64,000 nucleotides of DNA from Candidatus Poribacteria bacterium (GTDB lineage: Bacteria; Poribacteria; WGA-4E; WGA-3G): contig JAJDUH010000071.1 of the NCBI GenBank assembly GCA_022826805.1, positions 16,947 to 80,946 on the forward strand, given 5' to 3'. Position numbers and translations under genes: made by a program. The notes below the pieces were generated by a model, which saw nothing but the letters and a program-made list of their open reading frames with translations, was not told the origin of the DNA and did not search any database. This document shows positions 1 through 64,000 of this stretch, piece after piece; position 1 is the first letter of the stretch; every line of letters begins with the position of its first letter.

Positions 1-2
1 GT

Positions 3-1232
3 CTGGAGACAGCGTATGGCGCGCAGACAGGAGATGCAGAACTCATTGCCGAGTGGACCCAGCATCACAGTCGTTTACAAACCCAGTTTGATACACTGAC
101 ACGCCAGCAGAATGAAGCCTTAAGGGGTTGCAAGGATATTGGGCAGCTTCACGGGATGATATCCGAAATCGGTAAAGCTATTCAGGAATCCACTGGGTTA
201 GAGGAAAAGCGAGAGAAACTTATACAGCAAATCGGACGGCTTGAGTCCCAAATCGCAGCCTTGACAAGCGTCTGTAATACCCTCCGAGGTCTCATTGAAA
301 GCGAAGATCGGCACTGTCCTACTTGTTACCAAGAGGTTGAGCAGGAGGTTATCCAACGGATTGTTGATGAGAAAGAACAAGAAAAATCGCAATTCTGTGA
401 TGAACTTGAGAAACACAAGCAGGCACTGGAGATAGAAACCACAAACTTAAAAAGTCGGCATCAGCTTGAACAACGCCTTGAGACTTTTCAGACAGGCGCG
501 ACGCTGTTTCAACAACGCACACAGGAAATTGAAACTGTTCAAACCGAACTCGCCGCACTCACCTCACGATTGAATGCAAGAGGTATTCAACAGAGTGAAC
601 CCAACGCGCCTGAAATACCCCCGGTCCTCGACAAATCCAAATTGCAAGTACAAATAGATCGCGAGCGGAGGCAGCTTGACAAACTCAAACAAGAAGAGGC
701 TATTCGGTTAGATAGACTCGCATCGCTCCATCGCGTAAACACGGAAGCAGCTCACGTTGAAAAGACCCTCCTCAGCTTAGAACTCGCCTGCACCGGGGTT
801 GAAAAAACCATCGCAACCCTCCAGAAGCAGATTCTCAGACCTGCTGAAGAAGAACTCCATCGCTGGTTGGAAAAAATGCAACTCTTCGGTGAAACCCGCA
901 TCGATCTACAACGCCAATACCTACTCCCGTCGCTTACCATAGACGGTGTGGACCGAAGTTTGATGTTGCTCAGTGGTAGTGAGAAGATGTTCCTCTATCT
1001 CTGTTTTAAAGTTGCTCTTGCCAATGTTTTAGGCAATCCAGGTTTCTTTGTATTTGATGACCCGACGCTCCATTTAGATGGGGAACGTAAAGCATTGATG
1101 GTCGCTTTTATCCGTCAACTCGCCGAAGAATATCAGGTAGTCGTGACGAGTTATGATGAAGATGTCCGTGCCGGGTTAGAAGACGCACATCTCATTGAAA
1201 TGCGGCGAGAAACGTCTCAAAAAGTGTCTTAG
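3..1232 (+). CDS. Rad50/SMC-like coiled-coil ATPase, 5' end outside window
   Basis: Frame is open from base 3 to the stop at 1232. CPTC zinc-hook-like motif in a coiled coil, LSGSEKMFLYLCFKVAL signature-like motif, FVFDDPTLHLDGE Walker B-like motif. Confidence 0.75.
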   Translation: METAYGAQTGDAELIAEWTQHHSRLQTQFDTLTRQQNEALRGCKDIGQLHGMISEIGKAIQESTGLEEKREKLIQQIGRLESQIAALTSVCNTLRGLIESEDRHCPTCYQEVEQEVIQRIVDEKEQEKSQFCDELEKHKQALEIETTNLKSRHQLEQRLETFQTGATLFQQRTQEIETVQTELAALTSRLNARGIQQSEPNAPEIPPVLDKSKLQVQIDRERRQLDKLKQEEAIRLDRLASLHRVNTEAAHVEKTLLSLELACTGVEKTIATLQKQILRPAEEELHRWLEKMQLFGETRIDLQRQYLLPSLTIDGVDRSLMLLSGSEKMFLYLCFKVALANVLGNPGFFVFDDPTLHLDGERKALMVAFIRQLAEEYQVVVTSYDEDVRAGLEDAHLIEMRRETSQKVS

Positions 1233-1272
1233 AATCTCGCTTGGTAGACAAAGTTTCCAGCAACTTGGGTTA

Positions 1273-1580
1273 TTATAGTAAAACCTAAAAATAAATAGAC
1301 ATTCTTCCCTACCTTGGTAGGGTTTTTGCGAATCAACGCTGAATGCGCGCAAATCAGAATCAGAATCAACGGTATGAAGTCCGTATGGACTTCAAAATCA
1401 GAATCAACGGTATCAATGCCTTAATGGCATTGCCCGGGTATAAAGCCTATAAAGGCTTTACCGGGGTATGAATGCCGTATGGCATTCATCGGCCTCGCAG
1501 TGAGAGTCATCGGGGTGTTTCTTCAAGGTTTCTAACCTCGCCGGTGCAGAGTGTTCAATCAATGCTAAACTTTACTATAA
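1273..1580. mobile_element. MITE-like element of ~308 bp with imperfect terminal inverted repeats and an internal hairpin array
   Basis: Left end TTATAGTAAAACCTA (1273-1287). Right end TAAACTTTACTATAA (1566-1580), reverse complement TTATAGTAAAGTTTA. Interior palindromes GAAGTCCGTATGGACTTC, AATGCCTTAATGGCATT, AAAGCCTATAAAGGCTTT, GAATGCCGTATGGCATTC. Confidence 0.6.
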
Positions 1581-1755
1581 ATGTGTGATATTTTCAAGTA
1601 TATCATACGGCACAGAAATAGGATTTTCTTGATTTTTTTTTCCCAAAAGGTTATAATGAACCCTGAAAATATATGAACATACCAATTTGGGAGCTTCCTC
1701 AAAAAAGAGGCAATACGTAAGTCCTATCTATAAAATATAAAGGAGAAATTCAGAA

Positions 1756-2940
1756 GTGAATTACTTTGAAAAAATAAACATTTATTTGGCTTGCACGTTG
1801 TGCATGCTGGTGGCGACGTTATGTATGAATGAGGCGACTTATTCTCACGATATACCGGTTCCCGTTGATATACAATCTTCAGATGGCTCAGAGGTTGTAC
1901 TGGTTACCCACATGGATCTTTATGATAAAGACGGAAATTTTGTCGCACATATCCATGATTGGGCAACCAGAAGGTATACGCAGGAAGAAGCCAACGAGGT
2001 TCACGCGAATAACCCGCATACGCGTCAAAGCGTAATAGATGGGCTGCCTAAAGCGGGGGACGTTTCTGGGGTTACTGGGCGTAGTTATGACAATCCGGGT
2101 TTTAGTGAGCCTGATAATACGGATAATATTGGTGGACCAGATCCGGACGGTGAATATGAGAATTATGGAATTGTAACTCTGCAAGATCACCTGCAAGATC
2201 CAAATAGTCAGGAAAATTCGCTATCTACTCAAAATGAGCAAGGCGCTCAACCATCTCTTCAAGAGAGCCAGGGAACGCAGCCAGTTGTCCCAAATCAAGT
2301 TACGGCTACTTACAACGGGGCGCAGGAAAGTTTTGAGGAAGTATCAGAACCAGAATCCTCTGACGAAGAACTGTTCGTAATCTCCGAAGGAACAGCTATC
2401 CCCGCAAGTGAGATTACTGACCCGTCTGAGTATAGTGGAACACGGTGGCGGCTTCTCTCAAGTTCGGCGACAGGACGGACTCTATCGGAGACACACCGCT
2501 TAGAGATTGTCGGTGTTATTGAAGTTGGACCCCCGCGTCGGCTGGTCATGACACTCCGCAATCATACAAGAAGTTTCATTAATTTAGCGGAAGGTTGGTC
2601 TCTGCTCCTGTTGCGTCCTGATGGGAGTTCTGCCGCAGCAAACATGCGGAGCCAAGGTAGTTTGTTTATCACACCGCAGAAAGCACGCGGTGAAAAATAC
2701 GCTGACACGGATATAGCCCTGTTGCCGAGAAAGTCGTTTAGAAAATTGGATGGTAAGGAACGTTTTTTCTTAAGTCTTCAGTATTTCTACGGTTCACAGA
2801 GCGGTTATAAGCCCGGAGATGTCTTCATTCTTTCCTATGAAGGAGCGGAAGTGAGTCGATATCCTGAAGCGATGCAACTCGCACCGCGCCTACACAGAAC
2901 TCTCACTACGACTTGGGGTTCACTGAAAAAGTCCCAATAG
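1756..2940 (+). CDS. secreted hypothetical protein
   Basis: GTG start after AGGAG. Hydrophobic N-terminus, Glu/Gln/Ser-rich linker, globular C-terminal region. Confidence 0.7.
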   Translation: MNYFEKINIYLACTLCMLVATLCMNEATYSHDIPVPVDIQSSDGSEVVLVTHMDLYDKDGNFVAHIHDWATRRYTQEEANEVHANNPHTRQSVIDGLPKAGDVSGVTGRSYDNPGFSEPDNTDNIGGPDPDGEYENYGIVTLQDHLQDPNSQENSLSTQNEQGAQPSLQESQGTQPVVPNQVTATYNGAQESFEEVSEPESSDEELFVISEGTAIPASEITDPSEYSGTRWRLLSSSATGRTLSETHRLEIVGVIEVGPPRRLVMTLRNHTRSFINLAEGWSLLLLRPDGSSAAANMRSQGSLFITPQKARGEKYADTDIALLPRKSFRKLDGKERFFLSLQYFYGSQSGYKPGDVFILSYEGAEVSRYPEAMQLAPRLHRTLTTTWGSLKKSQ

Positions 2941-2999
2941 CCTGGAATTAAAGTCCCTACACCTTCTTAGGCGTAGGGACTTCTGTTACAGGACAAATC

Positions 3000-5900
3000 A
3001 TGAACACAAAGTTGCTTCTATCGTTCTGTCTACTTATTTTTGGGGTGTTCTCGTTTCTACCTAAGACTTTTGCTCAAGTAACTGACCGTCACAATGTTGT
3101 ACGATTAATCTATTTCGTTCCACGGCACCGCCAGCCACAACCTAACATCGACGCGAAACTGGATAGGCTTATCAAAGATGTCCAACGCTTTTTCGCCGAT
3201 GAGATAGAACGCCACGGGTTTGGTCGGAAAACCTTCCAATTTGAAACCGATGGCCGCGGCAATGCCGTCGTGCATCGCGTGACTGGAAACTTTCCCGATA
3301 CGTATTATCATCAGGACACTGCGTCTAAGGTTGTTAAGGAGGTCTCTCCACGATTCGACTTCACAAAAAATGTATATCTTTTGATCGTTGATGTAAGTAG
3401 CGAACTCATTGATAGTGTCTGTGGACGGGGCGGCGAGTTTTGGAATACTGCAGGCGATTGGGGCGGACATGCTTTCATTCCAGCGTCCGGCGAATGTTTA
3501 AACACACATTTAGGTTTTGAACTAACTGCTCACGAACTCGGACACGCCTTTGGCTTACCCCATAACTTTACGAGAAATGCCTATATCATGTCTTATGGGC
3601 AGAACCCAGACCAATTGGCACACTGTAGCGCTGAATGGTTGAATACCAACCGGTATTTTAATGATCACCGAACGCCGTCTAACAATCACGAAACGACAAT
3701 TCAGATGCTTGCGCTCGAGGCAGATCCAGACTATACCTTTCGTTTTCGCTTCAAGATAAGTGATACCGATGGACTTCGACACTCGCAATTGGTAACTCCC
3801 GCGACTTCTATCTATGAGGACCCAGGTTCCCCAAAATTGATCGGCTGTAAAGAATTGGAAGGGGATAGTCAGAGTGTGGAGTTTATTACGAATCAACTCT
3901 CCCTACAGTCCGAGCTCATAACATTGCGTGTTGTTGATGCTCTTGGCAATTTTTCATGGCAAGACTATCCGATTGATATCAGTGACTTACTCCCTGCCCC
4001 GCGAGTTGTCTCGATTCCTGATGTGAATTTGGCAGCAGCAATTCGCAGTGAACTTGGATTGAGACGATTCATCAACATCACGCAACTGGATATGTTAAAG
4101 TTAACAGCCTTGTCCGCTGAAAATCAGCAAATAAAAGATCTTACTGGGCTTGCCCACGCAAGAAATCTAAAGTACTTGTTTCTCAGTCAAAATCAGATTA
4201 AAGACATTGCTATCTTGGAGAATCTGCCAAATTTAGCAGTGTTATCGCTCTCGTTTAATCAAATTAACGACTTCACCTCCATCGCAAGGCTGACCAAATT
4301 AATTGAATTAGATCTTTCAGAGAATCCAGGTAATGATATAAGACCGGTTACAAAATTAACACAGTTACAAACGCTATATCTAAGTGGGTATCGCATCCAA
4401 GATTTGACACCGTTTGCCAGATTTACCAATCTACTCCGTTTGGGACTTGAGCACAACCAGATTAGGGACCTCACTCCACTCGCAGAATTGACACAATTAA
4501 GAAATTTACGGCTCTGGGACAATCAAATCCAAGATCTTACACCGCTCACAGAATTAATCAATTTGGAGTGGTTGGAGCTTTCAGAAAATCGAATTAGCAA
4601 CCTTACCCCCCTCAAAAGCTTGACACAACTTCAGGTCTTGCAACTTTCCAGTAATCAGATTGATGATCTCACACCGCTCTCTAAGTTTAAGAATTTAACG
4701 CATTTGACACTTGTGGGTAATCAGATTGGCGACATTACACCTCTTTCGGCATTAACGAATTTAGAGGTGTTGGTTGCAAATCACAATCAGATTAGGGACC
4801 TTACCCCTCTCACCACATTAAGACAACTGACGACTTTATGGCTCACAAACAATCAAGTAAGCAACCTCAAGCCACTTACAAAGTTACGTAGTCTTGTTGA
4901 ATTGAGAGTCGCCCAGAATCCAATCGCTGACAGAACACCGCTTCACGTACTACTCAAACGCAATTCAAGGCTAAAATTGGATATCGATCCGACCCAACTC
5001 TCCCCTATTGTTTTATTCAGCGGAGCAGGATACCCACCGATGTATTGGACGGATACCGCGACGAGCGGATTCTACCGGCTTGTCGGAACCAAAGAAACAG
5101 TAGAAAATAACGCACAAGGCATCCAAAATATAATAGCACTTGCTGTAGATGTTGACGGTGGTAAGCTTTACTGGATAGAACAGAAAGACAAAAAACACGG
5201 CAGAATAGTCCGTGCTAATCTTGACGGTTCAAATGTCCAAGTAGTTAAGCAGTTATTGTATGTCCCTCGCGACATTGCAATTGACACTGCTAACAAAGGA
5301 ATATACTGCACGAATCCCAATGGTAAAATTCAACGCATCAACTTTAATGGATCAAACTTTAAAGCCAATCTCGTTACAAACTTAGATACACCAAATCATA
5401 TCGCCTTAGATGTCCCTGGCGGCAAGTTCTATTGGACGGAAAAAGGGGAAAGTATCCGGCGGGCGAACCTGGACGGTTCAAATATCGAAACGCTTGTCAC
5501 AGACTTAGGAGCACTCGGCGGGATAACTATCGCTGCAGACAAACTCTATTGGACAGAACACACAAGCGAGAATACGGGGAACATCCGAAGTGCCAACCTT
5601 GATGGCGCAAACGTTCAAACGCTTGCTACATTAAAGAGTCTACCTCTTGGTATTGCTGTGGATACAGCCGGCAGAAAGCTATACTGGACGAACGCTACGG
5701 GACGGATCCAGCGCGCAAATCTCAACGGTAAAAATATCCAAAACGTCGTTACGGGTCTATCAAATCCGATAGATTTGGTGCTCGGGATGGATGCAGCCAC
5801 TGTGCCAGTCGCCGCCGCACCTGCTGCAGTCCTTCCGGATGCCACAGATTTATTGCCAAATTATCCCAACCCCTTCAATCCAGAAACATGGATACCTTAT

Positions 5901-6131
5901 CAGTTAGCGAAACCAGCAGATGTGATACTAACCATCTATGCCATGGATGGACAGTTAATTCGCACTTTGGCGTTGGGACACAAATCTGCCGGTCTCTATC
6001 AAACTCGGAGCCGCGCAGCATATTGGGATGGCAAAAATGAATTCGGTGAGAAAGTGGCGAGTAGTATCTATTTCTATACCCTATCCGCTGGCGATTTCAC
6101 CGCAACACGAAAAATGCTCATCGTAAAGTAG
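3000..6131 (+). CDS. secreted multidomain protein: metzincin-type protease motif, internalin-like LRRs, YWTD-like propeller repeats, C-terminal FlgD/sorting-like domain
   Basis: HELGHAFGLPH matches HExxHxxGxxH. More than ten ~22-aa LRRs. LYWIE/FYWTE/LYWTE/LYWTN with RANLDGSN repeats. C-terminal LLPNYPNPFNPETWIPYQL. Confidence 0.85.
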   Translation: MNTKLLLSFCLLIFGVFSFLPKTFAQVTDRHNVVRLIYFVPRHRQPQPNIDAKLDRLIKDVQRFFADEIERHGFGRKTFQFETDGRGNAVVHRVTGNFPDTYYHQDTASKVVKEVSPRFDFTKNVYLLIVDVSSELIDSVCGRGGEFWNTAGDWGGHAFIPASGECLNTHLGFELTAHELGHAFGLPHNFTRNAYIMSYGQNPDQLAHCSAEWLNTNRYFNDHRTPSNNHETTIQMLALEADPDYTFRFRFKISDTDGLRHSQLVTPATSIYEDPGSPKLIGCKELEGDSQSVEFITNQLSLQSELITLRVVDALGNFSWQDYPIDISDLLPAPRVVSIPDVNLAAAIRSELGLRRFINITQLDMLKLTALSAENQQIKDLTGLAHARNLKYLFLSQNQIKDIAILENLPNLAVLSLSFNQINDFTSIARLTKLIELDLSENPGNDIRPVTKLTQLQTLYLSGYRIQDLTPFARFTNLLRLGLEHNQIRDLTPLAELTQLRNLRLWDNQIQDLTPLTELINLEWLELSENRISNLTPLKSLTQLQVLQLSSNQIDDLTPLSKFKNLTHLTLVGNQIGDITPLSALTNLEVLVANHNQIRDLTPLTTLRQLTTLWLTNNQVSNLKPLTKLRSLVELRVAQNPIADRTPLHVLLKRNSRLKLDIDPTQLSPIVLFSGAGYPPMYWTDTATSGFYRLVGTKETVENNAQGIQNIIALAVDVDGGKLYWIEQKDKKHGRIVRANLDGSNVQVVKQLLYVPRDIAIDTANKGIYCTNPNGKIQRINFNGSNFKANLVTNLDTPNHIALDVPGGKFYWTEKGESIRRANLDGSNIETLVTDLGALGGITIAADKLYWTEHTSENTGNIRSANLDGANVQTLATLKSLPLGIAVDTAGRKLYWTNATGRIQRANLNGKNIQNVVTGLSNPIDLVLGMDAATVPVAAAPAAVLPDATDLLPNYPNPFNPETWIPYQLAKPADVILTIYAMDGQLIRTLALGHKSAGLYQTRSRAAYWDGKNEFGEKVASSIYFYTLSAGDFTATRKMLIVK

Positions 6132-6197
6132 CCTTCAACAGCCTTGTTTGGCAAGGTCTCCGCGTCTCGCCTGCTGATCATCTCTTTGTAGGAGCGA

Positions 6198-6219
6198 GTG
6201 TTTTTGCTTGGGTGTTTCT
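6198..6219. repeat. 21-22 bp repeat GTGTTTTTGCTTGGGTGTTTC (copy 1)
   Basis: Identical 21 bp at 24662-24682; both lie inside inverted-repeat-like intergenic elements. Confidence 0.7.
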
Positions 6220-6268
6220 GCATGCTCGCGATCTTCCTGACTGACGACTGATGATTGATTAGGAACTG

Positions 6269-7678
6269 CTATTCTTCTGACGACTGATGTTTGACTACTG
6301 AAAACCGCTCAAGATAAATATCACCCTTATCTTCCTGCATGTTGCTCCAGACAACAACCCAGGTTCCATCCCCAATAGATACCACAAACGGTGGATGGTG
6401 TTCCCCGGTGCTTGTAGAGATAGGAACGCCGGTTTCTTCCCACAGCAGCCTACCCGATAAGTCAATTTGCTGTCCATAGATAGCATCTCTACTCTCTTCA
6501 CCGAAGTCTTCTCGGTAATCTACCCATGCCACGAAAAACCGATCGTTCTTGGTATGTACGATAAACGGTTTGTCCTGATGACCACCAGCAGTGCAGATAG
6601 GAATGCCGTCTTTTTCCCAAGCTAACGTTCCATCTGCCCGGACGCACTGCGCGTATAGGTCAGAATAGACATCGCGTTCATCACGCCACACTGCAACAAA
6701 CCCACCGCTGCCATCACTGACAATCGAGGCGTGTTTCTGAATTCCCAGGGCAGTGCATACGGGAATACCATCTTCGTTCCACATCTTACTTCCATCCGGG
6801 GCAATCCGCTGCGTGTAGAGCTGATCATTGATGAAATTTTCATACACCTGCCACAAAACAATGATCCCACCTTCACCATCCGCAATTACACGCGGCTCGC
6901 CTTGCATGCCATCCATCGGCGTAACGAGAATTGGAGCGTCCCATAACGGTGCAGCGTCTAAATCCAGGCGATATGCCATCAGATGCCACGCATCGTAGCC
7001 GATAACGTCCCACCAAACGATGTAAAACCCGCCCACGTCATCGCTAACCAGAATCGGATCGCTCTGCAACGATTCTGACGGATAAACGGGGATTCCATCA
7101 ACCTTCCACATCGGTTCACCTGTAGCAGTGAGTCGTTGGATATAAAGGTCTTGAAATTCAGAGCTACGACGTTCATCTTCCCAGACACAGATCGCACCCC
7201 CTTCTCCATCGCTCATAATCGCTTGGGTCGATTGATCGGCACTATTCACACACACCGGGATTCCATCTGTTTCCCAGAGTATATCGCCATCCAAACTCAC
7301 CGCTTGCGCGTAAATATCCCAATTGCTTCGATCCCGCCTGTCGTTCCACACAACAATTGCGTGCTTATCGTCCCGAACCATTCGCAATCGACGCTGGTTT
7401 CTATCTGCTGTGCATATTGCCAATCCGTTTGATTCCCACAGCGTCTTTTCAGTACTATCAACGCGCTGCGCGTAGACGTCCCAGTCCTTTCCCGTACGGT
7501 AATCCTCCCACATCACAATAACGCCACCTTCACCATCGTCCACAACCCACGGCAGAAATTGTCCATCTACAGCGGTTGAAACAGCAACTTCAGCCGATGC
7601 AGTGTTGCAGAGCACAGCAGCACTCACACAAAGAAAAAACATTAACCTTGCGAATGATCTACGCCTAAAATTCACCAT
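6269..7678 (-). CDS. secreted beta-propeller-like repeat protein
   Basis: Signal peptide. About 7-8 repeats of a GG.IVVW.D.R....DIYAQR....G..LWE.DGIPVC pattern. Confidence 0.75.
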   Translation of the reverse strand: MVNFRRRSFARLMFFLCVSAAVLCNTASAEVAVSTAVDGQFLPWVVDDGEGGVIVMWEDYRTGKDWDVYAQRVDSTEKTLWESNGLAICTADRNQRRLRMVRDDKHAIVVWNDRRDRSNWDIYAQAVSLDGDILWETDGIPVCVNSADQSTQAIMSDGEGGAICVWEDERRSSEFQDLYIQRLTATGEPMWKVDGIPVYPSESLQSDPILVSDDVGGFYIVWWDVIGYDAWHLMAYRLDLDAAPLWDAPILVTPMDGMQGEPRVIADGEGGIIVLWQVYENFINDQLYTQRIAPDGSKMWNEDGIPVCTALGIQKHASIVSDGSGGFVAVWRDERDVYSDLYAQCVRADGTLAWEKDGIPICTAGGHQDKPFIVHTKNDRFFVAWVDYREDFGEESRDAIYGQQIDLSGRLLWEETGVPISTSTGEHHPPFVVSIGDGTWVVVWSNMQEDKGDIYLERFSVVKHQSSEE

Positions 7679-7755
7679 AATGAATCTGTCTAAAAACCCT
7701 CCATCCCCTGGTAGGCGAGGTTTCCTAACCTCGCAGAGCTACATACAACGCCTAA

Positions 7756-8253
7756 TTAATCTGTGAAAAGTGTTTTGGGAGTCCATAAGTTGACTAAAGT
7801 TGCTTTTGTATACAAATCAAGTGCTTCCCAACGTTCGATGGGGAGTTCAATATGAGCCAGTGCTGCTGTTGGCATCAATTTGATATGTCCAGTCAAGTGG
7901 CCCACGAGTTGTTCCATGGTCGGATTATGCCCAACTACCATGACGCTCTGATATTTTTCCGGCTGGACTTGTAAGGTTTTGAAGTAAGCCCCTAAGACAG
8001 TATCATAGAGCGCGTCTAACTTTTTCACTTTTCCCGCGTAACCGGACGCTTTCACGACTCTATTCGCTGTTGATCGAGCGCGTTTCGCTGATGAGGTGAG
8101 AATCATGTCTGGAATCAATCCTTCTTGGCGCAAGTGTTTTCCCATGCGCGGCGCGTCCCGTTTGCCGCGTCCATTGAGAGGGCGATCATAATCAGAGAGT
8201 TCAGGATAATTCCAACTCGATTTTGCGTGTCGCATAATAAGAAGGGTTTTCAT
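7756..8253 (-). CDS. sixA: phosphohistidine phosphatase SixA-like (histidine phosphatase superfamily)
   Basis: N-terminal MKTLLIMRHAKSSW and later VVGHNPTMEQL. Confidence 0.9.
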   Translation of the reverse strand: MKTLLIMRHAKSSWNYPELSDYDRPLNGRGKRDAPRMGKHLRQEGLIPDMILTSSAKRARSTANRVVKASGYAGKVKKLDALYDTVLGAYFKTLQVQPEKYQSVMVVGHNPTMEQLVGHLTGHIKLMPTAALAHIELPIERWEALDLYTKATLVNLWTPKTLFTD

Positions 8254-8586
8254 GATGGGGTCTCCTTATGTCGCGTTTATATTTCTGTTCTATCTTATCA
8301 CAGCCTGATTTGAATGTCAATTGTTGTCATTTATAATCACTGACCCTGACCGCCGACCACTGACAGCTGATAGCCAACTTATCCGATGAATCCTAAAATC
8401 CTGGTTCAGACAATTTGCCAACTCCCAACCCCAATTGCCGACAACTTATAACCAACCACCAACTAATTTTGCCTTGCATTCGCAACTCTTATGTGATATT
8501 ATTTTATAAAAAGGTTTGTCAACGTTTTTTGAGATATATCCGTTACAGCGTTTAAATGAAATGAAAACTCTGGAGGATATAGACCA

Positions 8587-9384
8587 ATGTTGTTAAAAAT
8601 TAACGGAATTCTCGCAACACTACTTTTCGTAATACTACTTGCTGGTATCAGTGGATGTTATATTGATACCAATGATAGCGATCGTGAACCACCCGCTATT
8701 CCACGCGGTGTCCGAACTGTCACCGGCGATGAGCAAGTTATCGTTGAATGGTATCCGAATGGAGAATTCGACTTGGCAGGCTATAGAGTCTGGCGGGGTA
8801 GAGACGGCGTCAACTTTAATGACCTGTTAGTAGATGTGTCCGAAAATACAACACACTATACAGATATAGATGTCCAAAACGGGAGAACTTATTACTACGC
8901 TGTCTCCGCTTATGACACCGAAGGAAACGAAAGCGAACTGAGTCCCGAAAATGCTTCCGATACGCCACGACCAGAAGGACGAAACATTACACTTGATGAC
9001 TACATCCTTTTCCCGGGAAGAAGTGGTTTCGATTTCTCGCAACCACAGAAAGGGAGTATCCCATGGAACGTACCAGAGACCGATATCTATTTCGGACTTG
9101 ATACTGAAATTGGTGTTACATACCTCTATTCAGACAATGAAACTCTCATGCAGGATTTGGGGTATCACGAGGACTTTGACGCAATTGATGTCGTTCCAGA
9201 GATGGGATATACGACCCTGTTTGTTGAGCTGATTGAAGGGCATATCTATGCCATCTATACACCCGATGGAAACTTCGCAAAAATTCAGGTCCGCCAACTG
9301 TTTGATGATGCCGTCATTTTCGATTGGGCGTACCAGATCGACCCGGAGAATATCCAATTGGCTCCACCTCTTAATAGACCTTGA
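8587..9384 (+). CDS. lipoprotein with fibronectin type III-like domain
   Basis: Lipobox-like LLAGISGC. PPAIPRGVRTVTGDEQVIVEW...YYYAVSAYDTEGNESELS is FN3-like. Confidence 0.75.
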   Translation: MLLKINGILATLLFVILLAGISGCYIDTNDSDREPPAIPRGVRTVTGDEQVIVEWYPNGEFDLAGYRVWRGRDGVNFNDLLVDVSENTTHYTDIDVQNGRTYYYAVSAYDTEGNESELSPENASDTPRPEGRNITLDDYILFPGRSGFDFSQPQKGSIPWNVPETDIYFGLDTEIGVTYLYSDNETLMQDLGYHEDFDAIDVVPEMGYTTLFVELIEGHIYAIYTPDGNFAKIQVRQLFDDAVIFDWAYQIDPENIQLAPPLNRP

Positions 9385-9396
9385 CAAGGAGTACAC

Positions 9397-10059
9397 TTGA
9401 TGAAAAAAAAACAGCGAACGACACGGATGTTCCTTCTACATGTAACCCTGCCATTCCTGCTCTTTCTCATCGCTGGATCTATTTCGGTAACCGCCGGTAC
9501 CTCACAGGAGGACGCAGATACCTCAACAGCGGAATCCGACACTGAAACGCAGAGGATGTTACCGCTTATCCGTAATTACTTGACAGAAACTGAAACCAAA
9601 TCCACTTATCCGCTGTTCCGCTCCCATGCAGAGCGTTACTACCCTGAAATAGATGTCAAAAGAGCATCGCGACTATCGACTTTTATGCCAGGGTTGGGAC
9701 AGGCTTATGCTGGTAATTATACAAAAGCGACTCTTTTCCTCACCGCCGAATTAGGTGTTTTTGCACTGGCAGGGTATAACATCGCTCGTGCCTTACATTA
9801 CAACGAACAAGATGTTTTCGAGACGGGATTCCAAGACATCCGTACAGGTGAGTTCTTAACCTATGAACAGGGACGCGCCCGAATGCAAAATCACACCTTT
9901 TTCAGTGGTGTATTTCTGGTAACTGGCATCGGACTGCATATCTGGAATATCCTTGACGCACCAAAGACAGCCGAAGCATATAATAACCGAAGATTTTCCG
10001 TGCAAATGCAACAAACTGATAGTGGATTTCAGTCTCTGGTTTTTTTACATAGATTTTAG
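9397..10059 (+). CDS. DUF5683-like membrane protein
   Basis: STFMPGLGQAYAGNYTKATLFLTAELGVFALAGYNIA with hydrophobic segments. Confidence 0.65.
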   Translation: MMKKKQRTTRMFLLHVTLPFLLFLIAGSISVTAGTSQEDADTSTAESDTETQRMLPLIRNYLTETETKSTYPLFRSHAERYYPEIDVKRASRLSTFMPGLGQAYAGNYTKATLFLTAELGVFALAGYNIARALHYNEQDVFETGFQDIRTGEFLTYEQGRARMQNHTFFSGVFLVTGIGLHIWNILDAPKTAEAYNNRRFSVQMQQTDSGFQSLVFLHRF

Positions 10060-10126
10060 TCCTTACTGTTTAAAACTCAGTTATCCTGTAGAAGGAATCT
10101 CCAAATTGTGTTCCTAAAGCGCAGTA

Positions 10127-10148
10127 TGTCTTAGCTTTACATTTCCCG
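10127..10148. repeat. 22-bp repeat TGTCTTAGCTTTACATTTCCCG (copy 1)
   Basis: Identical to 23685-23706. Confidence 0.7.
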
Positions 10149-10199
10149 GTGCTTAGCTCAGGTAGAGACGCTTATTTGTGAGAATGCTTTGCAACCCTG

Positions 10200-10988
10200 A
10201 TGTCTAACGAGGACAAAAATGTGCGTTATATCAAACACCTAATCTTTTTATGTTTGCTGATTGGGAGTATTGCTGTAAATGGTGCCGCCACCTCTCTTGT
10301 TGAGAGTGAGAATCTCTCGCCTCAACCGTTACAGATTGGTGAAAAACTAACCTATGATATTAGTTGGAAAAAATTACCTGCTGGAACAAGAACAGACTGG
10401 ATCGCTAAAGAGGAAACGTTAAATGGGGAATCTGTTTATCATATCCGTTCTGAAATGAAAACCCGAGCACTCTTCAGATTCTATAGTTTCCGTAATCAGC
10501 AAGAGACATACCTAAATCCTTCTACCCTCTCTCCTGTCCATTTTCGGAACCAGGTACAAGATCGGAAATATCGTGCCACCGTTGTGGTTGATTTCCGAGA
10601 GGGCGAAGCAGAATATAAAAAAACTTCCCAGCGCAATCCGAAGTCGGCTCAGAAACACGAGGTGAAAACGCTAACAATGCCAGCTGGTACACAAGATGAA
10701 CTATCGACGCTCTATTTTCTACGTTCTAAACACCTCGCACTCGGTAAAACGTATTTTTTCCCGCTCCTTGTGAAGGGAAAAGTACAGAAGGTCACGCTCA
10801 CCGTTGAGCGCACGGAGTTTGTTAAGAATAAGGCACTCGGCAGAGTTAGGACGCTCGTGTTGCGGACCTCGAAAGGTGATCGTTTCTGGCTTACGGACGA
10901 TAAACGGCGGCTACCAGTCAAGATGGAAGCAGAAAGCAAAATAGGGCCACTCAAAGCCGTTTTAAGGAATGTTGAGTTTGCAAACTAA
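10200..10988 (+). CDS. DUF3108-family periplasmic/secreted protein
   Basis: LQIGEKLTYDISWKKLPAGT, followed by predicted beta-rich sequence typical of DUF3108. Confidence 0.75.
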   Translation: MSNEDKNVRYIKHLIFLCLLIGSIAVNGAATSLVESENLSPQPLQIGEKLTYDISWKKLPAGTRTDWIAKEETLNGESVYHIRSEMKTRALFRFYSFRNQQETYLNPSTLSPVHFRNQVQDRKYRATVVVDFREGEAEYKKTSQRNPKSAQKHEVKTLTMPAGTQDELSTLYFLRSKHLALGKTYFFPLLVKGKVQKVTLTVERTEFVKNKALGRVRTLVLRTSKGDRFWLTDDKRRLPVKMEAESKIGPLKAVLRNVEFAN

Positions 10989-11130
10989 GTCCGTAATAAA
11001 ATTTTGTAGCCCAATAGGAGACCCACCCGTTCCTCGATAGGGGAAAGTTTCCTAAACGGGCTCTCTACGCGAGGTCTCCAATTTATCTTAAAAATGGTAG
11101 CCGGGATTTCCAACCTTGCCCGCTTTGAGT

Positions 11131-11162
11131 CGTAGGTTGGGTTGCGCGCAGCGAAACCCAAC
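11131..11162. repeat. compact GTAGGTTGGGTTG repeat unit
   Basis: CGTAGGTTGGGTTGCGCGCAGCGAAACCCAAC; related ends at 47344-47612, 48793 and 51278. Confidence 0.65.
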
Positions 11163-11196
11163 ATCTGCCAGACTGACGACTGGTAACTGACAACTT

Positions 11197-14100
11197 ATGA
11201 TAGAACTTTTACGTAAAACGGATAATTATCAGACGCTTGTGTCACGTCTTAAAGACGGTCAGAAGCTCCCGTGGCTCAGAGGATTGGCGAACGCGTCTAC
11301 TGCCTATCTTTTAGCAACGCTAATTGATGATTTCCCAGAAAGATCTTTCCTAATTGTGCTGCCTTCACAGCGTGAAGCCGAACAGATACTTGAAGAGATC
11401 TGCACGTATCAGGCATATCCTGCTTTGGACATTACACCGATGTCTGATGCGTATCCAGAACTTAATCTTTTCCCAGGATGGCATCGCAAATTCATTGAGG
11501 GGATTGCACCACCCAAAAATATCGTCGCAGATCGGATGCGATGTCTTGATCGCTTGCTCCATCAAAAACGGAGCGTCGTTGTCACGACAAGCCAAGCCAT
11601 GCTTTACAAGCTGCCCTCGCGAACACGTTTGGCTGCCGCCTGTCGTGTCCTTAATCTCGGCGACGAGATTGATCCAGACGACATTGCAGTCATGCTAATG
11701 TGTGGTGGGTACCAGAACGTTGAACTCGTAGAAGTCAAAGGTGAATTTGCGCGCAGAGGCGATATTTTAGATGTCTATCCACTTACCGCTGATGCTCCCA
11801 TACGCATCGAATTTTTTGGAGATGAACTGGATGCAATCCGGGCATTTGATCCAGTTTCGCAACGTTCAACGGAATCTCTTGAATCCGTGACACTCACGCC
11901 CCTCCGCGAAATCTTTTCTATTGAGATGTCCATAGATTATTGGCGAACACAAACGGATGCTCTCATTCGGGAAGGGGCAACACCCCAACTAAAAAATGCT
12001 ATTTGGGAAATGACACAGCACCTAACAGAAAGCGCATCTTCTCACTATGGACTTGCCAGTTGTGACTTAAATAACGAAATTGATGCATTCTTGTCGATGC
12101 TTACTTCGGAAACCGAACTCCTCACAGATTACCTGTCTGATGACACGATTATCTGCTTGATTGAACCGCAGTGGCAGAAGCGGGAAGCAGTGCACATGCA
12201 CGAGCAGATGCAGGAATCCTATAAACAAAAACTTGATGAATCTCATTTCGTCGTGCCACCCGATAAACTCTTGGTACCCTTTGAAACGCTTACTGCTCAA
12301 ATCGAGAAGTATCCAATCATCTCTTCGTCTTTAGCACCTCCGCGTGAAATCACAGACAACAAATTCGTCCCACTGCCTTTTGAAATGAAGCCGCTCGCGT
12401 TACCATCTGGGAACTATCAAACGGTTATTAATCAGATGAAAACATGGACCCAGCAAGGACATCAAGTTCATCTCTTCTGTGAAACCCCACAGCAATCCAA
12501 GCGGGTGTCTGAAATTTTAGCCGAACGCGAGCTGCTGCCACCGGATATTGACATCAGTGTAGGGGCAATCAGTCAAGGATTTCTCAATGAATCGCTGAAT
12601 CTTGTTGTCATTTCTGAAGATGAACTTTTTGGAAATCGTCAGCACCGTCCAATTCGGCGTCGCTCTACCACAGATGGAACACCGATTCTCAGTCTTATTG
12701 ATCTCAAGCCTGGAGACTATGTTGTTCACATCTCGCACGGTATTGCTATTTATGATGGCATACGTCGGTTGGATATTGATGGCAAGTCGCAAGATTTTTT
12801 GATTCTCAAATACAGCGCAGACGATATCCTCTACGTGCCTACTTATCAAGTCGATCTCGTCCAAAAGTACATCGGTAGCAAGAATGAAGCATACAAACCA
12901 CGCCTTGATCGTCTCGGCGGCGTCGCTTGGCAGCGCCGAAAGGGACGTGTCAAAGCATCAATACAGGAAATGGCGGATGAACTCCTTAAGTTGTATGCGC
13001 TCCGACAGGCACGAACAGGGTATAGTTTCCCTGCTGAAATCCCTTGGCAAACCGAGTTTGAAGCCCTCTTTCCTTATCAGGAAACCAATGACCAACTCCA
13101 AGCCATCGAAGACGTTAAAACAGATATGGAAAGTGAACGACCGATGGATAGGCTTGTATGTGGTGACGTTGGATACGGAAAGACAGAGGTTGCTCTCCGT
13201 GCAGCCTTTAAAGCCGTCATGTCAGAAAAGCAGGTCGCGATTCTCGTTCCAACAACTATTCTCGCACTCCAGCACTACGATACCTTTGAAAAACGTTTTC
13301 AATCTTTCCCTGTCCATGTCGAAATGCTAAACCGGTTCCGGACACCGAAGAAGGTAAAGCAGATTAAGGAAGGATTGGCAGAAGGTACTGTAGACATCGT
13401 TATTGGCACCCACAGCCTCCTCTCCAAAACGGTAAAGTTTGACAATCTCGGACTCCTTGTAGTTGATGAGGAGCATCGTTTTGGTGTTAAACACAAAGAG
13501 AAAATCAAACAGTTCAAAGAAACCATTGATGTGCTTACGTTGACTGCTACCCCGATTCCCCGCACGCTCCACATGTCACTCGTCGGTATTCGGGATTTCA
13601 GCGTTATCAATACACCGCCAGCAGATCGATTGCCGATTCAGACCCAGGTCATGCCTTACGACTCCGAGATTATTCGAAACGCTATCACCGCAGAATTAAG
13701 TCGCGATGGACAGGTGTTCTTTGTTCACAATCGTGTTCAGGATATCCAGAGTATTGCATTGGCTGTTCAGCAACTCGTACCCGAGGCACGCGTCGCTGTC
13801 GCACATGGGCAGATGCCAGAACGGGAATTGGAATCCGTTATGCTTGAGTTTGTCCGCCACAAACACGATATCCTCGTCTGTACAATGATTATTGAATCAG
13901 GACTGGATATACCCAATGTTAATACGATCCTAATTAATCGGGCAGATGCGCTCGGTTTGGCGCAACTCTATCAGTTACGTGGACGAGTCGGCAGAGCTAC
14001 CGCGCAGGCTTACGGATATCTGTTCTATCCGCAGCATCACGCGATTACAGAAGGCGCACAGAAGCGACTCCGAGTTATTGAGGAATTCACCGACCTCGGT

Positions 14101-14700
14101 TCGGGTTTTAAAATAGCGCTTCGAGATCTCGAGATTCGCGGGACAGGGAATATCCTTGGGGCTGAACAGCATGGACATATCGTTACCGTCGGCTATGAAC
14201 TTTATTGTAAACTCCTTGAAGAAGCAGTAATGGCACTAAAGGGTGAAAAGGTCGAGGAGACTGTCGAGACACGCATCAGTTTGCCTATTGAGGCGTATCT
14301 CCCCGACGACTACGTGCCAGACAGCCGCCAAAAGGTCTCTGTCTACAAAAAAATTGCTGGACTAAAAGACAGTGATGCAATCATGGAACTCCGCGAGGAA
14401 CTTCAAGACCGCTACGGCTCTATTCCTGAACCCGTTGAAATGTTGCTTGAAGTTGCAAGCCTTAAGCAGCTCAGTAACCGCTTGGGTATCACCGCTGTTG
14501 TTGCTGGAAAGGAACAAGTGAAGGTTACATTTGAGGAACAAAACCCACGAATTAATGTGAAGAAATTTGTTGAAATAGTACACCAAAATAAGAACCTTCA
14601 GTTGCAACCACCCGCGCAACTCAGAATTCGCATGCCAGGGATGACTGGCGCAAATATGTTAACCGAACTGCAGCAAACTTTGCAGTTGTTTATTGAATAA
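11197..14700 (+). CDS. mfd: transcription-repair coupling factor Mfd
   Basis: UvrB-like N-terminus, CarD/RID region (LKPGDYVVHISHGIAIYDGI), helicase motifs GDVGYGKTEVALRAAFKA, DEEHRFGVKHKE, TATPIPRTLHMS, QLRGRVGR. Confidence 0.98.
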   Translation: MIELLRKTDNYQTLVSRLKDGQKLPWLRGLANASTAYLLATLIDDFPERSFLIVLPSQREAEQILEEICTYQAYPALDITPMSDAYPELNLFPGWHRKFIEGIAPPKNIVADRMRCLDRLLHQKRSVVVTTSQAMLYKLPSRTRLAAACRVLNLGDEIDPDDIAVMLMCGGYQNVELVEVKGEFARRGDILDVYPLTADAPIRIEFFGDELDAIRAFDPVSQRSTESLESVTLTPLREIFSIEMSIDYWRTQTDALIREGATPQLKNAIWEMTQHLTESASSHYGLASCDLNNEIDAFLSMLTSETELLTDYLSDDTIICLIEPQWQKREAVHMHEQMQESYKQKLDESHFVVPPDKLLVPFETLTAQIEKYPIISSSLAPPREITDNKFVPLPFEMKPLALPSGNYQTVINQMKTWTQQGHQVHLFCETPQQSKRVSEILAERELLPPDIDISVGAISQGFLNESLNLVVISEDELFGNRQHRPIRRRSTTDGTPILSLIDLKPGDYVVHISHGIAIYDGIRRLDIDGKSQDFLILKYSADDILYVPTYQVDLVQKYIGSKNEAYKPRLDRLGGVAWQRRKGRVKASIQEMADELLKLYALRQARTGYSFPAEIPWQTEFEALFPYQETNDQLQAIEDVKTDMESERPMDRLVCGDVGYGKTEVALRAAFKAVMSEKQVAILVPTTILALQHYDTFEKRFQSFPVHVEMLNRFRTPKKVKQIKEGLAEGTVDIVIGTHSLLSKTVKFDNLGLLVVDEEHRFGVKHKEKIKQFKETIDVLTLTATPIPRTLHMSLVGIRDFSVINTPPADRLPIQTQVMPYDSEIIRNAITAELSRDGQVFFVHNRVQDIQSIALAVQQLVPEARVAVAHGQMPERELESVMLEFVRHKHDILVCTMIIESGLDIPNVNTILINRADALGLAQLYQLRGRVGRATAQAYGYLFYPQHHAITEGAQKRLRVIEEFTDLGSGFKIALRDLEIRGTGNILGAEQHGHIVTVGYELYCKLLEEAVMALKGEKVEETVETRISLPIEAYLPDDYVPDSRQKVSVYKKIAGLKDSDAIMELREELQDRYGSIPEPVEMLLEVASLKQLSNRLGITAVVAGKEQVKVTFEEQNPRINVKKFVEIVHQNKNLQLQPPAQLRIRMPGMTGANMLTELQQTLQLFIE

Positions 14701-14844
14701 GCGTAAAAGCGAAAGGTCAACGAAAAAGACGTGCTACGCGCGTTATCCAAAGCGCGTAAGCCCAACCAACGGACGGGCTGGGTATACGGAAAGGTCCTTC
14801 ATTTTCCAAACCGACCCGACCGAACCGCAAGGAACATTAAAAAT

Positions 14845-15816
14845 ATGAAAAAAACGATTACTATTTTTGTAATTGTCATTATGACCTGCCTACTCACATG
14901 GCGGTTTGTTCAGTCCGATGGTCATGAACAATCCATGCCGGCTGTGGACGAAAGCCAGGTAATTTTGGCAGCCTACAAATGGAACGACAAATCCTATGAG
15001 ATCTCGCTGGCAGACTTAAACGCCGCCATCGCTGAATTGCCTGTCTACCGGCAACAGAACTATGAGAACAGAGAGGATAAAGCCGAGTATCTCGAGGAAT
15101 TAATAGAGGAACGTCTCAAAATCCTACGGGCTACTGATGAAGGGTTTGATACGCTCCCTGAACACCTCAAGAAGCTCGAGGATTATACGCATCAGCTCAT
15201 GGTTGAGAAATTAACCGAGGCTGAAGTCGATGCCAAGGTCGTCTATACCGATGAAGAGCTCATGGCTTATTATCAAGAAAATCTCAGTGAGTATATTGAG
15301 GATGCCAAAGTTCGCGCAACCTGCATCTCACTCGACGATGAAGACCTTGCTTATGAAACGCTTGATGCTATCAAAGCTGGAAAGGATATCGTTGAGATGG
15401 CAAAGGAACTCTCCGAAGCTGGAAAACTTGCTTCTGGACCCGGCACTAATCGCGATGATCCCGGCAATACCTATTTCTTCTCGAAAGCCGCTTCCGCGCG
15501 TTGGTCAGAATTCATTGAAGCCGCCTTCGCGTTAGAGGTCGGCGAAATGACAGATGCTGTCTTTGAAACCGAGGTTAACGACGCAGTCTTCTACCTCATC
15601 TTCCGTAAAGAGGAACATCAGCCTGACCGTCAGCAGGAATTCGAGGAAGTTAAAGATGATATTGTACGGACCATTGAACGCGAAAAGAAGCGGGAACGTA
15701 TCAACGAGTGGGTCGAAGAAATCTCGGCAAGAGGCAAACTGCAGACCTATCCTGAAAATATTCCAGAGCCACCGCAACCTGAAGAAGAAGCGGAGACCGA
15801 GGCGTCAGACGAATAG
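14845..15816 (+). CDS. SurA/PpiC-like periplasmic peptidyl-prolyl isomerase family protein (paralog 1)
   Basis: In-frame ATG at 14845 begins a signal-like MKKTITIFVIVIMTCLL. SurA_N-like helices and a rotamase-like region. The ORF extends upstream to 14731. Confidence 0.75.
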   Translation: MKKTITIFVIVIMTCLLTWRFVQSDGHEQSMPAVDESQVILAAYKWNDKSYEISLADLNAAIAELPVYRQQNYENREDKAEYLEELIEERLKILRATDEGFDTLPEHLKKLEDYTHQLMVEKLTEAEVDAKVVYTDEELMAYYQENLSEYIEDAKVRATCISLDDEDLAYETLDAIKAGKDIVEMAKELSEAGKLASGPGTNRDDPGNTYFFSKAASARWSEFIEAAFALEVGEMTDAVFETEVNDAVFYLIFRKEEHQPDRQQEFEEVKDDIVRTIEREKKRERINEWVEEISARGKLQTYPENIPEPPQPEEEAETEASDE

Positions 15817-15886
15817 TCTATTCCCATTTTGTGGAAGCAACCTCCAGTTCTAAAACTGGGCGGAGAAAAGGAGTTAGAATAAAATA

Positions 15887-16957
15887 ATGCTCACAAGAAT
15901 GATAACCTTCATGGGCAAAATGGATAACCGAAATCCGAAGTCAGCCCATAGCAATCAGCGTACGGGACAGAAGCAATTCTCGGTTATCTCCCTACTTTTA
16001 CTCGCGGTTATTGCTATACACCCCGTCTTCTACAGTTGTGGGGACAAGGCAATCGGTGCCGATGGCACTGTCATCGCAGAATTTGAATGGAACGGCAAGC
16101 AGCACATCACGCTTGAAGAGATGCAGCAAGAGATTAGCGAACTTCCAGAATACAAGCAGCGGCAGTATCAGGACAAAGAGGGCTTGGAAACCTATATGCT
16201 CCTTATGGCGGAGAGCCGCTTGATTCTTAACCTCGCTCGCGACCAAGGACTCAATGAAGATCCGGAAATTCTCAAGAAGGTCCAAGACTATCTCCATGAG
16301 TTGATGGTTAAGAAAATTACCGCTCAGGAAATTGACGATAAACTTGCTTTGAACGAGCAGGACCACCTCGAATACTACGAAGCGCATAAGGAAGACTACG
16401 TCCGTCCTGAACAGGTCAGGCTTATGTGTATTACCCTTACCGATAAGGTGCGAGCAGACGAAACTTACGCCCAAATCACAGGCGGAAGAGACATAGCCGA
16501 AGTCGCTCAGGAACTTTCCGACAAGGGTGAACTCGTCGGCCCCGGTGCAAATCCTGCCAGCCCTGGCGATACCGACTATATCAGTCGAGAATCCTTTCCA
16601 GCTGGAACCGAACCTTTCTTAGATGCAGCCTTCGCCGCTGAGATCGGCGCGATGCATGATGGTGTTATTGAAGTTGATGTCCAAGGACAGATGTACTACA
16701 TGATGTTCCGCAAGGATGAAGCGCGTGATGCTTATCAGAAGCCTTTTGATGAAGAGGACGTCCGTAGAAATGTAGAACGCAAGGTTGAGCGCGAAAAACG
16801 GCAGGCACTCATGGATGAGTGGATTCGCCAGCTCCGCGAGCGTGCTGAAGTCAAAACCTATATCGATCGCATTCCAGAGGCACCCTCCGAGGAGGAAGCG
16901 GCTGAGGATGAACCCAAAGCAGAAGAAACACCTGCTGAGGGAGAACCTGAAGAATAG
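15887..16957 (+). CDS. SurA/PpiC-like periplasmic peptidyl-prolyl isomerase family protein (paralog 2)
   Basis: Same architecture as 14845..15816, including ELPEYKQRQYQDKE / ELPVYRQQNYENRE. Confidence 0.75.
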   Translation: MLTRMITFMGKMDNRNPKSAHSNQRTGQKQFSVISLLLLAVIAIHPVFYSCGDKAIGADGTVIAEFEWNGKQHITLEEMQQEISELPEYKQRQYQDKEGLETYMLLMAESRLILNLARDQGLNEDPEILKKVQDYLHELMVKKITAQEIDDKLALNEQDHLEYYEAHKEDYVRPEQVRLMCITLTDKVRADETYAQITGGRDIAEVAQELSDKGELVGPGANPASPGDTDYISRESFPAGTEPFLDAAFAAEIGAMHDGVIEVDVQGQMYYMMFRKDEARDAYQKPFDEEDVRRNVERKVEREKRQALMDEWIRQLRERAEVKTYIDRIPEAPSEEEAAEDEPKAEETPAEGEPEE

Positions 16958-17111
16958 TAGTTGGCGATTGGCGGCTTGCTGTTAGTAGTTGGTAGTCAGC
17001 AGTCAGTAAGAGGACTCTATTTTCTTAGAATGACTCTTCACCGGCTGCTGATAGCCATTTGTTATCTGCTAATTGCCAATTGCTAATCGCTATTCGCCTT
17101 AAATAGGAGGT

Positions 17112-18422
17112 ATGCACATGGTCTATAAAACGGCTGCCTATCTCACCATTTGTCTGCTGCTCATTACTTATGGGCTAACAACCGGCACTGCCCGCACTTT
17201 CGACAAAATCGTCGCTTACGTCAATGACGATATTGTAACCAAACGGGAACTCGATGTCTTAGTGAACCAGCGCGCAGTGGAACTTCAGCAGATTTATCGT
17301 TTTAGTGAACGAGAAGCACGCAGCGAAGCTGAACGACAACGCCAAGAACTCCTTGACCGTCTGATCCGTCAGATGCTGCTGTTGGAGGCAGCGCTAACAT
17401 TGAAAATCACTGTTAACGACGCAGAAGTCGAGCAGTACATCCAGGAATTTAAAAATAGATACCAGATTGCAACCGACCAGGAATTCAAAGAACAATTAAA
17501 TAAAGAGGGTATGACGCTCGTCGCTTTTCGTGAACAAGCAGAACGCAATCTTAAAGCCGAGAAACTTGTGATGGGGAGAATTGTCCCTCGATTGCAGGTG
17601 CGGGACAGCGAGATCCAAACATTTTTTGAGGAGAATCGAGATCAATTGCCCGTTAAATCCGATAAAGTGGATCTGCGGCACATCTTTATCGCTTTTGAAC
17701 CGACCCAAGTTGATCGGGATACGGCTTACAGCAACGTTAAGAAAGTTCGCAACGAAGTCTTAACGGAGGGTGCTGATTTTGAAGATATCGCGAAGCGTTA
17801 CACTTCAGAGCAAAACCCTACTTCACAGGCTGGGATCCTCATAGAAGCTACCACTGATGAACTCAGCAGATTTCCGAACATATTTCAGGACGTACTAACA
17901 AATTTAGCAGCCGGTGAGGTGAGTGAACCCATTGAAGGAAACGAAGGGCTCTACCTTTTTAAAGTTGAGACAAAAGACGATAAAATGACCGCCTTTCGTT
18001 ACCTCATCGTACCACTTGAAATTAGCTCGGAGGCGATGCAAGCCGCACGCCAGCGTAGCGTTGAGATTTTCAAAAAATTAGAAAACGGAGAAGATTTTAA
18101 TACACTCGCCAAGACAAATTCCGATGATACCGATACGCGAGAAAATGGAGGCTATCTTGGAGTTCGATCCTTATCCGATCTTAATCCCAATACCCGTAGA
18201 ATCATTGAACCTCTGGCAGCGGGTGCTTATAGTAATCCCCATGAAACCGAGTCTGGACTCCACATTTTCATGGTGGACGAGCGAAACAGTCCAGACCTCA
18301 CTGATGCTGAGAAGCGACAGATTATTTCTATACTCCGTCAGCAGCGCTTTCAGGAAGAATGGAACGCATACACCGACAGTCTCATCGCGAATGCTTACAT
18401 CGAAATTAAATTGAAAGAGTAA
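17112..18422 (+). CDS. surA: SurA-type peptidyl-prolyl cis-trans isomerase
   Basis: FDKIVAYVNDDIVTKRELDVLV N-terminal signature. Two parvulin regions (DLRHIFIAFEP; DTRENGGYLGVRSLSDLNP). Confidence 0.9.
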   Translation: MHMVYKTAAYLTICLLLITYGLTTGTARTFDKIVAYVNDDIVTKRELDVLVNQRAVELQQIYRFSEREARSEAERQRQELLDRLIRQMLLLEAALTLKITVNDAEVEQYIQEFKNRYQIATDQEFKEQLNKEGMTLVAFREQAERNLKAEKLVMGRIVPRLQVRDSEIQTFFEENRDQLPVKSDKVDLRHIFIAFEPTQVDRDTAYSNVKKVRNEVLTEGADFEDIAKRYTSEQNPTSQAGILIEATTDELSRFPNIFQDVLTNLAAGEVSEPIEGNEGLYLFKVETKDDKMTAFRYLIVPLEISSEAMQAARQRSVEIFKKLENGEDFNTLAKTNSDDTDTRENGGYLGVRSLSDLNPNTRRIIEPLAAGAYSNPHETESGLHIFMVDERNSPDLTDAEKRQIISILRQQRFQEEWNAYTDSLIANAYIEIKLKE

Positions 18423-18430
18423 GAAGATAC

Positions 18431-21400
18431 GTGAAAAAGAGCCAACCCGATTTGCCTACCTATAACCAACATCGATACTCCAAGAAAAGGTGCTTAGGTA
18501 CAGGAAATGCTGCATCGCGCCGACGCTCTGTTCTTGTAAATTTCCTTTCGATATCGCGCATAAGCGTCGGTATTTTAGCGGTTGTGTGTTTCTTCTCTCC
18601 GCTACAGGTGCTTATCGCACAGGAGGAACCACAACAGGAACAAGCACCCGCTCAAACACCTGCTGAAGAAACTCAGGAACCCGACGCTGCAGAAGGAACG
18701 CAAGAGGAAGCACCCGCTCAAACACCGGCTGACGGAACAACTCAGGAACCCGATGCTACAGAGGAAACAGAGGAAGAAGGATCCGTCTCTGAACGGTTGA
18801 ATCCAGAAACCGATGTCCCTGAAGAAGGCACGGTAATTGGTGATGGCGACAATGTGTCGATGGTGGATAATTTTGTTTCGCTTCACGGAAACGCCCTTGT
18901 TAAATTCGAGGATGTCATCCTGCGAGCCGACCACATCTGGGCTGATTTCGATGACAATCTCATGCGCGCTTCGGGGAATGTTCATCTGAAGGTCGGTGAT
19001 GAAGAAACCTACTCCGATGAACTCGTCTTCAATCTTGAAAACAAAAAGGGGATCGCCAGAGATGGATTTACGTATAGTGATCCTTGGTACTTTGGCGGCA
19101 GTGAGATCTTTAAGATAGAGGAAAATAAATCTTATGTCCGCGGCGCGACTTTAACGACCTGTTCCCTGGAACATCCGCACTACTATTTTAGCGTCACTGA
19201 AGTCATCGTTCGAATGAATGAGGAGCTAATTGCCAAGAACATTGTCTTACGCATTGGTGGATTTCCGCTCTTCTATTTTCCTGCTATTCGTCGAGATCTT
19301 CGTAAAGGAAAGATTGCCAAGATTATCGTCAAAGTCGGAACTGATAGTTATCAGGGCCCCTACCTCAGCATTATCCAACCGCTTGTACGCAAACGCCGCT
19401 ACGATGCAGCGCTCCTTTACGACAGAAGCGCGCGACGCGGACAAGGGGTCGGATTTGAAGGAAAGTATCGCTTTAATGATACAAAATTTCAAGAAATACA
19501 CATCCCTATTCCTCCTGATGCAACGCCGAATCAACGCACCAAATTGGAAGAGAAGGCGCAGGAATTACAAGACCGCCTCGACGGAGAATATGATCGTTAT
19601 TGGCTAAAGCAGCTTTTCCTTGAATATAAAATCACCGATGACGATGTAAAACGTGCTAAAGAGCGCGCCGAGGAAATCCGCACGCAGACCTTAGAGGAAG
19701 CCGCCGATTTCGCACAAATCGCACAAAGCAACTCTGACCACTCCGATACCCGCTACGAAGGCGGTGATATAGGGTTCCTTGTTCCCGGTGAAACCGATGA
19801 AGATGGTAACCCAAAACTCGATCCTGTGCTGGAGGAAGCCGCCTTCGCTTTACAAGAAGGCGAAATTAGTTCTGTCGTACAAACTGAATCCGCTTTTCAT
19901 ATCCTTAAGGCAGATCGTGTTATTGACGTTTACGGTGAACGTGAAGTCAAACTCCGTCGTATTGACATCAACATCACCGCAAGCGAAGAAACCGAAACGA
20001 TGCTTCGCGAATTAGCCGATGATCTGCTACTGCATGCCCATGAAGGTGAAACCTTTGAAGCACTTAAAGAACGTGCCGAGGTCCTCTCTGATTATGTTAA
20101 TACGACCCTAACCGAGATCAATGAAGGGGAAGGCATGATGCTAAATGAGATGGCGTCTTCTTGGCAATACTCCGTCAGACGTATGGAAAATCCTGGCGAT
20201 GTAACTGAACGCCGTCCGGTTTCCACACCAGAAGGATTATACATCTTTCAATTAATCGAAAAAGAGCAAACCCCTTCTTTTGAAGCACTCGCTGAAGGAT
20301 TCGAGGCGGAATGGGATGCTTTTTACGAAGACATAATGAATCCCGCACCAGAGGAGACAGATGAGGATACTGATACAGAAGAATCCAAATCCGGTGATGT
20401 AGAAGAAGATACTGATGCCCCACCTACAGTCCCGGAAGCGACACAGGCAATTGATACGACTGATACAGACACGGAAATTCAAAATGCCGAGGTAGTTACA
20501 CCAGAGGATGAACAAGAAGACGAGGCACAGGAAGAAATCCAAGAGACGGAAACAACTGAGAATCAAGAAGGTGTTGCACCTCAAGAGGAAACCCAAGAAG
20601 CAGAGGCAACTGAACCAGAAGGTGAACAAGAAAGTGAGTCCCAAGAAGGCACCGAAGACGCAGAAGCAGCTAAGTTAGAAGGTGAACAGGAAGGCGAGGC
20701 ACAGGACGAAGATGTAACCGACTCGGACGAAGAGGCCGAAGAAGAGGAAGCCGAAGAAGGTGTTTATAGGAAGCACGGCTTTCGCGGGAGGTGGGAAGAC
20801 CCGAGTGCCGTGGCTTCGGAAGCACAACGGTTATATGCCGGGGACCACAGTACGCGCCCCATTCGAACGAGTAAGTCATTTCGACTTATCAAAATTGATC
20901 GAAAGCGAGCATATCGAGGAGACATCTACCTCTACGGTGCTGACCGCTACTCTTACGAACGGCAGAACGCAACCCGGATCGGTAGAAGTTGGATTATGCG
21001 GTGGGCACATACCCAATCCTTCTTTACCCCTTGGGACAGCCGAGAAGCCGGCAGACGTCCTATCAGTTTTAACGGTAGGACAGAACTGCGCGCCCTTAAC
21101 TACAAAGAGGAATTGCAGCTCCCCGGTGAATCTACACTCAACACTTTCGGAATACTCACCTATGGTACTGCTTTCTCTGCATTTAGTCCACAGGATGTTG
21201 ATGAGGACGGCAATCTCAGGTTTTCGCGCGAAACTATCGGGGACTTCACTGGCAGGCTTGAAGTTCGGCACATTCACGATTTCACGGATGAAGGCACCCC
21301 GTCGTTGCAGAAACTCCCACAACTCACTTTGAACTTTTCACGGATGCGTCTGAGTGCTTTCCCGCTCTTTGAAACCCTCAACGACGGTATGCTATCCATC

Positions 21401-22591
21401 GCCGAGAGGTTTGCAACTGAAACACCGTTCCTTTCAATGTTTACATTCCCAACGCTCGAAAGCACCAGTCTCGATTTAGATGTTGAACTCGGAAACTTTT
21501 TTAGAGAAGTCTATCGAGGCAAAGCCGGTGAGGAAAGAGACGTATTTCTACAGACAGTGGACCTTGGGTTTGATGTTCGTAAGCAATCAACGCTCCTGAT
21601 TACACCGCTCCGCGAACTCCAGTTAAACCTTTATCTCAACACAAACGCTATCTATCATGACCGGGATCAAGCGCAGAATAGGAACATTGTACGTGGGGTT
21701 TACAGTATCAACGCAAACGCTACAAATACCCTCTTCCGCATCTTCGACGTTAGTTATATCCCCGGACTGCGAAAATTGCGCCACGAAATGCAGTCATCGC
21801 TCCGCTTTGATTATCAGCCTCCAGTTGACGAGAATGATGACCTCTATCCTTTCGGACCCAGCACCTATTTCTATGAACGAAAGATGCTTACGTATAACTT
21901 CAATACAGGCATTGAAATCAAGACCCCACGAGGTCAATCACCACACCGTGTCTTATATTTTGATACACGGCTTACCGCTGATTTTACTGATTTTGACCCC
22001 TTATATAAGCGTAAGTATGAGCCTATTGAAAGCGATTTTACATTTATACCGCTCCCCAGTCGAAATCTAAACGTTACGGTACGCTTTACCCACGACCCAA
22101 ATCCACATCCAGTTGACGAAAAACAATTCAAAATGGTCGGTTTTCGTTCCAATATCCGGTACACACGACAGAGTTGGAATGTCAGCATTGGAAGTTCCTT
22201 CAGCAAACGTCACACCTCAAGGAGAGCCTCCCGTTCTATCACTGCTACTGGACGCTACCGTTTCAGCCGCAATCTTGAATTTGATGTCAGTCTCATCTAT
22301 TATCCGATTGAGAGACAGTTTTATTCACAGCGCATTATGATGACACGGAATCTTCACGATTGGAATCTCCGCATCTCTTGGAACCGTATCGGTATTAAAC
22401 GCGACGACTCGCCTTACAACAACGTCCGACAAGATTTCACATTCCAGGTTAGTCTGATTCAGGAGCCAGCAATTTCAATGGGTGTTGGCTATGATGCTAC
22501 TACTGAAACTTGGGGGGTCCGAACTGTACCGTCAGGCATGCCTTACAACGCCTTTGGTGCCGGGAGCTCACTCGGTCGGTCTTATTTCTAA
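18431..22591 (+). CDS. lptD: LptD (OstA) outer-membrane LPS-assembly protein with an internal parvulin-like region and a long Glu-rich linker
   Basis: OstA-like region (VSLHGNALVKFEDVILRADHIWADFDDNLMRASGNV; TTCSLEHPHYYFSV). Inserted DFAQIAQSNSDHSDTRYEGGDIGFL...AFALQEGEISSVVQTESAFHILKA. C-terminal barrel-like beta strands. Confidence 0.88.
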   Translation: MKKSQPDLPTYNQHRYSKKRCLGTGNAASRRRSVLVNFLSISRISVGILAVVCFFSPLQVLIAQEEPQQEQAPAQTPAEETQEPDAAEGTQEEAPAQTPADGTTQEPDATEETEEEGSVSERLNPETDVPEEGTVIGDGDNVSMVDNFVSLHGNALVKFEDVILRADHIWADFDDNLMRASGNVHLKVGDEETYSDELVFNLENKKGIARDGFTYSDPWYFGGSEIFKIEENKSYVRGATLTTCSLEHPHYYFSVTEVIVRMNEELIAKNIVLRIGGFPLFYFPAIRRDLRKGKIAKIIVKVGTDSYQGPYLSIIQPLVRKRRYDAALLYDRSARRGQGVGFEGKYRFNDTKFQEIHIPIPPDATPNQRTKLEEKAQELQDRLDGEYDRYWLKQLFLEYKITDDDVKRAKERAEEIRTQTLEEAADFAQIAQSNSDHSDTRYEGGDIGFLVPGETDEDGNPKLDPVLEEAAFALQEGEISSVVQTESAFHILKADRVIDVYGEREVKLRRIDINITASEETETMLRELADDLLLHAHEGETFEALKERAEVLSDYVNTTLTEINEGEGMMLNEMASSWQYSVRRMENPGDVTERRPVSTPEGLYIFQLIEKEQTPSFEALAEGFEAEWDAFYEDIMNPAPEETDEDTDTEESKSGDVEEDTDAPPTVPEATQAIDTTDTDTEIQNAEVVTPEDEQEDEAQEEIQETETTENQEGVAPQEETQEAEATEPEGEQESESQEGTEDAEAAKLEGEQEGEAQDEDVTDSDEEAEEEEAEEGVYRKHGFRGRWEDPSAVASEAQRLYAGDHSTRPIRTSKSFRLIKIDRKRAYRGDIYLYGADRYSYERQNATRIGRSWIMRWAHTQSFFTPWDSREAGRRPISFNGRTELRALNYKEELQLPGESTLNTFGILTYGTAFSAFSPQDVDEDGNLRFSRETIGDFTGRLEVRHIHDFTDEGTPSLQKLPQLTLNFSRMRLSAFPLFETLNDGMLSIAERFATETPFLSMFTFPTLESTSLDLDVELGNFFREVYRGKAGEERDVFLQTVDLGFDVRKQSTLLITPLRELQLNLYLNTNAIYHDRDQAQNRNIVRGVYSINANATNTLFRIFDVSYIPGLRKLRHEMQSSLRFDYQPPVDENDDLYPFGPSTYFYERKMLTYNFNTGIEIKTPRGQSPHRVLYFDTRLTADFTDFDPLYKRKYEPIESDFTFIPLPSRNLNVTVRFTHDPNPHPVDEKQFKMVGFRSNIRYTRQSWNVSIGSSFSKRHTSRRASRSITATGRYRFSRNLEFDVSLIYYPIERQFYSQRIMMTRNLHDWNLRISWNRIGIKRDDSPYNNVRQDFTFQVSLIQEPAISMGVGYDATTETWGVRTVPSGMPYNAFGAGSSLGRSYF

Positions 22592-22643
22592 TACCTGACG
22601 CTGCCTAATAAGTGCAGTTGGAAACCAACCGAACCACCAAGCC

Positions 22644-22684
22644 AGAAAATGTTGCAAGGATTTTGGAGGATACGGTATAATATC
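22644..22684. repeat. relic copy of the hsdM 3' terminus
   Basis: GAAAATGTTGCAAGGATTTTGGAGGATACGGTATAATATCAA nearly matches 28001-28040 and encodes ENVARILEDTV*, the hsdM C-terminus. Confidence 0.75.
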
Positions 22685-22788
22685 AAAACACTGAAATTCA
22701 CATTACACCTTCAGATGGAACAGCCAGACACCAGCGAGTTTTTGTAACGTAGCGACGCCTCGCTTCGCTTTAGCAGGGAAAAACTCTA

Positions 22789-23562
22789 ATGCTACTCAAT
22801 GACCGTATCTGCATCATAACGGGTGGGAGTTCAGGTATCGGACGCGGCATCGCACTCGAATTCGCACGCGAAGGCGCCAAGATCGCTATTGCCGATATAC
22901 AGGAGGCACCGCTTCGCGGCAAATACCACGAAACCGAGGTCACAACGCCAACTGTTGAAGAAATCGAAAAACTCGGAGCGCAGGGGATATTCGTCCAAAC
23001 CGATGTCGCCGACGCATCACAGATCGCACACGTAATCCAGCAAACCGTCGAACACTTCGGTGGACTTGATGTCCTTGTCAATAACGCCGGCATCCACATA
23101 CCGGGGGGCGCACAAGAACTCTCTATCGCCAACTGGGACAAAGTCGTTGGTGTTAACCTTCGCGGCATCTTCGTCGCAACGAAACTCGCACTCCCACATC
23201 TGAAACAGTCTAAATTCGGGCGGATTATCCAGATCGCCTCGGTTCACGCCTACGGAGGCGGCGCGGGACCTGCGTATGCACCTGCCAAGTCGGCTGTCGT
23301 TAACATGGTTCGCGATACAGCATTAGAAATCGGACAATTCGGCATAACCGTCAATGCCATCTGTCCGGGTTATATCGAAACAGCAATCCAGGATTACCTC
23401 ACACCCGAGCAGGTTGAAGAGGCATTAGAGAAAACCGCTTTACCACGATTCGGTCTGCCCAGAGACATCGGGCGCGCCGCTGTCTTCCTTGCCTCCGACG
23501 ATGCCGAATGGGTCACTGGTGCTTCTCTCCTCGTGGACGGCGGATTCGCCGCTGGCGTGTAA
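22789..23562 (+). CDS. short-chain dehydrogenase/reductase (SDR)
   Basis: TGGSSGIGRGIA, NNAG, YAPAKSAVVN, C-terminal VDGGF. Confidence 0.93.
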   Translation: MLLNDRICIITGGSSGIGRGIALEFAREGAKIAIADIQEAPLRGKYHETEVTTPTVEEIEKLGAQGIFVQTDVADASQIAHVIQQTVEHFGGLDVLVNNAGIHIPGGAQELSIANWDKVVGVNLRGIFVATKLALPHLKQSKFGRIIQIASVHAYGGGAGPAYAPAKSAVVNMVRDTALEIGQFGITVNAICPGYIETAIQDYLTPEQVEEALEKTALPRFGLPRDIGRAAVFLASDDAEWVTGASLLVDGGFAAGV

Positions 23563-23580
23563 AGAACCCTATCTCTTCTG

Positions 23581-23671
23581 TAGGAGGCGGTGAATGCCCG
23601 GTGAAGTCCATAAGCACTTCATACCCGGTGAAGCCTTTATAGGCTTCATACCGTTGATTTGATTCTGATTT
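23581..23671. repeat. intergenic hairpin array (CCCGGTGAA-stem-TTCATACC units, GTTGATTTGATTCTGATT tail)
   Basis: GAAGTCCATAAGCACTTC and GAAGCCTTTATAGGCTTC palindromes with the conserved tail; same family as 1340-1490 and 57517-57650. Confidence 0.7.
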
Positions 23672-23684
23672 ACGCGGCAAAATT

Positions 23685-23706
23685 TGTCTTAGCTTTACAT
23701 TTCCCG
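23685..23706. repeat. 22-bp repeat TGTCTTAGCTTTACATTTCCCG (copy 2)
   Basis: Identical to 10127-10148. Confidence 0.7.
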
Positions 23707-23730
23707 ACTTTTTTCATAAAGGAACACGAT

Positions 23731-24534
23731 ATGCAAGCAAACCAATGGGGCACAATCCGTTTTACAGATAAAGTCGCCCTAATAACAGGTGGTGCCTCCG
23801 GTATCGGCAGAGCAACAGCGAACCGACTCGCAGCCGAAGGCGCACGCGTCATCATCGCCGATATCAACGCCGACATGGCAAATAAGGCTGTCTCTGAAAT
23901 CCAAGCAGCAGGTGGGAAGGCACTGTTTATCGAAGTCGATCTCGCTGATGACGAGAGCGTCATCGCCGCCGCAAGTACTGTTGCCGAAAAGTTTTCCGCC
24001 CTTCACATTCTTGTCAATAATGCTGCTATCGCCGGAGGTGGCAGAATTGAGGACGGCGGTTGGGTTTCAACTTGGGGACCCGAAACCTCAATCGGTCTCC
24101 GCGGTTGGGTCGTCATCACACAGCACCTATTACCTCTCTTAAAACAGGAAGGTGGTGCCATCGTCAATCTCTCATCAGAGGGCGGATTCCTCGGCAGACC
24201 CGGGGGTTGGGTCTACGATGCCATTAAATCCGCATTGGTCTCTCTCACGAAAACGATGGCGTATGAATTCGTCGAATACGGAATTCGCGTGAACGCCGTC
24301 GCCCCCGGCTGGGTTGTCACAGAGATGCACTTCGGGAGAGCACCCGACCCCGCTGCTCGGAAAAAGGAGTTAGAGGAAACATCCATCACTTCGTGCATCA
24401 TGGGACGTCGATGTGGACCCGAAGAGATAGCATCGGCGATCGCCTTCCTCCTCAGCGAGGATGCCTCCTACATCACAGGTCAGACGATACACGTTGACGG
24501 CGGACGATGGGGGATGTCTGTTAGAAGAGATTGA
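23731..24534 (+). CDS. short-chain dehydrogenase/reductase (SDR)
   Basis: TGGASGIGRATA, NNAA, YDAIKSALVS, VDGG. The in-frame ATG at 23731 is preferred because the longer ORF runs into repeat DNA. Confidence 0.93.
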   Translation: MQANQWGTIRFTDKVALITGGASGIGRATANRLAAEGARVIIADINADMANKAVSEIQAAGGKALFIEVDLADDESVIAAASTVAEKFSALHILVNNAAIAGGGRIEDGGWVSTWGPETSIGLRGWVVITQHLLPLLKQEGGAIVNLSSEGGFLGRPGGWVYDAIKSALVSLTKTMAYEFVEYGIRVNAVAPGWVVTEMHFGRAPDPAARKKELEETSITSCIMGRRCGPEEIASAIAFLLSEDASYITGQTIHVDGGRWGMSVRRD

Positions 24535-24604
24535 ATCTATTTTCTCTGGAAGCCTCTAATAGCAATTGGTAGGTGTGCATTCAACTGCAGCTGACAACAA
24601 TATT

Positions 24605-24629
24605 GGTAGGTGCGGTTTTCAACCGCACC
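24605..24629. repeat. uninterrupted small inverted repeat GGTAGGTGCGGTTTTCAACCGCACC
   Basis: GGTGCGGTTTTCAACCGCACC hairpin; the same two arms flank the array at 57488-57675. Confidence 0.7.
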
Positions 24630-24661
24630 CAATTGAAGACACCTTATCTCCTGCTGGCGAG

Positions 24662-24682
24662 GTGTTTTTGCTTGGGTGTTTC
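24662..24682. repeat. 21-bp repeat GTGTTTTTGCTTGGGTGTTTC (copy 2)
   Basis: Identical to 6198-6218; flanked by GGCGAG and CAACCTCGCC. Confidence 0.7.
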
Positions 24683-24718
24683 CCCCCCAACCTCGCCTAT
24701 GGTGAACGATAATTTATT

Positions 24719-25264
24719 ATGCCAACCAAAACCCACACAACAGCCGTTGTTCTCATCCCACCGGAATCCGCACAACCACCCATCCAAGCCATCCGCCGAA
24801 TCCACGACCGGAACTTCGTGCGATGGATGCCACACATAACCCTCCTCTATCCATTCGCAGAACGTCATGATTTTGGAGATATTACCCCCGCACTCGCAGA
24901 AGCTGCACAACAGGTAGACTCTTTTTGTATTGAACTTGCACGCTTCGACGTTTTCAAACACCGTAAATCGTGTACAATGTTCTTAGTCCCTGAACCAGCA
25001 GACGAAATTGTGCGCTTACACGGTGTACTGATGCAGCATCTACCCGACTATAATGATACCGCGCAGTTTGCCGGTGGATTCCACCCACACCTCTCCGTTG
25101 GACAATTCCAACACCGTTCCCTTGACAGTGAACAACTGCGACTCCAAACCGAATGGCAGCCCGTCCAGTGTGAAATAGAATCCCTTAGCCTTATCTACCG
25201 TTCACCTGAGACAGATGACCGTTTCGTTGTTGCCGAGCAATTTTCCTTCCAGACCAGGAGTTAG
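24719..25264 (+). CDS. 2'-5' RNA ligase/LigT-like (2H phosphoesterase) protein
   Basis: Two HxTx/HxSx motifs: HITLLYPF and HLSVGQF. Confidence 0.85.
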   Translation: MPTKTHTTAVVLIPPESAQPPIQAIRRIHDRNFVRWMPHITLLYPFAERHDFGDITPALAEAAQQVDSFCIELARFDVFKHRKSCTMFLVPEPADEIVRLHGVLMQHLPDYNDTAQFAGGFHPHLSVGQFQHRSLDSEQLRLQTEWQPVQCEIESLSLIYRSPETDDRFVVAEQFSFQTRS

Positions 25265-25266
25265 TA

Positions 25267-26439
25267 ATGAACACAAAAATTTTTCTATCATTCATCGCAA
25301 TTATAGTTGTATCCCTTACTGGATGTGAACGAGTAGAACAGGTGATTGTATCTGATTCGCCCTCGACCGATGCTGTTTCTACTGTTAAAATTGGCGTGAT
25401 TCAGCCCTCAGGGTACTATACCGGTTTTGCCCAAGGTGCAGAACTCGCTCGAACCCAGATCAATAACCGCGGTGGTGTTCTTGGGAATCAAATTGAATTT
25501 ATCGTTATGGATAATCAAGGCACGCGTTTAATCCCGGATGCAGCGGAAAGCGTCCATATCGCAAAAACGCTGATTGCGCAGGAGGACGTTGTTGCAATTC
25601 TGGGACCTATTTTCTCTAACAACTCCGTGCAGGTCGGACCCATCGTCCAGCAACTTGAGCGTCTCATCATTCCCGGCTCCTCGGGTGATCGTGTGACCGC
25701 TGCGGGGAATTTTGTCTTTCTCGTTGTCCCGCCGACATCAGCCCACGGAACGGTAATGGCACAATTCGCTATTGATCCGTCCGAACTCGGTGCAGGGACC
25801 GCCGCGACCTTCCGTCAAACTGAGAGTGCTTACACAGAGAGCCTGACTCAAGCATTTGAGGAGAATTTTCAGAAACTCGGCGGGGAGGTCGTGGCCAGCG
25901 AAGTTTATCGAGTGGGTGATAAAACCTTTGATGCACAACTGACAAACATCAAAGCCGCAGCCCCCGATGTTTTGTATATTGCAGGGGTTATTCCAGATAT
26001 TCACTTCGTGATGGCGCAAGCCAAAGAAATCGGTATTCAAGCAACTTTCCTTGGACCCGGGAGTTGGGATGAATCTCAAAAACTTTTCAACACCTTAGCT
26101 GATAACACTTCGTTGGAAGGGGCTTACTTTACTGCGGATTTTAGTCCAGAATTACCGAATGCAGAGAACTTTGTCCAGGCTTATACAGCCCTGTTCATGA
26201 CCTCGCCAGATAGCGCAGCTGCTTCGGGTTATGATGCCATGTCGTTGTTGGCGATTGCAATCGAAAGCGCACAGACACTAAATCCGTCTGCTATTCGCGA
26301 TGCTCTGGCGAATATCACTAATTATCAAGGGGCGACGTTCATGTCTCGGTACAATGCAAACCGACATCCCGTTAAAAGCGTTGTGATTAACACAATTCGC
26401 AACGAACAAATCGAACTCTACAAAGTTGTTGAACCGTAA
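25267..26439 (+). CDS. ABC transporter substrate-binding lipoprotein (Leu/Ile/Val-binding family)
   Basis: Lipobox SLTGC. IGVIQPSGYYTGFAQGAELARTQINNRGGVLGNQIEFIVMDNQG. Confidence 0.9.
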   Translation: MNTKIFLSFIAIIVVSLTGCERVEQVIVSDSPSTDAVSTVKIGVIQPSGYYTGFAQGAELARTQINNRGGVLGNQIEFIVMDNQGTRLIPDAAESVHIAKTLIAQEDVVAILGPIFSNNSVQVGPIVQQLERLIIPGSSGDRVTAAGNFVFLVVPPTSAHGTVMAQFAIDPSELGAGTAATFRQTESAYTESLTQAFEENFQKLGGEVVASEVYRVGDKTFDAQLTNIKAAAPDVLYIAGVIPDIHFVMAQAKEIGIQATFLGPGSWDESQKLFNTLADNTSLEGAYFTADFSPELPNAENFVQAYTALFMTSPDSAAASGYDAMSLLAIAIESAQTLNPSAIRDALANITNYQGATFMSRYNANRHPVKSVVINTIRNEQIELYKVVEP

Positions 26440-26469
26440 CAACAAACCTTGCCCCAAAAAGGAAATATC

Positions 26470-28035
26470 ATGGACCCTAACCTCACTGAAATCGAGAATC
26501 GGCTCTGGAGTGCTGCCGATGAACTCAGGGCGAATTCACGCCTCCGCGCCTCAGAATACTCTACACCTGTGCTCGGGTTAATTTTCTTAAGATACGCCGA
26601 TCACAAATTCACACAGGTCGCACAAGAGATCGACAGCGAGACCGCTACGGGTAAGCGAAGTAGGACGGATCCGCGAGTGCAGTATCAAGCGCGCGGCGCA
26701 TTCTACTTACCCGATAACGCACGATTTCAATACCTCCTCAATCTGCCGGAGAGTGCGAACATCGGACAAGCCATCACTGACGCTATGAAGGCAATTGAAG
26801 CGGAAAACCCTCAGGTCAACGGAGTCCTACCCAAGACGTACAATCGCCTTGAAAAGAGCACCCTCTTTGAACTCTTACGTATCATGGAGCAGATTCCCAT
26901 GGATATTGAAGGGGATGCGTTCGGAAAGGTCTACGAGTACTTCCTCGGCAATTTCGCTATGAGCGAAGGGCAGCGCGGGGGTGAATTCTTCACGCCTACC
27001 TCGCTTGTTAAACTCATCGTTGAGATTATTCAACCCTTTCACGGTCGTATTCTCGATCCCGCATGTGGTTCGGGTGGAATGTTCGTCCAGAGTGCCGAGT
27101 TTATTCGCAATCATCAGAGCAACGGCAGACGTGGAAACATCAGCATTCACGGCGTGGAACGCGTCGCTGAAACAATCAGATTGTGTAAGATGAATCTTGC
27201 TGTTCATGCGCTTGAAGGCGATGTCAAACAGGCAAATAGTTACTACGAAGATCCGCATGACTGCTGGGGTAGATTCGATTTCGTCATGGCAAATCCGCCC
27301 TTCAATGTAGATCGCGTGGATAGGGAACGGATCAAAGACGATCCTCGGTTTCCGTTCGGTATGCCCCGTGTCGATAACGCCAATTACCTCTGGATTCAGT
27401 TATTCTATAGTTCGCTTTCCGAGTCTGGGCGTGCAGGCTTTGTCATGGCGAACTCCGCAGCCGATGCCCGCGCCTCTGAATTGGAGATTCGCCGCCAAAT
27501 TATCGAATCCAGTGCAGTCGATGTTATCGTCAGTATCGCCTCAAATTTCTTTTATACGGTCACTTTGCCCTGTACCCTCTGGTTTTTCGATAAGTCCAAA
27601 CGGAACAGCGATAGACACGATAAAGTCTTGTTTATTGACGCACGACACCTCTATCAGCAGGTGAGTCGCGCACATAGACAGTTCACACCCCAACAACTTG
27701 AATTCCTCTCTAATATTGTCAGACTCTATCGCGGAGAGGCACCGGAGAATCAGTACGACAGTGCAGATTTCCTCGCCTCAAAATTCCCCGATATAGAGTA
27801 TGTTGATATTCCAGGACTTTGCAAGGTCGCTACGATTGCCGAAATTGAGGCACAAGGGTGGAGTCTGAATCCCGGACGCTATGTCGGTGTCGCCGAGCAA
27901 ACCCGTGACGATTTTGACTTCGCCGAACGATTTATGGAACTCAACGAGGAGTTAGCAGTGCTGAACGCCGAAGCACATCAACTCGAAGAACGCATCGCCG
28001 AGAATGTTGCAAAGATTTTGGAGGATACGGTATAA
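26470..28035 (+). CDS. hsdM: type I restriction-modification system DNA methyltransferase subunit
   Basis: [10 protein letters not shown] (motif I) and NPPFN (motif IV) with an HsdM N-terminal domain. Confidence 0.96.
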
Positions 28036-28036
28036 T
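28007..28036 (+). promoter_or_regulatory. putative sigma70-like promoter in the hsdM 3' end
   Basis: TTGCAA (28007-28012), N18, TATAAT (28031-28036), reading toward the DUF433/DUF5615 pair. Confidence 0.4.
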
Positions 28037-28095
28037 ATCAATAACACGGTAGAATTTTGGATCAAGCAATGGAAGATGTGAAAAGGAGGTGCCTC

Positions 28096-28467
28096 ATGGA
28101 ACTAGCAAGTATTTTTGAATTTGTCAACCCCAAAACGATTCGGATTAAAGGAACACGGGTCGGGATTGAAATCGTAATTGAAAAATTTCTTGATGGTGCA
28201 AGCCCGAAGGAGATTCAGGGACACTATCCACATCTGACCCTAAAACAGATCTACGCAACAATTACCTATTATCTGTTTAACAAAAATACCATAGATGCCT
28301 ACATGGAAGCCGACCGTAAGCGGGCGGAAACTGCTTATGAGGTCCAGCGAAAAAACCCACCCTCCGGTGTGAAGCGTCTTATGAAAATAAAAGCACAGCA
28401 GGACGCCCAAAGGATGGCATCCGCGAAGAGTGATAGTGAACAGAGATCAAATTCGCTTCCTTCTTGA
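28096..28467 (+). CDS. DUF433 protein (probable antitoxin)
   Basis: AAAGGAGGT before ATG 28096. RIKGTRVGIEIVIEKFLDGASPKEIQGHYPHLTLKQIYATITYYL is DUF433-like. Confidence 0.8.
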   Translation: MELASIFEFVNPKTIRIKGTRVGIEIVIEKFLDGASPKEIQGHYPHLTLKQIYATITYYLFNKNTIDAYMEADRKRAETAYEVQRKNPPSGVKRLMKIKAQQDAQRMASAKSDSEQRSNSLPS

Positions 28468-28804
28468 TGAAAACACTTCTCATATTATCCGAGATGGCCT
28501 CAGACACAGGCACCCAGAGGTCGAAATTCGCGTTATCGGTAGTGACGGTGTACCCCCAATTGGTACAAAAGACGAGGAAATTCTTGAGTTTATTGAACGT
28601 GAGGCGTACATCCTTGTCTCATCAAATCGAAACACGATGCCTATACATTTGGAAGCACACCTTCAAGAAGGTAGACACATTCCCGGTATTTTGCTCTTGC
28701 GTCCCAGATTCTCTTATAGAGAGATTATTGATACGCTCGAACTCATCTTGTTCGCAGGTGTTCCAGAAGATTTACGGGATCAAGCAGTATATATTCCGTT
28801 TTGA
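28430..28804 (+). CDS. DUF5615 PIN-like protein (probable toxin)
   Basis: IRFLLDENTSHIIRDGLRHRHP near the N-terminus; overlaps the DUF433 gene by ~38 bp. Confidence 0.8.
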   Translation: MIVNRDQIRFLLDENTSHIIRDGLRHRHPEVEIRVIGSDGVPPIGTKDEEILEFIEREAYILVSSNRNTMPIHLEAHLQEGRHIPGILLLRPRFSYREIIDTLELILFAGVPEDLRDQAVYIPF

Positions 28805-28849
28805 CTGTTCATGAATCGTGCACAACCCACGTAGCGAAAAGGATTCACA

Positions 28850-29809
28850 ATGTCTGACGAAACAAAACCTGATTTACCTACAACATCCGAAGGTGCATCA
28901 AATACTGCACTTGATACTGCTACTGATCTGGTTTTGGATGCAACTATTCCTGCGCCAATCAGACAAAATGTGCTAAAGGCTTTGGACAGATTAGGTTCTG
29001 CTTTGATTGATATACCTGTTGGAGCTCTTGAACGGAGATCTTCCGAGAAGCGGGCAGAATCGGAATCGCGCATTAAAATTACAGAGGCAGTTAATGCTCA
29101 AATTGTCCAGCAAATAAAGGTAGACCCAGAATTCCCACAGAGAGCATCAAATACATTTGCGAAGAAAATTCTTCGAGAACAGTACAATCTCGAGAAAATC
29201 TTAGGTTTCGCTACAGATATACTTAAGAGGAAAAAATATGATAATTCAACAAACCAACAGGCTGAAAGTGAAACGGAAAAGTCAATTGACGATGATTGGT
29301 TTAACATTTTCGAGAAAGAAGCAAGTCAGAAAAGTACTGAAGAGGTGCAGCGTCGTTTTGCCCGTGTATTAGCAGGTGAAATTGAGAAACCAGGATCGTA
29401 TTCAATAAAGGCTGTGAAAACCCTCGGTGAACTGGATCAAGAGGCTGCAACATTGTTCAAAAAACTGTGTTCAACGTGTATTGCTTTTGAGAATCTGACT
29501 GATGGATGTGTGCTTGATGCTAGAGTTCTCCCTTTGGGCAAAGAGGACCATAAACAAAAAGGTGAGGTTGGCCGATACAGCTTGAGTTCTTACCAAGAAG
29601 ATGTGCTAATTGAGTACGGGCTAATTCGTTTAATCGAAGAACATTCCTTGTATCCCTATAATTTATGCATAGAGAGTCTGAATAACCCAATGCCTCAGTC
29701 TTTTCGACACCAAGGGCGAGATTGGTTTTTCGATCCTTTCGATCCGATTCAGGAATTTAGGTTTCAAGGTATTGCTTTTTCCATAGTTGCCCGTGAATGC
29801 TCCGAATGA
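28850..29809 (+). CDS. DUF2806-like protein, prematurely terminated relative to the downstream in-frame sequence
   Basis: EEVQRRFARVLAGEIEKPGSYSIKAVKTLGELDQEAA is DUF2806-like. The same frame continues to a plausible C-terminus at ~29968. Confidence 0.7.
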   Translation: MSDETKPDLPTTSEGASNTALDTATDLVLDATIPAPIRQNVLKALDRLGSALIDIPVGALERRSSEKRAESESRIKITEAVNAQIVQQIKVDPEFPQRASNTFAKKILREQYNLEKILGFATDILKRKKYDNSTNQQAESETEKSIDDDWFNIFEKEASQKSTEEVQRRFARVLAGEIEKPGSYSIKAVKTLGELDQEAATLFKKLCSTCIAFENLTDGCVLDARVLPLGKEDHKQKGEVGRYSLSSYQEDVLIEYGLIRLIEEHSLYPYNLCIESLNNPMPQSFRHQGRDWFFDPFDPIQEFRFQGIAFSIVARECSE

Positions 29810-29864
29810 CTCTTTTCTGAAGCAAATACCTCTTGTATTGCTTTTTCCATAGTTGCCCGTGAAT
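29769..29864. repeat. 30-bp direct repeat with 66-bp period at the DUF2806 3' end
   Basis: GTATTGCTTTTTCCATAGTTGCCCGTGAAT at 29769-29798 and 29835-29864. Confidence 0.9.
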
Positions 29865-29989
29865 TGTTCCGCATAGTGGATCAAGAACCTATGCCAGAGT
29901 ATACTAAAGACCTCAAGCAATACTTTGCAGGGCAGAACCTACAAATGGTTGAAGGACCAATCCAATGATTTAAAAACTCATGAAATGCA

Positions 29990-31276
29990 TTGAAGGGTGG
30001 GAATGTGATTCAAAACTTATCCAACAACTGGAAGATAGAAAAACTTGACGACGTTATTCTTGATATTATTGACTACCGTGGTAAAACTCCCAAAAAATTG
30101 GGTGGGACATGGTCCGAATCAGGTATTATCGCTCTTTCTGCAATGAATGTTAAACAGGGTCAATTAGTAAACCTAGAAAAGGCAAAATTTGTAAGTGAAG
30201 ATTTGTACCGAAAGTGGATGAAGTCAGAAATTGCTAAAGGGGACATTCTGATGACCTCAGAAGCACCCCTTGGTGAAACTTACCTCGTTCCAGATGATAG
30301 AAAGATCTGTTTAAGTCAAAGATTATTTTGTATTCGAGCAAACTCAAGTATTATCCTTCCACAGTTTCTTTTTTATTTTTTTAACACGCCAATGAGTCGT
30401 GGGCAGATTGACTTAAGAGCCACAGGGACAACTGTACTGGGAATTCGACAACCCGACCTTCGGGAAGTACCAATAATTGTACCACCTCTCCCAACCCAAC
30501 GCAAAATCGCCGCCATCCTCTCCGCCTACGACGACCTCATCGATAACAACACCCGCCGCATCAAAATCCTTGAAGACATGACGCAGACCCTCTACCGAGA
30601 ATGGTTCGTCCACTTCCGATTTCCCGGACATGAGAACGTCCCGATGGTAGAGTCAGCGTTGGGACCGATACCTCAGGGATGGAAGATTTTTAAATACGCA
30701 GACATCGTGGATTTATCAAGAAAAGGGATTAATCCAAGCAAATTTCCATATGAAATCTTTGCCCATTTCAGTATACCCGCGTTTGATGGTGGTTGTATGC
30801 CGATTCTTGAAACAGGAAATTCAATTAGAAGTTCTAAATACTTGATTGCTGAAGAGTGTATTCTTGTGTCTAAACTGAATCCTCGTATTCCTCGCGTCTG
30901 GTTTCCATTCTTAGAGACAGAACATCGCGCAGTAACTTCAACTGAATTTCTCGCCCTGAACCCTAAACCACCCGTTGATTGTGTGTTCTTATATAATTTG
31001 TGCCGTTCACCTGAATTTTCTGCTGAATTGGCAGTTCGTGCGTTAGGAACTTCAGGTAGCCATCAACGAGTCAAACCTGATGACTTTTTCAACATGTTGG
31101 TTCTTATCCCAACAAAATTTCTTTTGAATAGTTTTTGTGATAAAGTTAGGCATATGTTGAATATCAGCAATACTCTCCGTTTAAAAAACAAAAACCTTCG
31201 CCAAACCCGCGACCTCCTCCTCCCCAAACTCATCTCTGGCGAGATTGACGTATCCGAACTTGATCTTGACGAGTAG
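29990..31276 (+). CDS. hsdS: type I restriction-modification specificity subunit
   Basis: Two TRD-like halves with conserved regions PPLPTQRKIAAILSAYDDLIDNNTRRIKILEDMTQTLYREWFVHFRFPG and RQTRDLLLPKLISGEIDV. Start codon uncertain. Confidence 0.93.
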   Translation: MKGGNVIQNLSNNWKIEKLDDVILDIIDYRGKTPKKLGGTWSESGIIALSAMNVKQGQLVNLEKAKFVSEDLYRKWMKSEIAKGDILMTSEAPLGETYLVPDDRKICLSQRLFCIRANSSIILPQFLFYFFNTPMSRGQIDLRATGTTVLGIRQPDLREVPIIVPPLPTQRKIAAILSAYDDLIDNNTRRIKILEDMTQTLYREWFVHFRFPGHENVPMVESALGPIPQGWKIFKYADIVDLSRKGINPSKFPYEIFAHFSIPAFDGGCMPILETGNSIRSSKYLIAEECILVSKLNPRIPRVWFPFLETEHRAVTSTEFLALNPKPPVDCVFLYNLCRSPEFSAELAVRALGTSGSHQRVKPDDFFNMLVLIPTKFLLNSFCDKVRHMLNISNTLRLKNKNLRQTRDLLLPKLISGEIDVSELDLDE

Positions 31277-31287
31277 CCCAAAAGCGA

Positions 31288-31316
31288 TTGACAGATACAA
31301 CGCAACGGTGTATAAT
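31288..31316 (+). promoter_or_regulatory. perfect consensus sigma70 promoter
   Basis: TTGACA (31288-31293), 17-nt spacer, TATAAT (31311-31316). Confidence 0.65.
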
Positions 31317-31450
31317 TTACAATAACGTCATTAGGAGGAGACTTATGCGCGATGTCAACACTTGGCAATTTGTTGGTTATATTGGAAAATGCCAGCATAA
31401 GTAGGTAGAGCGGCTTAACCATCCGTAGTATTCAGGAAGGAGGAAATGGA

Positions 31451-31690
31451 ATGAATGTAACCACTGAATTAACAACTGATCAAGAAGTGCTGCCAAAAGA
31501 TAAGCAGCGAATCCCGCATGATGCTACAGAGCAAGCAGATACTGAACAAAAGGCACTTATGAACTACGCCGAGACACAACTTCGGAAATTAGCGGTGTCT
31601 CGGGGCTTGGATTGGGATATGATGACTGATGAGGCGCGCATAGATTTTGTTGATGACCTCATCCACGAGGACCGCGAGTGCAGCCGATAG
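31451..31690 (+). CDS. small acidic protein, probable antitoxin partner of the following PIN gene
   Basis: 79 aa preceded by AGGAAGGAGGAAATGG; overlaps the PIN ORF by 13 bp. Confidence 0.6.
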   Translation: MNVTTELTTDQEVLPKDKQRIPHDATEQADTEQKALMNYAETQLRKLAVSRGLDWDMMTDEARIDFVDDLIHEDRECSR

Positions 31691-32082
31691 CCGTTTACGA
31701 CACAAATATTCTGTTTTCAGGCACCGGTTGGAGCGGAACTCCTTATCACTGTCTTGAATTAGTACGGCAAGACAGAGTTGAGGGCGTAACCTGCATAGAA
31801 ATTTTAGATGAATTAACAGAAAAATTCTCTACCAAGCTCAATTTCTCGCCAACCCAAACGAGAAAAAGGATTGACTACCTTCGCGATTTCCTGCGGCTGG
31901 TTACGATTAACAATACACTCAAAGTTGTTAGCGCAGATCCGGACGATGACAAAATAATTGAGTGTGCGGTTATCGGTTCAGCAACCCACATTGTCACTGG
32001 AGATGCACATTTGTTAAAACTTAGAAACTATCAGAATATTCAGATCATAACAGCTGCAGAATTCTATGCTCAGTTTTCATAG
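31678..32082 (+). CDS. PIN-domain protein (putative toxin, COG1569-like)
   Basis: VYDTNILFSGTGW, ADPDDDKIIECAV, THIVTGDAHLL. Confidence 0.85.
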   Translation: MQPIAVYDTNILFSGTGWSGTPYHCLELVRQDRVEGVTCIEILDELTEKFSTKLNFSPTQTRKRIDYLRDFLRLVTINNTLKVVSADPDDDKIIECAVIGSATHIVTGDAHLLKLRNYQNIQIITAAEFYAQFS

Positions 32083-32130
32083 GAACAACAACGACGGTGT
32101 GTAATTTACGGCAAGGCATCGGAGGAAATC

Positions 32131-32412
32131 GTGCAAGAATCTTCTATCATCCAATACTTCTCTGAAAAAAGTTTTGAACAAGGCATCGAGCAAGGCATCG
32201 AACAAGGTATCGAGCAAGGGAAAAAACAGCACGCTGTTGAAGCAATACTCACAGTGCTGGAGGTCCGATTTCAGCCTGATGTTGCAGAGAAACTAAGGCC
32301 TTTCCTTGGGGTGATTGACGATTTGGAACGTCTGGATCACTTACATCGCGTCGCTGCACGAGCGTCAAATATTGATGAGTTTACGCATGCCCTCTTAAAT
32401 CTTGAAAATTGA
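32131..32412 (+). CDS. small protein with EQGI repeats, resembling the C-terminal tail of Rpn/PDDEXK-family transposase-like proteins
   Basis: FEQGIEQGIEQGIEQGKKQHAVEAILTVLEVRF; overlaps the next gene by 4 bp. Confidence 0.55.
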   Translation: MQESSIIQYFSEKSFEQGIEQGIEQGIEQGKKQHAVEAILTVLEVRFQPDVAEKLRPFLGVIDDLERLDHLHRVAARASNIDEFTHALLNLEN

Positions 32413-33620
32413 AGAAGCCTAATCCTGATATAAAGGTAAAACCCATGTCTGAACAGAAGGCGTTCTTAGAGAAGGTTCATATCAAAAACTTCCTGAGTTT
32501 GCGGAATATTTCGCTTCCGCTAAAACCTCTGACAGTTCTTGTCGGTCCCAATGCAAGCGGGAAGTCTAATACTTTGCGTGCTTTGCACCTTTTCAAGGGG
32601 ATCCTGAGCGTTGACCTGCCTCCTACGACGTTTAATTTTATCCCAGATCAGGTTTGGGCAGGTGGAGCTGACCATATCACTAGTGAACTGCACGCCAGAG
32701 TGAAGAAAACACCAGTTCAGTATAAACTGGTGTTTAAATCTGAGAATGAAAATCTTTCTGTTGATGAAGAATTATTGGTTAACGATGTAAAGATTATCTC
32801 AATTCAGAATGGAGAAGGGACAGTTCAGGATGAAGGCGGTAAAAACAGAACAACGTACAAATCAAATAAACTCGCTTTGAAGTCCGCTGGTGATTACGGA
32901 AATAAGCCAATCACTGGTGCCTTGGCAGAATTTATTCGGGAATGGGAATTTTATGACGTTCAACCAGATCACATACGAACTAATTCTAATAGATTCCCTT
33001 CTGATGCCAAAGATATTCAGGAATCGCTAAAGCTTAATCGTTATGGTATGAATGTCCCAAACATACTCTGGAACTGGTATGAACATACACCGGACGATTT
33101 TCGTTACGTTAGTGAAGCCTTAGCTGCTGCCACGAATATCAATATAGATTACCACAAAATTGATGGGGAATTCCAACTCTGCCTCCTTGAAGGTTACAAA
33201 GAGCCGATCCCTTTTATAAATGCTTCTGATGGTACGCTGCGTCTTCTGGCATACCATACTTTACTCAATCTGCCGGAATTACCCCCCCTTATTGCCATTG
33301 AGGAACCAGAGCGGAGCCTGCATCCTCGTGTGCTGACAGATATTGCCCATGTACTTGAACGACTTGCTGAACGAACACAAGTTATTATCACAACACATAG
33401 TTCTCAGTTTCTTGATGCTTTTGATTCAAAAAGATTATCGGATTCCCTTGGTGTTTTACTCTTACGCAATCGTCCCGGACTTGGCACAGAAGTCATCAAC
33501 GTTGAGGATATCCGCGAGAAACGAGAATCACTTGACGGTTGGATAGCCGACTTTGGGATCGGTAGTGCCGTTTTCGATAGCGGACTGCTGCAAGATATCA
33601 TGGAGGAACCGATATGCTAA
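32409..33620 (+). CDS. AAA_21/OLD-like ATPase
   Basis: VGPNASGKSNTLRAL (Walker A), LIAIEEPERSLHP (Walker B), ITTHSSQFLDAF (H-loop). Confidence 0.9.
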   Translation: MKKPNPDIKVKPMSEQKAFLEKVHIKNFLSLRNISLPLKPLTVLVGPNASGKSNTLRALHLFKGILSVDLPPTTFNFIPDQVWAGGADHITSELHARVKKTPVQYKLVFKSENENLSVDEELLVNDVKIISIQNGEGTVQDEGGKNRTTYKSNKLALKSAGDYGNKPITGALAEFIREWEFYDVQPDHIRTNSNRFPSDAKDIQESLKLNRYGMNVPNILWNWYEHTPDDFRYVSEALAAATNINIDYHKIDGEFQLCLLEGYKEPIPFINASDGTLRLLAYHTLLNLPELPPLIAIEEPERSLHPRVLTDIAHVLERLAERTQVIITTHSSQFLDAFDSKRLSDSLGVLLLRNRPGLGTEVINVEDIREKRESLDGWIADFGIGSAVFDSGLLQDIMEEPIC

Positions 33621-34150
33621 GCGTGAGAATTTGGAATTTGCAATCCGATTGCGATGCTAAAGCAGTCAAGTTTTTGGAAAATGAATTCTTGAGATTTAGG
33701 CAGCTTGAGTATTTGGCTATCCGTACAGCTGGCAGGAATGCACTTCGTAGGTGCCACAAAAAAGGAACACCTGTAAGGGACAGTCTTAAAAGAGCGATTC
33801 AGCACTACCTCAAGCAAGACGACTATATTATTTTTGTTGTTGATTCCGACCAGAAACAAGAGTTAACGTCACTTGCCGATGAGATTAGACAAATCGTCAA
33901 AGATTGCAATTTATCTAACAAGGTATTTTTCGTCGCAGACATTCAAGAAGGCGAATTTGCTGCACCAACGCAGTGGCATCGCATTATTTCACGTTTTCGC
34001 ACCGAGGTTGAAAGTGAGCGCAAACGGCTTCGGGAAGAATGGGATAGGGCCGTCGCACACTTCCACAATGCATTTGCCGATATGCCAGAGGAGGAAGTGA
34101 TGCGTCATTTTGAGGAAGCACTCGCAGAGGTGAGGCGTGAGCGAGCATGA
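33614..34150 (+). CDS. DUF4276/Toprim-like or RloB-like ATPase partner protein (tentative)
   Basis: DDYIIFVVDSDQKQE acidic motif and position directly after an AAA_21 ATPase with a 7-bp overlap. No clean EGxTE motif. Confidence 0.5.
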   Translation: MLSVRIWNLQSDCDAKAVKFLENEFLRFRQLEYLAIRTAGRNALRRCHKKGTPVRDSLKRAIQHYLKQDDYIIFVVDSDQKQELTSLADEIRQIVKDCNLSNKVFFVADIQEGEFAAPTQWHRIISRFRTEVESERKRLREEWDRAVAHFHNAFADMPEEEVMRHFEEALAEVRRERA

Positions 34151-34628
34151 GCAACGATGGCGCGTTTACCGAGCAATATTTGACACCAATATCTTTGTCC
34201 GGGCATTGATTCAGAAGGAAAATCTTGCCAATCATCTGATCTCGCTTTGGCTTGAGGGTCGATTCATTCTTGTGCTATCACAGGCTATTGTTACTGAAAT
34301 TCGGGGTGTTTTGTTACGTCCCGCTCTTATGCGAGAACTCCAGTATACACGCACAGAAGCCATGCGTCTCATCAACCTGTTGCCCCAAGCAAGTATTGTT
34401 GAGGTTACCACATCGGGTGAATTATGTCGCGATCCCAAGGATGATAAATTCGTTGATTGTGCTATCTCAGGACGCGTCCAATTCTTAGTCTCAACTGATA
34501 ACGATCTCGTAGATGATGCTGAACTTAAGAGAGCCTTGTTTGAGTTTGGCGTTGAAATCGTCGAACCACTGGATTTCTTAGAAAAGATTCGAGAGGCAGA
34601 AATCGACAGTTCTGACTCTGGTCAGTAA
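34137..34628 (+). CDS. PIN-domain protein (putative toxin, COG1569-like)
   Basis: AIFDTNIFVRALI, CRDPKDDKFVDCAI, VQFLVSTDNDLV; overlaps the previous gene by 14 bp. Confidence 0.87.
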   Translation: MSEHEQRWRVYRAIFDTNIFVRALIQKENLANHLISLWLEGRFILVLSQAIVTEIRGVLLRPALMRELQYTRTEAMRLINLLPQASIVEVTTSGELCRDPKDDKFVDCAISGRVQFLVSTDNDLVDDAELKRALFEFGVEIVEPLDFLEKIREAEIDSSDSGQ

Positions 34629-34634
34629 TGAACC

Positions 34635-37600
34635 ATGCACAACCCATACAGCGAAGATGAACTCATAGAACAACCTGCCATCGCGCTCCTCACAGAAATG
34701 GGATGGGAAACGCAGAACGGCTACAGCGAATTCAATCAGGGACGCGAAAGTCTGCTCGGTCGGCAGACAAAATCTGAGGTCATCCTCACCGCTCGACTCC
34801 AACCCGCACTACAACGCTTCAATCCCAAAGCGGCACAAGATAGCATTATCAAGGCAATCGAGGAACTCACGCAGTCCCGCTCCTTTATGAGTCGTGTCGA
34901 AGCCAATCGCGAGATTTACAGCCTCCTAAAAGACGGCGTAAAGGTTACCATCACCAATCCAGATGGCGAAGGCGAGACCGTTGAAGTGCTTCGGATCATT
35001 GACTGGGAAAACCCGAAAAATAACGATTTTTTCGTCGCATCCCAATTCCAGATCACCGGGGACATGTACACAAGACGACCCGATATTGTCTGTTTCGTCA
35101 ACGGGATTCCATTAATCCTAATGGAGTTCAAACGGATTGATGTGAACCTCCGTGCCGCCTACGACGATAATCTCCGCGACTACAAAGACACCATCCCACA
35201 CCTCTTTTGGTATAATGCCTTTGTTATTCTCTCCAACGGCACGGACAGCAAGGTCGGAAGTCTTACCGCCGAATGGGAACACTTCGCCGAATGGAAACGT
35301 ATCCAGCGTGAAGATGAACCACCGACGGTCTTTTTACAGACAATCTTGGAAGCACTTTGTACACCCGAACGATTGCTTGATGTTGTAGAGAATTTTATCA
35401 TGTTTATGGAGGTACAAGGAGGATTAGTCAAAATTCTCGCCAAGAACCATCAGTACCTCGGTGTCAACAATACCATTGAATCACTCAAGCAGATCGAAAA
35501 TAACCAGGGCAAACTTGGGGTCTTTTGGCATACACAAGGCAGCGGAAAAAGTCTCTCAATGCTCTTTTTTGCTCAGAAAGTCCTTAGAAGGATACCGGGA
35601 AACTGGACATTCGTCGTCGTAACCGATCGCGCGGCATTGGACGACCAAATCTATAAGACCTTCGCAAGTACAGTTGGTGTCCTGACACAGCAGGAGGTTC
35701 ATGCGGAAGATATACAGCATCTCCGCCAACTGTTAAGAGAAGACCATCGTTATATCTTTACGCTCATCCACAAGTTCCAGACCCAAGGTGGCGAAAGGCA
35801 TCCTGTTCTCTCAGAGCGGTCAGACATCGTCGTTATCACTGATGAAGCACACCGGAGCCAATACGATACACTGGCATTGAACATGCGTACTGCGCTCCCT
35901 AACGCCGCGTTTGTTGCGTTTACCGGTACGCCACTCATGACTGGTGAGGAAAAGACGAAATCTGTCTTTGGTGACTACGTGAGTGTTTACGATTTCAACC
36001 AATCTATCCTTGACGGTGCAACCGTTCCACTCTACTATGAAAACCGTGTGCCAACCCTACATCTGATGAATGAAGACTTTAACAAAAACATCGAGCAAAT
36101 TCTTGAGAATGCAGAACTGGATGAAACGCAAGAGGTAAAGCTCGAACATGAGTTCGCCAGAGAGTATCACCTTATCACACGCGATGAGCGTTTAGAAACC
36201 ATCGCTGAAGACATCGTATTCCACTTTATGGGCAGAGGCTACCAAGGCAAAGCCATGGTCATCTCAATAGACAAAGCCACTGCCGTCAAGATGTTCGACA
36301 AGGTTCAGAAACATTGGAAGCAGTACATTGAACATCTAAAATCCGAGATAGCCACACAGACCGGTAGCGAACGACTCTTCTCAGAGAAACGGATTCGCTA
36401 CATGGAAGAAACGGATATGGCAGTCGTCGTTTCTCCAGGACAAAACGAGATTGATGACCTCAGCCAAAGGGGAGTGGATATCGTACCCCACCGCGCCCGT
36501 ATGAACACAGAGGATTTGGATACCAAATTCAAAGACCCAGAGGATCCCTTCCGAATCGTCTTCGTCTGTGCCATGTGGATTACAGGCTTTGATGTGCCTT
36601 CCTGTTCCACTATCTATCTTGACAAGCCCCAGAGAAATCATACTTTAATGCAGACTATTGCCAGAGCCAACCGTGTCTTCGGTGATAAGAACAACGGTTT
36701 AATTGTAGACTATATCGGTGTTTTCCGTGACCTTGAAAAGGCTTTAGCGATTTATGCCGCTGGTACTGATGCCGACGGAAACCAGAAACCGATCGCAGAT
36801 AAGTCGAAATTAGTTGAAAAGCTGAAAGAGGCGATCACAGATATCTCCGAATTCTGCAAAGGTCTCGGCGTTGACTTGGCGAAAATTGATACAAGTGAAC
36901 CTTTACAACGCATCAGTCAAATTGATGAGGCGATGGATGCCATTTTGGAAAACGATGAAACAAAACGAGACTATCTGCAATTAGCCGCGAACGTCACTAA
37001 ACTATACAAGGCGATTCTGCCCGACCCCGATGCACATGAATTTACCAGAATTTGCCAACTTATCTATGTCATCGCACAAAAAATCAGAAATTTAACGCCA
37101 CCCGCTGACATCTCTGGTGTAATGACAGAAGTCGAAACCCTACTTGACCGCTCAATCGCACCTGAAGGTTATCTTATTGAGGCACCGCTTGACAGTTACG
37201 ATATGAATCAGATAGATCTAAGTCAAATTGACTTCGAGCAGTTAAGTGAACAATTTCAAACAGAACACAAACGCGTCGAGGCAGAGAGACTCAGAGGCGC
37301 GATTAACACCAAACTCACTGCGATGGTTCGTCTCAACAGAAGTCGTATGGACTATCAAGAGAAATTTGAGCAGATGATTGCAGAATACAACGCAGGCACT
37401 ATTGGGGTCGAGGATTATTTTCAGGGGCTTTTTGATTTTGTGAGTGATCTCAATCAGGAAGACCAACGCTCCAGAACCGAGGACCTCTCTGAAGAGGAAT
37501 TGGCAGTATTTGATCTTCTGACGCGCCGCCAGCCGCATCTAACCGTTCCAGAGCGGGATGAAGTGAAGGCTGCGGTGCGGGAATTGCTTGAGACACTCAA

Positions 37601-37799
37601 ACGGGAAAAATTAGTCTTGGATTGGCGTAAACGGACCCAGGCGAGAGCTGAAGTCGAGGAAACCGTTAACACTATACTTGATGATGGGCTGCCGCAACCT
37701 TACACACGAGAGCTGTTCAGTCAGAAGTCCGAGGCGGTTTATCAGCACGTCTACGATTCTTACTACGGCGAAGGGAAAAGCATTTATACCGAAAATTAA
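34635..37799 (+). CDS. hsdR: type I restriction endonuclease subunit R
   Basis: RPDIVCFVNGIPLILMEFKR (PD-ExK), WHTQGSGKSLSM (Walker A), ITDEAHRSQYD, C-terminal helicase motifs. Confidence 0.97.
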   Translation: MHNPYSEDELIEQPAIALLTEMGWETQNGYSEFNQGRESLLGRQTKSEVILTARLQPALQRFNPKAAQDSIIKAIEELTQSRSFMSRVEANREIYSLLKDGVKVTITNPDGEGETVEVLRIIDWENPKNNDFFVASQFQITGDMYTRRPDIVCFVNGIPLILMEFKRIDVNLRAAYDDNLRDYKDTIPHLFWYNAFVILSNGTDSKVGSLTAEWEHFAEWKRIQREDEPPTVFLQTILEALCTPERLLDVVENFIMFMEVQGGLVKILAKNHQYLGVNNTIESLKQIENNQGKLGVFWHTQGSGKSLSMLFFAQKVLRRIPGNWTFVVVTDRAALDDQIYKTFASTVGVLTQQEVHAEDIQHLRQLLREDHRYIFTLIHKFQTQGGERHPVLSERSDIVVITDEAHRSQYDTLALNMRTALPNAAFVAFTGTPLMTGEEKTKSVFGDYVSVYDFNQSILDGATVPLYYENRVPTLHLMNEDFNKNIEQILENAELDETQEVKLEHEFAREYHLITRDERLETIAEDIVFHFMGRGYQGKAMVISIDKATAVKMFDKVQKHWKQYIEHLKSEIATQTGSERLFSEKRIRYMEETDMAVVVSPGQNEIDDLSQRGVDIVPHRARMNTEDLDTKFKDPEDPFRIVFVCAMWITGFDVPSCSTIYLDKPQRNHTLMQTIARANRVFGDKNNGLIVDYIGVFRDLEKALAIYAAGTDADGNQKPIADKSKLVEKLKEAITDISEFCKGLGVDLAKIDTSEPLQRISQIDEAMDAILENDETKRDYLQLAANVTKLYKAILPDPDAHEFTRICQLIYVIAQKIRNLTPPADISGVMTEVETLLDRSIAPEGYLIEAPLDSYDMNQIDLSQIDFEQLSEQFQTEHKRVEAERLRGAINTKLTAMVRLNRSRMDYQEKFEQMIAEYNAGTIGVEDYFQGLFDFVSDLNQEDQRSRTEDLSEEELAVFDLLTRRQPHLTVPERDEVKAAVRELLETLKREKLVLDWRKRTQARAEVEETVNTILDDGLPQPYTRELFSQKSEAVYQHVYDSYYGEGKSIYTEN

Positions 37800-37800
37800 A

Positions 37801-37826
37801 GGCGAGGTTGGGAAACCTCGCCTACC
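37801..37826. repeat. GGCGAGGTTGGGAAACCTCGCCTACC hairpin, possible bidirectional terminator
   Basis: GGCGAGGTT/AACCTCGCC inverted repeat between convergent hsdR and PFK genes; same family at ~7711, 42903 and 24654-24696. Confidence 0.6.
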
Positions 37827-37841
37827 GGAAAGGTTAGCGTA

Positions 37842-39044
37842 TCAACTAATCTCACCAACTTCAATCAACCAATCGTCCAAAGACAAATCAGGACGCGGCA
37901 GATTACCGAAAAGCGGACGAAAATACCCGGCACCCGCTGGCGACATCTGATACCGTTCCGCATCGTAGAACCGTAGATCAAGGTCCCGTCGGACGACATG
38001 TCCGGTTTCATCCCGTTTGAGCACCTGTTCTAACGGCAACAACGTCGGTTCGATACCAGCATCTGTACGTGTAATCGTCGCTACACCGTTAAACATACCC
38101 TCTGAGAGTGCTTGCACTGCCAGCGCCCCCGCTTTAATAGCGGTATCCCTGTCCAACGGAATCGGACTGCCACATCTCTGGAGATAGCCGAGTATCAACG
38201 CCCGAAAAGCAGAACTTGAAATTTCAGGGAGAAGCCTCTTCATCGTTTCAACGATAATTTCAGAGCAGCCACCCGGTTTCGTATGTCCAAAGGCATCGAG
38301 TTCCGCTTCAGAATTAATCATCAATTCTCCTGCCTCATTCCGAATACCTTCCGACACAACAACAATCACGTTACCCTGTTCTGCGTGTTTCTCGCGAATC
38401 GCTTCTGCCAGTTTTTCCGGCTGATACCGCACCTCTGGGACAACGATCAAATCTGCCTGACCGTAAGCAGCAGACAACGTTAACCAGCCAGCGTCCCTTC
38501 CCATCGCTTCAACGACAATCACCCGATCGTGTGAATAGGTCGTCGTCCGTAAGTCGCGAACAGCATTGATAACGCTCTGTGCGGATGATGGGAAACCGGG
38601 ACAGAAATAGTTGACCATCTTAGAATAGTCAACGGCATCCCCTTCCGGCGGATTGATACCGACATCGTTATCAATCGTTTTGGTGACAAACGTGGTCGTG
38701 AATTGATCCGACAGGGCAGTTCCAACTGTCAAGGTATCATCGCCGCCTATTGGAATCAGACCGCTAATGTCCAATTTTCTCAGATTGCTGACTGCTTCAT
38801 CTAACTTATTATCTTTAATTAAATTCGTGCGTGAACTCTTTAATAACGTTCCACCCCGGTTCTCATCAATCAGGTCCGGGGTCAGCGTAAAGTAGCGTCC
38901 ACCTTTCAGGACACCGCGCCACCCTTCCATGAATCCGATCAGTTCAAAACCGAGTTCTTCCGCTTTTAGCGCGATGCCTTTAAGGGTAGCGTTGAGCGCA
39001 CTCGTATCGCCACCCCCTGTTAGAACACCGATCTTTTTGGGCAT
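37842..39044 (-). CDS. phosphofructokinase, PPi-type residues
   Basis: KIGVLTGGGDTSALNA, IPIGGDDTL, TKTIDNDVG, VVEAMGRDAGWL. Confidence 0.9.
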   Translation of the reverse strand: MPKKIGVLTGGGDTSALNATLKGIALKAEELGFELIGFMEGWRGVLKGGRYFTLTPDLIDENRGGTLLKSSRTNLIKDNKLDEAVSNLRKLDISGLIPIGGDDTLTVGTALSDQFTTTFVTKTIDNDVGINPPEGDAVDYSKMVNYFCPGFPSSAQSVINAVRDLRTTTYSHDRVIVVEAMGRDAGWLTLSAAYGQADLIVVPEVRYQPEKLAEAIREKHAEQGNVIVVVSEGIRNEAGELMINSEAELDAFGHTKPGGCSEIIVETMKRLLPEISSSAFRALILGYLQRCGSPIPLDRDTAIKAGALAVQALSEGMFNGVATITRTDAGIEPTLLPLEQVLKRDETGHVVRRDLDLRFYDAERYQMSPAGAGYFRPLFGNLPRPDLSLDDWLIEVGEIS

Positions 39045-39184
39045 TTTAAACTCCTTTTTATTGGTTATCGGTTTTCGGTTCGGTTGCTGCGCAACCTTTC
39101 GGTAGTCAGTTAAGAGCCACTTAAACTGACAGTGAGCGCAGCGAACGCACCGAAGGCGAAGTGCACCGACAACCGATAACTATA

Positions 39185-40744
39185 CTACTTAACAACCTCA
39201 AGAAGAACCGGCTTATCAAAGGCGAGTGCTTTTTCAAAAGTCGGTCTGAAATCGCTCGGATCCTCAACCCGTAACCCAATTGCACCGAACGACTCAGCGA
39301 ACTGAACGAAATCTGGGTTAGCGAGTTCAACACCGATCCGTTTGCCGAATCGCCGCAGCTGCCCCCGCTCAATTGAGGTATACTGATTGTCGTTCATCAC
39401 CAGCGTCACAACAGGTAAATCGTACAACACCGCTGTTGCGAGATCCGGACACGACATCAAGAAACCGCCATCACCACTAAGCGCAACCACTTTCCGTTCC
39501 GGGTAAGCGACCTGCGCACCGATAGCACCCGTCAATCCGATTCCCATTGCCACAGAAACCCCTGAAAAGATATAACTACCCGGGTGATAGCACGGGAAAT
39601 GTTGCAGTGCCCCGTATCCAGTGATATTAACGTCGACCGATAAGATCGCATCGCGCGGCATCACATCGCGCATATCCTTAAGGATCTGTGGCGGTTCAGT
39701 TGCTGTAAACCGACGGCGTAATTCGCGCAATCCTTCGCCCCAACCGCCAAACCGCTTCTCGTCGCGGAGTGCTGCGTTCAGCTGACGCAAAACCAGTTTC
39801 GGACTCGCACCAATGCCAACAGTAGCGGGATATTCCTTATGAATCTCCTCTGTATCGGCTTCAATGTGGAGCAACGGTTGTTCAACTTTGAAGCTCCAAT
39901 TACCCGTATCACGATAGTTAAACCGTGTGCCAACGGCAACCAGTAGGTCACACACATCCATCGCTGTTTGAGCAACACTGTCACGGAATATACCGATGAC
40001 ATTCGGTGAATCTTCAGGCACAGAACCTTTTCCAAAACCCGTCATCACGACTGGGGCATCTAATAGTTCTGCGAACTCAAGCATTTCCATAGTGGCGCGC
40101 GTATGGTTGATACCACCACCAGCAATAATCAGTGGACGTTCTGCTTTACGCAGTAGATCCATAGCGGCGTCTACATCTTGTGGGCTTGCTGTCGTCTGAA
40201 TACCGTTGTTATATGCCGGGATGGGAAAGTTAGCATCTGCATCCAGGGCATCTTTCGCCAGCTCAATCAGCACGGGGCCCGGTCTGCCTGAGCGTAGCGC
40301 GGTGAAGCTACGATTAATTGCTCCCGGAATCTGATCTACCCGATGCACAATTTCTAGATGTTTCGTCATCGGCGTAAAGGCAGCCCGTTGGTCCAAGCCG
40401 TGAAAACTCTTCTTCGGGTCGCGCGACGCCAAGTAGGACGGATTCTGACCTGTAATCCAAAGAACCGGTGAGGATGCCGTGTTTGCCTCACCAATACCGA
40501 TAGAGGCATTATTGGAACCGGGACCCGGAACAGTCATACAGACACCCACATCACCTGTCGCACGCGCATAACCGTCTGCCATAAACGATGCCCCGCCTTC
40601 ATGGCGCGTAACATAGTGCTGGATGCTATCTTGGTTATTGTACAGTGATTCGTAGACGGTGTCCAAGTGGTTACCCGGCAGACCGAAAATATCGCTAACA
40701 CCTTGTTCCTTCAAACATTCTACAAAAAGATCTCCACCTGTCAT
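39185..40744 (-). CDS. thiamine-pyrophosphate enzyme, acetolactate synthase large-subunit-like
   Basis: GLPGNHLDTVYESL, MTVPGPGSNNA, GDGGFLMSCPDLATAVLYDLPVVTLVMNDNQYTS. Confidence 0.9.
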   Translation of the reverse strand: MTGGDLFVECLKEQGVSDIFGLPGNHLDTVYESLYNNQDSIQHYVTRHEGGASFMADGYARATGDVGVCMTVPGPGSNNASIGIGEANTASSPVLWITGQNPSYLASRDPKKSFHGLDQRAAFTPMTKHLEIVHRVDQIPGAINRSFTALRSGRPGPVLIELAKDALDADANFPIPAYNNGIQTTASPQDVDAAMDLLRKAERPLIIAGGGINHTRATMEMLEFAELLDAPVVMTGFGKGSVPEDSPNVIGIFRDSVAQTAMDVCDLLVAVGTRFNYRDTGNWSFKVEQPLLHIEADTEEIHKEYPATVGIGASPKLVLRQLNAALRDEKRFGGWGEGLRELRRRFTATEPPQILKDMRDVMPRDAILSVDVNITGYGALQHFPCYHPGSYIFSGVSVAMGIGLTGAIGAQVAYPERKVVALSGDGGFLMSCPDLATAVLYDLPVVTLVMNDNQYTSIERGQLRRFGKRIGVELANPDFVQFAESFGAIGLRVEDPSDFRPTFEKALAFDKPVLLEVVK

Positions 40745-40783
40745 AATAGACTCCTTTCATATTACTTAATCACAAATTCTGTT

Positions 40784-42619
40784 TTATGAAACTTCAAAAA
40801 GTCGTCCCTGTTTAGGGACAAACGCACTATTTAGATATGTCCTTCCATCAGCATCCCAAGCATTGATGTTCTGCTTCGTGCCTTCGAATAGATCCCACTC
40901 CACAACGCTCACTGCGCCTCGATCCATTTCAATCAAAGTGTCAATCGCTGCATCACTGCTGTTGAACAGATAGAAAAGTTCAGACGTACCTGTATCTCTC
41001 TGATGCACCTGAAAAACGTCTGTTGGGTCGTTATCTGGTTTTACATATACCGACACAGGATGTTGCACCCATTTTCGCAGGTGTTTTTCAAGTTTCTCCG
41101 CTTTCTCGTTCAGGGGACCCCGGAGAATCGTTGCACGCCGTCCATAGATAAGTTGTTCCAGTGGATAGGGTTCAAGTCCAATTTTGCCGTTGAGCAGATA
41201 CGGCGTCGGTTCATCTGCTATCAATCGCCCCTTCGCTTTCGTAAATGCTTTCAGGCATTTTACTGTCTCTTCTTGAAGCGATATGCAGCTCGGAAGCAGA
41301 ACAACACCGTATGTTTCCTCAACATCTACATGAGGATTGTTTACACGAAGACAGCGGTTCCTATGGGCACGTATTCCTATGCGTTGTGAATCTATTATCT
41401 CTGCTGAAACCAATTCCTGCTCCGAAACAATCCTGAAATCGTATCCTAATTCCCATACCGTTTCGCAGAGCCAACCCCACGCTTTTGTTACTTGGTTCCA
41501 TAGTTTCTTATCAGGTTTAGTCCAGAGACTCTGCGTCGGTGCCACCATCAGAAGCGGTCTCTTTGGATAACCCGCCCCTAACAGTTCAGATAACACAGGT
41601 ATTATGGCATTGGATTTTCCTGATCCGCTCCTATTCCGGTTTATCCATAGGTTAAAACCGATACTCGCGTCTTCTACCAGTGTGTCTTTATCTGTTTTAT
41701 GCGTATCTTTCCGTGAGATCCCAGCGTGTCGCGTGTTGCTACAGACCCATTTGGCAACAACGAATCGCTTCGGTGTATCTATTTCAGTTGCATTTAGAAT
41801 CGGACAATCTACCTGCGCCAACATCGCACCTAATTCAAAATCCAACGCCTTGGTACTCGCTGGTAAACTTAAGGCAAACCTTAACCTCTCCTGATGGCAG
41901 AAATCACGCAATCTCCCAAGAAAACAGGTCGCAAATCGCGTCGTTAGCTCACGCCAAAATGTGTTCCTAACTGCTGCCGAGTTGTAGGTTTCATAAAATA
42001 CCAACGGCAAATAGTCCGCGATTGCGTCTTCCATTTTCTCTAATAGTACCGGACTCCACGGGACCAACGACGTTCCAGTTTCTAAAACACTTGCCACCGA
42101 CAAGAACTGCGGCAATTCGCAACTAAAACCGACGAGGTGTCTCTTTCCGTAAGTCTCTAAATACCCCGTCAGCACATTTTCCACGAATGCTGAAACACCA
42201 CTATCGCTGAAAAGGTCCGCTCCCGGTGTTTCTGTTTGATAGAGCGTAATTACTGTTCGCCCGCGAAGCCGTTCAGCAATTTCAAGATCCCCTGCCACAC
42301 AGCTCCTAACGTAATCGCTGATATTGTAACATGGAGCCTCCGCATGCGGTTCTGCAATTAAATAGTGCTGATACCATTTCGTTTCCAGCGTTTGAGACAA
42401 CTGCCGAAGTGTTGATTGAATCGCTTTTGGTGTCTTTGAATCACCGAAGGACAGTTCTATGGCGTCCAATCCATACCGTGTTTTCAACAAAGCAGACGAC
42501 AACTGAATCCATGCGCGCTCACGGCGTCGCGACAACGCCGCTAATTCTGATCGGTGTGCTGTGTCTTGTTTTCCCTTCCATAATAGCACACTTCCTGTGT
42601 TGAAAGCGTCCGTCTGCAC
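40784..42619 (-). CDS. glycoside hydrolase-like protein (possible GH106/GH2-like C-terminal architecture), function uncertain
   Basis: Long ORF with ALWELGYDFRIVSEQEL-type amidotransferase-like region and TSELFYLFNSSDAAIDTLIEM...YLNSAFVPKQGRLFEV C-terminal beta sandwich-like region. Confidence 0.5.
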   Translation of the reverse strand: MQTDAFNTGSVLLWKGKQDTAHRSELAALSRRRERAWIQLSSALLKTRYGLDAIELSFGDSKTPKAIQSTLRQLSQTLETKWYQHYLIAEPHAEAPCYNISDYVRSCVAGDLEIAERLRGRTVITLYQTETPGADLFSDSGVSAFVENVLTGYLETYGKRHLVGFSCELPQFLSVASVLETGTSLVPWSPVLLEKMEDAIADYLPLVFYETYNSAAVRNTFWRELTTRFATCFLGRLRDFCHQERLRFALSLPASTKALDFELGAMLAQVDCPILNATEIDTPKRFVVAKWVCSNTRHAGISRKDTHKTDKDTLVEDASIGFNLWINRNRSGSGKSNAIIPVLSELLGAGYPKRPLLMVAPTQSLWTKPDKKLWNQVTKAWGWLCETVWELGYDFRIVSEQELVSAEIIDSQRIGIRAHRNRCLRVNNPHVDVEETYGVVLLPSCISLQEETVKCLKAFTKAKGRLIADEPTPYLLNGKIGLEPYPLEQLIYGRRATILRGPLNEKAEKLEKHLRKWVQHPVSVYVKPDNDPTDVFQVHQRDTGTSELFYLFNSSDAAIDTLIEMDRGAVSVVEWDLFEGTKQNINAWDADGRTYLNSAFVPKQGRLFEVS

Positions 42620-42848
42620 AATTATCTACTCCTGATAAATTTGCAGTTCTCAAATGTTTTATGATATACTTTATAACATCAAGGTGTGTTGGAGGTATCG
42701 TTTTTTATCCGTGAGTAAATCTCTATTTTGTATGTTAAAGCAGTTTAGCACGTCTTTAGAATTCATGCAATCAAAACTTTTTGGTGCGATAAAGTCATTT
42801 ATGGTGAATAATAAAAATAAATTTACATTCGCGAACGTATTGTACCAC

Positions 42849-42877
42849 ACGCCAAATGCCACACGCGCATTTGGCGT
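42849..42877. repeat. perfect 11-bp stem hairpin with GTTGATTC tail
   Basis: ACGCCAAATGC-CACACGC-GCATTTGGCGT followed by TGATTC; similar loop and tail at 57675-57701. Confidence 0.75.
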
Positions 42878-43071
42878 TGATTCCTGTTAGTTTGTGCTGC
42901 TGGCGAGGTTTCTAACCTCGCCCACTCACAATGTATAGGTAATTCTAAAATTTACCATAGTTTTCCTGTAGGAGGGAACTCTGATTCCCGCCTCTTCGCT
43001 CTGCATTTTCGAGAGACTATGATACTCCGAAATCCCAGCGAAACTCAATGCTTTAGCGAAGAAAAATAAAA

Positions 43072-44322
43072 ATGAACATACTCGAAAATCTTATCTCAGC
43101 GTTTGCAATCCTTCGAGCGAGCAAACTCCGCACAATTCTCACGCTTTTAGGGATTACCATTGGGATCGCAGGTGTGATTGCCATGATGTCTTTTGGTGCT
43201 GGTGCTGAAAAACTACTCATGGCAGAAATCGACCAAATCGGTGGTCCCAGCATGTTTGGTGTATATCGCCCCGGATACGTACGCAAAAATGGTCGTTGGC
43301 AGCGCAACACCAGTCCACATCACTTAGAAATGGATGATCTTCGTGATGTCTTAACAGACTGCCCTTCCGTTGAAGTCGCCACTGTCGAAGGCAGTTACTA
43401 CATCGGTCTCGGCGTTGATGGGAAATTTCAGAAGACGTATCTCCGCGCGACAACGAATGAATACCAAGCCGTTCGGGAATGGCGCACAGAATTCGGCAGA
43501 TTCCTCGCTGATACCGACATGGATACTTGGACAAAAGTCTGCGTCATCGGTTCAAAAATCTGGAAAGAGCAGTTTAAAGGACAGGATCCTATCGGTAAGG
43601 AAGTTATAATCAACAATCATGGAACTAACAAACGCTTTACTGTTATCGGTATCATGGAGAGTCGAGGAGACGGGTTGGAGCGCGGAAAAAGCGATGACAA
43701 TATGCTCTTCATTCCGATTACAACCGCACAAAAACGGTTTTGGGGACACGATCACGTCGGGCATATCATGGTGCGTGCCAAAAGCCCTATGCTGGTCGAT
43801 CAGGCACTAAAAGAGGTGAAGACCGTCATCATGCGCAACCACGGTGGCGATGAAACTTTCTTCCGAACTTGGTCGGCAAAGAAAGGAATCGAGAACGCCA
43901 AGAGAATGATCTTTATCATAGAGACCGTTCTCGTCGTTATCGCCTCAGTCTCCTTGATTGTTGCGGGTATCGGTATTCTTAATATTATGCTCGTCTCCGT
44001 AACGGAGCGGATTCCAGAGATTGGACTGCGGAAAGCGGTCGGCGCGAAAAGTTTTGACATCCGACTCCAATTCCTCACGGAATCCGTACTTCTCTGCCTG
44101 ATTGGCAGCCTACTCGGTATCTTGTTTGGTGCCCTCGTTGGGAAAGGCTTTGCGTGGATAGTAGGGCAGTTCCTAAAAGAGATGGCGTGGCCGTCTGTGG
44201 TTACGCCGGAAGCTGTGCTGGTCTCTGTAGGTGCAGGCGCTGCTGTCGGTATCTTCTTCGGTTACTATCCTGCCAGCCAAGCCGCAAAAATGACCCCCAT
44301 TGATGCAATCCGCCATACATAG
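43072..44322 (+). CDS. MacB/FtsX-like ABC transporter permease (copy 1)
   Basis: LRTILTLLGITIGIAGVIAMMSFGAGAE; VAGIGILNIMLVSVTERIPEIGLRKAVGA; C-terminal YYPASQAAKMTPIDAIRHT. Confidence 0.93.
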   Translation: MNILENLISAFAILRASKLRTILTLLGITIGIAGVIAMMSFGAGAEKLLMAEIDQIGGPSMFGVYRPGYVRKNGRWQRNTSPHHLEMDDLRDVLTDCPSVEVATVEGSYYIGLGVDGKFQKTYLRATTNEYQAVREWRTEFGRFLADTDMDTWTKVCVIGSKIWKEQFKGQDPIGKEVIINNHGTNKRFTVIGIMESRGDGLERGKSDDNMLFIPITTAQKRFWGHDHVGHIMVRAKSPMLVDQALKEVKTVIMRNHGGDETFFRTWSAKKGIENAKRMIFIIETVLVVIASVSLIVAGIGILNIMLVSVTERIPEIGLRKAVGAKSFDIRLQFLTESVLLCLIGSLLGILFGALVGKGFAWIVGQFLKEMAWPSVVTPEAVLVSVGAGAAVGIFFGYYPASQAAKMTPIDAIRHT

Positions 44323-44331
44323 AGGACGAAA

Positions 44332-45570
44332 GTGCAAATCTTAGAAAATCTCATCTCAGCTTTTTCGGTGCTGCGCGGGAGCAAACTCCGCACGGTTCTC
44401 ACGCTCTTGGGAATTACCATCGGCATTGCGGGCGTAATCGCCATGATGTCTTTTGGTGCCGGTGCTGAGCAGCTCATGATGGCACAGATTGAGAAAATCG
44501 GTGGACCCAGTATGTTCGGCGTTTACCGACCGGGTTATATCGAAAAAAACAATCGCTGGCAACGCAATACGAGTCCGCATTACTTAGAGATGCGAGATCT
44601 CCACGACATTCTGGCAGACTGCCCCTCTGTTGAAGTCGCCACTGTTGAAAGAAGTCATCCCATTAACTTTGAAGTCGAAGGGAAACACCGACGCACCTAT
44701 CTCCGAGCAACGACAAATGAATATCAAGCTGTCCAGCAGTGGGAGGCTGAGTACGGTAGATTCCTCGCCGATACCGATATGGACTTCTGGAATAAGGTCT
44801 GTGTTATCGGTGCAAAAGTCTGGAAAGAGCAATTTAAAGGACAGGATCCTATTGGCAAGGAGGTCGGCATTAATAACAACCGTTTTACGGTTGTTGGGAT
44901 TATGAAATCCCGTGGCGATGGATTCGATGAAGGTAGAAGCGAAGACAATATGATTTTCATTCCGATTACCACTGCACAAACCCGCTTTGGTGGGCGTAAT
45001 CGGGTCGGAGCCATCATTGCGCGTGCTAAAAGTATTGATGTCGTCGATCAAGCCATGAAGGAAGTGAAAACTGTTATCAGACGCAATCATGGTGATGACG
45101 ATACCTTTTTCCGAACGTGGAGCGCGAAAAAGGGTATAGAAGGTGGAAAAAGGATTATCTTTATTATGGAGATGGTCCTTGTCATTATTGCGTCTATCTC
45201 TTTGATTGTTGCGGGTATCGGTATCCTAAATATCATGCTCGTCTCGGTGACGGAACGGATACCGGAAATCGGACTGCGAAAAGCAGTTGGTGCAACAGGT
45301 TTTGACATTCGGATACAGTTTCTGACAGAATCTATCCTCTTATGTCTGGTAGGCAGTTTTCTCGGTATCATATTCGGTTTCATAGTAGGCAAAGGTTTCG
45401 TATGGGTAGTTGGTAGATTTTTCCCAGGTGTAGAGTGGCCTTCTGTTGTTACACTCGAAGCTGTCCTTATCTCCGTCGCTGCAGGTGCGGTGGTCGGTAT
45501 CTTCTTCGGCTACTATCCCGCCAGCCAAGCCGCCAAGCTCACACCTATTGATGCCATCCGACATACGTAA
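44332..45570 (+). CDS. MacB/FtsX-like ABC transporter permease (copy 2)
   Basis: Highly similar along its length to 43072..44322, 9 bp downstream. Confidence 0.93.
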   Translation: MQILENLISAFSVLRGSKLRTVLTLLGITIGIAGVIAMMSFGAGAEQLMMAQIEKIGGPSMFGVYRPGYIEKNNRWQRNTSPHYLEMRDLHDILADCPSVEVATVERSHPINFEVEGKHRRTYLRATTNEYQAVQQWEAEYGRFLADTDMDFWNKVCVIGAKVWKEQFKGQDPIGKEVGINNNRFTVVGIMKSRGDGFDEGRSEDNMIFIPITTAQTRFGGRNRVGAIIARAKSIDVVDQAMKEVKTVIRRNHGDDDTFFRTWSAKKGIEGGKRIIFIMEMVLVIIASISLIVAGIGILNIMLVSVTERIPEIGLRKAVGATGFDIRIQFLTESILLCLVGSFLGIIFGFIVGKGFVWVVGRFFPGVEWPSVVTLEAVLISVAAGAVVGIFFGYYPASQAAKLTPIDAIRHT

Positions 45571-45762
45571 TAGTTGTCAGTTATTGGTTGTCAGTCGTCA
45601 GTAAAGAGCACCCTGTATCCTAAATTGTTAGTGTGTGCAATTGGCGATTAGTGATGAGCAATTGACAAAGAGGTAGGAGATTGGAAGTAGTTGGGGTATC
45701 TTTGTAGCATAAACTGTCAGTTTGTGCATTTGCCAAAAACCAGAAGTGTAAGGAGGCAACTG

Positions 45763-46329
45763 ATGATTAATTCCCAAGCAGATCCTAAGTCTATTCAAGA
45801 GAACCCCGCATCCCATAAGATGACGCTGGAAGAATTTCTTGAAAACGACTTAGAAGGATATGAATATGTAAAAGGAGAATTAGTACCGATGCCACCCCCG
45901 TCAATGGAACACGGTGAAATCAGTGTCAATATTATCCACTGTTTATATAAATATGTTCGCGACAACCAGTTAGGACGGTTGTACACCGCGGAAACAACTT
46001 TTCAATTGGGTGACAGGTTGGTGAAACCCGATGTTGCGTTTGTTTCAACGGAACGCCTGCCGGAAAACAGACGTAAAGGATCGCCTATTCCCCCAGATCT
46101 CGCTATTGAGATCGTCTCCCCTACAGATAAACAGTACGATGTTACCGAGAAAGCATTCGCCTATCTAAAGGCAGGGACGCGTCTTGTGTGGGTGGTTGAA
46201 CCTGTCGCAAAAACGGTGATGGTCTATCGCTCTGAAACGGATTTCACCTTGCTTCGGTGTGAAGACACATTGACAGGTGAGGAGGTTATTAAAGGATTTG
46301 CGTGTCCAGTCGCGCAACTTTTTGAATAG
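45763..46329 (+). CDS. Uma2-family (DUF820) restriction-endonuclease-fold protein
   Basis: AGGAGG before ATG 45763. VKGELVPMPPPSMEHGEI, VKPDVAFVS, PDLAIEIVSPTD. Confidence 0.9.
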   Translation: MINSQADPKSIQENPASHKMTLEEFLENDLEGYEYVKGELVPMPPPSMEHGEISVNIIHCLYKYVRDNQLGRLYTAETTFQLGDRLVKPDVAFVSTERLPENRRKGSPIPPDLAIEIVSPTDKQYDVTEKAFAYLKAGTRLVWVVEPVAKTVMVYRSETDFTLLRCEDTLTGEEVIKGFACPVAQLFE

Positions 46330-46402
46330 GTTGTAGCGCAAACTATTAGTTTGTGCCGCAAGATCCCTTTATTGGACTTATGTTAGATTTTAAGGAGAAA
46401 CA

Positions 46403-47338
46403 GTGCCTATTTTTAGATTAGAAGATGCTAAACTTGTTAGAGCAAAAGAAGCAGGAATTGAACGTGAGAGGGATATAGAAGATTGGCTCGAAAACAGCCC
46501 GTGGGCACTAATCCAAGATGAACTGGTTCTATGGATTGATCGGCAACCAAGAGCGCAAGATGAAGGAGGCACTACCTTTCCAGATTTGTTTGGGGTTGAT
46601 TCAGAAAATAATCTTATCATCGTTGAATTCAAGCGCGGAAGGACTCCAAGGGATGTGGTGGCACAATTACTAGGATATGCTGCATGGGCAGATGAACTTT
46701 CGGACTCAGATATTTATAAAGTCGCTGAAACTTACTTTGAGAGTCGCGATGAATGCAAAGAAAAAACTTTTGATAATGCCTTCAGAGACGCATTTGATAT
46801 ACCTGACGAAGACGAAATTCCACTATTAAATCAGAAGTTACGTTTGTTTGTAGTTGGAGAAGAGATACATCCGCGGGTAGCATCCGTTTGCCGATTTCTC
46901 CGAACTTCATACAAGGTGGATGTCAGTTGTATAGCAATTTCAAAGTTCCAAACTGAATCTGGAGACGAGATTGTTAGTACTGAGATTAAAGTCGGAAATG
47001 AAGATATCGCCACGTCTAAGAAGCGGCATCAACGAATTTCGCAAACATCACGGTGGTCAGGAGATAAACTAGGACAAGAACAGGTAGTGTCGGAAGCAGT
47101 ACGAGAATTTATAAATGGAGATCCAAGGGCTACATTTGCACCCGCGGACATTGACAAAGTCGTTGAAAATAGGTATTCTGATTTTCCGGTGTATATAGTA
47201 AGAAGGTGGATAAGAGGAGGCTGTGTTAACTTCCCAAAACGGAGTGATTATCCTGAGAGTGAAGATAAATACTGGCGGGTAGAGGATGGAAAATACCGTC
47301 TATATGATCCTGAGAAGGATAAAATGGAAGGATGTTAG
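46403..47338 (+). CDS. DUF91/NucS-like PD-(D/E)XK nuclease
   Basis: FPDLFGVDSENNLIIVEFKRGRTPRDVVAQLLGYAAW. Confidence 0.75.
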   Translation: MPIFRLEDAKLVRAKEAGIERERDIEDWLENSPWALIQDELVLWIDRQPRAQDEGGTTFPDLFGVDSENNLIIVEFKRGRTPRDVVAQLLGYAAWADELSDSDIYKVAETYFESRDECKEKTFDNAFRDAFDIPDEDEIPLLNQKLRLFVVGEEIHPRVASVCRFLRTSYKVDVSCIAISKFQTESGDEIVSTEIKVGNEDIATSKKRHQRISQTSRWSGDKLGQEQVVSEAVREFINGDPRATFAPADIDKVVENRYSDFPVYIVRRWIRGGCVNFPKRSDYPESEDKYWRVEDGKYRLYDPEKDKMEGC

Positions 47339-47343
47339 TAATT

Positions 47344-47612
47344 CGTAGGTTGGGTTGAGCGGAACATAAAAAATCAAATGCTTATGACCCAGGAAACTTC
47401 ACATTTTCAGAGGTTTGAACATTCCAAGATACCAGCGAAACCCAACATTTTAAGACACCTCCATCTCTTTGGTAAGGTTGTTGGGTTTCACTATCAATTC
47501 CCTAAATAGTGGAAAACTGGAGCATTTTGGGCTGATAGTCTTTCGCTTGTTGCCGTTCAACCCAACCTACGTCCTGCGATTTTTAGTAAATTCCCGTTCA
47601 ACCCAACCTACG
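47344..47612. mobile_element. MITE/REP-like element with CGTAGGTTGGGTTGA terminal inverted repeats
   Basis: Left CGTAGGTTGGGTTGAGCGG; right CCCGTTCAACCCAACCTACG; an additional right-type end lies inside. Confidence 0.7.
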
Positions 47613-47635
47613 CGTTAAGAATCCAGCATAAACCC

Positions 47636-48757
47636 ATGCAACAAACACTTCCGCCCCTTCAAGCCCCTCCCACACAAAGCATCAAATACATCGGCTCCAA
47701 GCTGAAACTCATCCCACAAGTGTTGGAACTCGTCAAAAAAGTCGACGCCAAGACAATTCTCGACGGGTTCTCAGGCACAACCCGCGTCTCACAAGCACTC
47801 GCCAAACTCGGTTATACTGTTCTTTGCAACGACATTGCGCCTTGGTCCAAAGTCTTCGGCACCTGCTATCTTCTCAATACAAAACCGAAAGAAGCGTATC
47901 AACCCCTTATCAACCACCTCAACGCTGTCTCCCCTGTGGACGGCTGGTTCACGGAACACTACGGCGGATACGCCAACAGCGGTTGCGCAATCCAAACGGA
48001 CGGGCTCAAAAAACCGTGGCAGCTTCACAACACCCGCAAATTAGACGCAATCCGACACGAAATCGAAAGCCTTAACCTCAATCCAGTTGACAAAGCAATC
48101 GCGCTCACAAGCCTAATCCTTGCACTCGACCGCGTTGACAGTACCCTTGGTCACTTTTCCGCCTACCTCAAAGAATGGGCACCCCGCGCCTATAAAGAAT
48201 TAGTGCTTGAAGTGCCAGATGTTTTCACGTCAGAAGGAGACCACAAGGTTTACCAAACCGACATCTTTGAACTCGTGCCACGCGTCTCTGTGGATCTCGC
48301 CTACTTCGATCCACCCTACGGCTCAAACAACGAGAAGATGCCGCCCTCCCGCGTCAGATATGCCGCCTATTACCACCTCTGGAAAAGCGTTGTTCTTTTC
48401 GACAAACCCGCCCTTTTCGGCAAAGCGAAACGGCGAGAAGATACATCAGACCTCCTCGCCGCATCTGTATTTGAGGAATTCCGCCGCAACGATGATGGAC
48501 GTTTCATCGCCGTTGAAGCCATTGCCAACCTAATCCAGATTACACAAGCCCGTTGGATCCTGTTGTCTTACAGTTCCGGCGGTCGTGCAACTGCCCAACA
48601 ACTCAACGAAGTTATGCAAAGCAACGGGAAACTCCTTGCTGCCCTTGAACTTGACTATAAAAAGAACGTAATGGCAGGCATGAAGTGGACTAACGAGTGG
48701 GTAAGCGCAGCTGAAAAGCCGAACCGAGAATTCCTTTTTCTGCTTCAAAAAAATTAG
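47636..48757 (+). CDS. D12-class N6-adenine DNA methyltransferase
   Basis: SIKYIGSKLKLIPQVL, DGFSGTTRVSQALAKLGY, YFDPPYGSNN. Confidence 0.92.
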   Translation: MQQTLPPLQAPPTQSIKYIGSKLKLIPQVLELVKKVDAKTILDGFSGTTRVSQALAKLGYTVLCNDIAPWSKVFGTCYLLNTKPKEAYQPLINHLNAVSPVDGWFTEHYGGYANSGCAIQTDGLKKPWQLHNTRKLDAIRHEIESLNLNPVDKAIALTSLILALDRVDSTLGHFSAYLKEWAPRAYKELVLEVPDVFTSEGDHKVYQTDIFELVPRVSVDLAYFDPPYGSNNEKMPPSRVRYAAYYHLWKSVVLFDKPALFGKAKRREDTSDLLAASVFEEFRRNDDGRFIAVEAIANLIQITQARWILLSYSSGGRATAQQLNEVMQSNGKLLAALELDYKKNVMAGMKWTNEWVSAAEKPNREFLFLLQKN

Positions 48758-48815
48758 CGTGCAGGTTTATAGTGAAATATACCATTAAGTCCGTTCAACC
48801 CAACCTACGCACTAA

Positions 48816-49823
48816 CTAAAGCGTAAGGGTTTGCGAAGTGTCCTTACAAAATGCCTTAACTCTCGGATGCTCCAGCACTTCCGGATTGAGCATATACGCG
48901 GGTACGCGTCCCTCAATCGCATCTTTAACCTGACCAATTGTCCGAAGATCCAGCCGAATACCAGATTCAACGGTCATACCAGCGTTGTGGTTGGTACAGA
49001 TGATACGCGGATGATCTTTATGAATCTCTCGCGGTCCGTTAACCGGATCGTCCACTACATAATACCAAAGCCGGTTTTCGCTGACAGCGCGGTTCGCTGC
49101 CGCATCGTCAACAAGATTTCCACGTGATGGATTAATTAGGGATGCATGTGGTTTCATCGCGCAGAGCTCTTCATAGCCTACAACTGTATCCGCACCCGAT
49201 AGGTGCAAAGATACAGTATCGCTCTCTTGAAAGAGTGTTATCGGAGAATCAACTGCCTCAGCGCCAAATTTCGCAGCGACTTCGGCGATATCCGGACGGA
49301 TGTCGTAAACCAAGAGCCTCCCTTCATCACCGAGAAGCGGACGCGCACGACGGGCGACCTCTTGACCAATCCGACCGAAGCCGTACAAACCGAGTGTAGA
49401 ATCCATCACCTCATGGGTCTTGATGAGTCCGAAATCTCCACTATGAGAAGCCCTATTGAGCGTGTAAACCCGCTTCATAGTTGCAAACCACTGCGCAATC
49501 GCATATTCGGCGACAGTCACCATGTGTTCAGGTGCAATCGTGGCAATAACACCGTATTCGGTCGCCAAATCCACGTTAACCGTTTCGTATCCGACACCCC
49601 AACGCGCAATGATACGAAGCGATGATGCCGCTTGGTAGAAACTTTCATGGAAAGGCACCGAACTGGCAATCACACCAACAACGCCGTCAGCATGTTCAGC
49701 CGTCAGTTCCCGCGGATGGATACTCAACGCCCCGAGTTGCCCCAAATCTGCCAACGCTGCACGACGTTCAGCGGTATCAAACTCGCTGTTTTCAAAGATA
49801 GGAGAGAGAAAAATCTTTTCCAT
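48816..49823 (-). CDS. D-isomer-specific 2-hydroxyacid dehydrogenase
   Basis: LGLYGFGRIGQEVARRA, LINPSRGNLVDDAAA. Confidence 0.92.
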   Translation of the reverse strand: MEKIFLSPIFENSEFDTAERRAALADLGQLGALSIHPRELTAEHADGVVGVIASSVPFHESFYQAASSLRIIARWGVGYETVNVDLATEYGVIATIAPEHMVTVAEYAIAQWFATMKRVYTLNRASHSGDFGLIKTHEVMDSTLGLYGFGRIGQEVARRARPLLGDEGRLLVYDIRPDIAEVAAKFGAEAVDSPITLFQESDTVSLHLSGADTVVGYEELCAMKPHASLINPSRGNLVDDAAANRAVSENRLWYYVVDDPVNGPREIHKDHPRIICTNHNAGMTVESGIRLDLRTIGQVKDAIEGRVPAYMLNPEVLEHPRVKAFCKDTSQTLTL

Positions 49824-49835
49824 AGTTTTATCTGT

Positions 49836-50879
49836 TTAGCGACTAATGCGCACGCTCCCCGCTTGCATCGCTGTTTCTGCCTCTTCTGCTGTTGCCCAGT
49901 TGAAGTCACCGGGGAAGGTATGTGCCAAGGCGGAGTAGCCCCCAGCAAAATCGACCGCCTCTTGTGGCGACTTTCCGTTCAGTAGGCTGTAAATTAATCC
50001 TGATGAGAAACTATCGCCGCCACCCACGCGATCCACGAGTTCCAAATCCTCATAGATACGGGACAAATAGAATTCTTCGCCATCATACAAGAGTGTGCGC
50101 CAATCGTTGAGCCAACCGGTTTTCGCATCGCGCAGCGTCGTGCCAATCATCTCAACTTTCGGGAAAGCGTCTTTGACTCGACTCGCCATCTCTTTGTAAC
50201 TCTCAGGTTCCAGTTTACTGTAGGATTCGGTTGTCCCTTCCGCTGCGAAACCGAGGGATTTCTCAAAATCTTCCTCGTTGCCGATAAGAACGGAGACATG
50301 CTCCATCATCGGTCGATTCGTTGCCTGTGCTTCCTCCGCACTCCACAGTTTGGAACGGAAGTTCAGATCGTAGCTTGTCTTAACACCAGCTGCCTGTGCT
50401 GCTTTTAGTGCCTCTGCTGAGACAGCCGCCGCCGATTCCGATAAAGCGGGTGTAATGCCGCTGAGATGAAACCAGCGCGCACCAGTAAAAATGGATGCCC
50501 AATCGATCTCTCCGACTTGCACGTTGGAAATTGCAGAATAGCCACGATCATAAGTGACACTACTCGCACGCGGACCGGCACCTAATTCAAGATGATAAAA
50601 CCCATTCCGCTCCAAGCCGATCCCGTCAAAGTCCACCCAAACGATGTTCGACATATCCACACCGAGTTCGCGTCCTTTGTTGCGGATATAACGACCAGAC
50701 CAGTTGTCCACGAGTCGTGATACCCACGCCGTCCGCAATCCGAGTTGTGCGGAATTGACGGCGACGTTCATCTCTGCCCCGCCTGCAGTAATTGCCAGCG
50801 ACGATACCTGTTCAAGCCGCATAAATTCCGGCGCAGTGAGCCGGATCATCGCTTCACCAAATGTAACCAAATCGTACAT
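49836..50879 (-). CDS. PfkB-family sugar kinase (2-keto-3-deoxygluconate kinase-like)
   Basis: VTFGEAMIRLTAPEFMRLEQ, AGGAEMNVAVNSAQLG, DRVGGGDSFSSGLIY. Confidence 0.9.
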   Translation of the reverse strand: MYDLVTFGEAMIRLTAPEFMRLEQVSSLAITAGGAEMNVAVNSAQLGLRTAWVSRLVDNWSGRYIRNKGRELGVDMSNIVWVDFDGIGLERNGFYHLELGAGPRASSVTYDRGYSAISNVQVGEIDWASIFTGARWFHLSGITPALSESAAAVSAEALKAAQAAGVKTSYDLNFRSKLWSAEEAQATNRPMMEHVSVLIGNEEDFEKSLGFAAEGTTESYSKLEPESYKEMASRVKDAFPKVEMIGTTLRDAKTGWLNDWRTLLYDGEEFYLSRIYEDLELVDRVGGGDSFSSGLIYSLLNGKSPQEAVDFAGGYSALAHTFPGDFNWATAEEAETAMQAGSVRISR

Positions 50880-50882
50880 AGT

Positions 50883-51149
50883 TCATTCTCCTGTTATGAT
50901 GTCTGTTTTGTTCTGGTATTCGTTATAGAGATTTTCAATACATGTTCCACAGAAACAGTAGACCCTGCCGTAGCCGCCGATCTCTTTTTCAAGCAGTTCG
51001 GTCATCGGAAACTCCTCTTGGCACATCGCACAGAGCTCGATCGGTGCTTCCGGTTCCGCTTCTGAATCTGATTTCTTGCGAGAAGACATAAAGTGCAAGA
51101 GCAACCAAACGACAATAGGCGTGAGAATTACAAAGATAATAAATAGCAT
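50883..51149 (-). CDS. small membrane-anchored protein with Cys-rich zinc-ribbon-like domain
   Basis: N-terminal TM segment, then ELCAMCQEEF and YCFCGTCIENLY; directly upstream of the kinase. Confidence 0.6.
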   Translation of the reverse strand: MLFIIFVILTPIVVWLLLHFMSSRKKSDSEAEPEAPIELCAMCQEEFPMTELLEKEIGGYGRVYCFCGTCIENLYNEYQNKTDIITGE

Positions 51150-51277
51150 TCAGTGTTTTCCTTATAACAACATTCAGCAACTCACATTTCCGTTACTATA
51201 GCCGACAGCCAAGAGGATGTCAACGGAAATTCTCTTGATCGTTCCTCGCGCTTATGCTAATATATTCATGCTATGAA

Positions 51278-51380
51278 GTAGGTTGGGTTGAGCGAAACAT
51301 GAAGAACCCAACGTATCTGGGACGTGGAACTTCACATTCAAGAAACTTGAACACACTGCGACACAGCGAAACCCAACAAT
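51278..51380. repeat. GTAGGTTGGGTTG-family repeat, short version
   Basis: Begins GTAGGTTGGGTTGAGCGAAACAT, ends AGCGAAACCCAACAAT, and shares the interior GGAACTTCACATT...TTGAACA with 47344-47460. Confidence 0.65.
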
Positions 51381-51444
51381 TTCGCTATCTAACAAGACAG
51401 CTGCCGAAAGCCAACAGTTGAGCACTGAAAGCCAATAGCCACAC

Positions 51445-52575
51445 ATGCGTAAAATAGCACATATAGACGTTTACCCCACCGCTGTCGGGATGAAAGATGT
51501 CTTCACTATCGGTACAGGTTTCGTTGGGGACACCGGCGCCGCAGGCGACCATGTCTTCGTCAAAATTACAACAGACGATGGCTACATCGGTTGGGGTGAA
51601 CAACGCGCGCTCCCCTCTTGGAGCTACGAAACCACCGAATCTATCACAACCACTATCCGACATTACATCGCACCCTTGTTGCTTGGCGCAGACCCACTAA
51701 ATCACAACGGCATTCACCACGCCATCTACGATGCGTTGAAACCCGCTGTCAGTAATGGACACCCGTTCGCTAAAGCCGCAGTAGACATCGCTTTGCACGA
51801 TCTCCGCGGACGGATTCTTGGGGTGCCACTCCATACCCTCTTCGGTGGAAAACGGCACAGCACGCTGCCGCTCTGTTATGCCTTGAGTATTGATACCCCA
51901 GAGATAATGGGCTTGAAGGCAAAAGCCTTATCTCCCTGTTCCTGTTTCAAAGTAAAAGTCGCAGGCAATCCTGCAGAAGATGAAGAACGCTTGCGCGCAG
52001 TCCACGAAGCGATGCCACAGGCAAAACTCTGGATCGATGCGAATCAGTCGTATACGCCATCTAATGCCCTTGAACTGCTAAAGCGAGTCGCCGACATTCG
52101 CGAGATTTACTGCATGGAACAACCCGTGGCGAGCCAAGATTGGTTCAGTATGAAACGCGTCCGAGAAGACGCCTCAATTCCGATCGCGATTGACGAGGGC
52201 TGTTTCACCTACTTCGATCTGGCGAAAATCGCACGTCTGGAGTGTGCCGATGCCGTCGTTTTGAAGGTCTGTAAATCTGGTGGTTTAGCGGAATGTCTCA
52301 AAAGTGTTCATGTCGCTGAAGCCAATGCTTTGGAACTTCTCGGCAGCGGCTTAACCGAAGCTGGCATAGGTTTCATCGCTAGCGTCCATCTCTTCTCAAC
52401 GCTGGATTTAGTACTCCCCGCTGAACTCAACGCACCCGCCTTTTTGGAGACCTTGGCAGTAAGTGGTGTCGAAATTCATGACCACGTTGTAACAGTACCA
52501 GACGGTCCCGGCCTCGGTGTTACACCCGATGAAGATTACATTAAGGCAAATCTTCTGAAGATTGCGAACCCTTAA
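51445..52575 (+). CDS. mandelate racemase/muconate lactonizing enzyme (enolase superfamily)
   Basis: CFKVKVAG, LWIDANQSYTP, YCMEQPV, IAIDEGC. Confidence 0.9.
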   Translation: MRKIAHIDVYPTAVGMKDVFTIGTGFVGDTGAAGDHVFVKITTDDGYIGWGEQRALPSWSYETTESITTTIRHYIAPLLLGADPLNHNGIHHAIYDALKPAVSNGHPFAKAAVDIALHDLRGRILGVPLHTLFGGKRHSTLPLCYALSIDTPEIMGLKAKALSPCSCFKVKVAGNPAEDEERLRAVHEAMPQAKLWIDANQSYTPSNALELLKRVADIREIYCMEQPVASQDWFSMKRVREDASIPIAIDEGCFTYFDLAKIARLECADAVVLKVCKSGGLAECLKSVHVAEANALELLGSGLTEAGIGFIASVHLFSTLDLVLPAELNAPAFLETLAVSGVEIHDHVVTVPDGPGLGVTPDEDYIKANLLKIANP

Positions 52576-53734
52576 CCAGAATAAATGCCTCTATCAGAAT
52601 AGCGACGGCAACCGCTATACCACAGAGTAGATACGGACTCCGAACACCCAGTGGGGAATCCGCTGAAATGCCGCCTAAAAGCGGACCGAAGAGAATCCCC
52701 ACACCCAATATAGCCTCGTGCCATCCGCTCTGTTCGCCTTTGTCTATTTGCCTGTCCAACCCGTAGTAGAGGCTACTAAAATAAGTGAGTGCGACAGACA
52801 CACCGATAACCCCAAACGCAAAAGTCCAGAGAAACGTGTTTTGGACCTGCCATATCCCAAGAAAGCTGAGTATTGCCAACAATTGGACGATAAGTATAGG
52901 GGCGAACCGATAGTGCCACCGAGTCGAGTAGCCGGTGCCGAGAACGATGAACGCCAGTGTCTGCATGCCACCAAGCGTTAGCATTAGATTGCCGAATATC
53001 GCAGGCGGCATCCCCATCTCTTTTGTCAGTTTTGGGGCAAGTCGCCTTAACACACCCAACACAAACCACGACATAAAGTTCGCACACCGTGCAATATTCA
53101 GATAGGTCCTACGGACAGGTGGAGGAGGATAGAGTATTTCAGGAGGTTCTGATTGATGGGTTCTGACAATATCGAGTTTCTGGAAATTACTCCCAAAAAA
53201 AGCCACTAAAGTGAACAGAATCAAAATACCAGCAAGATAGAAAGGTCTAAACGGATTTGCATCGCCATAGAGGTAACTGGAGAATGCTGGACCTAAAGTG
53301 ATACCGATACTCCAAAACAGGTTAAAAAGCATAACCCGTTGGATGAGTTCACCTTCCCCTTCCCGTTCAGCAAGCCACGCCTCATAGGCGGGCCAGAAGA
53401 GCGCCATACTAATACCGATTCCGGGAAAAATAAGCAGGAGGTGAGTTCCGTTCCGACTGTATGGAAGTCCAAGACTCGCAGCGCCTAATACCAGAAACGC
53501 AGCGTAAAGCACGTATCTCCGATCTATTCGATCCGACAGCCGACCGAACGGAATCGCCAGCACCACAAAACAGCCAGTCGCAACTGCATTTAGGATACCC
53601 AGAAATGTTGAAGATAATCCTAAATAACTCGTATAAAAGGAGGTGTTGGTTAAGATACTGCTATAAGCGAAGTCGATTAACAGGACAGGAAAATAAACCG
53701 TAAACAGTTGACTCAACTTTAGGTTTAGGCGCAT
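52541..53734 (-). CDS. MFS transporter
   Basis: About 12 hydrophobic segments; VLAIPFGRLSDRIDRRYVL loop motif. Confidence 0.85.
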   Translation of the reverse strand: MRLNLKLSQLFTVYFPVLLIDFAYSSILTNTSFYTSYLGLSSTFLGILNAVATGCFVVLAIPFGRLSDRIDRRYVLYAAFLVLGAASLGLPYSRNGTHLLLIFPGIGISMALFWPAYEAWLAEREGEGELIQRVMLFNLFWSIGITLGPAFSSYLYGDANPFRPFYLAGILILFTLVAFFGSNFQKLDIVRTHQSEPPEILYPPPPVRRTYLNIARCANFMSWFVLGVLRRLAPKLTKEMGMPPAIFGNLMLTLGGMQTLAFIVLGTGYSTRWHYRFAPILIVQLLAILSFLGIWQVQNTFLWTFAFGVIGVSVALTYFSSLYYGLDRQIDKGEQSGWHEAILGVGILFGPLLGGISADSPLGVRSPYLLCGIAVAVAILIEAFILVKGSQSSEDLP

Positions 53735-53757
53735 ATTTTTTCTTCCGCACCTGATGC

Positions 53758-54750
53758 CTATGACGTTACAATCGCTGCATCAATCATGTGATAGCCCGTC
53801 GCACCAACAGGTTCTACTTCAATGCCGATTTCGTCTTGAGTAACACCGCTGTGGGCGGTAGCTCTCGCATAGATTTCAACAGGTTCTGATTTCTCCGGCA
53901 CCTGCCAATCCCATTTCCAGAGCACCCATGCGAGCGGTGAATCCTTCGCCCAAATTTCTGCCTCTTCCCACGTTTGTCCGTAATCGATGCTAACCTCGAC
54001 TTTTTTGATACCGCCGTGGTTGCCCGCATCAAATGCTGCACCACTGACCGTATAAACTTTACCGCCTGTAATCTCTTCACCTTCACTTGGTGTTCCAATC
54101 ATGGTGGCAAGTTTCACCTGCGCGATTGGATCCCAGCCACGTTTCTCCCAATAACTTTCGTGTTCCGCCGCCAATTGGATGTTGACGATCCATTTCGGAT
54201 TTTTCGTGCCGTAGTTTCCAGGGTTCAGCAGACGTATCGGAAAACCGTGTTCCGTAGGAAGCGGAACACCGTTCATCTCATAAGCGAGGAGTGTCTCTGC
54301 CTCCATCGCCTCTTCCAACGGAATTGCTGTGTGATAGCCATCTGCACAGCGGAAAACGACGACTTTGGCTTCAGGTTTCGGACCGACTTTCTCAAGCAGA
54401 TCGCGCAGGCGGATCCCTTTCCAGTTTGCATTGCTCATCTGTTCCGTACCGATCGGGTCTCCGATACATTTCAGAGTCCGCATCGCCGTAACAGGTTCCA
54501 TTGCCGTTAGGTCTTCAAGCCGTAAGGGCGGCATCGGTTTCTCAATCAATCCAGTGATTACCATGCGCCAGGATGCAGCATCAAGCACAGCCGGGTCACC
54601 GATCTGTAGAATATAGAAGTCAGCGTTCGGTGTTATTAGCGTGCTCGGCTTCAGGGATGGCATCGATGCCGTCTCTCCTTCCAGTCGAAGCGGCAAAACC
54701 ATGCCTGCGGCACTAATCGCGCTCAGTTTTATGAACCTGCGTCTCTTCAT
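53758..54750 (-). CDS. sulfite oxidase-like molybdopterin oxidoreductase, possible Tat substrate
   Basis: N-terminal RRRFIKLSAISAAGMVLPL; RTLKCIGDPIGTEQMSNANWKGIRLRDLLE; C-terminal dimerisation-like VSIDYGQTWEEAEI. Confidence 0.88.
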   Translation of the reverse strand: MKRRRFIKLSAISAAGMVLPLRLEGETASMPSLKPSTLITPNADFYILQIGDPAVLDAASWRMVITGLIEKPMPPLRLEDLTAMEPVTAMRTLKCIGDPIGTEQMSNANWKGIRLRDLLEKVGPKPEAKVVVFRCADGYHTAIPLEEAMEAETLLAYEMNGVPLPTEHGFPIRLLNPGNYGTKNPKWIVNIQLAAEHESYWEKRGWDPIAQVKLATMIGTPSEGEEITGGKVYTVSGAAFDAGNHGGIKKVEVSIDYGQTWEEAEIWAKDSPLAWVLWKWDWQVPEKSEPVEIYARATAHSGVTQDEIGIEVEPVGATGYHMIDAAIVTS

Positions 54751-54937
54751 TACGCCTCCTATTCGCTCGCATTCGCATTGTAATCTTTACAACACCTCTC
54801 ACCATAATCGCTGTGCCACCAATCAAAAAAAGTGGCAAGCCCCATGCCCAATCAAAAAAATAATAGGCGATAAAGGTGACACACATTAAGACGATGAGGG
54901 TATTCAGAAGTGTTCTATTTTCGTACCATTTCTGCAT
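54713..54937 (-). CDS. small membrane protein
   Basis: Two TM segments; 38-bp overlap with the oxidoreductase start. Confidence 0.5.
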   Translation of the reverse strand: MQKWYENRTLLNTLIVLMCVTFIAYYFFDWAWGLPLFLIGGTAIMVRGVVKITMRMRANRRRNEETQVHKTERD

Positions 54938-54989
54938 CTGTTTAGGGAGCTCTAAGAGTAAATGAGCATTTGTTTATTGCGAAATATAC

Positions 54990-55595
54990 TTATGCTTTTT
55001 GGGATACCATACTTGAAAGAATGCCCAAAACCTTGTTGCATTCTGCAATTTGGTAGTCTGCCATATCAATATGCAGTTTTTGCCCTTCCAATTTGAGGAA
55101 CTGCCATTCTGTTCCTGTAGTAGTAGCACCATAAATAGAAGGGATATTATTCTCTTTTTCCTGATTAAAACGCTGTGCAGCGAGCATTTCAGCAACACAT
55201 TGTCCTAACCCGAGTTTGGGCTCCGCATTCTTCGCCTCAACAAGTGTGATGATAGGTGCCTCAAGGAAAAATTGGCTTGGAGATAGACTGACTAAGAAAT
55301 CGCAGACCCCGGTTAATCCGCTTTCAACGTCAACGCTAAAGTCAATCCCTGAAAAGAGACTGATGTGGCGATCAAAATGCTCGCGGAGTTCTATCAGAAC
55401 GTTAGCAACTATCATTTCTGATCTTGCCTTTTCTGTCCCTATAGCAACGGCTAATGGCACATTGCGCTCCAACGCCGTGGTGAGATGGGTGCTTGGAGTC
55501 ACTGGTTCTATTTCTGCAAAGATACCCGCAGATTCGACCTTTTCAAGTTGAAACGTCGTTACTACTGATTCTAAGGTAAAGTTGCTGTAAGCCAT
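54990..55595 (-). CDS. PD-(D/E)XK nuclease-like protein
   Basis: GVCDFLVSLSPSQFFLEAPIITLVEAKNAEPKLGLGQCVAEMLAA; internal ATG (MAYSNF) at 55595 preferred. Confidence 0.7.
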   Translation of the reverse strand: MAYSNFTLESVVTTFQLEKVESAGIFAEIEPVTPSTHLTTALERNVPLAVAIGTEKARSEMIVANVLIELREHFDRHISLFSGIDFSVDVESGLTGVCDFLVSLSPSQFFLEAPIITLVEAKNAEPKLGLGQCVAEMLAAQRFNQEKENNIPSIYGATTTGTEWQFLKLEGQKLHIDMADYQIAECNKVLGILSSMVSQKA

Positions 55596-55927
55596 ATGAA
55601 AGTCTCTGCTTTTTGTAGTTGTCGCTATAACGCTCCAAGATAATAGAAATAATACTATATCCATAGCCGAATGTCAACGAAAAATAAACGCATCTTCTGT
55701 AGGAGAGAACTCCGATTCCCGACTTCTCCCTGTATGAGCGACCTATTCAGACAGCGAACTCATCCTGCAAAACCTGATTTTGATAATCCCAATTATACCC
55801 TCTGACAACTGACAACTTGTAACTAACCACCACTAACGAATTGCCTTTTTTTTCTAAAATTGCTATTCTATTCCTATATATTTACCTACAAGTCAAAACC
55901 TTTTTACCGAAAGGACCGGAATCCCTC

Positions 55928-57415
55928 ATGGCAAAGCAACCGAATATTCTTTTACTCATGACCGACCAGCAGCGTTTTGACACAATCGGTGCGCTTGGCA
56001 ATCCCCTTATTCAGACACCCGGTCTGGATCGTATCGTCCGAGGGGGCACGAGTTTCACTTCAACCTACTGTCCGTCTCCTGTGTGTGTAGCCTCGCGCTG
56101 CAGTTTCCTGCTTGGACAGTGGCCCCACGAGACAGGATGTACGAACAATTCACCAATGCCGCAGGATCGCGTCTCGGTGATGGAATTGCTGAACGAAGCC
56201 GGTTATCAGACACACGGTATCGGTAAGATGCACTTCTCGCCACAAAGCCGCAAGATGTGGGGATTTGAAACGAGAGACTATTCTGAGGAAGGACCCGGTC
56301 CCGATGACTTTACAGAATTCCTACATGAAAACGGCTACAACCATATTGTTGCGCCGCACGGTGAACGCAGCGAGTACTACTACATCCCACAACCTTCGCA
56401 GCTTCCCGCTCGCTTGCATCATACACAGTGGGTAGGAGATAGAACGCTCCAATTCCTATCGCAACGCGAGACAAGCCGACCCTTCTTGTGTTGGAGCAGC
56501 TTTATCAAGCCACATCCACCATTTGAATCACCTGTACCGTGGAGCCGACTCTATCGCACAGTCGAAATGCCGTTCCCCTTCCTGCCACCCGATTATAAGC
56601 ATTTGCATACCTACTGGAACCGGCATCAAAATCGCTATAAATACCGGGACCAAGGACGGGATATGAATCTGCTGCGGACAATGCGCGCCGCCTACTATGC
56701 TGCCATCTCCTTCATCGATTATCAAGTGAATCGAATCCTCGACTATCTTGAATCGGAAGGTGAGTTAGATAACACATTAATTTTGTACACCTCAGATCAC
56801 GGAGAGTTACTCGGCGACTATGATTGCTACGGAAAACGTGCCTTCCTTGACGCAGCCGCTCGGATTCCGCTCCTTGTCCGTTATCCTGAGCGTTTTCAAG
56901 CAAACGTACAGTGCGATACACCAACGAGTCTTGTGGATGTGCTCCCGACCTGTCTCGGCGCAGCAGATCTACCGTTACAGGCAGACAGGAGTGGGGTTGA
57001 CCTTGCGGATATTGCCGTGGGGGATGCACAGCGGGATGCAATCATTGGGCAATTGGGGCAGGAAGGCACGGGGCTTTATATGCTCTTAACGAGTGAATAC
57101 AAATACATCTATTCTGCTGCCGATCGCAGCGAATGGCTTTTCAGGCGTCTACAGGACAAGCTTGACGAACGCAATCTTGCAGGTAATCCTGCCTACAACA
57201 CAACGCTCAACGCCTATCGCAAACGTTTGATTGAGTGGTTCCGTAATGATGGTTATGAAGCTCCGCTTGATGGCAATGGATGGCGAGAGTTCCCATTACC
57301 CCTTGAGCCTGAGAACCCGGATGCAGGTCAACTCTTCCAAGATGGACGTTCCGTGAGCGATCAGTTTCCATCGGGCTATTCACCGAACGTGGATACGCTT
57401 AGGTCTTCATCTTAA
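55928..57415 (+). CDS. sulfatase (alkaline phosphatase superfamily)
   Basis: NILLLMTDQQRFDTIGALGNP, PVCVASRCSFLLG, TLILYTSDHGELLGDYDCYGKRAFLD. Confidence 0.93.
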   Translation: MAKQPNILLLMTDQQRFDTIGALGNPLIQTPGLDRIVRGGTSFTSTYCPSPVCVASRCSFLLGQWPHETGCTNNSPMPQDRVSVMELLNEAGYQTHGIGKMHFSPQSRKMWGFETRDYSEEGPGPDDFTEFLHENGYNHIVAPHGERSEYYYIPQPSQLPARLHHTQWVGDRTLQFLSQRETSRPFLCWSSFIKPHPPFESPVPWSRLYRTVEMPFPFLPPDYKHLHTYWNRHQNRYKYRDQGRDMNLLRTMRAAYYAAISFIDYQVNRILDYLESEGELDNTLILYTSDHGELLGDYDCYGKRAFLDAAARIPLLVRYPERFQANVQCDTPTSLVDVLPTCLGAADLPLQADRSGVDLADIAVGDAQRDAIIGQLGQEGTGLYMLLTSEYKYIYSAADRSEWLFRRLQDKLDERNLAGNPAYNTTLNAYRKRLIEWFRNDGYEAPLDGNGWREFPLPLEPENPDAGQLFQDGRSVSDQFPSGYSPNVDTLRSSS

Positions 57416-57444
57416 CATGAATTGCGTATTTGTAGCACAAACTT

Positions 57445-57743
57445 TTATGGTAAACCAGATAAATAAACAGACATTTCACCCCAACCTGGTAGGTGCGGTT
57501 TTGCGGCGTACTCGACCCGGTGAATGCCCGGGCAAGTCCACACGGACTTGATACCGTTGATTTAGGCATTCATACCCGGTGAAGTCCATACGGACTTCAT
57601 ACCCGGTGAAGCCTTTATAGGCTTCATACCGTTGATTTGATTCTGATTCATGCGATGTGCATTTCAACCGCACCCGCAGCGTGCCATACGCGCACGCTGC
57701 GTTGATTCGCTGAGTGTCCAATTAATTCTAAGGTGTACCATAA
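57445..57743. mobile_element. MITE-like element of ~299 bp related to 1273-1580, containing nested hairpin array
   Basis: Left TTATGGTAAACC; right GGTGTACCATAA. Shared interior TAAATARACAGACATT and GGTAGG. Array at 57517-57650. Confidence 0.6.
57675..57701. repeat. perfect 10-bp stem hairpin with CATACGC loop and GTTGATTC tail
   Basis: CGCAGCGTGC-CATACGC-GCACGCTGCG followed by TTGATTC; loop and tail like 42849-42877 with a different stem. Confidence 0.75.
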
Positions 57744-57795
57744 TTTGCGCCTTAGCTGAAACAAGTTTAGACATCTCGTCCAGCAAATCGAAATT

Positions 57796-59133
57796 ATGCC
57801 AATTCGTCGTTCTCTCAAAATGCTACTCTCAAAAATGGCGTGGCATTCCTACAATACCTATCGCAAAGGTGCCTATTACCGTTCCCAACTCTCACAAACG
57901 ATCGAGTTATTGGATGGGGCGCGCGAAGCGATTATGGAGTTTCAGACAGAACGCCTACAAAAACTCCTCCGACACGCATATCGGACAACTCCTTATTACC
58001 ATAAATTGCTAAAGACAGACGCGCCAGATATAACACAGATCCCCACACTTGAGAAACGGAACATCCGAGAACATTTGGAGCGTCTCTGTTCTGGAGCCTT
58101 TACAGCACAAGAACGTATCAAGAACGCCACTGGTGGTTCGACAGGGACACCGCTTACTTTCTATCAGGGGAGATATTATTGGAATCAACGCAACTTGAGT
58201 GTCTACTATTTCGATCGATGGGCAGGTTGGAATCCCGGTGAACCCCAACTGGTGGTCTGGGGAGCACCAGCGGATATGGAAGGCGATGCGCGCTGGAAAC
58301 ATAAGTTCAATGAATTTTGGCGAAATCAGTATTGGCTCAATGGGTTTTATCTCACACAGAGAACGATGCGAAACGCTTACGAGAAAATGGAGCGCGCTCG
58401 CCCACAGACAATACTCGCCTATCCGTCCTCGCTTTATCAGTTTGCAAGATTTGTCTTTGAAAACGGCTTGAAGCCGAGATGGGGACTGAAAGGGATTATC
58501 TCCTCAGCGGAGATGTTACATCCGCATTACCGAGATTTGGCGGAAACTGTTTTTACGACTAAGGTCTTCAACCGCTATGGTGGGCGGGAAGTCGGCTTAA
58601 TTGCGATGGAATGCACGGAAGGCAGGATGCATATCAACTGCCGAGACATCTACCTTGAAATAGATAGCCCCAATCCATACACCATACCTGGAGAGATACT
58701 CATTACGCAACTCAATAACTATGTGATGCCTTTTATTCGCTATCGGATTGGAGACATCGGCATGCTCTCTGACGAAATCTGTCCATGTGGCAATGAATTG
58801 CCTATTTTGGCAGACCTATTCGGACGTTCCACTGCGACTTTCCGAACGAGGACCGGGACCCTAATACACGGCGGCTATTTTACACAACGATTCTATCATG
58901 TTACAGGTGTGAACCAATTCCAGCTCATCCAGGAGACACTGAGGCGCTGTGTCTTGAAACTGGTTATTGACGAACAATGGACGGAAGAAACACGCCGTTA
59001 TCTGATCCAGAGCATCCAGGAGGTGCTCGGCGGAGATGTCGTTGTTGCAGTAGAATTTGTAAAGGAGATTCCGCTGCCTACTTCAGGCAAGCGGGAATTC
59101 ACGATTTCAAAAGTAACCGCCGGCAGTGATTAA
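57796..59133 (+). CDS. PaaK/CapK-like phenylacetate-CoA ligase family protein (AMP-forming)
   Basis: NATGGSTGTPLTFYQG, FNRYGGREVGLIAMEC, YRIGDIGML. Confidence 0.88.
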   Translation: MPIRRSLKMLLSKMAWHSYNTYRKGAYYRSQLSQTIELLDGAREAIMEFQTERLQKLLRHAYRTTPYYHKLLKTDAPDITQIPTLEKRNIREHLERLCSGAFTAQERIKNATGGSTGTPLTFYQGRYYWNQRNLSVYYFDRWAGWNPGEPQLVVWGAPADMEGDARWKHKFNEFWRNQYWLNGFYLTQRTMRNAYEKMERARPQTILAYPSSLYQFARFVFENGLKPRWGLKGIISSAEMLHPHYRDLAETVFTTKVFNRYGGREVGLIAMECTEGRMHINCRDIYLEIDSPNPYTIPGEILITQLNNYVMPFIRYRIGDIGMLSDEICPCGNELPILADLFGRSTATFRTRTGTLIHGGYFTQRFYHVTGVNQFQLIQETLRRCVLKLVIDEQWTEETRRYLIQSIQEVLGGDVVVAVEFVKEIPLPTSGKREFTISKVTAGSD

Positions 59134-61553
59134 ATATTTTTTCTACTGCAGAGTTCTCGCAGTGTTTCTGTACGCGCTGTTCCACCAGGAAGGTAAGCCA
59201 AAATCAATCCGTCAACCGGCAGACGCCGATCCGCGATGACCCCTGTGCTCTGTTCCGCAGTTATACCTTTAGAAAGCAACAGGTAGAATGTATCCTTTGC
59301 CCAACCGGGGGTTGTAAAGAAATTCCCTTGTCCTTTTGAAATAACCAGATCCACTTCCAACAACGCGTTGAAGAATTCCGGTGTCCCGTGATAGAGATTC
59401 GTGCCGATTGTCTTTGCCCCAGACGACATTAACCTGACGACCCCGTCCTGCATCCCAGTCTGTAGTTTTCGGAATTGCGGCAAATTTACGATCTCCTGTA
59501 GGTCCGCCACTGTTGCATCGTTGCTGGCATTGTCTGCTTTGCCAACAATTGTGATACGATGTCCGCATTCAATGAGATCTTGAACGAAGGCAATGTCGAA
59601 AATCACTTCGCCGTCGTTATCAACGAGCCAAACGATCTCCTGTGGTCTCCCGTCAATTACCCGCTCGCGAAACGTTTCATAGCAATCTATAGTGAAAGGT
59701 GCGTCAACCGCTGCACGCAACACTTCGGAAAAATAGTCAGGATTCGCTTGCAACCGCTTGACAACCCGCTCACTACTATAATCAATGATATTTCCTGTAA
59801 CAACCAACTTCAAGCGATGCAGCCAGTCGTTATCCCAGAACTCCGGTAGGAGTTCCAAAGCCGTCTTTCGTGCATGCAGTTTATCGTGGTGATAAGGGTT
59901 CAGGTTGCCTGTATGGAGGGTTACCATCTCAAAAATGCTTCCCCATATCTCTTCAGGCGTGAGTGCCTCAATCAGATAGGCACCGTTTGCCCGGCGCATG
60001 TCCAAAAATGTTTTCACTGCCTCGCACATAATCTGTTGTAATTCTGGTATACGTGTCGCACGTGGAATCAACTCTGAAGCACTATGCGATTGGATATGCT
60101 GTCGCAGCCCTTCCCAATCCGGTAATTCCTTCATCTCACCAAGATTAAAGACCCCAGGGTTATATCCTGACGGCACAATCTTATCAAAAACCGATTGCGG
60201 AACCGAAGGTGGTGCTTGCGCCGGTGGAACGCCGAGCGTTCGGTCTGCCAAAGTAATGCCAGATGGAATCACCGTCCCTCGCGCCACAACCGATGAGAGT
60301 TGAACCTCACTTCCAACGCTTACGGCGTCAAATGTGCAATTTTTAATCGTACTCGCAGTTGCAAGACCGTGCACTGGTGCTGACACTGTTTCGGATAGCG
60401 GGTTAGCTGCAAATATCGTATCGGTCGCAGAGACCTCTTCCAACCCAACCGCATCGCCCACCGTCGTCGCACCGAGCAGTGTGACGTTTTCGAGTCTGCA
60501 ATAGTCTCCAATCCGAACTTTTTCACCAAGATGCACCCTACCAATGAGGTAACACGCCATTCCAATCTCAATGTCCTCACTGCCCAATGTTATCTGTGCA
60601 GTCGGATCGACGCGAATCCCTTTCTGAGCAAGGAACTCGCGAGTCTGTGCAAGGGTCACCGTTTCACCCGATAGGACGTTCGACCAACGATTAACACCCG
60701 ACAACACCTCGCCGCGATAGATAAAAGCGTTTGTTTTCAAGCCGTCTTCATAGCAGTGACGTATCAGATCGACCTGGTGGAGTTCATTGTTTCGGTTTGC
60801 GTGCGGTTGTAACCGATGCATCCGTTCTAACAACGCGCTTTTCCGAATAAGTGTAATACCGGTGTTAGTATATGCCTCGCCTTTATGCCACCGGTCCCAC
60901 ATCTCCTGTTTTTCTGTCGCCGTCATGTCGTACCACTCTTTGGTTCCTATAAACTTCCCTTCTCCATCGAAGAAAAGTCCTCCTTTATCTACGACTGTTT
61001 CAGGGACTTTACCGCATAAAGTGACGTCCGCACCGGAAATAAAGTGGGAGAGTAACGTCTGCGCAAAAATATCTCTTTCCAAAAACGGCTCGTCGCCGAA
61101 CGACACCCCAACCCATTCAGCATCGGCCTCGCCGAGTGCAGGCAGTGCCGCTTGTAACGCACCACCCGTGCCGTTCATCTCTTCTTGGATACAGTAAACA
61201 GCATTGGGACCTAACAACTGTTCTGCAGTGCCGCTTTTCTCGATACGCGACACCATCTGTGGATTGATAACAACAATATCGGGACGCGTACCGGGCAGAT
61301 GCCGTCGAGAGCGTTGGAGCATATTTTCCTCGCCAAAGGTGATGTCCAGCGTTTTGCTCAGGCGTCCAGTGGGGTCAATACGAGTGCCTTTACCCGCAGC
61401 AAGCACCACCCACTGTGGGGTAAGGTAACTTTCAAGGGAATCTGTGGGGAGTGTCGATAGGAAAGTTTCAAGAGCATCGGTATCTGCTGAGATTGCCGCA
61501 AGGGTGTCTTTTAGTGGGCAACCGAGTAGGTTTTCAAGAAAGTGTGTCTTCAT
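59130..61553 (-). CDS. fusion: sugar nucleotidyltransferase + left-handed beta-helix-like region + DUF89/ARMT1-like damage-control phosphatase
   Basis: WVVLAAGKGTRIDPTGRLSKTL; hexapeptide-like region ~residues 320-430; WLVDNDGEVIFDIAFVQDLI and VISKGQGNF. Confidence 0.85.
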   Translation of the reverse strand: MKTHFLENLLGCPLKDTLAAISADTDALETFLSTLPTDSLESYLTPQWVVLAAGKGTRIDPTGRLSKTLDITFGEENMLQRSRRHLPGTRPDIVVINPQMVSRIEKSGTAEQLLGPNAVYCIQEEMNGTGGALQAALPALGEADAEWVGVSFGDEPFLERDIFAQTLLSHFISGADVTLCGKVPETVVDKGGLFFDGEGKFIGTKEWYDMTATEKQEMWDRWHKGEAYTNTGITLIRKSALLERMHRLQPHANRNNELHQVDLIRHCYEDGLKTNAFIYRGEVLSGVNRWSNVLSGETVTLAQTREFLAQKGIRVDPTAQITLGSEDIEIGMACYLIGRVHLGEKVRIGDYCRLENVTLLGATTVGDAVGLEEVSATDTIFAANPLSETVSAPVHGLATASTIKNCTFDAVSVGSEVQLSSVVARGTVIPSGITLADRTLGVPPAQAPPSVPQSVFDKIVPSGYNPGVFNLGEMKELPDWEGLRQHIQSHSASELIPRATRIPELQQIMCEAVKTFLDMRRANGAYLIEALTPEEIWGSIFEMVTLHTGNLNPYHHDKLHARKTALELLPEFWDNDWLHRLKLVVTGNIIDYSSERVVKRLQANPDYFSEVLRAAVDAPFTIDCYETFRERVIDGRPQEIVWLVDNDGEVIFDIAFVQDLIECGHRITIVGKADNASNDATVADLQEIVNLPQFRKLQTGMQDGVVRLMSSGAKTIGTNLYHGTPEFFNALLEVDLVISKGQGNFFTTPGWAKDTFYLLLSKGITAEQSTGVIADRRLPVDGLILAYLPGGTARTETLRELCSRKNI

Positions 61554-63020
61554 TTACTTTTGATTGTCTAATTCTGCTTGGATATTCTGGAATTGTGCTA
61601 ACGCAGCTTCTAAGTTCTTAGTGATTTCCCCTACCAATACATCTGGGGTCGGAAGGTCTGCCACATCTTCAAACGAGTCCTCATTGAACCAGAAGATGTC
61701 AAGGTTGACGTGCTCGCGTTCAATAAGTTCATTGTAACTAAAAACGCGGAACCGCTCGGTTTCTATTCGTGCTTCGCGGTTCTCTGGTTTGTAAACAGCG
61801 ATAAAATCTTGTAGGTCGGTGTCTGTCAGTGGGTTTGTCTTGAGTGTAAAACGTTTATCCGTCCGTAGATCATAAATCCAGAGTTTCTGGGTCCACGGTT
61901 CTTCGCTTGCAGGACGCTTATCGAAAAAGAGCACATTTGCCTTGACCCCTTGGGCGTAGAAGATACCGGTAGGCAATCGTAGGAGGGTATGGACATCAAA
62001 TTGTTTCAGCAGCTGCTGACGAATTATTTCCCCTGCTCCGCGTTCAAATAAGACATTATCTGGAAGAACAACGGCAGCGCGTCCATCTGTTTTTAAAATA
62101 GTTTTGATGTGTTGGAGGAAATTGAACTGTTTATTTGAAGTTGTTGCCCAGAAATCGTCGCGTTCATAAGTAAGTGAAGCACTGTTCCGTTTACTGCCAT
62201 CAGTAGAGATTGTGATATTACTCCTATTACCGAAAGGTGGATTGGTAAGCACCATGTCGTAGCGGTTACCAGGGTCGCGACTCAGACTATCAGCAGTCGT
62301 AATTGGACTCTCGGTTCCCCCAATACCGTGCAGATATAGATTCATCACGCAGAGGCGAACGACGTTGTCAACAATGTCTGTACCAGCAAAGGTGTTAAAT
62401 CTTAGAAACTCTTTCTGTTCGCGGGTCATCATACTGCTGTAATTTTCGGAAATATAGTCGTGTGCCGCGAGAAAGAAACCACCCGTGCCGCACGCAGGGT
62501 CACAGACAGTTCGCATGGGAGACGGACGCATCACTGTAATCATTGCTTTGATGAGGGGACGCGGTGTGAAGTACTGCCCCGCCCCGCTTTTGGTATCTTC
62601 AGCGTTTTTCTGTAGCAGTCCTTCGTAGATAGTGCCTTTAATGTCGGCAGTCATCCCGCTCCAGTTCTCTGCGTTGATGAGATGGATAAGTCGTTGCAGG
62701 TTCGCGGGTGTCTGAATGCGATTTTGCGATTTTCGGAAAATTACACCGAGTAAACCTTGCGCGTTACTCAACTCCCTCAGAATTTTAACGTATTGCGCCT
62801 CTAACTCGGTACCACTCTCTTTGAGAAGGCTCTCCCAATCCAAATCAGCGGGGATAGTTGGCGGTTTGTTGAAGGGAGGTTTTGTCTGTTCGTCAGCAAG
62901 TTTGAGAAACAGCAGATAGGTAAGTTGTTCGACATAATCTGCGTAGCTGACGCCGTCGTCTCGAAGGACGTTACAGAAATTCCAGAGTTTTTGGACAATT
63001 GTTGCAGATTCGTTTGACAT
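61554..63020 (-). CDS. hsdM: type I restriction-modification DNA methyltransferase subunit (second locus)
   Basis: DPACGTGGFFLAAHDYI (motif I), LTNPPFGNRSN (motif IV), C-terminal coiled coil. Confidence 0.94.
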   Translation of the reverse strand: MSNESATIVQKLWNFCNVLRDDGVSYADYVEQLTYLLFLKLADEQTKPPFNKPPTIPADLDWESLLKESGTELEAQYVKILRELSNAQGLLGVIFRKSQNRIQTPANLQRLIHLINAENWSGMTADIKGTIYEGLLQKNAEDTKSGAGQYFTPRPLIKAMITVMRPSPMRTVCDPACGTGGFFLAAHDYISENYSSMMTREQKEFLRFNTFAGTDIVDNVVRLCVMNLYLHGIGGTESPITTADSLSRDPGNRYDMVLTNPPFGNRSNITISTDGSKRNSASLTYERDDFWATTSNKQFNFLQHIKTILKTDGRAAVVLPDNVLFERGAGEIIRQQLLKQFDVHTLLRLPTGIFYAQGVKANVLFFDKRPASEEPWTQKLWIYDLRTDKRFTLKTNPLTDTDLQDFIAVYKPENREARIETERFRVFSYNELIEREHVNLDIFWFNEDSFEDVADLPTPDVLVGEITKNLEAALAQFQNIQAELDNQK

Positions 63021-63079
63021 AGAAAAACCTCAATAATGTATAAAAAGAAGTTTGTTCAGGTGGGATGGAAATTAACACG

Positions 63080-63505
63080 CTATTGAGAGGATAAGGCCTT
63101 TAACGTTGGAAGGAAATGGACAAGTGAGGCTAAATCGGTTAATAAGCAAGTTCCTTTGACTTCATCCGTGCTCCCTAAAGAAGCCCCATAAACCACTTGA
63201 TTATCGCCATATATGCTCATCGTTGCTATCCCTTTACCGTCTGTTGAACGCCATTCAAACCCAATTCCTCCATCCATCAACCAGCCAAGGTCAGCCGTAG
63301 GGACGTTATAATCAAAAAGAATTTCTAATAACAAATACGTATCGCGATAAGCAGAATCTTGAACCTGATCAATCTCCTTATCCAAGGCACAAGCTTCCTC
63401 TGCTTCTTGGCGAATTTCATCTAATTCACGTTGCACCTGTTTCCGAAACAGCATTTTGTCTGTAGGCGGTAAAGGGAAATGATATTCCTTTTGCTCGACT
63501 TCCAT
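63080..63505 (-). CDS. hypothetical protein, possible partner of the adjacent PIN gene
   Basis: 141-aa ORF between a PIN gene and hsdM on the same strand. Confidence 0.6.
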   Translation of the reverse strand: MEVEQKEYHFPLPPTDKMLFRKQVQRELDEIRQEAEEACALDKEIDQVQDSAYRDTYLLLEILFDYNVPTADLGWLMDGGIGFEWRSTDGKGIATMSIYGDNQVVYGASLGSTDEVKGTCLLTDLASLVHFLPTLKALSSQ

Positions 63506-63533
63506 AATGTTTTTCTACCTAAGAGTGGCTGTA

Positions 63534-63938
63534 TTATTTTAAAAGAGGTACAAAGCCAGCTTGTTCAAAGTGGTGATCTGCAGTCAAGGCTTTAGTCATG
63601 CCTCGCTCTTCCATCACAATAAAACTGACAGCGTCAACAAGGCTCCATTTTTTATCCAACCGATTTACGAGCAATTGCCATGCTTTCTCGTCTAACACTT
63701 CGTCTACATGAACGATTTCCACCCAATCGGCCGAGCGGATAGTCTCAATATTGTTTAGAACAGCTGAACGATACTGCCCACGAGAACTGAGTAGAACAAT
63801 TAGTTCACTTAAAACATAGTTTGTTGTGACAACATATTGATTGTTTTGTTGCCACCGTTTCACTAGTGCTTTGTCAAGATTATCTTGACGTTTAAGTTGA
63901 AGGTTGTTATGCTTGTGGGTCCATATCCGAATACTCAC
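63534..63938 (-). CDS. PIN-domain protein, N-terminus atypical or frameshifted
   Basis: YVVTTNYVLSELIVLLSSRG, SLVDAVSFIVMEERGMTKALTADHHFEQAGFVPLL. The usual N-terminal Asp motif is not in this frame. Confidence 0.7.
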   Translation of the reverse strand: MSIRIWTHKHNNLQLKRQDNLDKALVKRWQQNNQYVVTTNYVLSELIVLLSSRGQYRSAVLNNIETIRSADWVEIVHVDEVLDEKAWQLLVNRLDKKWSLVDAVSFIVMEERGMTKALTADHHFEQAGFVPLLK

Positions 63939-64000
63939 CTTGTGAGGATTGTATGCCAGCGAAATGTCACCACGTGCGACTCGATGCCTGTCAACGCGAT

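Follow-up and report, generated by a model that had tools for sequence, protein, structure and literature searches.

A SurA-type parvulin module inserted in the outer-membrane barrel of LptD in Poribacteria

Poribacteria – mostly sponge- and sea-living bacteria – carry a SurA-type parvulin module within the barrel of LptD, a protein that in model bacteria is essential and, as a client of SurA and BAM, hard to fold. In the window (the whole 64,000-nucleotide stretch of DNA analyzed here, in which features lie on the + strand unless noted) this LptD is encoded by one uninterrupted open reading frame of 1386 amino acids at 18431-22591, and the insert is a segment of about 455 residues (residues ~360-815; 19508-20875) between barrel strands 4 and 5. 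We favor, with a probability of roughly 0.55, the interpretation that the inserted parvulins act as a non-catalytic docking or binding arm at the periplasmic rim of LptD. The fold and the family are known, and the combination of LptD and parvulin is new within the open-access literature searched (subscription papers and preprints lay outside the search), which held no report of an LptD with a parvulin or SurA insert and nothing relevant on LptD in Poribacteria.

The first part of the protein (residues 1-129; 18431-18817), read from the sequence and variable among orthologues, comprises a signal-peptide-like N-terminus and, after it, an acidic low-complexity stretch. The periplasmic jellyroll of the OstA/LptA type follows (residues ~130-285; 18818-19285), and is defined by an N-terminal profile, hhalign, and DSSP; the best PDB match of the profile is Neisseria gonorrhoeae LptD (E=3.8e-4) with only LptA next, hhalign aligns it with Escherichia coli LptD at E=2.6e-6, and OstA_2 is matched weakly by 14 of 22 family members. 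Barrel strands 1-4 (residues ~299-359; 19325-19507), placed by alignment and by DSSP in the models, include an invariant proline at residue 317 that aligns with E. coli P246, and strands 5-26 (residues ~816-1342; 20876-22456, by DSSP) make up the remainder of the barrel. Sequence similarity of the barrel to E. coli LptD is negligible in the profile and hhalign comparisons, and the window protein alone has no match to PF04453 or PF19838 above the Pfam cut-off, but in 45 of 85 Poribacteria genomes, some of them of the same genus, this gene does score above the PF19838 (LptD_2) cut-off.

Assignment to LptD is strengthened by two AlphaFold2 models: one covers the shorter orthologue L106 (1108 residues, pLDDT 80.7, pTM 0.60), the other the window protein from residue 190 onward (1197 residues, pLDDT 74.7, pTM 0.59). 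Each has a jellyroll and 26 barrel strands, 22 of them after the insert, and 26 is also the known strand count of LptD (PMC12644819). For both models Foldseek ranks LptD structures first among PDB entries (E=1.3e-21 and 1.7e-12), above peptidyl-prolyl isomerases (PPIases) and SurA, with modest TM-scores (TMt 0.4-0.6); a search of a viral fold library gave no match. The same genome encodes LpxC, two LptF/G proteins, one LptD_N/LptA-type gene, and Omp85 genes. An LptE homologue is present in 28 of 40 relatives, and none was detected in the window's own assembly. A second canonical LptD was sought in this genome with PF04453 and PF19838 and was not found, and the 1386-residue protein is the only LptD detectable there, the presumed outer-membrane LPS translocon.

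The insert opens with a helix and contains three parvulin units. The first, P1 (residues ~383-506; 19577-19948), is recognized by Pfam as Rotamase (PF00639; residues 402-495, E=4.2e-21), and the PDB match is to PrsA (E=2.8e-10). The degenerate P2 (residues ~507-616; 19949-20278) corresponds to the second of two significant Rotamase_3 stretches and is delimited by DSSP and by alignment with SurA P2. The third unit, P3, is split: its first part (residues 617-640; 20279-20350) was recognized by alignment with the linker-free orthologues L106 and L107, in each of which Pfam finds three Rotamase stretches, and its second part (residues ~776-815; 20756-20875), defined by alignment and by DSSP in the models, ends in a strand that runs continuously into barrel strand 5 in both models. 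Between the two parts lies an acidic linker (residues ~641-775; 20351-20755) predicted to be disordered (pLDDT <50), with 30% Glu and 12% Asp over residues 641-768. Its length ranges from 7 to 162 residues among orthologues; the minimum of 7 is found in the deep-branching loci, so the linker is probably a later gain. A long acidic linker at this position (20351-20755) is confined to the derived order of Poribacteria, and it interrupts P3 near the loop that bears the active-site Cys/Asp in catalytic parvulins.

These results confirm an earlier note made from the sequence alone, which had described an OstA-like N-terminal domain, barrel strands resuming after an interruption (now counted as 4 before and 22 after), SurA-like helices and a parvulin-like segment within the barrel, a second and weaker segment (now P2), and a Glu-rich linker. 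A parvulin fold was proposed for residues ~370-530, and parvulin-type elements are present at ~389-500 and ~503-611 (window numbering) in both predicted structures. The module is larger than was described, with three units rather than two, and P3 had been missed because the linker splits it. A phylum profile matches SurA residues 110-367, the P1-P2 tandem, with E=1.3e-14; only this tandem and the short preceding helix align, and the SurA core, composed of its N- and C-terminal segments, is absent from the insert.

The earlier note had also called for a check of the parvulin active-site residues, which speaks against catalysis. Positions are numbered by Pin1 (H59, C113/D, and H157), and the alignment was guided by the Pin1 and Par10 sequences and by SurA from the E. 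coli record. In P1 the first catalytic His is Gln in the window, and none of the 68 sequences compared has His at the H59 position, which is occupied by Gln, Arg, or Glu; H157 is retained in 59. P2 and P3 are more degenerate, both catalytic histidines being gone in nearly all of the 68; His occupies the H59 position of P2 in one sequence, and the H157 position of P3 is Arg in 56. With the catalytic histidines gone and no SurA chaperone core in the insert, these alignments make it unlikely that the insert works as a prolyl isomerase. The parvulin binding fold may persist, and the loss of catalytic residues suggests that the units are probably binding modules.

The insert is a feature of the phylum. 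A survey of homologues, as had been suggested, finds a parvulin-bearing lptD in 83 of 85 Poribacteria genomes and in all 56 of good quality, including closed or single-contig genomes (G047, G080, G082, G083, and G084). No insert-free copy was seen, and the connection between strands 4 and 5 is 294-489 residues long in 67 sequences. P1 identity to the window averages 0.67, compared with 0.68 for the barrel. All 69 public loci found are from Poribacteria, although the scan used motifs conserved in Poribacteria and does not imply absence elsewhere. In a tree of P1-P2 tandems with E. coli SurA as sole outgroup, 20 of 21 inserts form one well-supported group, and support is weak for the positions of both the deepest insert (L120) and E. 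coli SurA; the instability of these two means that the tree does not name the donor. The simplest reading is one ancient insertion event, and SurA may have been the direct donor of the module. The two deepest lineages (genomes G001 and G002; loci L032, L033, and L120) have a further parvulin in the connection between strands 10 and 11, which suggests that LptD gained parvulins more than once. This additional unit is seen at L032:1-2334, in L033, and at L120:8938-12591, with 4-5 Pfam stretches in L120.

The genes directly upstream are also of the parvulin family. A surA gene at 17112-18422, encoding 436 amino acids with two parvulin domains by Pfam, immediately precedes lptD, and is itself preceded by two genes for SurA/PrsA-like single-parvulin proteins, ppi2 (15887-16957; Rotamase_2, E=1.5e-11) and ppi1 (14731-15816; Rotamase_2, E=1.3e-9). 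The order mfd-ppi-ppi-surA-lptD is kept in nearly all loci whose contig extends far enough; in 67 loci the closest matched gene upstream is surA, which in many cases overlaps lptD by a few bases, and the two genes are adjacent in E. coli as well. Elsewhere in the window, M, S, and R genes of a Type I restriction-modification system were read from the sequence at 26449-37799, with an ATPase ORF (32409) and a 319-residue ORF (28850) lying among them, as was another HsdM-like gene at 61554-63020 on the - strand. Two adjacent and very similar MacB-like permease ORFs (43072-44322 and 44332-45570) have no adjoining ATPase gene, and an 807-residue ORF at 59130-61553 on the - strand appears by eye to join a GlmU-type nucleotidyltransferase to a DUF89/ARMT1-like domain.

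In both models the insert has a long single strand on either side, strand 4 before it and strand 5 after it, and strand 4 is unbroken in each, with 23 residues at pLDDT mostly 85-94. Because the jellyroll is in the periplasm and four strands precede the insert, the turn between strands 4 and 5 is expected to be periplasmic, and on these models the insert quite probably lies on that side. A position in a surface loop, serving for example in contact with the host sponge or in closure of the barrier, was the first impression by eye and is suggested by the hhalign alignment, which pairs the segment ahead of the insert, 'KYNVRDVKFKEIKL..PED', with E. coli 'RYLSQAGAGLMELDYLPSD' in strands 4-5 and so places the insert in extracellular loop 3. 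The E. coli strands were numbered with P231 (strand 1) and P246 (strand 2), both from PMC12644819, and the lptD4213 deletion, which falls in strand 7 and loop 4 (PMC6887485), as fixed points. Loop lengths are not decisive as to side: across strands 11-26 the variable loops are on the extracellular side, as expected, whereas between strands 5 and 11 the loops labelled periplasmic are the more variable, and these share the insert's side, as a surface module would have it. We nonetheless regard an extracellular insert as unlikely, since the 26 strands and unbroken strand 4 of both models require an even-to-odd, periplasmic turn, and an extracellular one would demand that the number of strands be odd or that one had been overlooked; moreover, strands 11-26 independently set the second parvulin site, between strands 10 and 11, on the periplasmic side.

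The earlier note's idea of a chaperone domain built into its own client is borne out in part: a SurA-related module does lie within the LptD barrel, phylum-wide and just downstream of surA. Chaperone action on its own LptD is a hypothesis, under which a cis-acting assembly chaperone would bind aromatic motifs in the unfolded strands of the same polypeptide or pass them to BAM, taking over part of the work of SurA; the parvulin triplet would bind the nascent barrel or dock it to BAM and then stay in the mature translocon as part of the LPS path. Its appeal comes from the homology to SurA P1-P2, from the surA gene and two more parvulin genes that immediately precede lptD at almost every locus, from the binding of aromatic outer-membrane protein (OMP) motifs by SurA P1, a hotspot for this interaction (PMC11401910), and from the slow folding of LptD as a BAM client (PMC6887485). 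SurA binds clients mostly through its core domain, however, the main chaperone part (PMC7195389), and this is missing from the insert, as are the catalytic residues; a cis-acting arm would also be redundant because a separate and intact SurA is retained. We thus consider it the main rival, possible but rather doubtful. That the domain was gained neutrally and is inert, kept because it is harmless, would fit the degenerate active sites and the freely varying linker length, but it accords poorly with a P1 as conserved as the barrel, with zero insert-free cases, and with the extra parvulin that the two deepest lineages have elsewhere in the barrel, and we think it improbable. As to a chimera of lptD and surA arising in assembly or gene calling, a concern raised at the outset, the upstream gene is indeed surA and a collapse of neighbors is conceivable in one assembly; but 83 of 85 genomes, several of them single-contig, encode this architecture in one frame, and surA is a gene of its own upstream, which rules this out.

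We therefore return to the non-catalytic periplasmic arm as the preferred interpretation. Before the known Poribacteria diverged, a SurA-type tandem parvulin module would have entered a short turn between strands 4 and 5, such that three linked parvulin units would now sit by the jellyroll and the first barrel strands, at the predicted periplasmic rim. The units would probably bind peptides or proteins rather than isomerize them, and candidate contacts for a permanent arm of this type include the jellyroll, LptE, LptA, the co-encoded SurA and PPIases, and BAM. These contacts could serve both assembly of the barrel and the finished translocon. In Poribacteria, then, the presumed lipopolysaccharide gate of the outer membrane carries a permanent relative of its own usual folding helper. 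This LptD represents a natural experiment on what SurA parvulin domains do without catalysis, on the way BAM assembly copes with large domains within a barrel, and on how the LPS translocon can be rebuilt.

Compared with known LptD (PF04453, PF19838), the Poribacteria protein shares the OstA jellyroll, the 26-strand barrel, the conserved proline in strand 2, top Foldseek matches to LptD, and a genome with lipid A and Lpt genes; it differs in the ~455 residues added after strand 4 and in a barrel sequence that is nearly unrecognizable, with the window protein falling below both LptD Pfam cut-offs. With SurA it has in common the P1-P2 tandem, and the E. coli surA likewise adjoins lptD, but the insert lacks the core, has a third parvulin unit, has lost the catalytic His, and resides within an outer-membrane barrel. 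PrsA/PpiC-type parvulin PPIases (PF00639) are similar in fold and family match, and differ from P1 of the insert, which has Gln at the first catalytic His and mostly His at the Cys/Asp position. If it acts like a partner protein close to the barrel and jellyroll, as proposed, the insert would resemble LptE, LptM, and LptY, although these are separate lipoproteins and not parvulins, and LptE is also found in Poribacteria.
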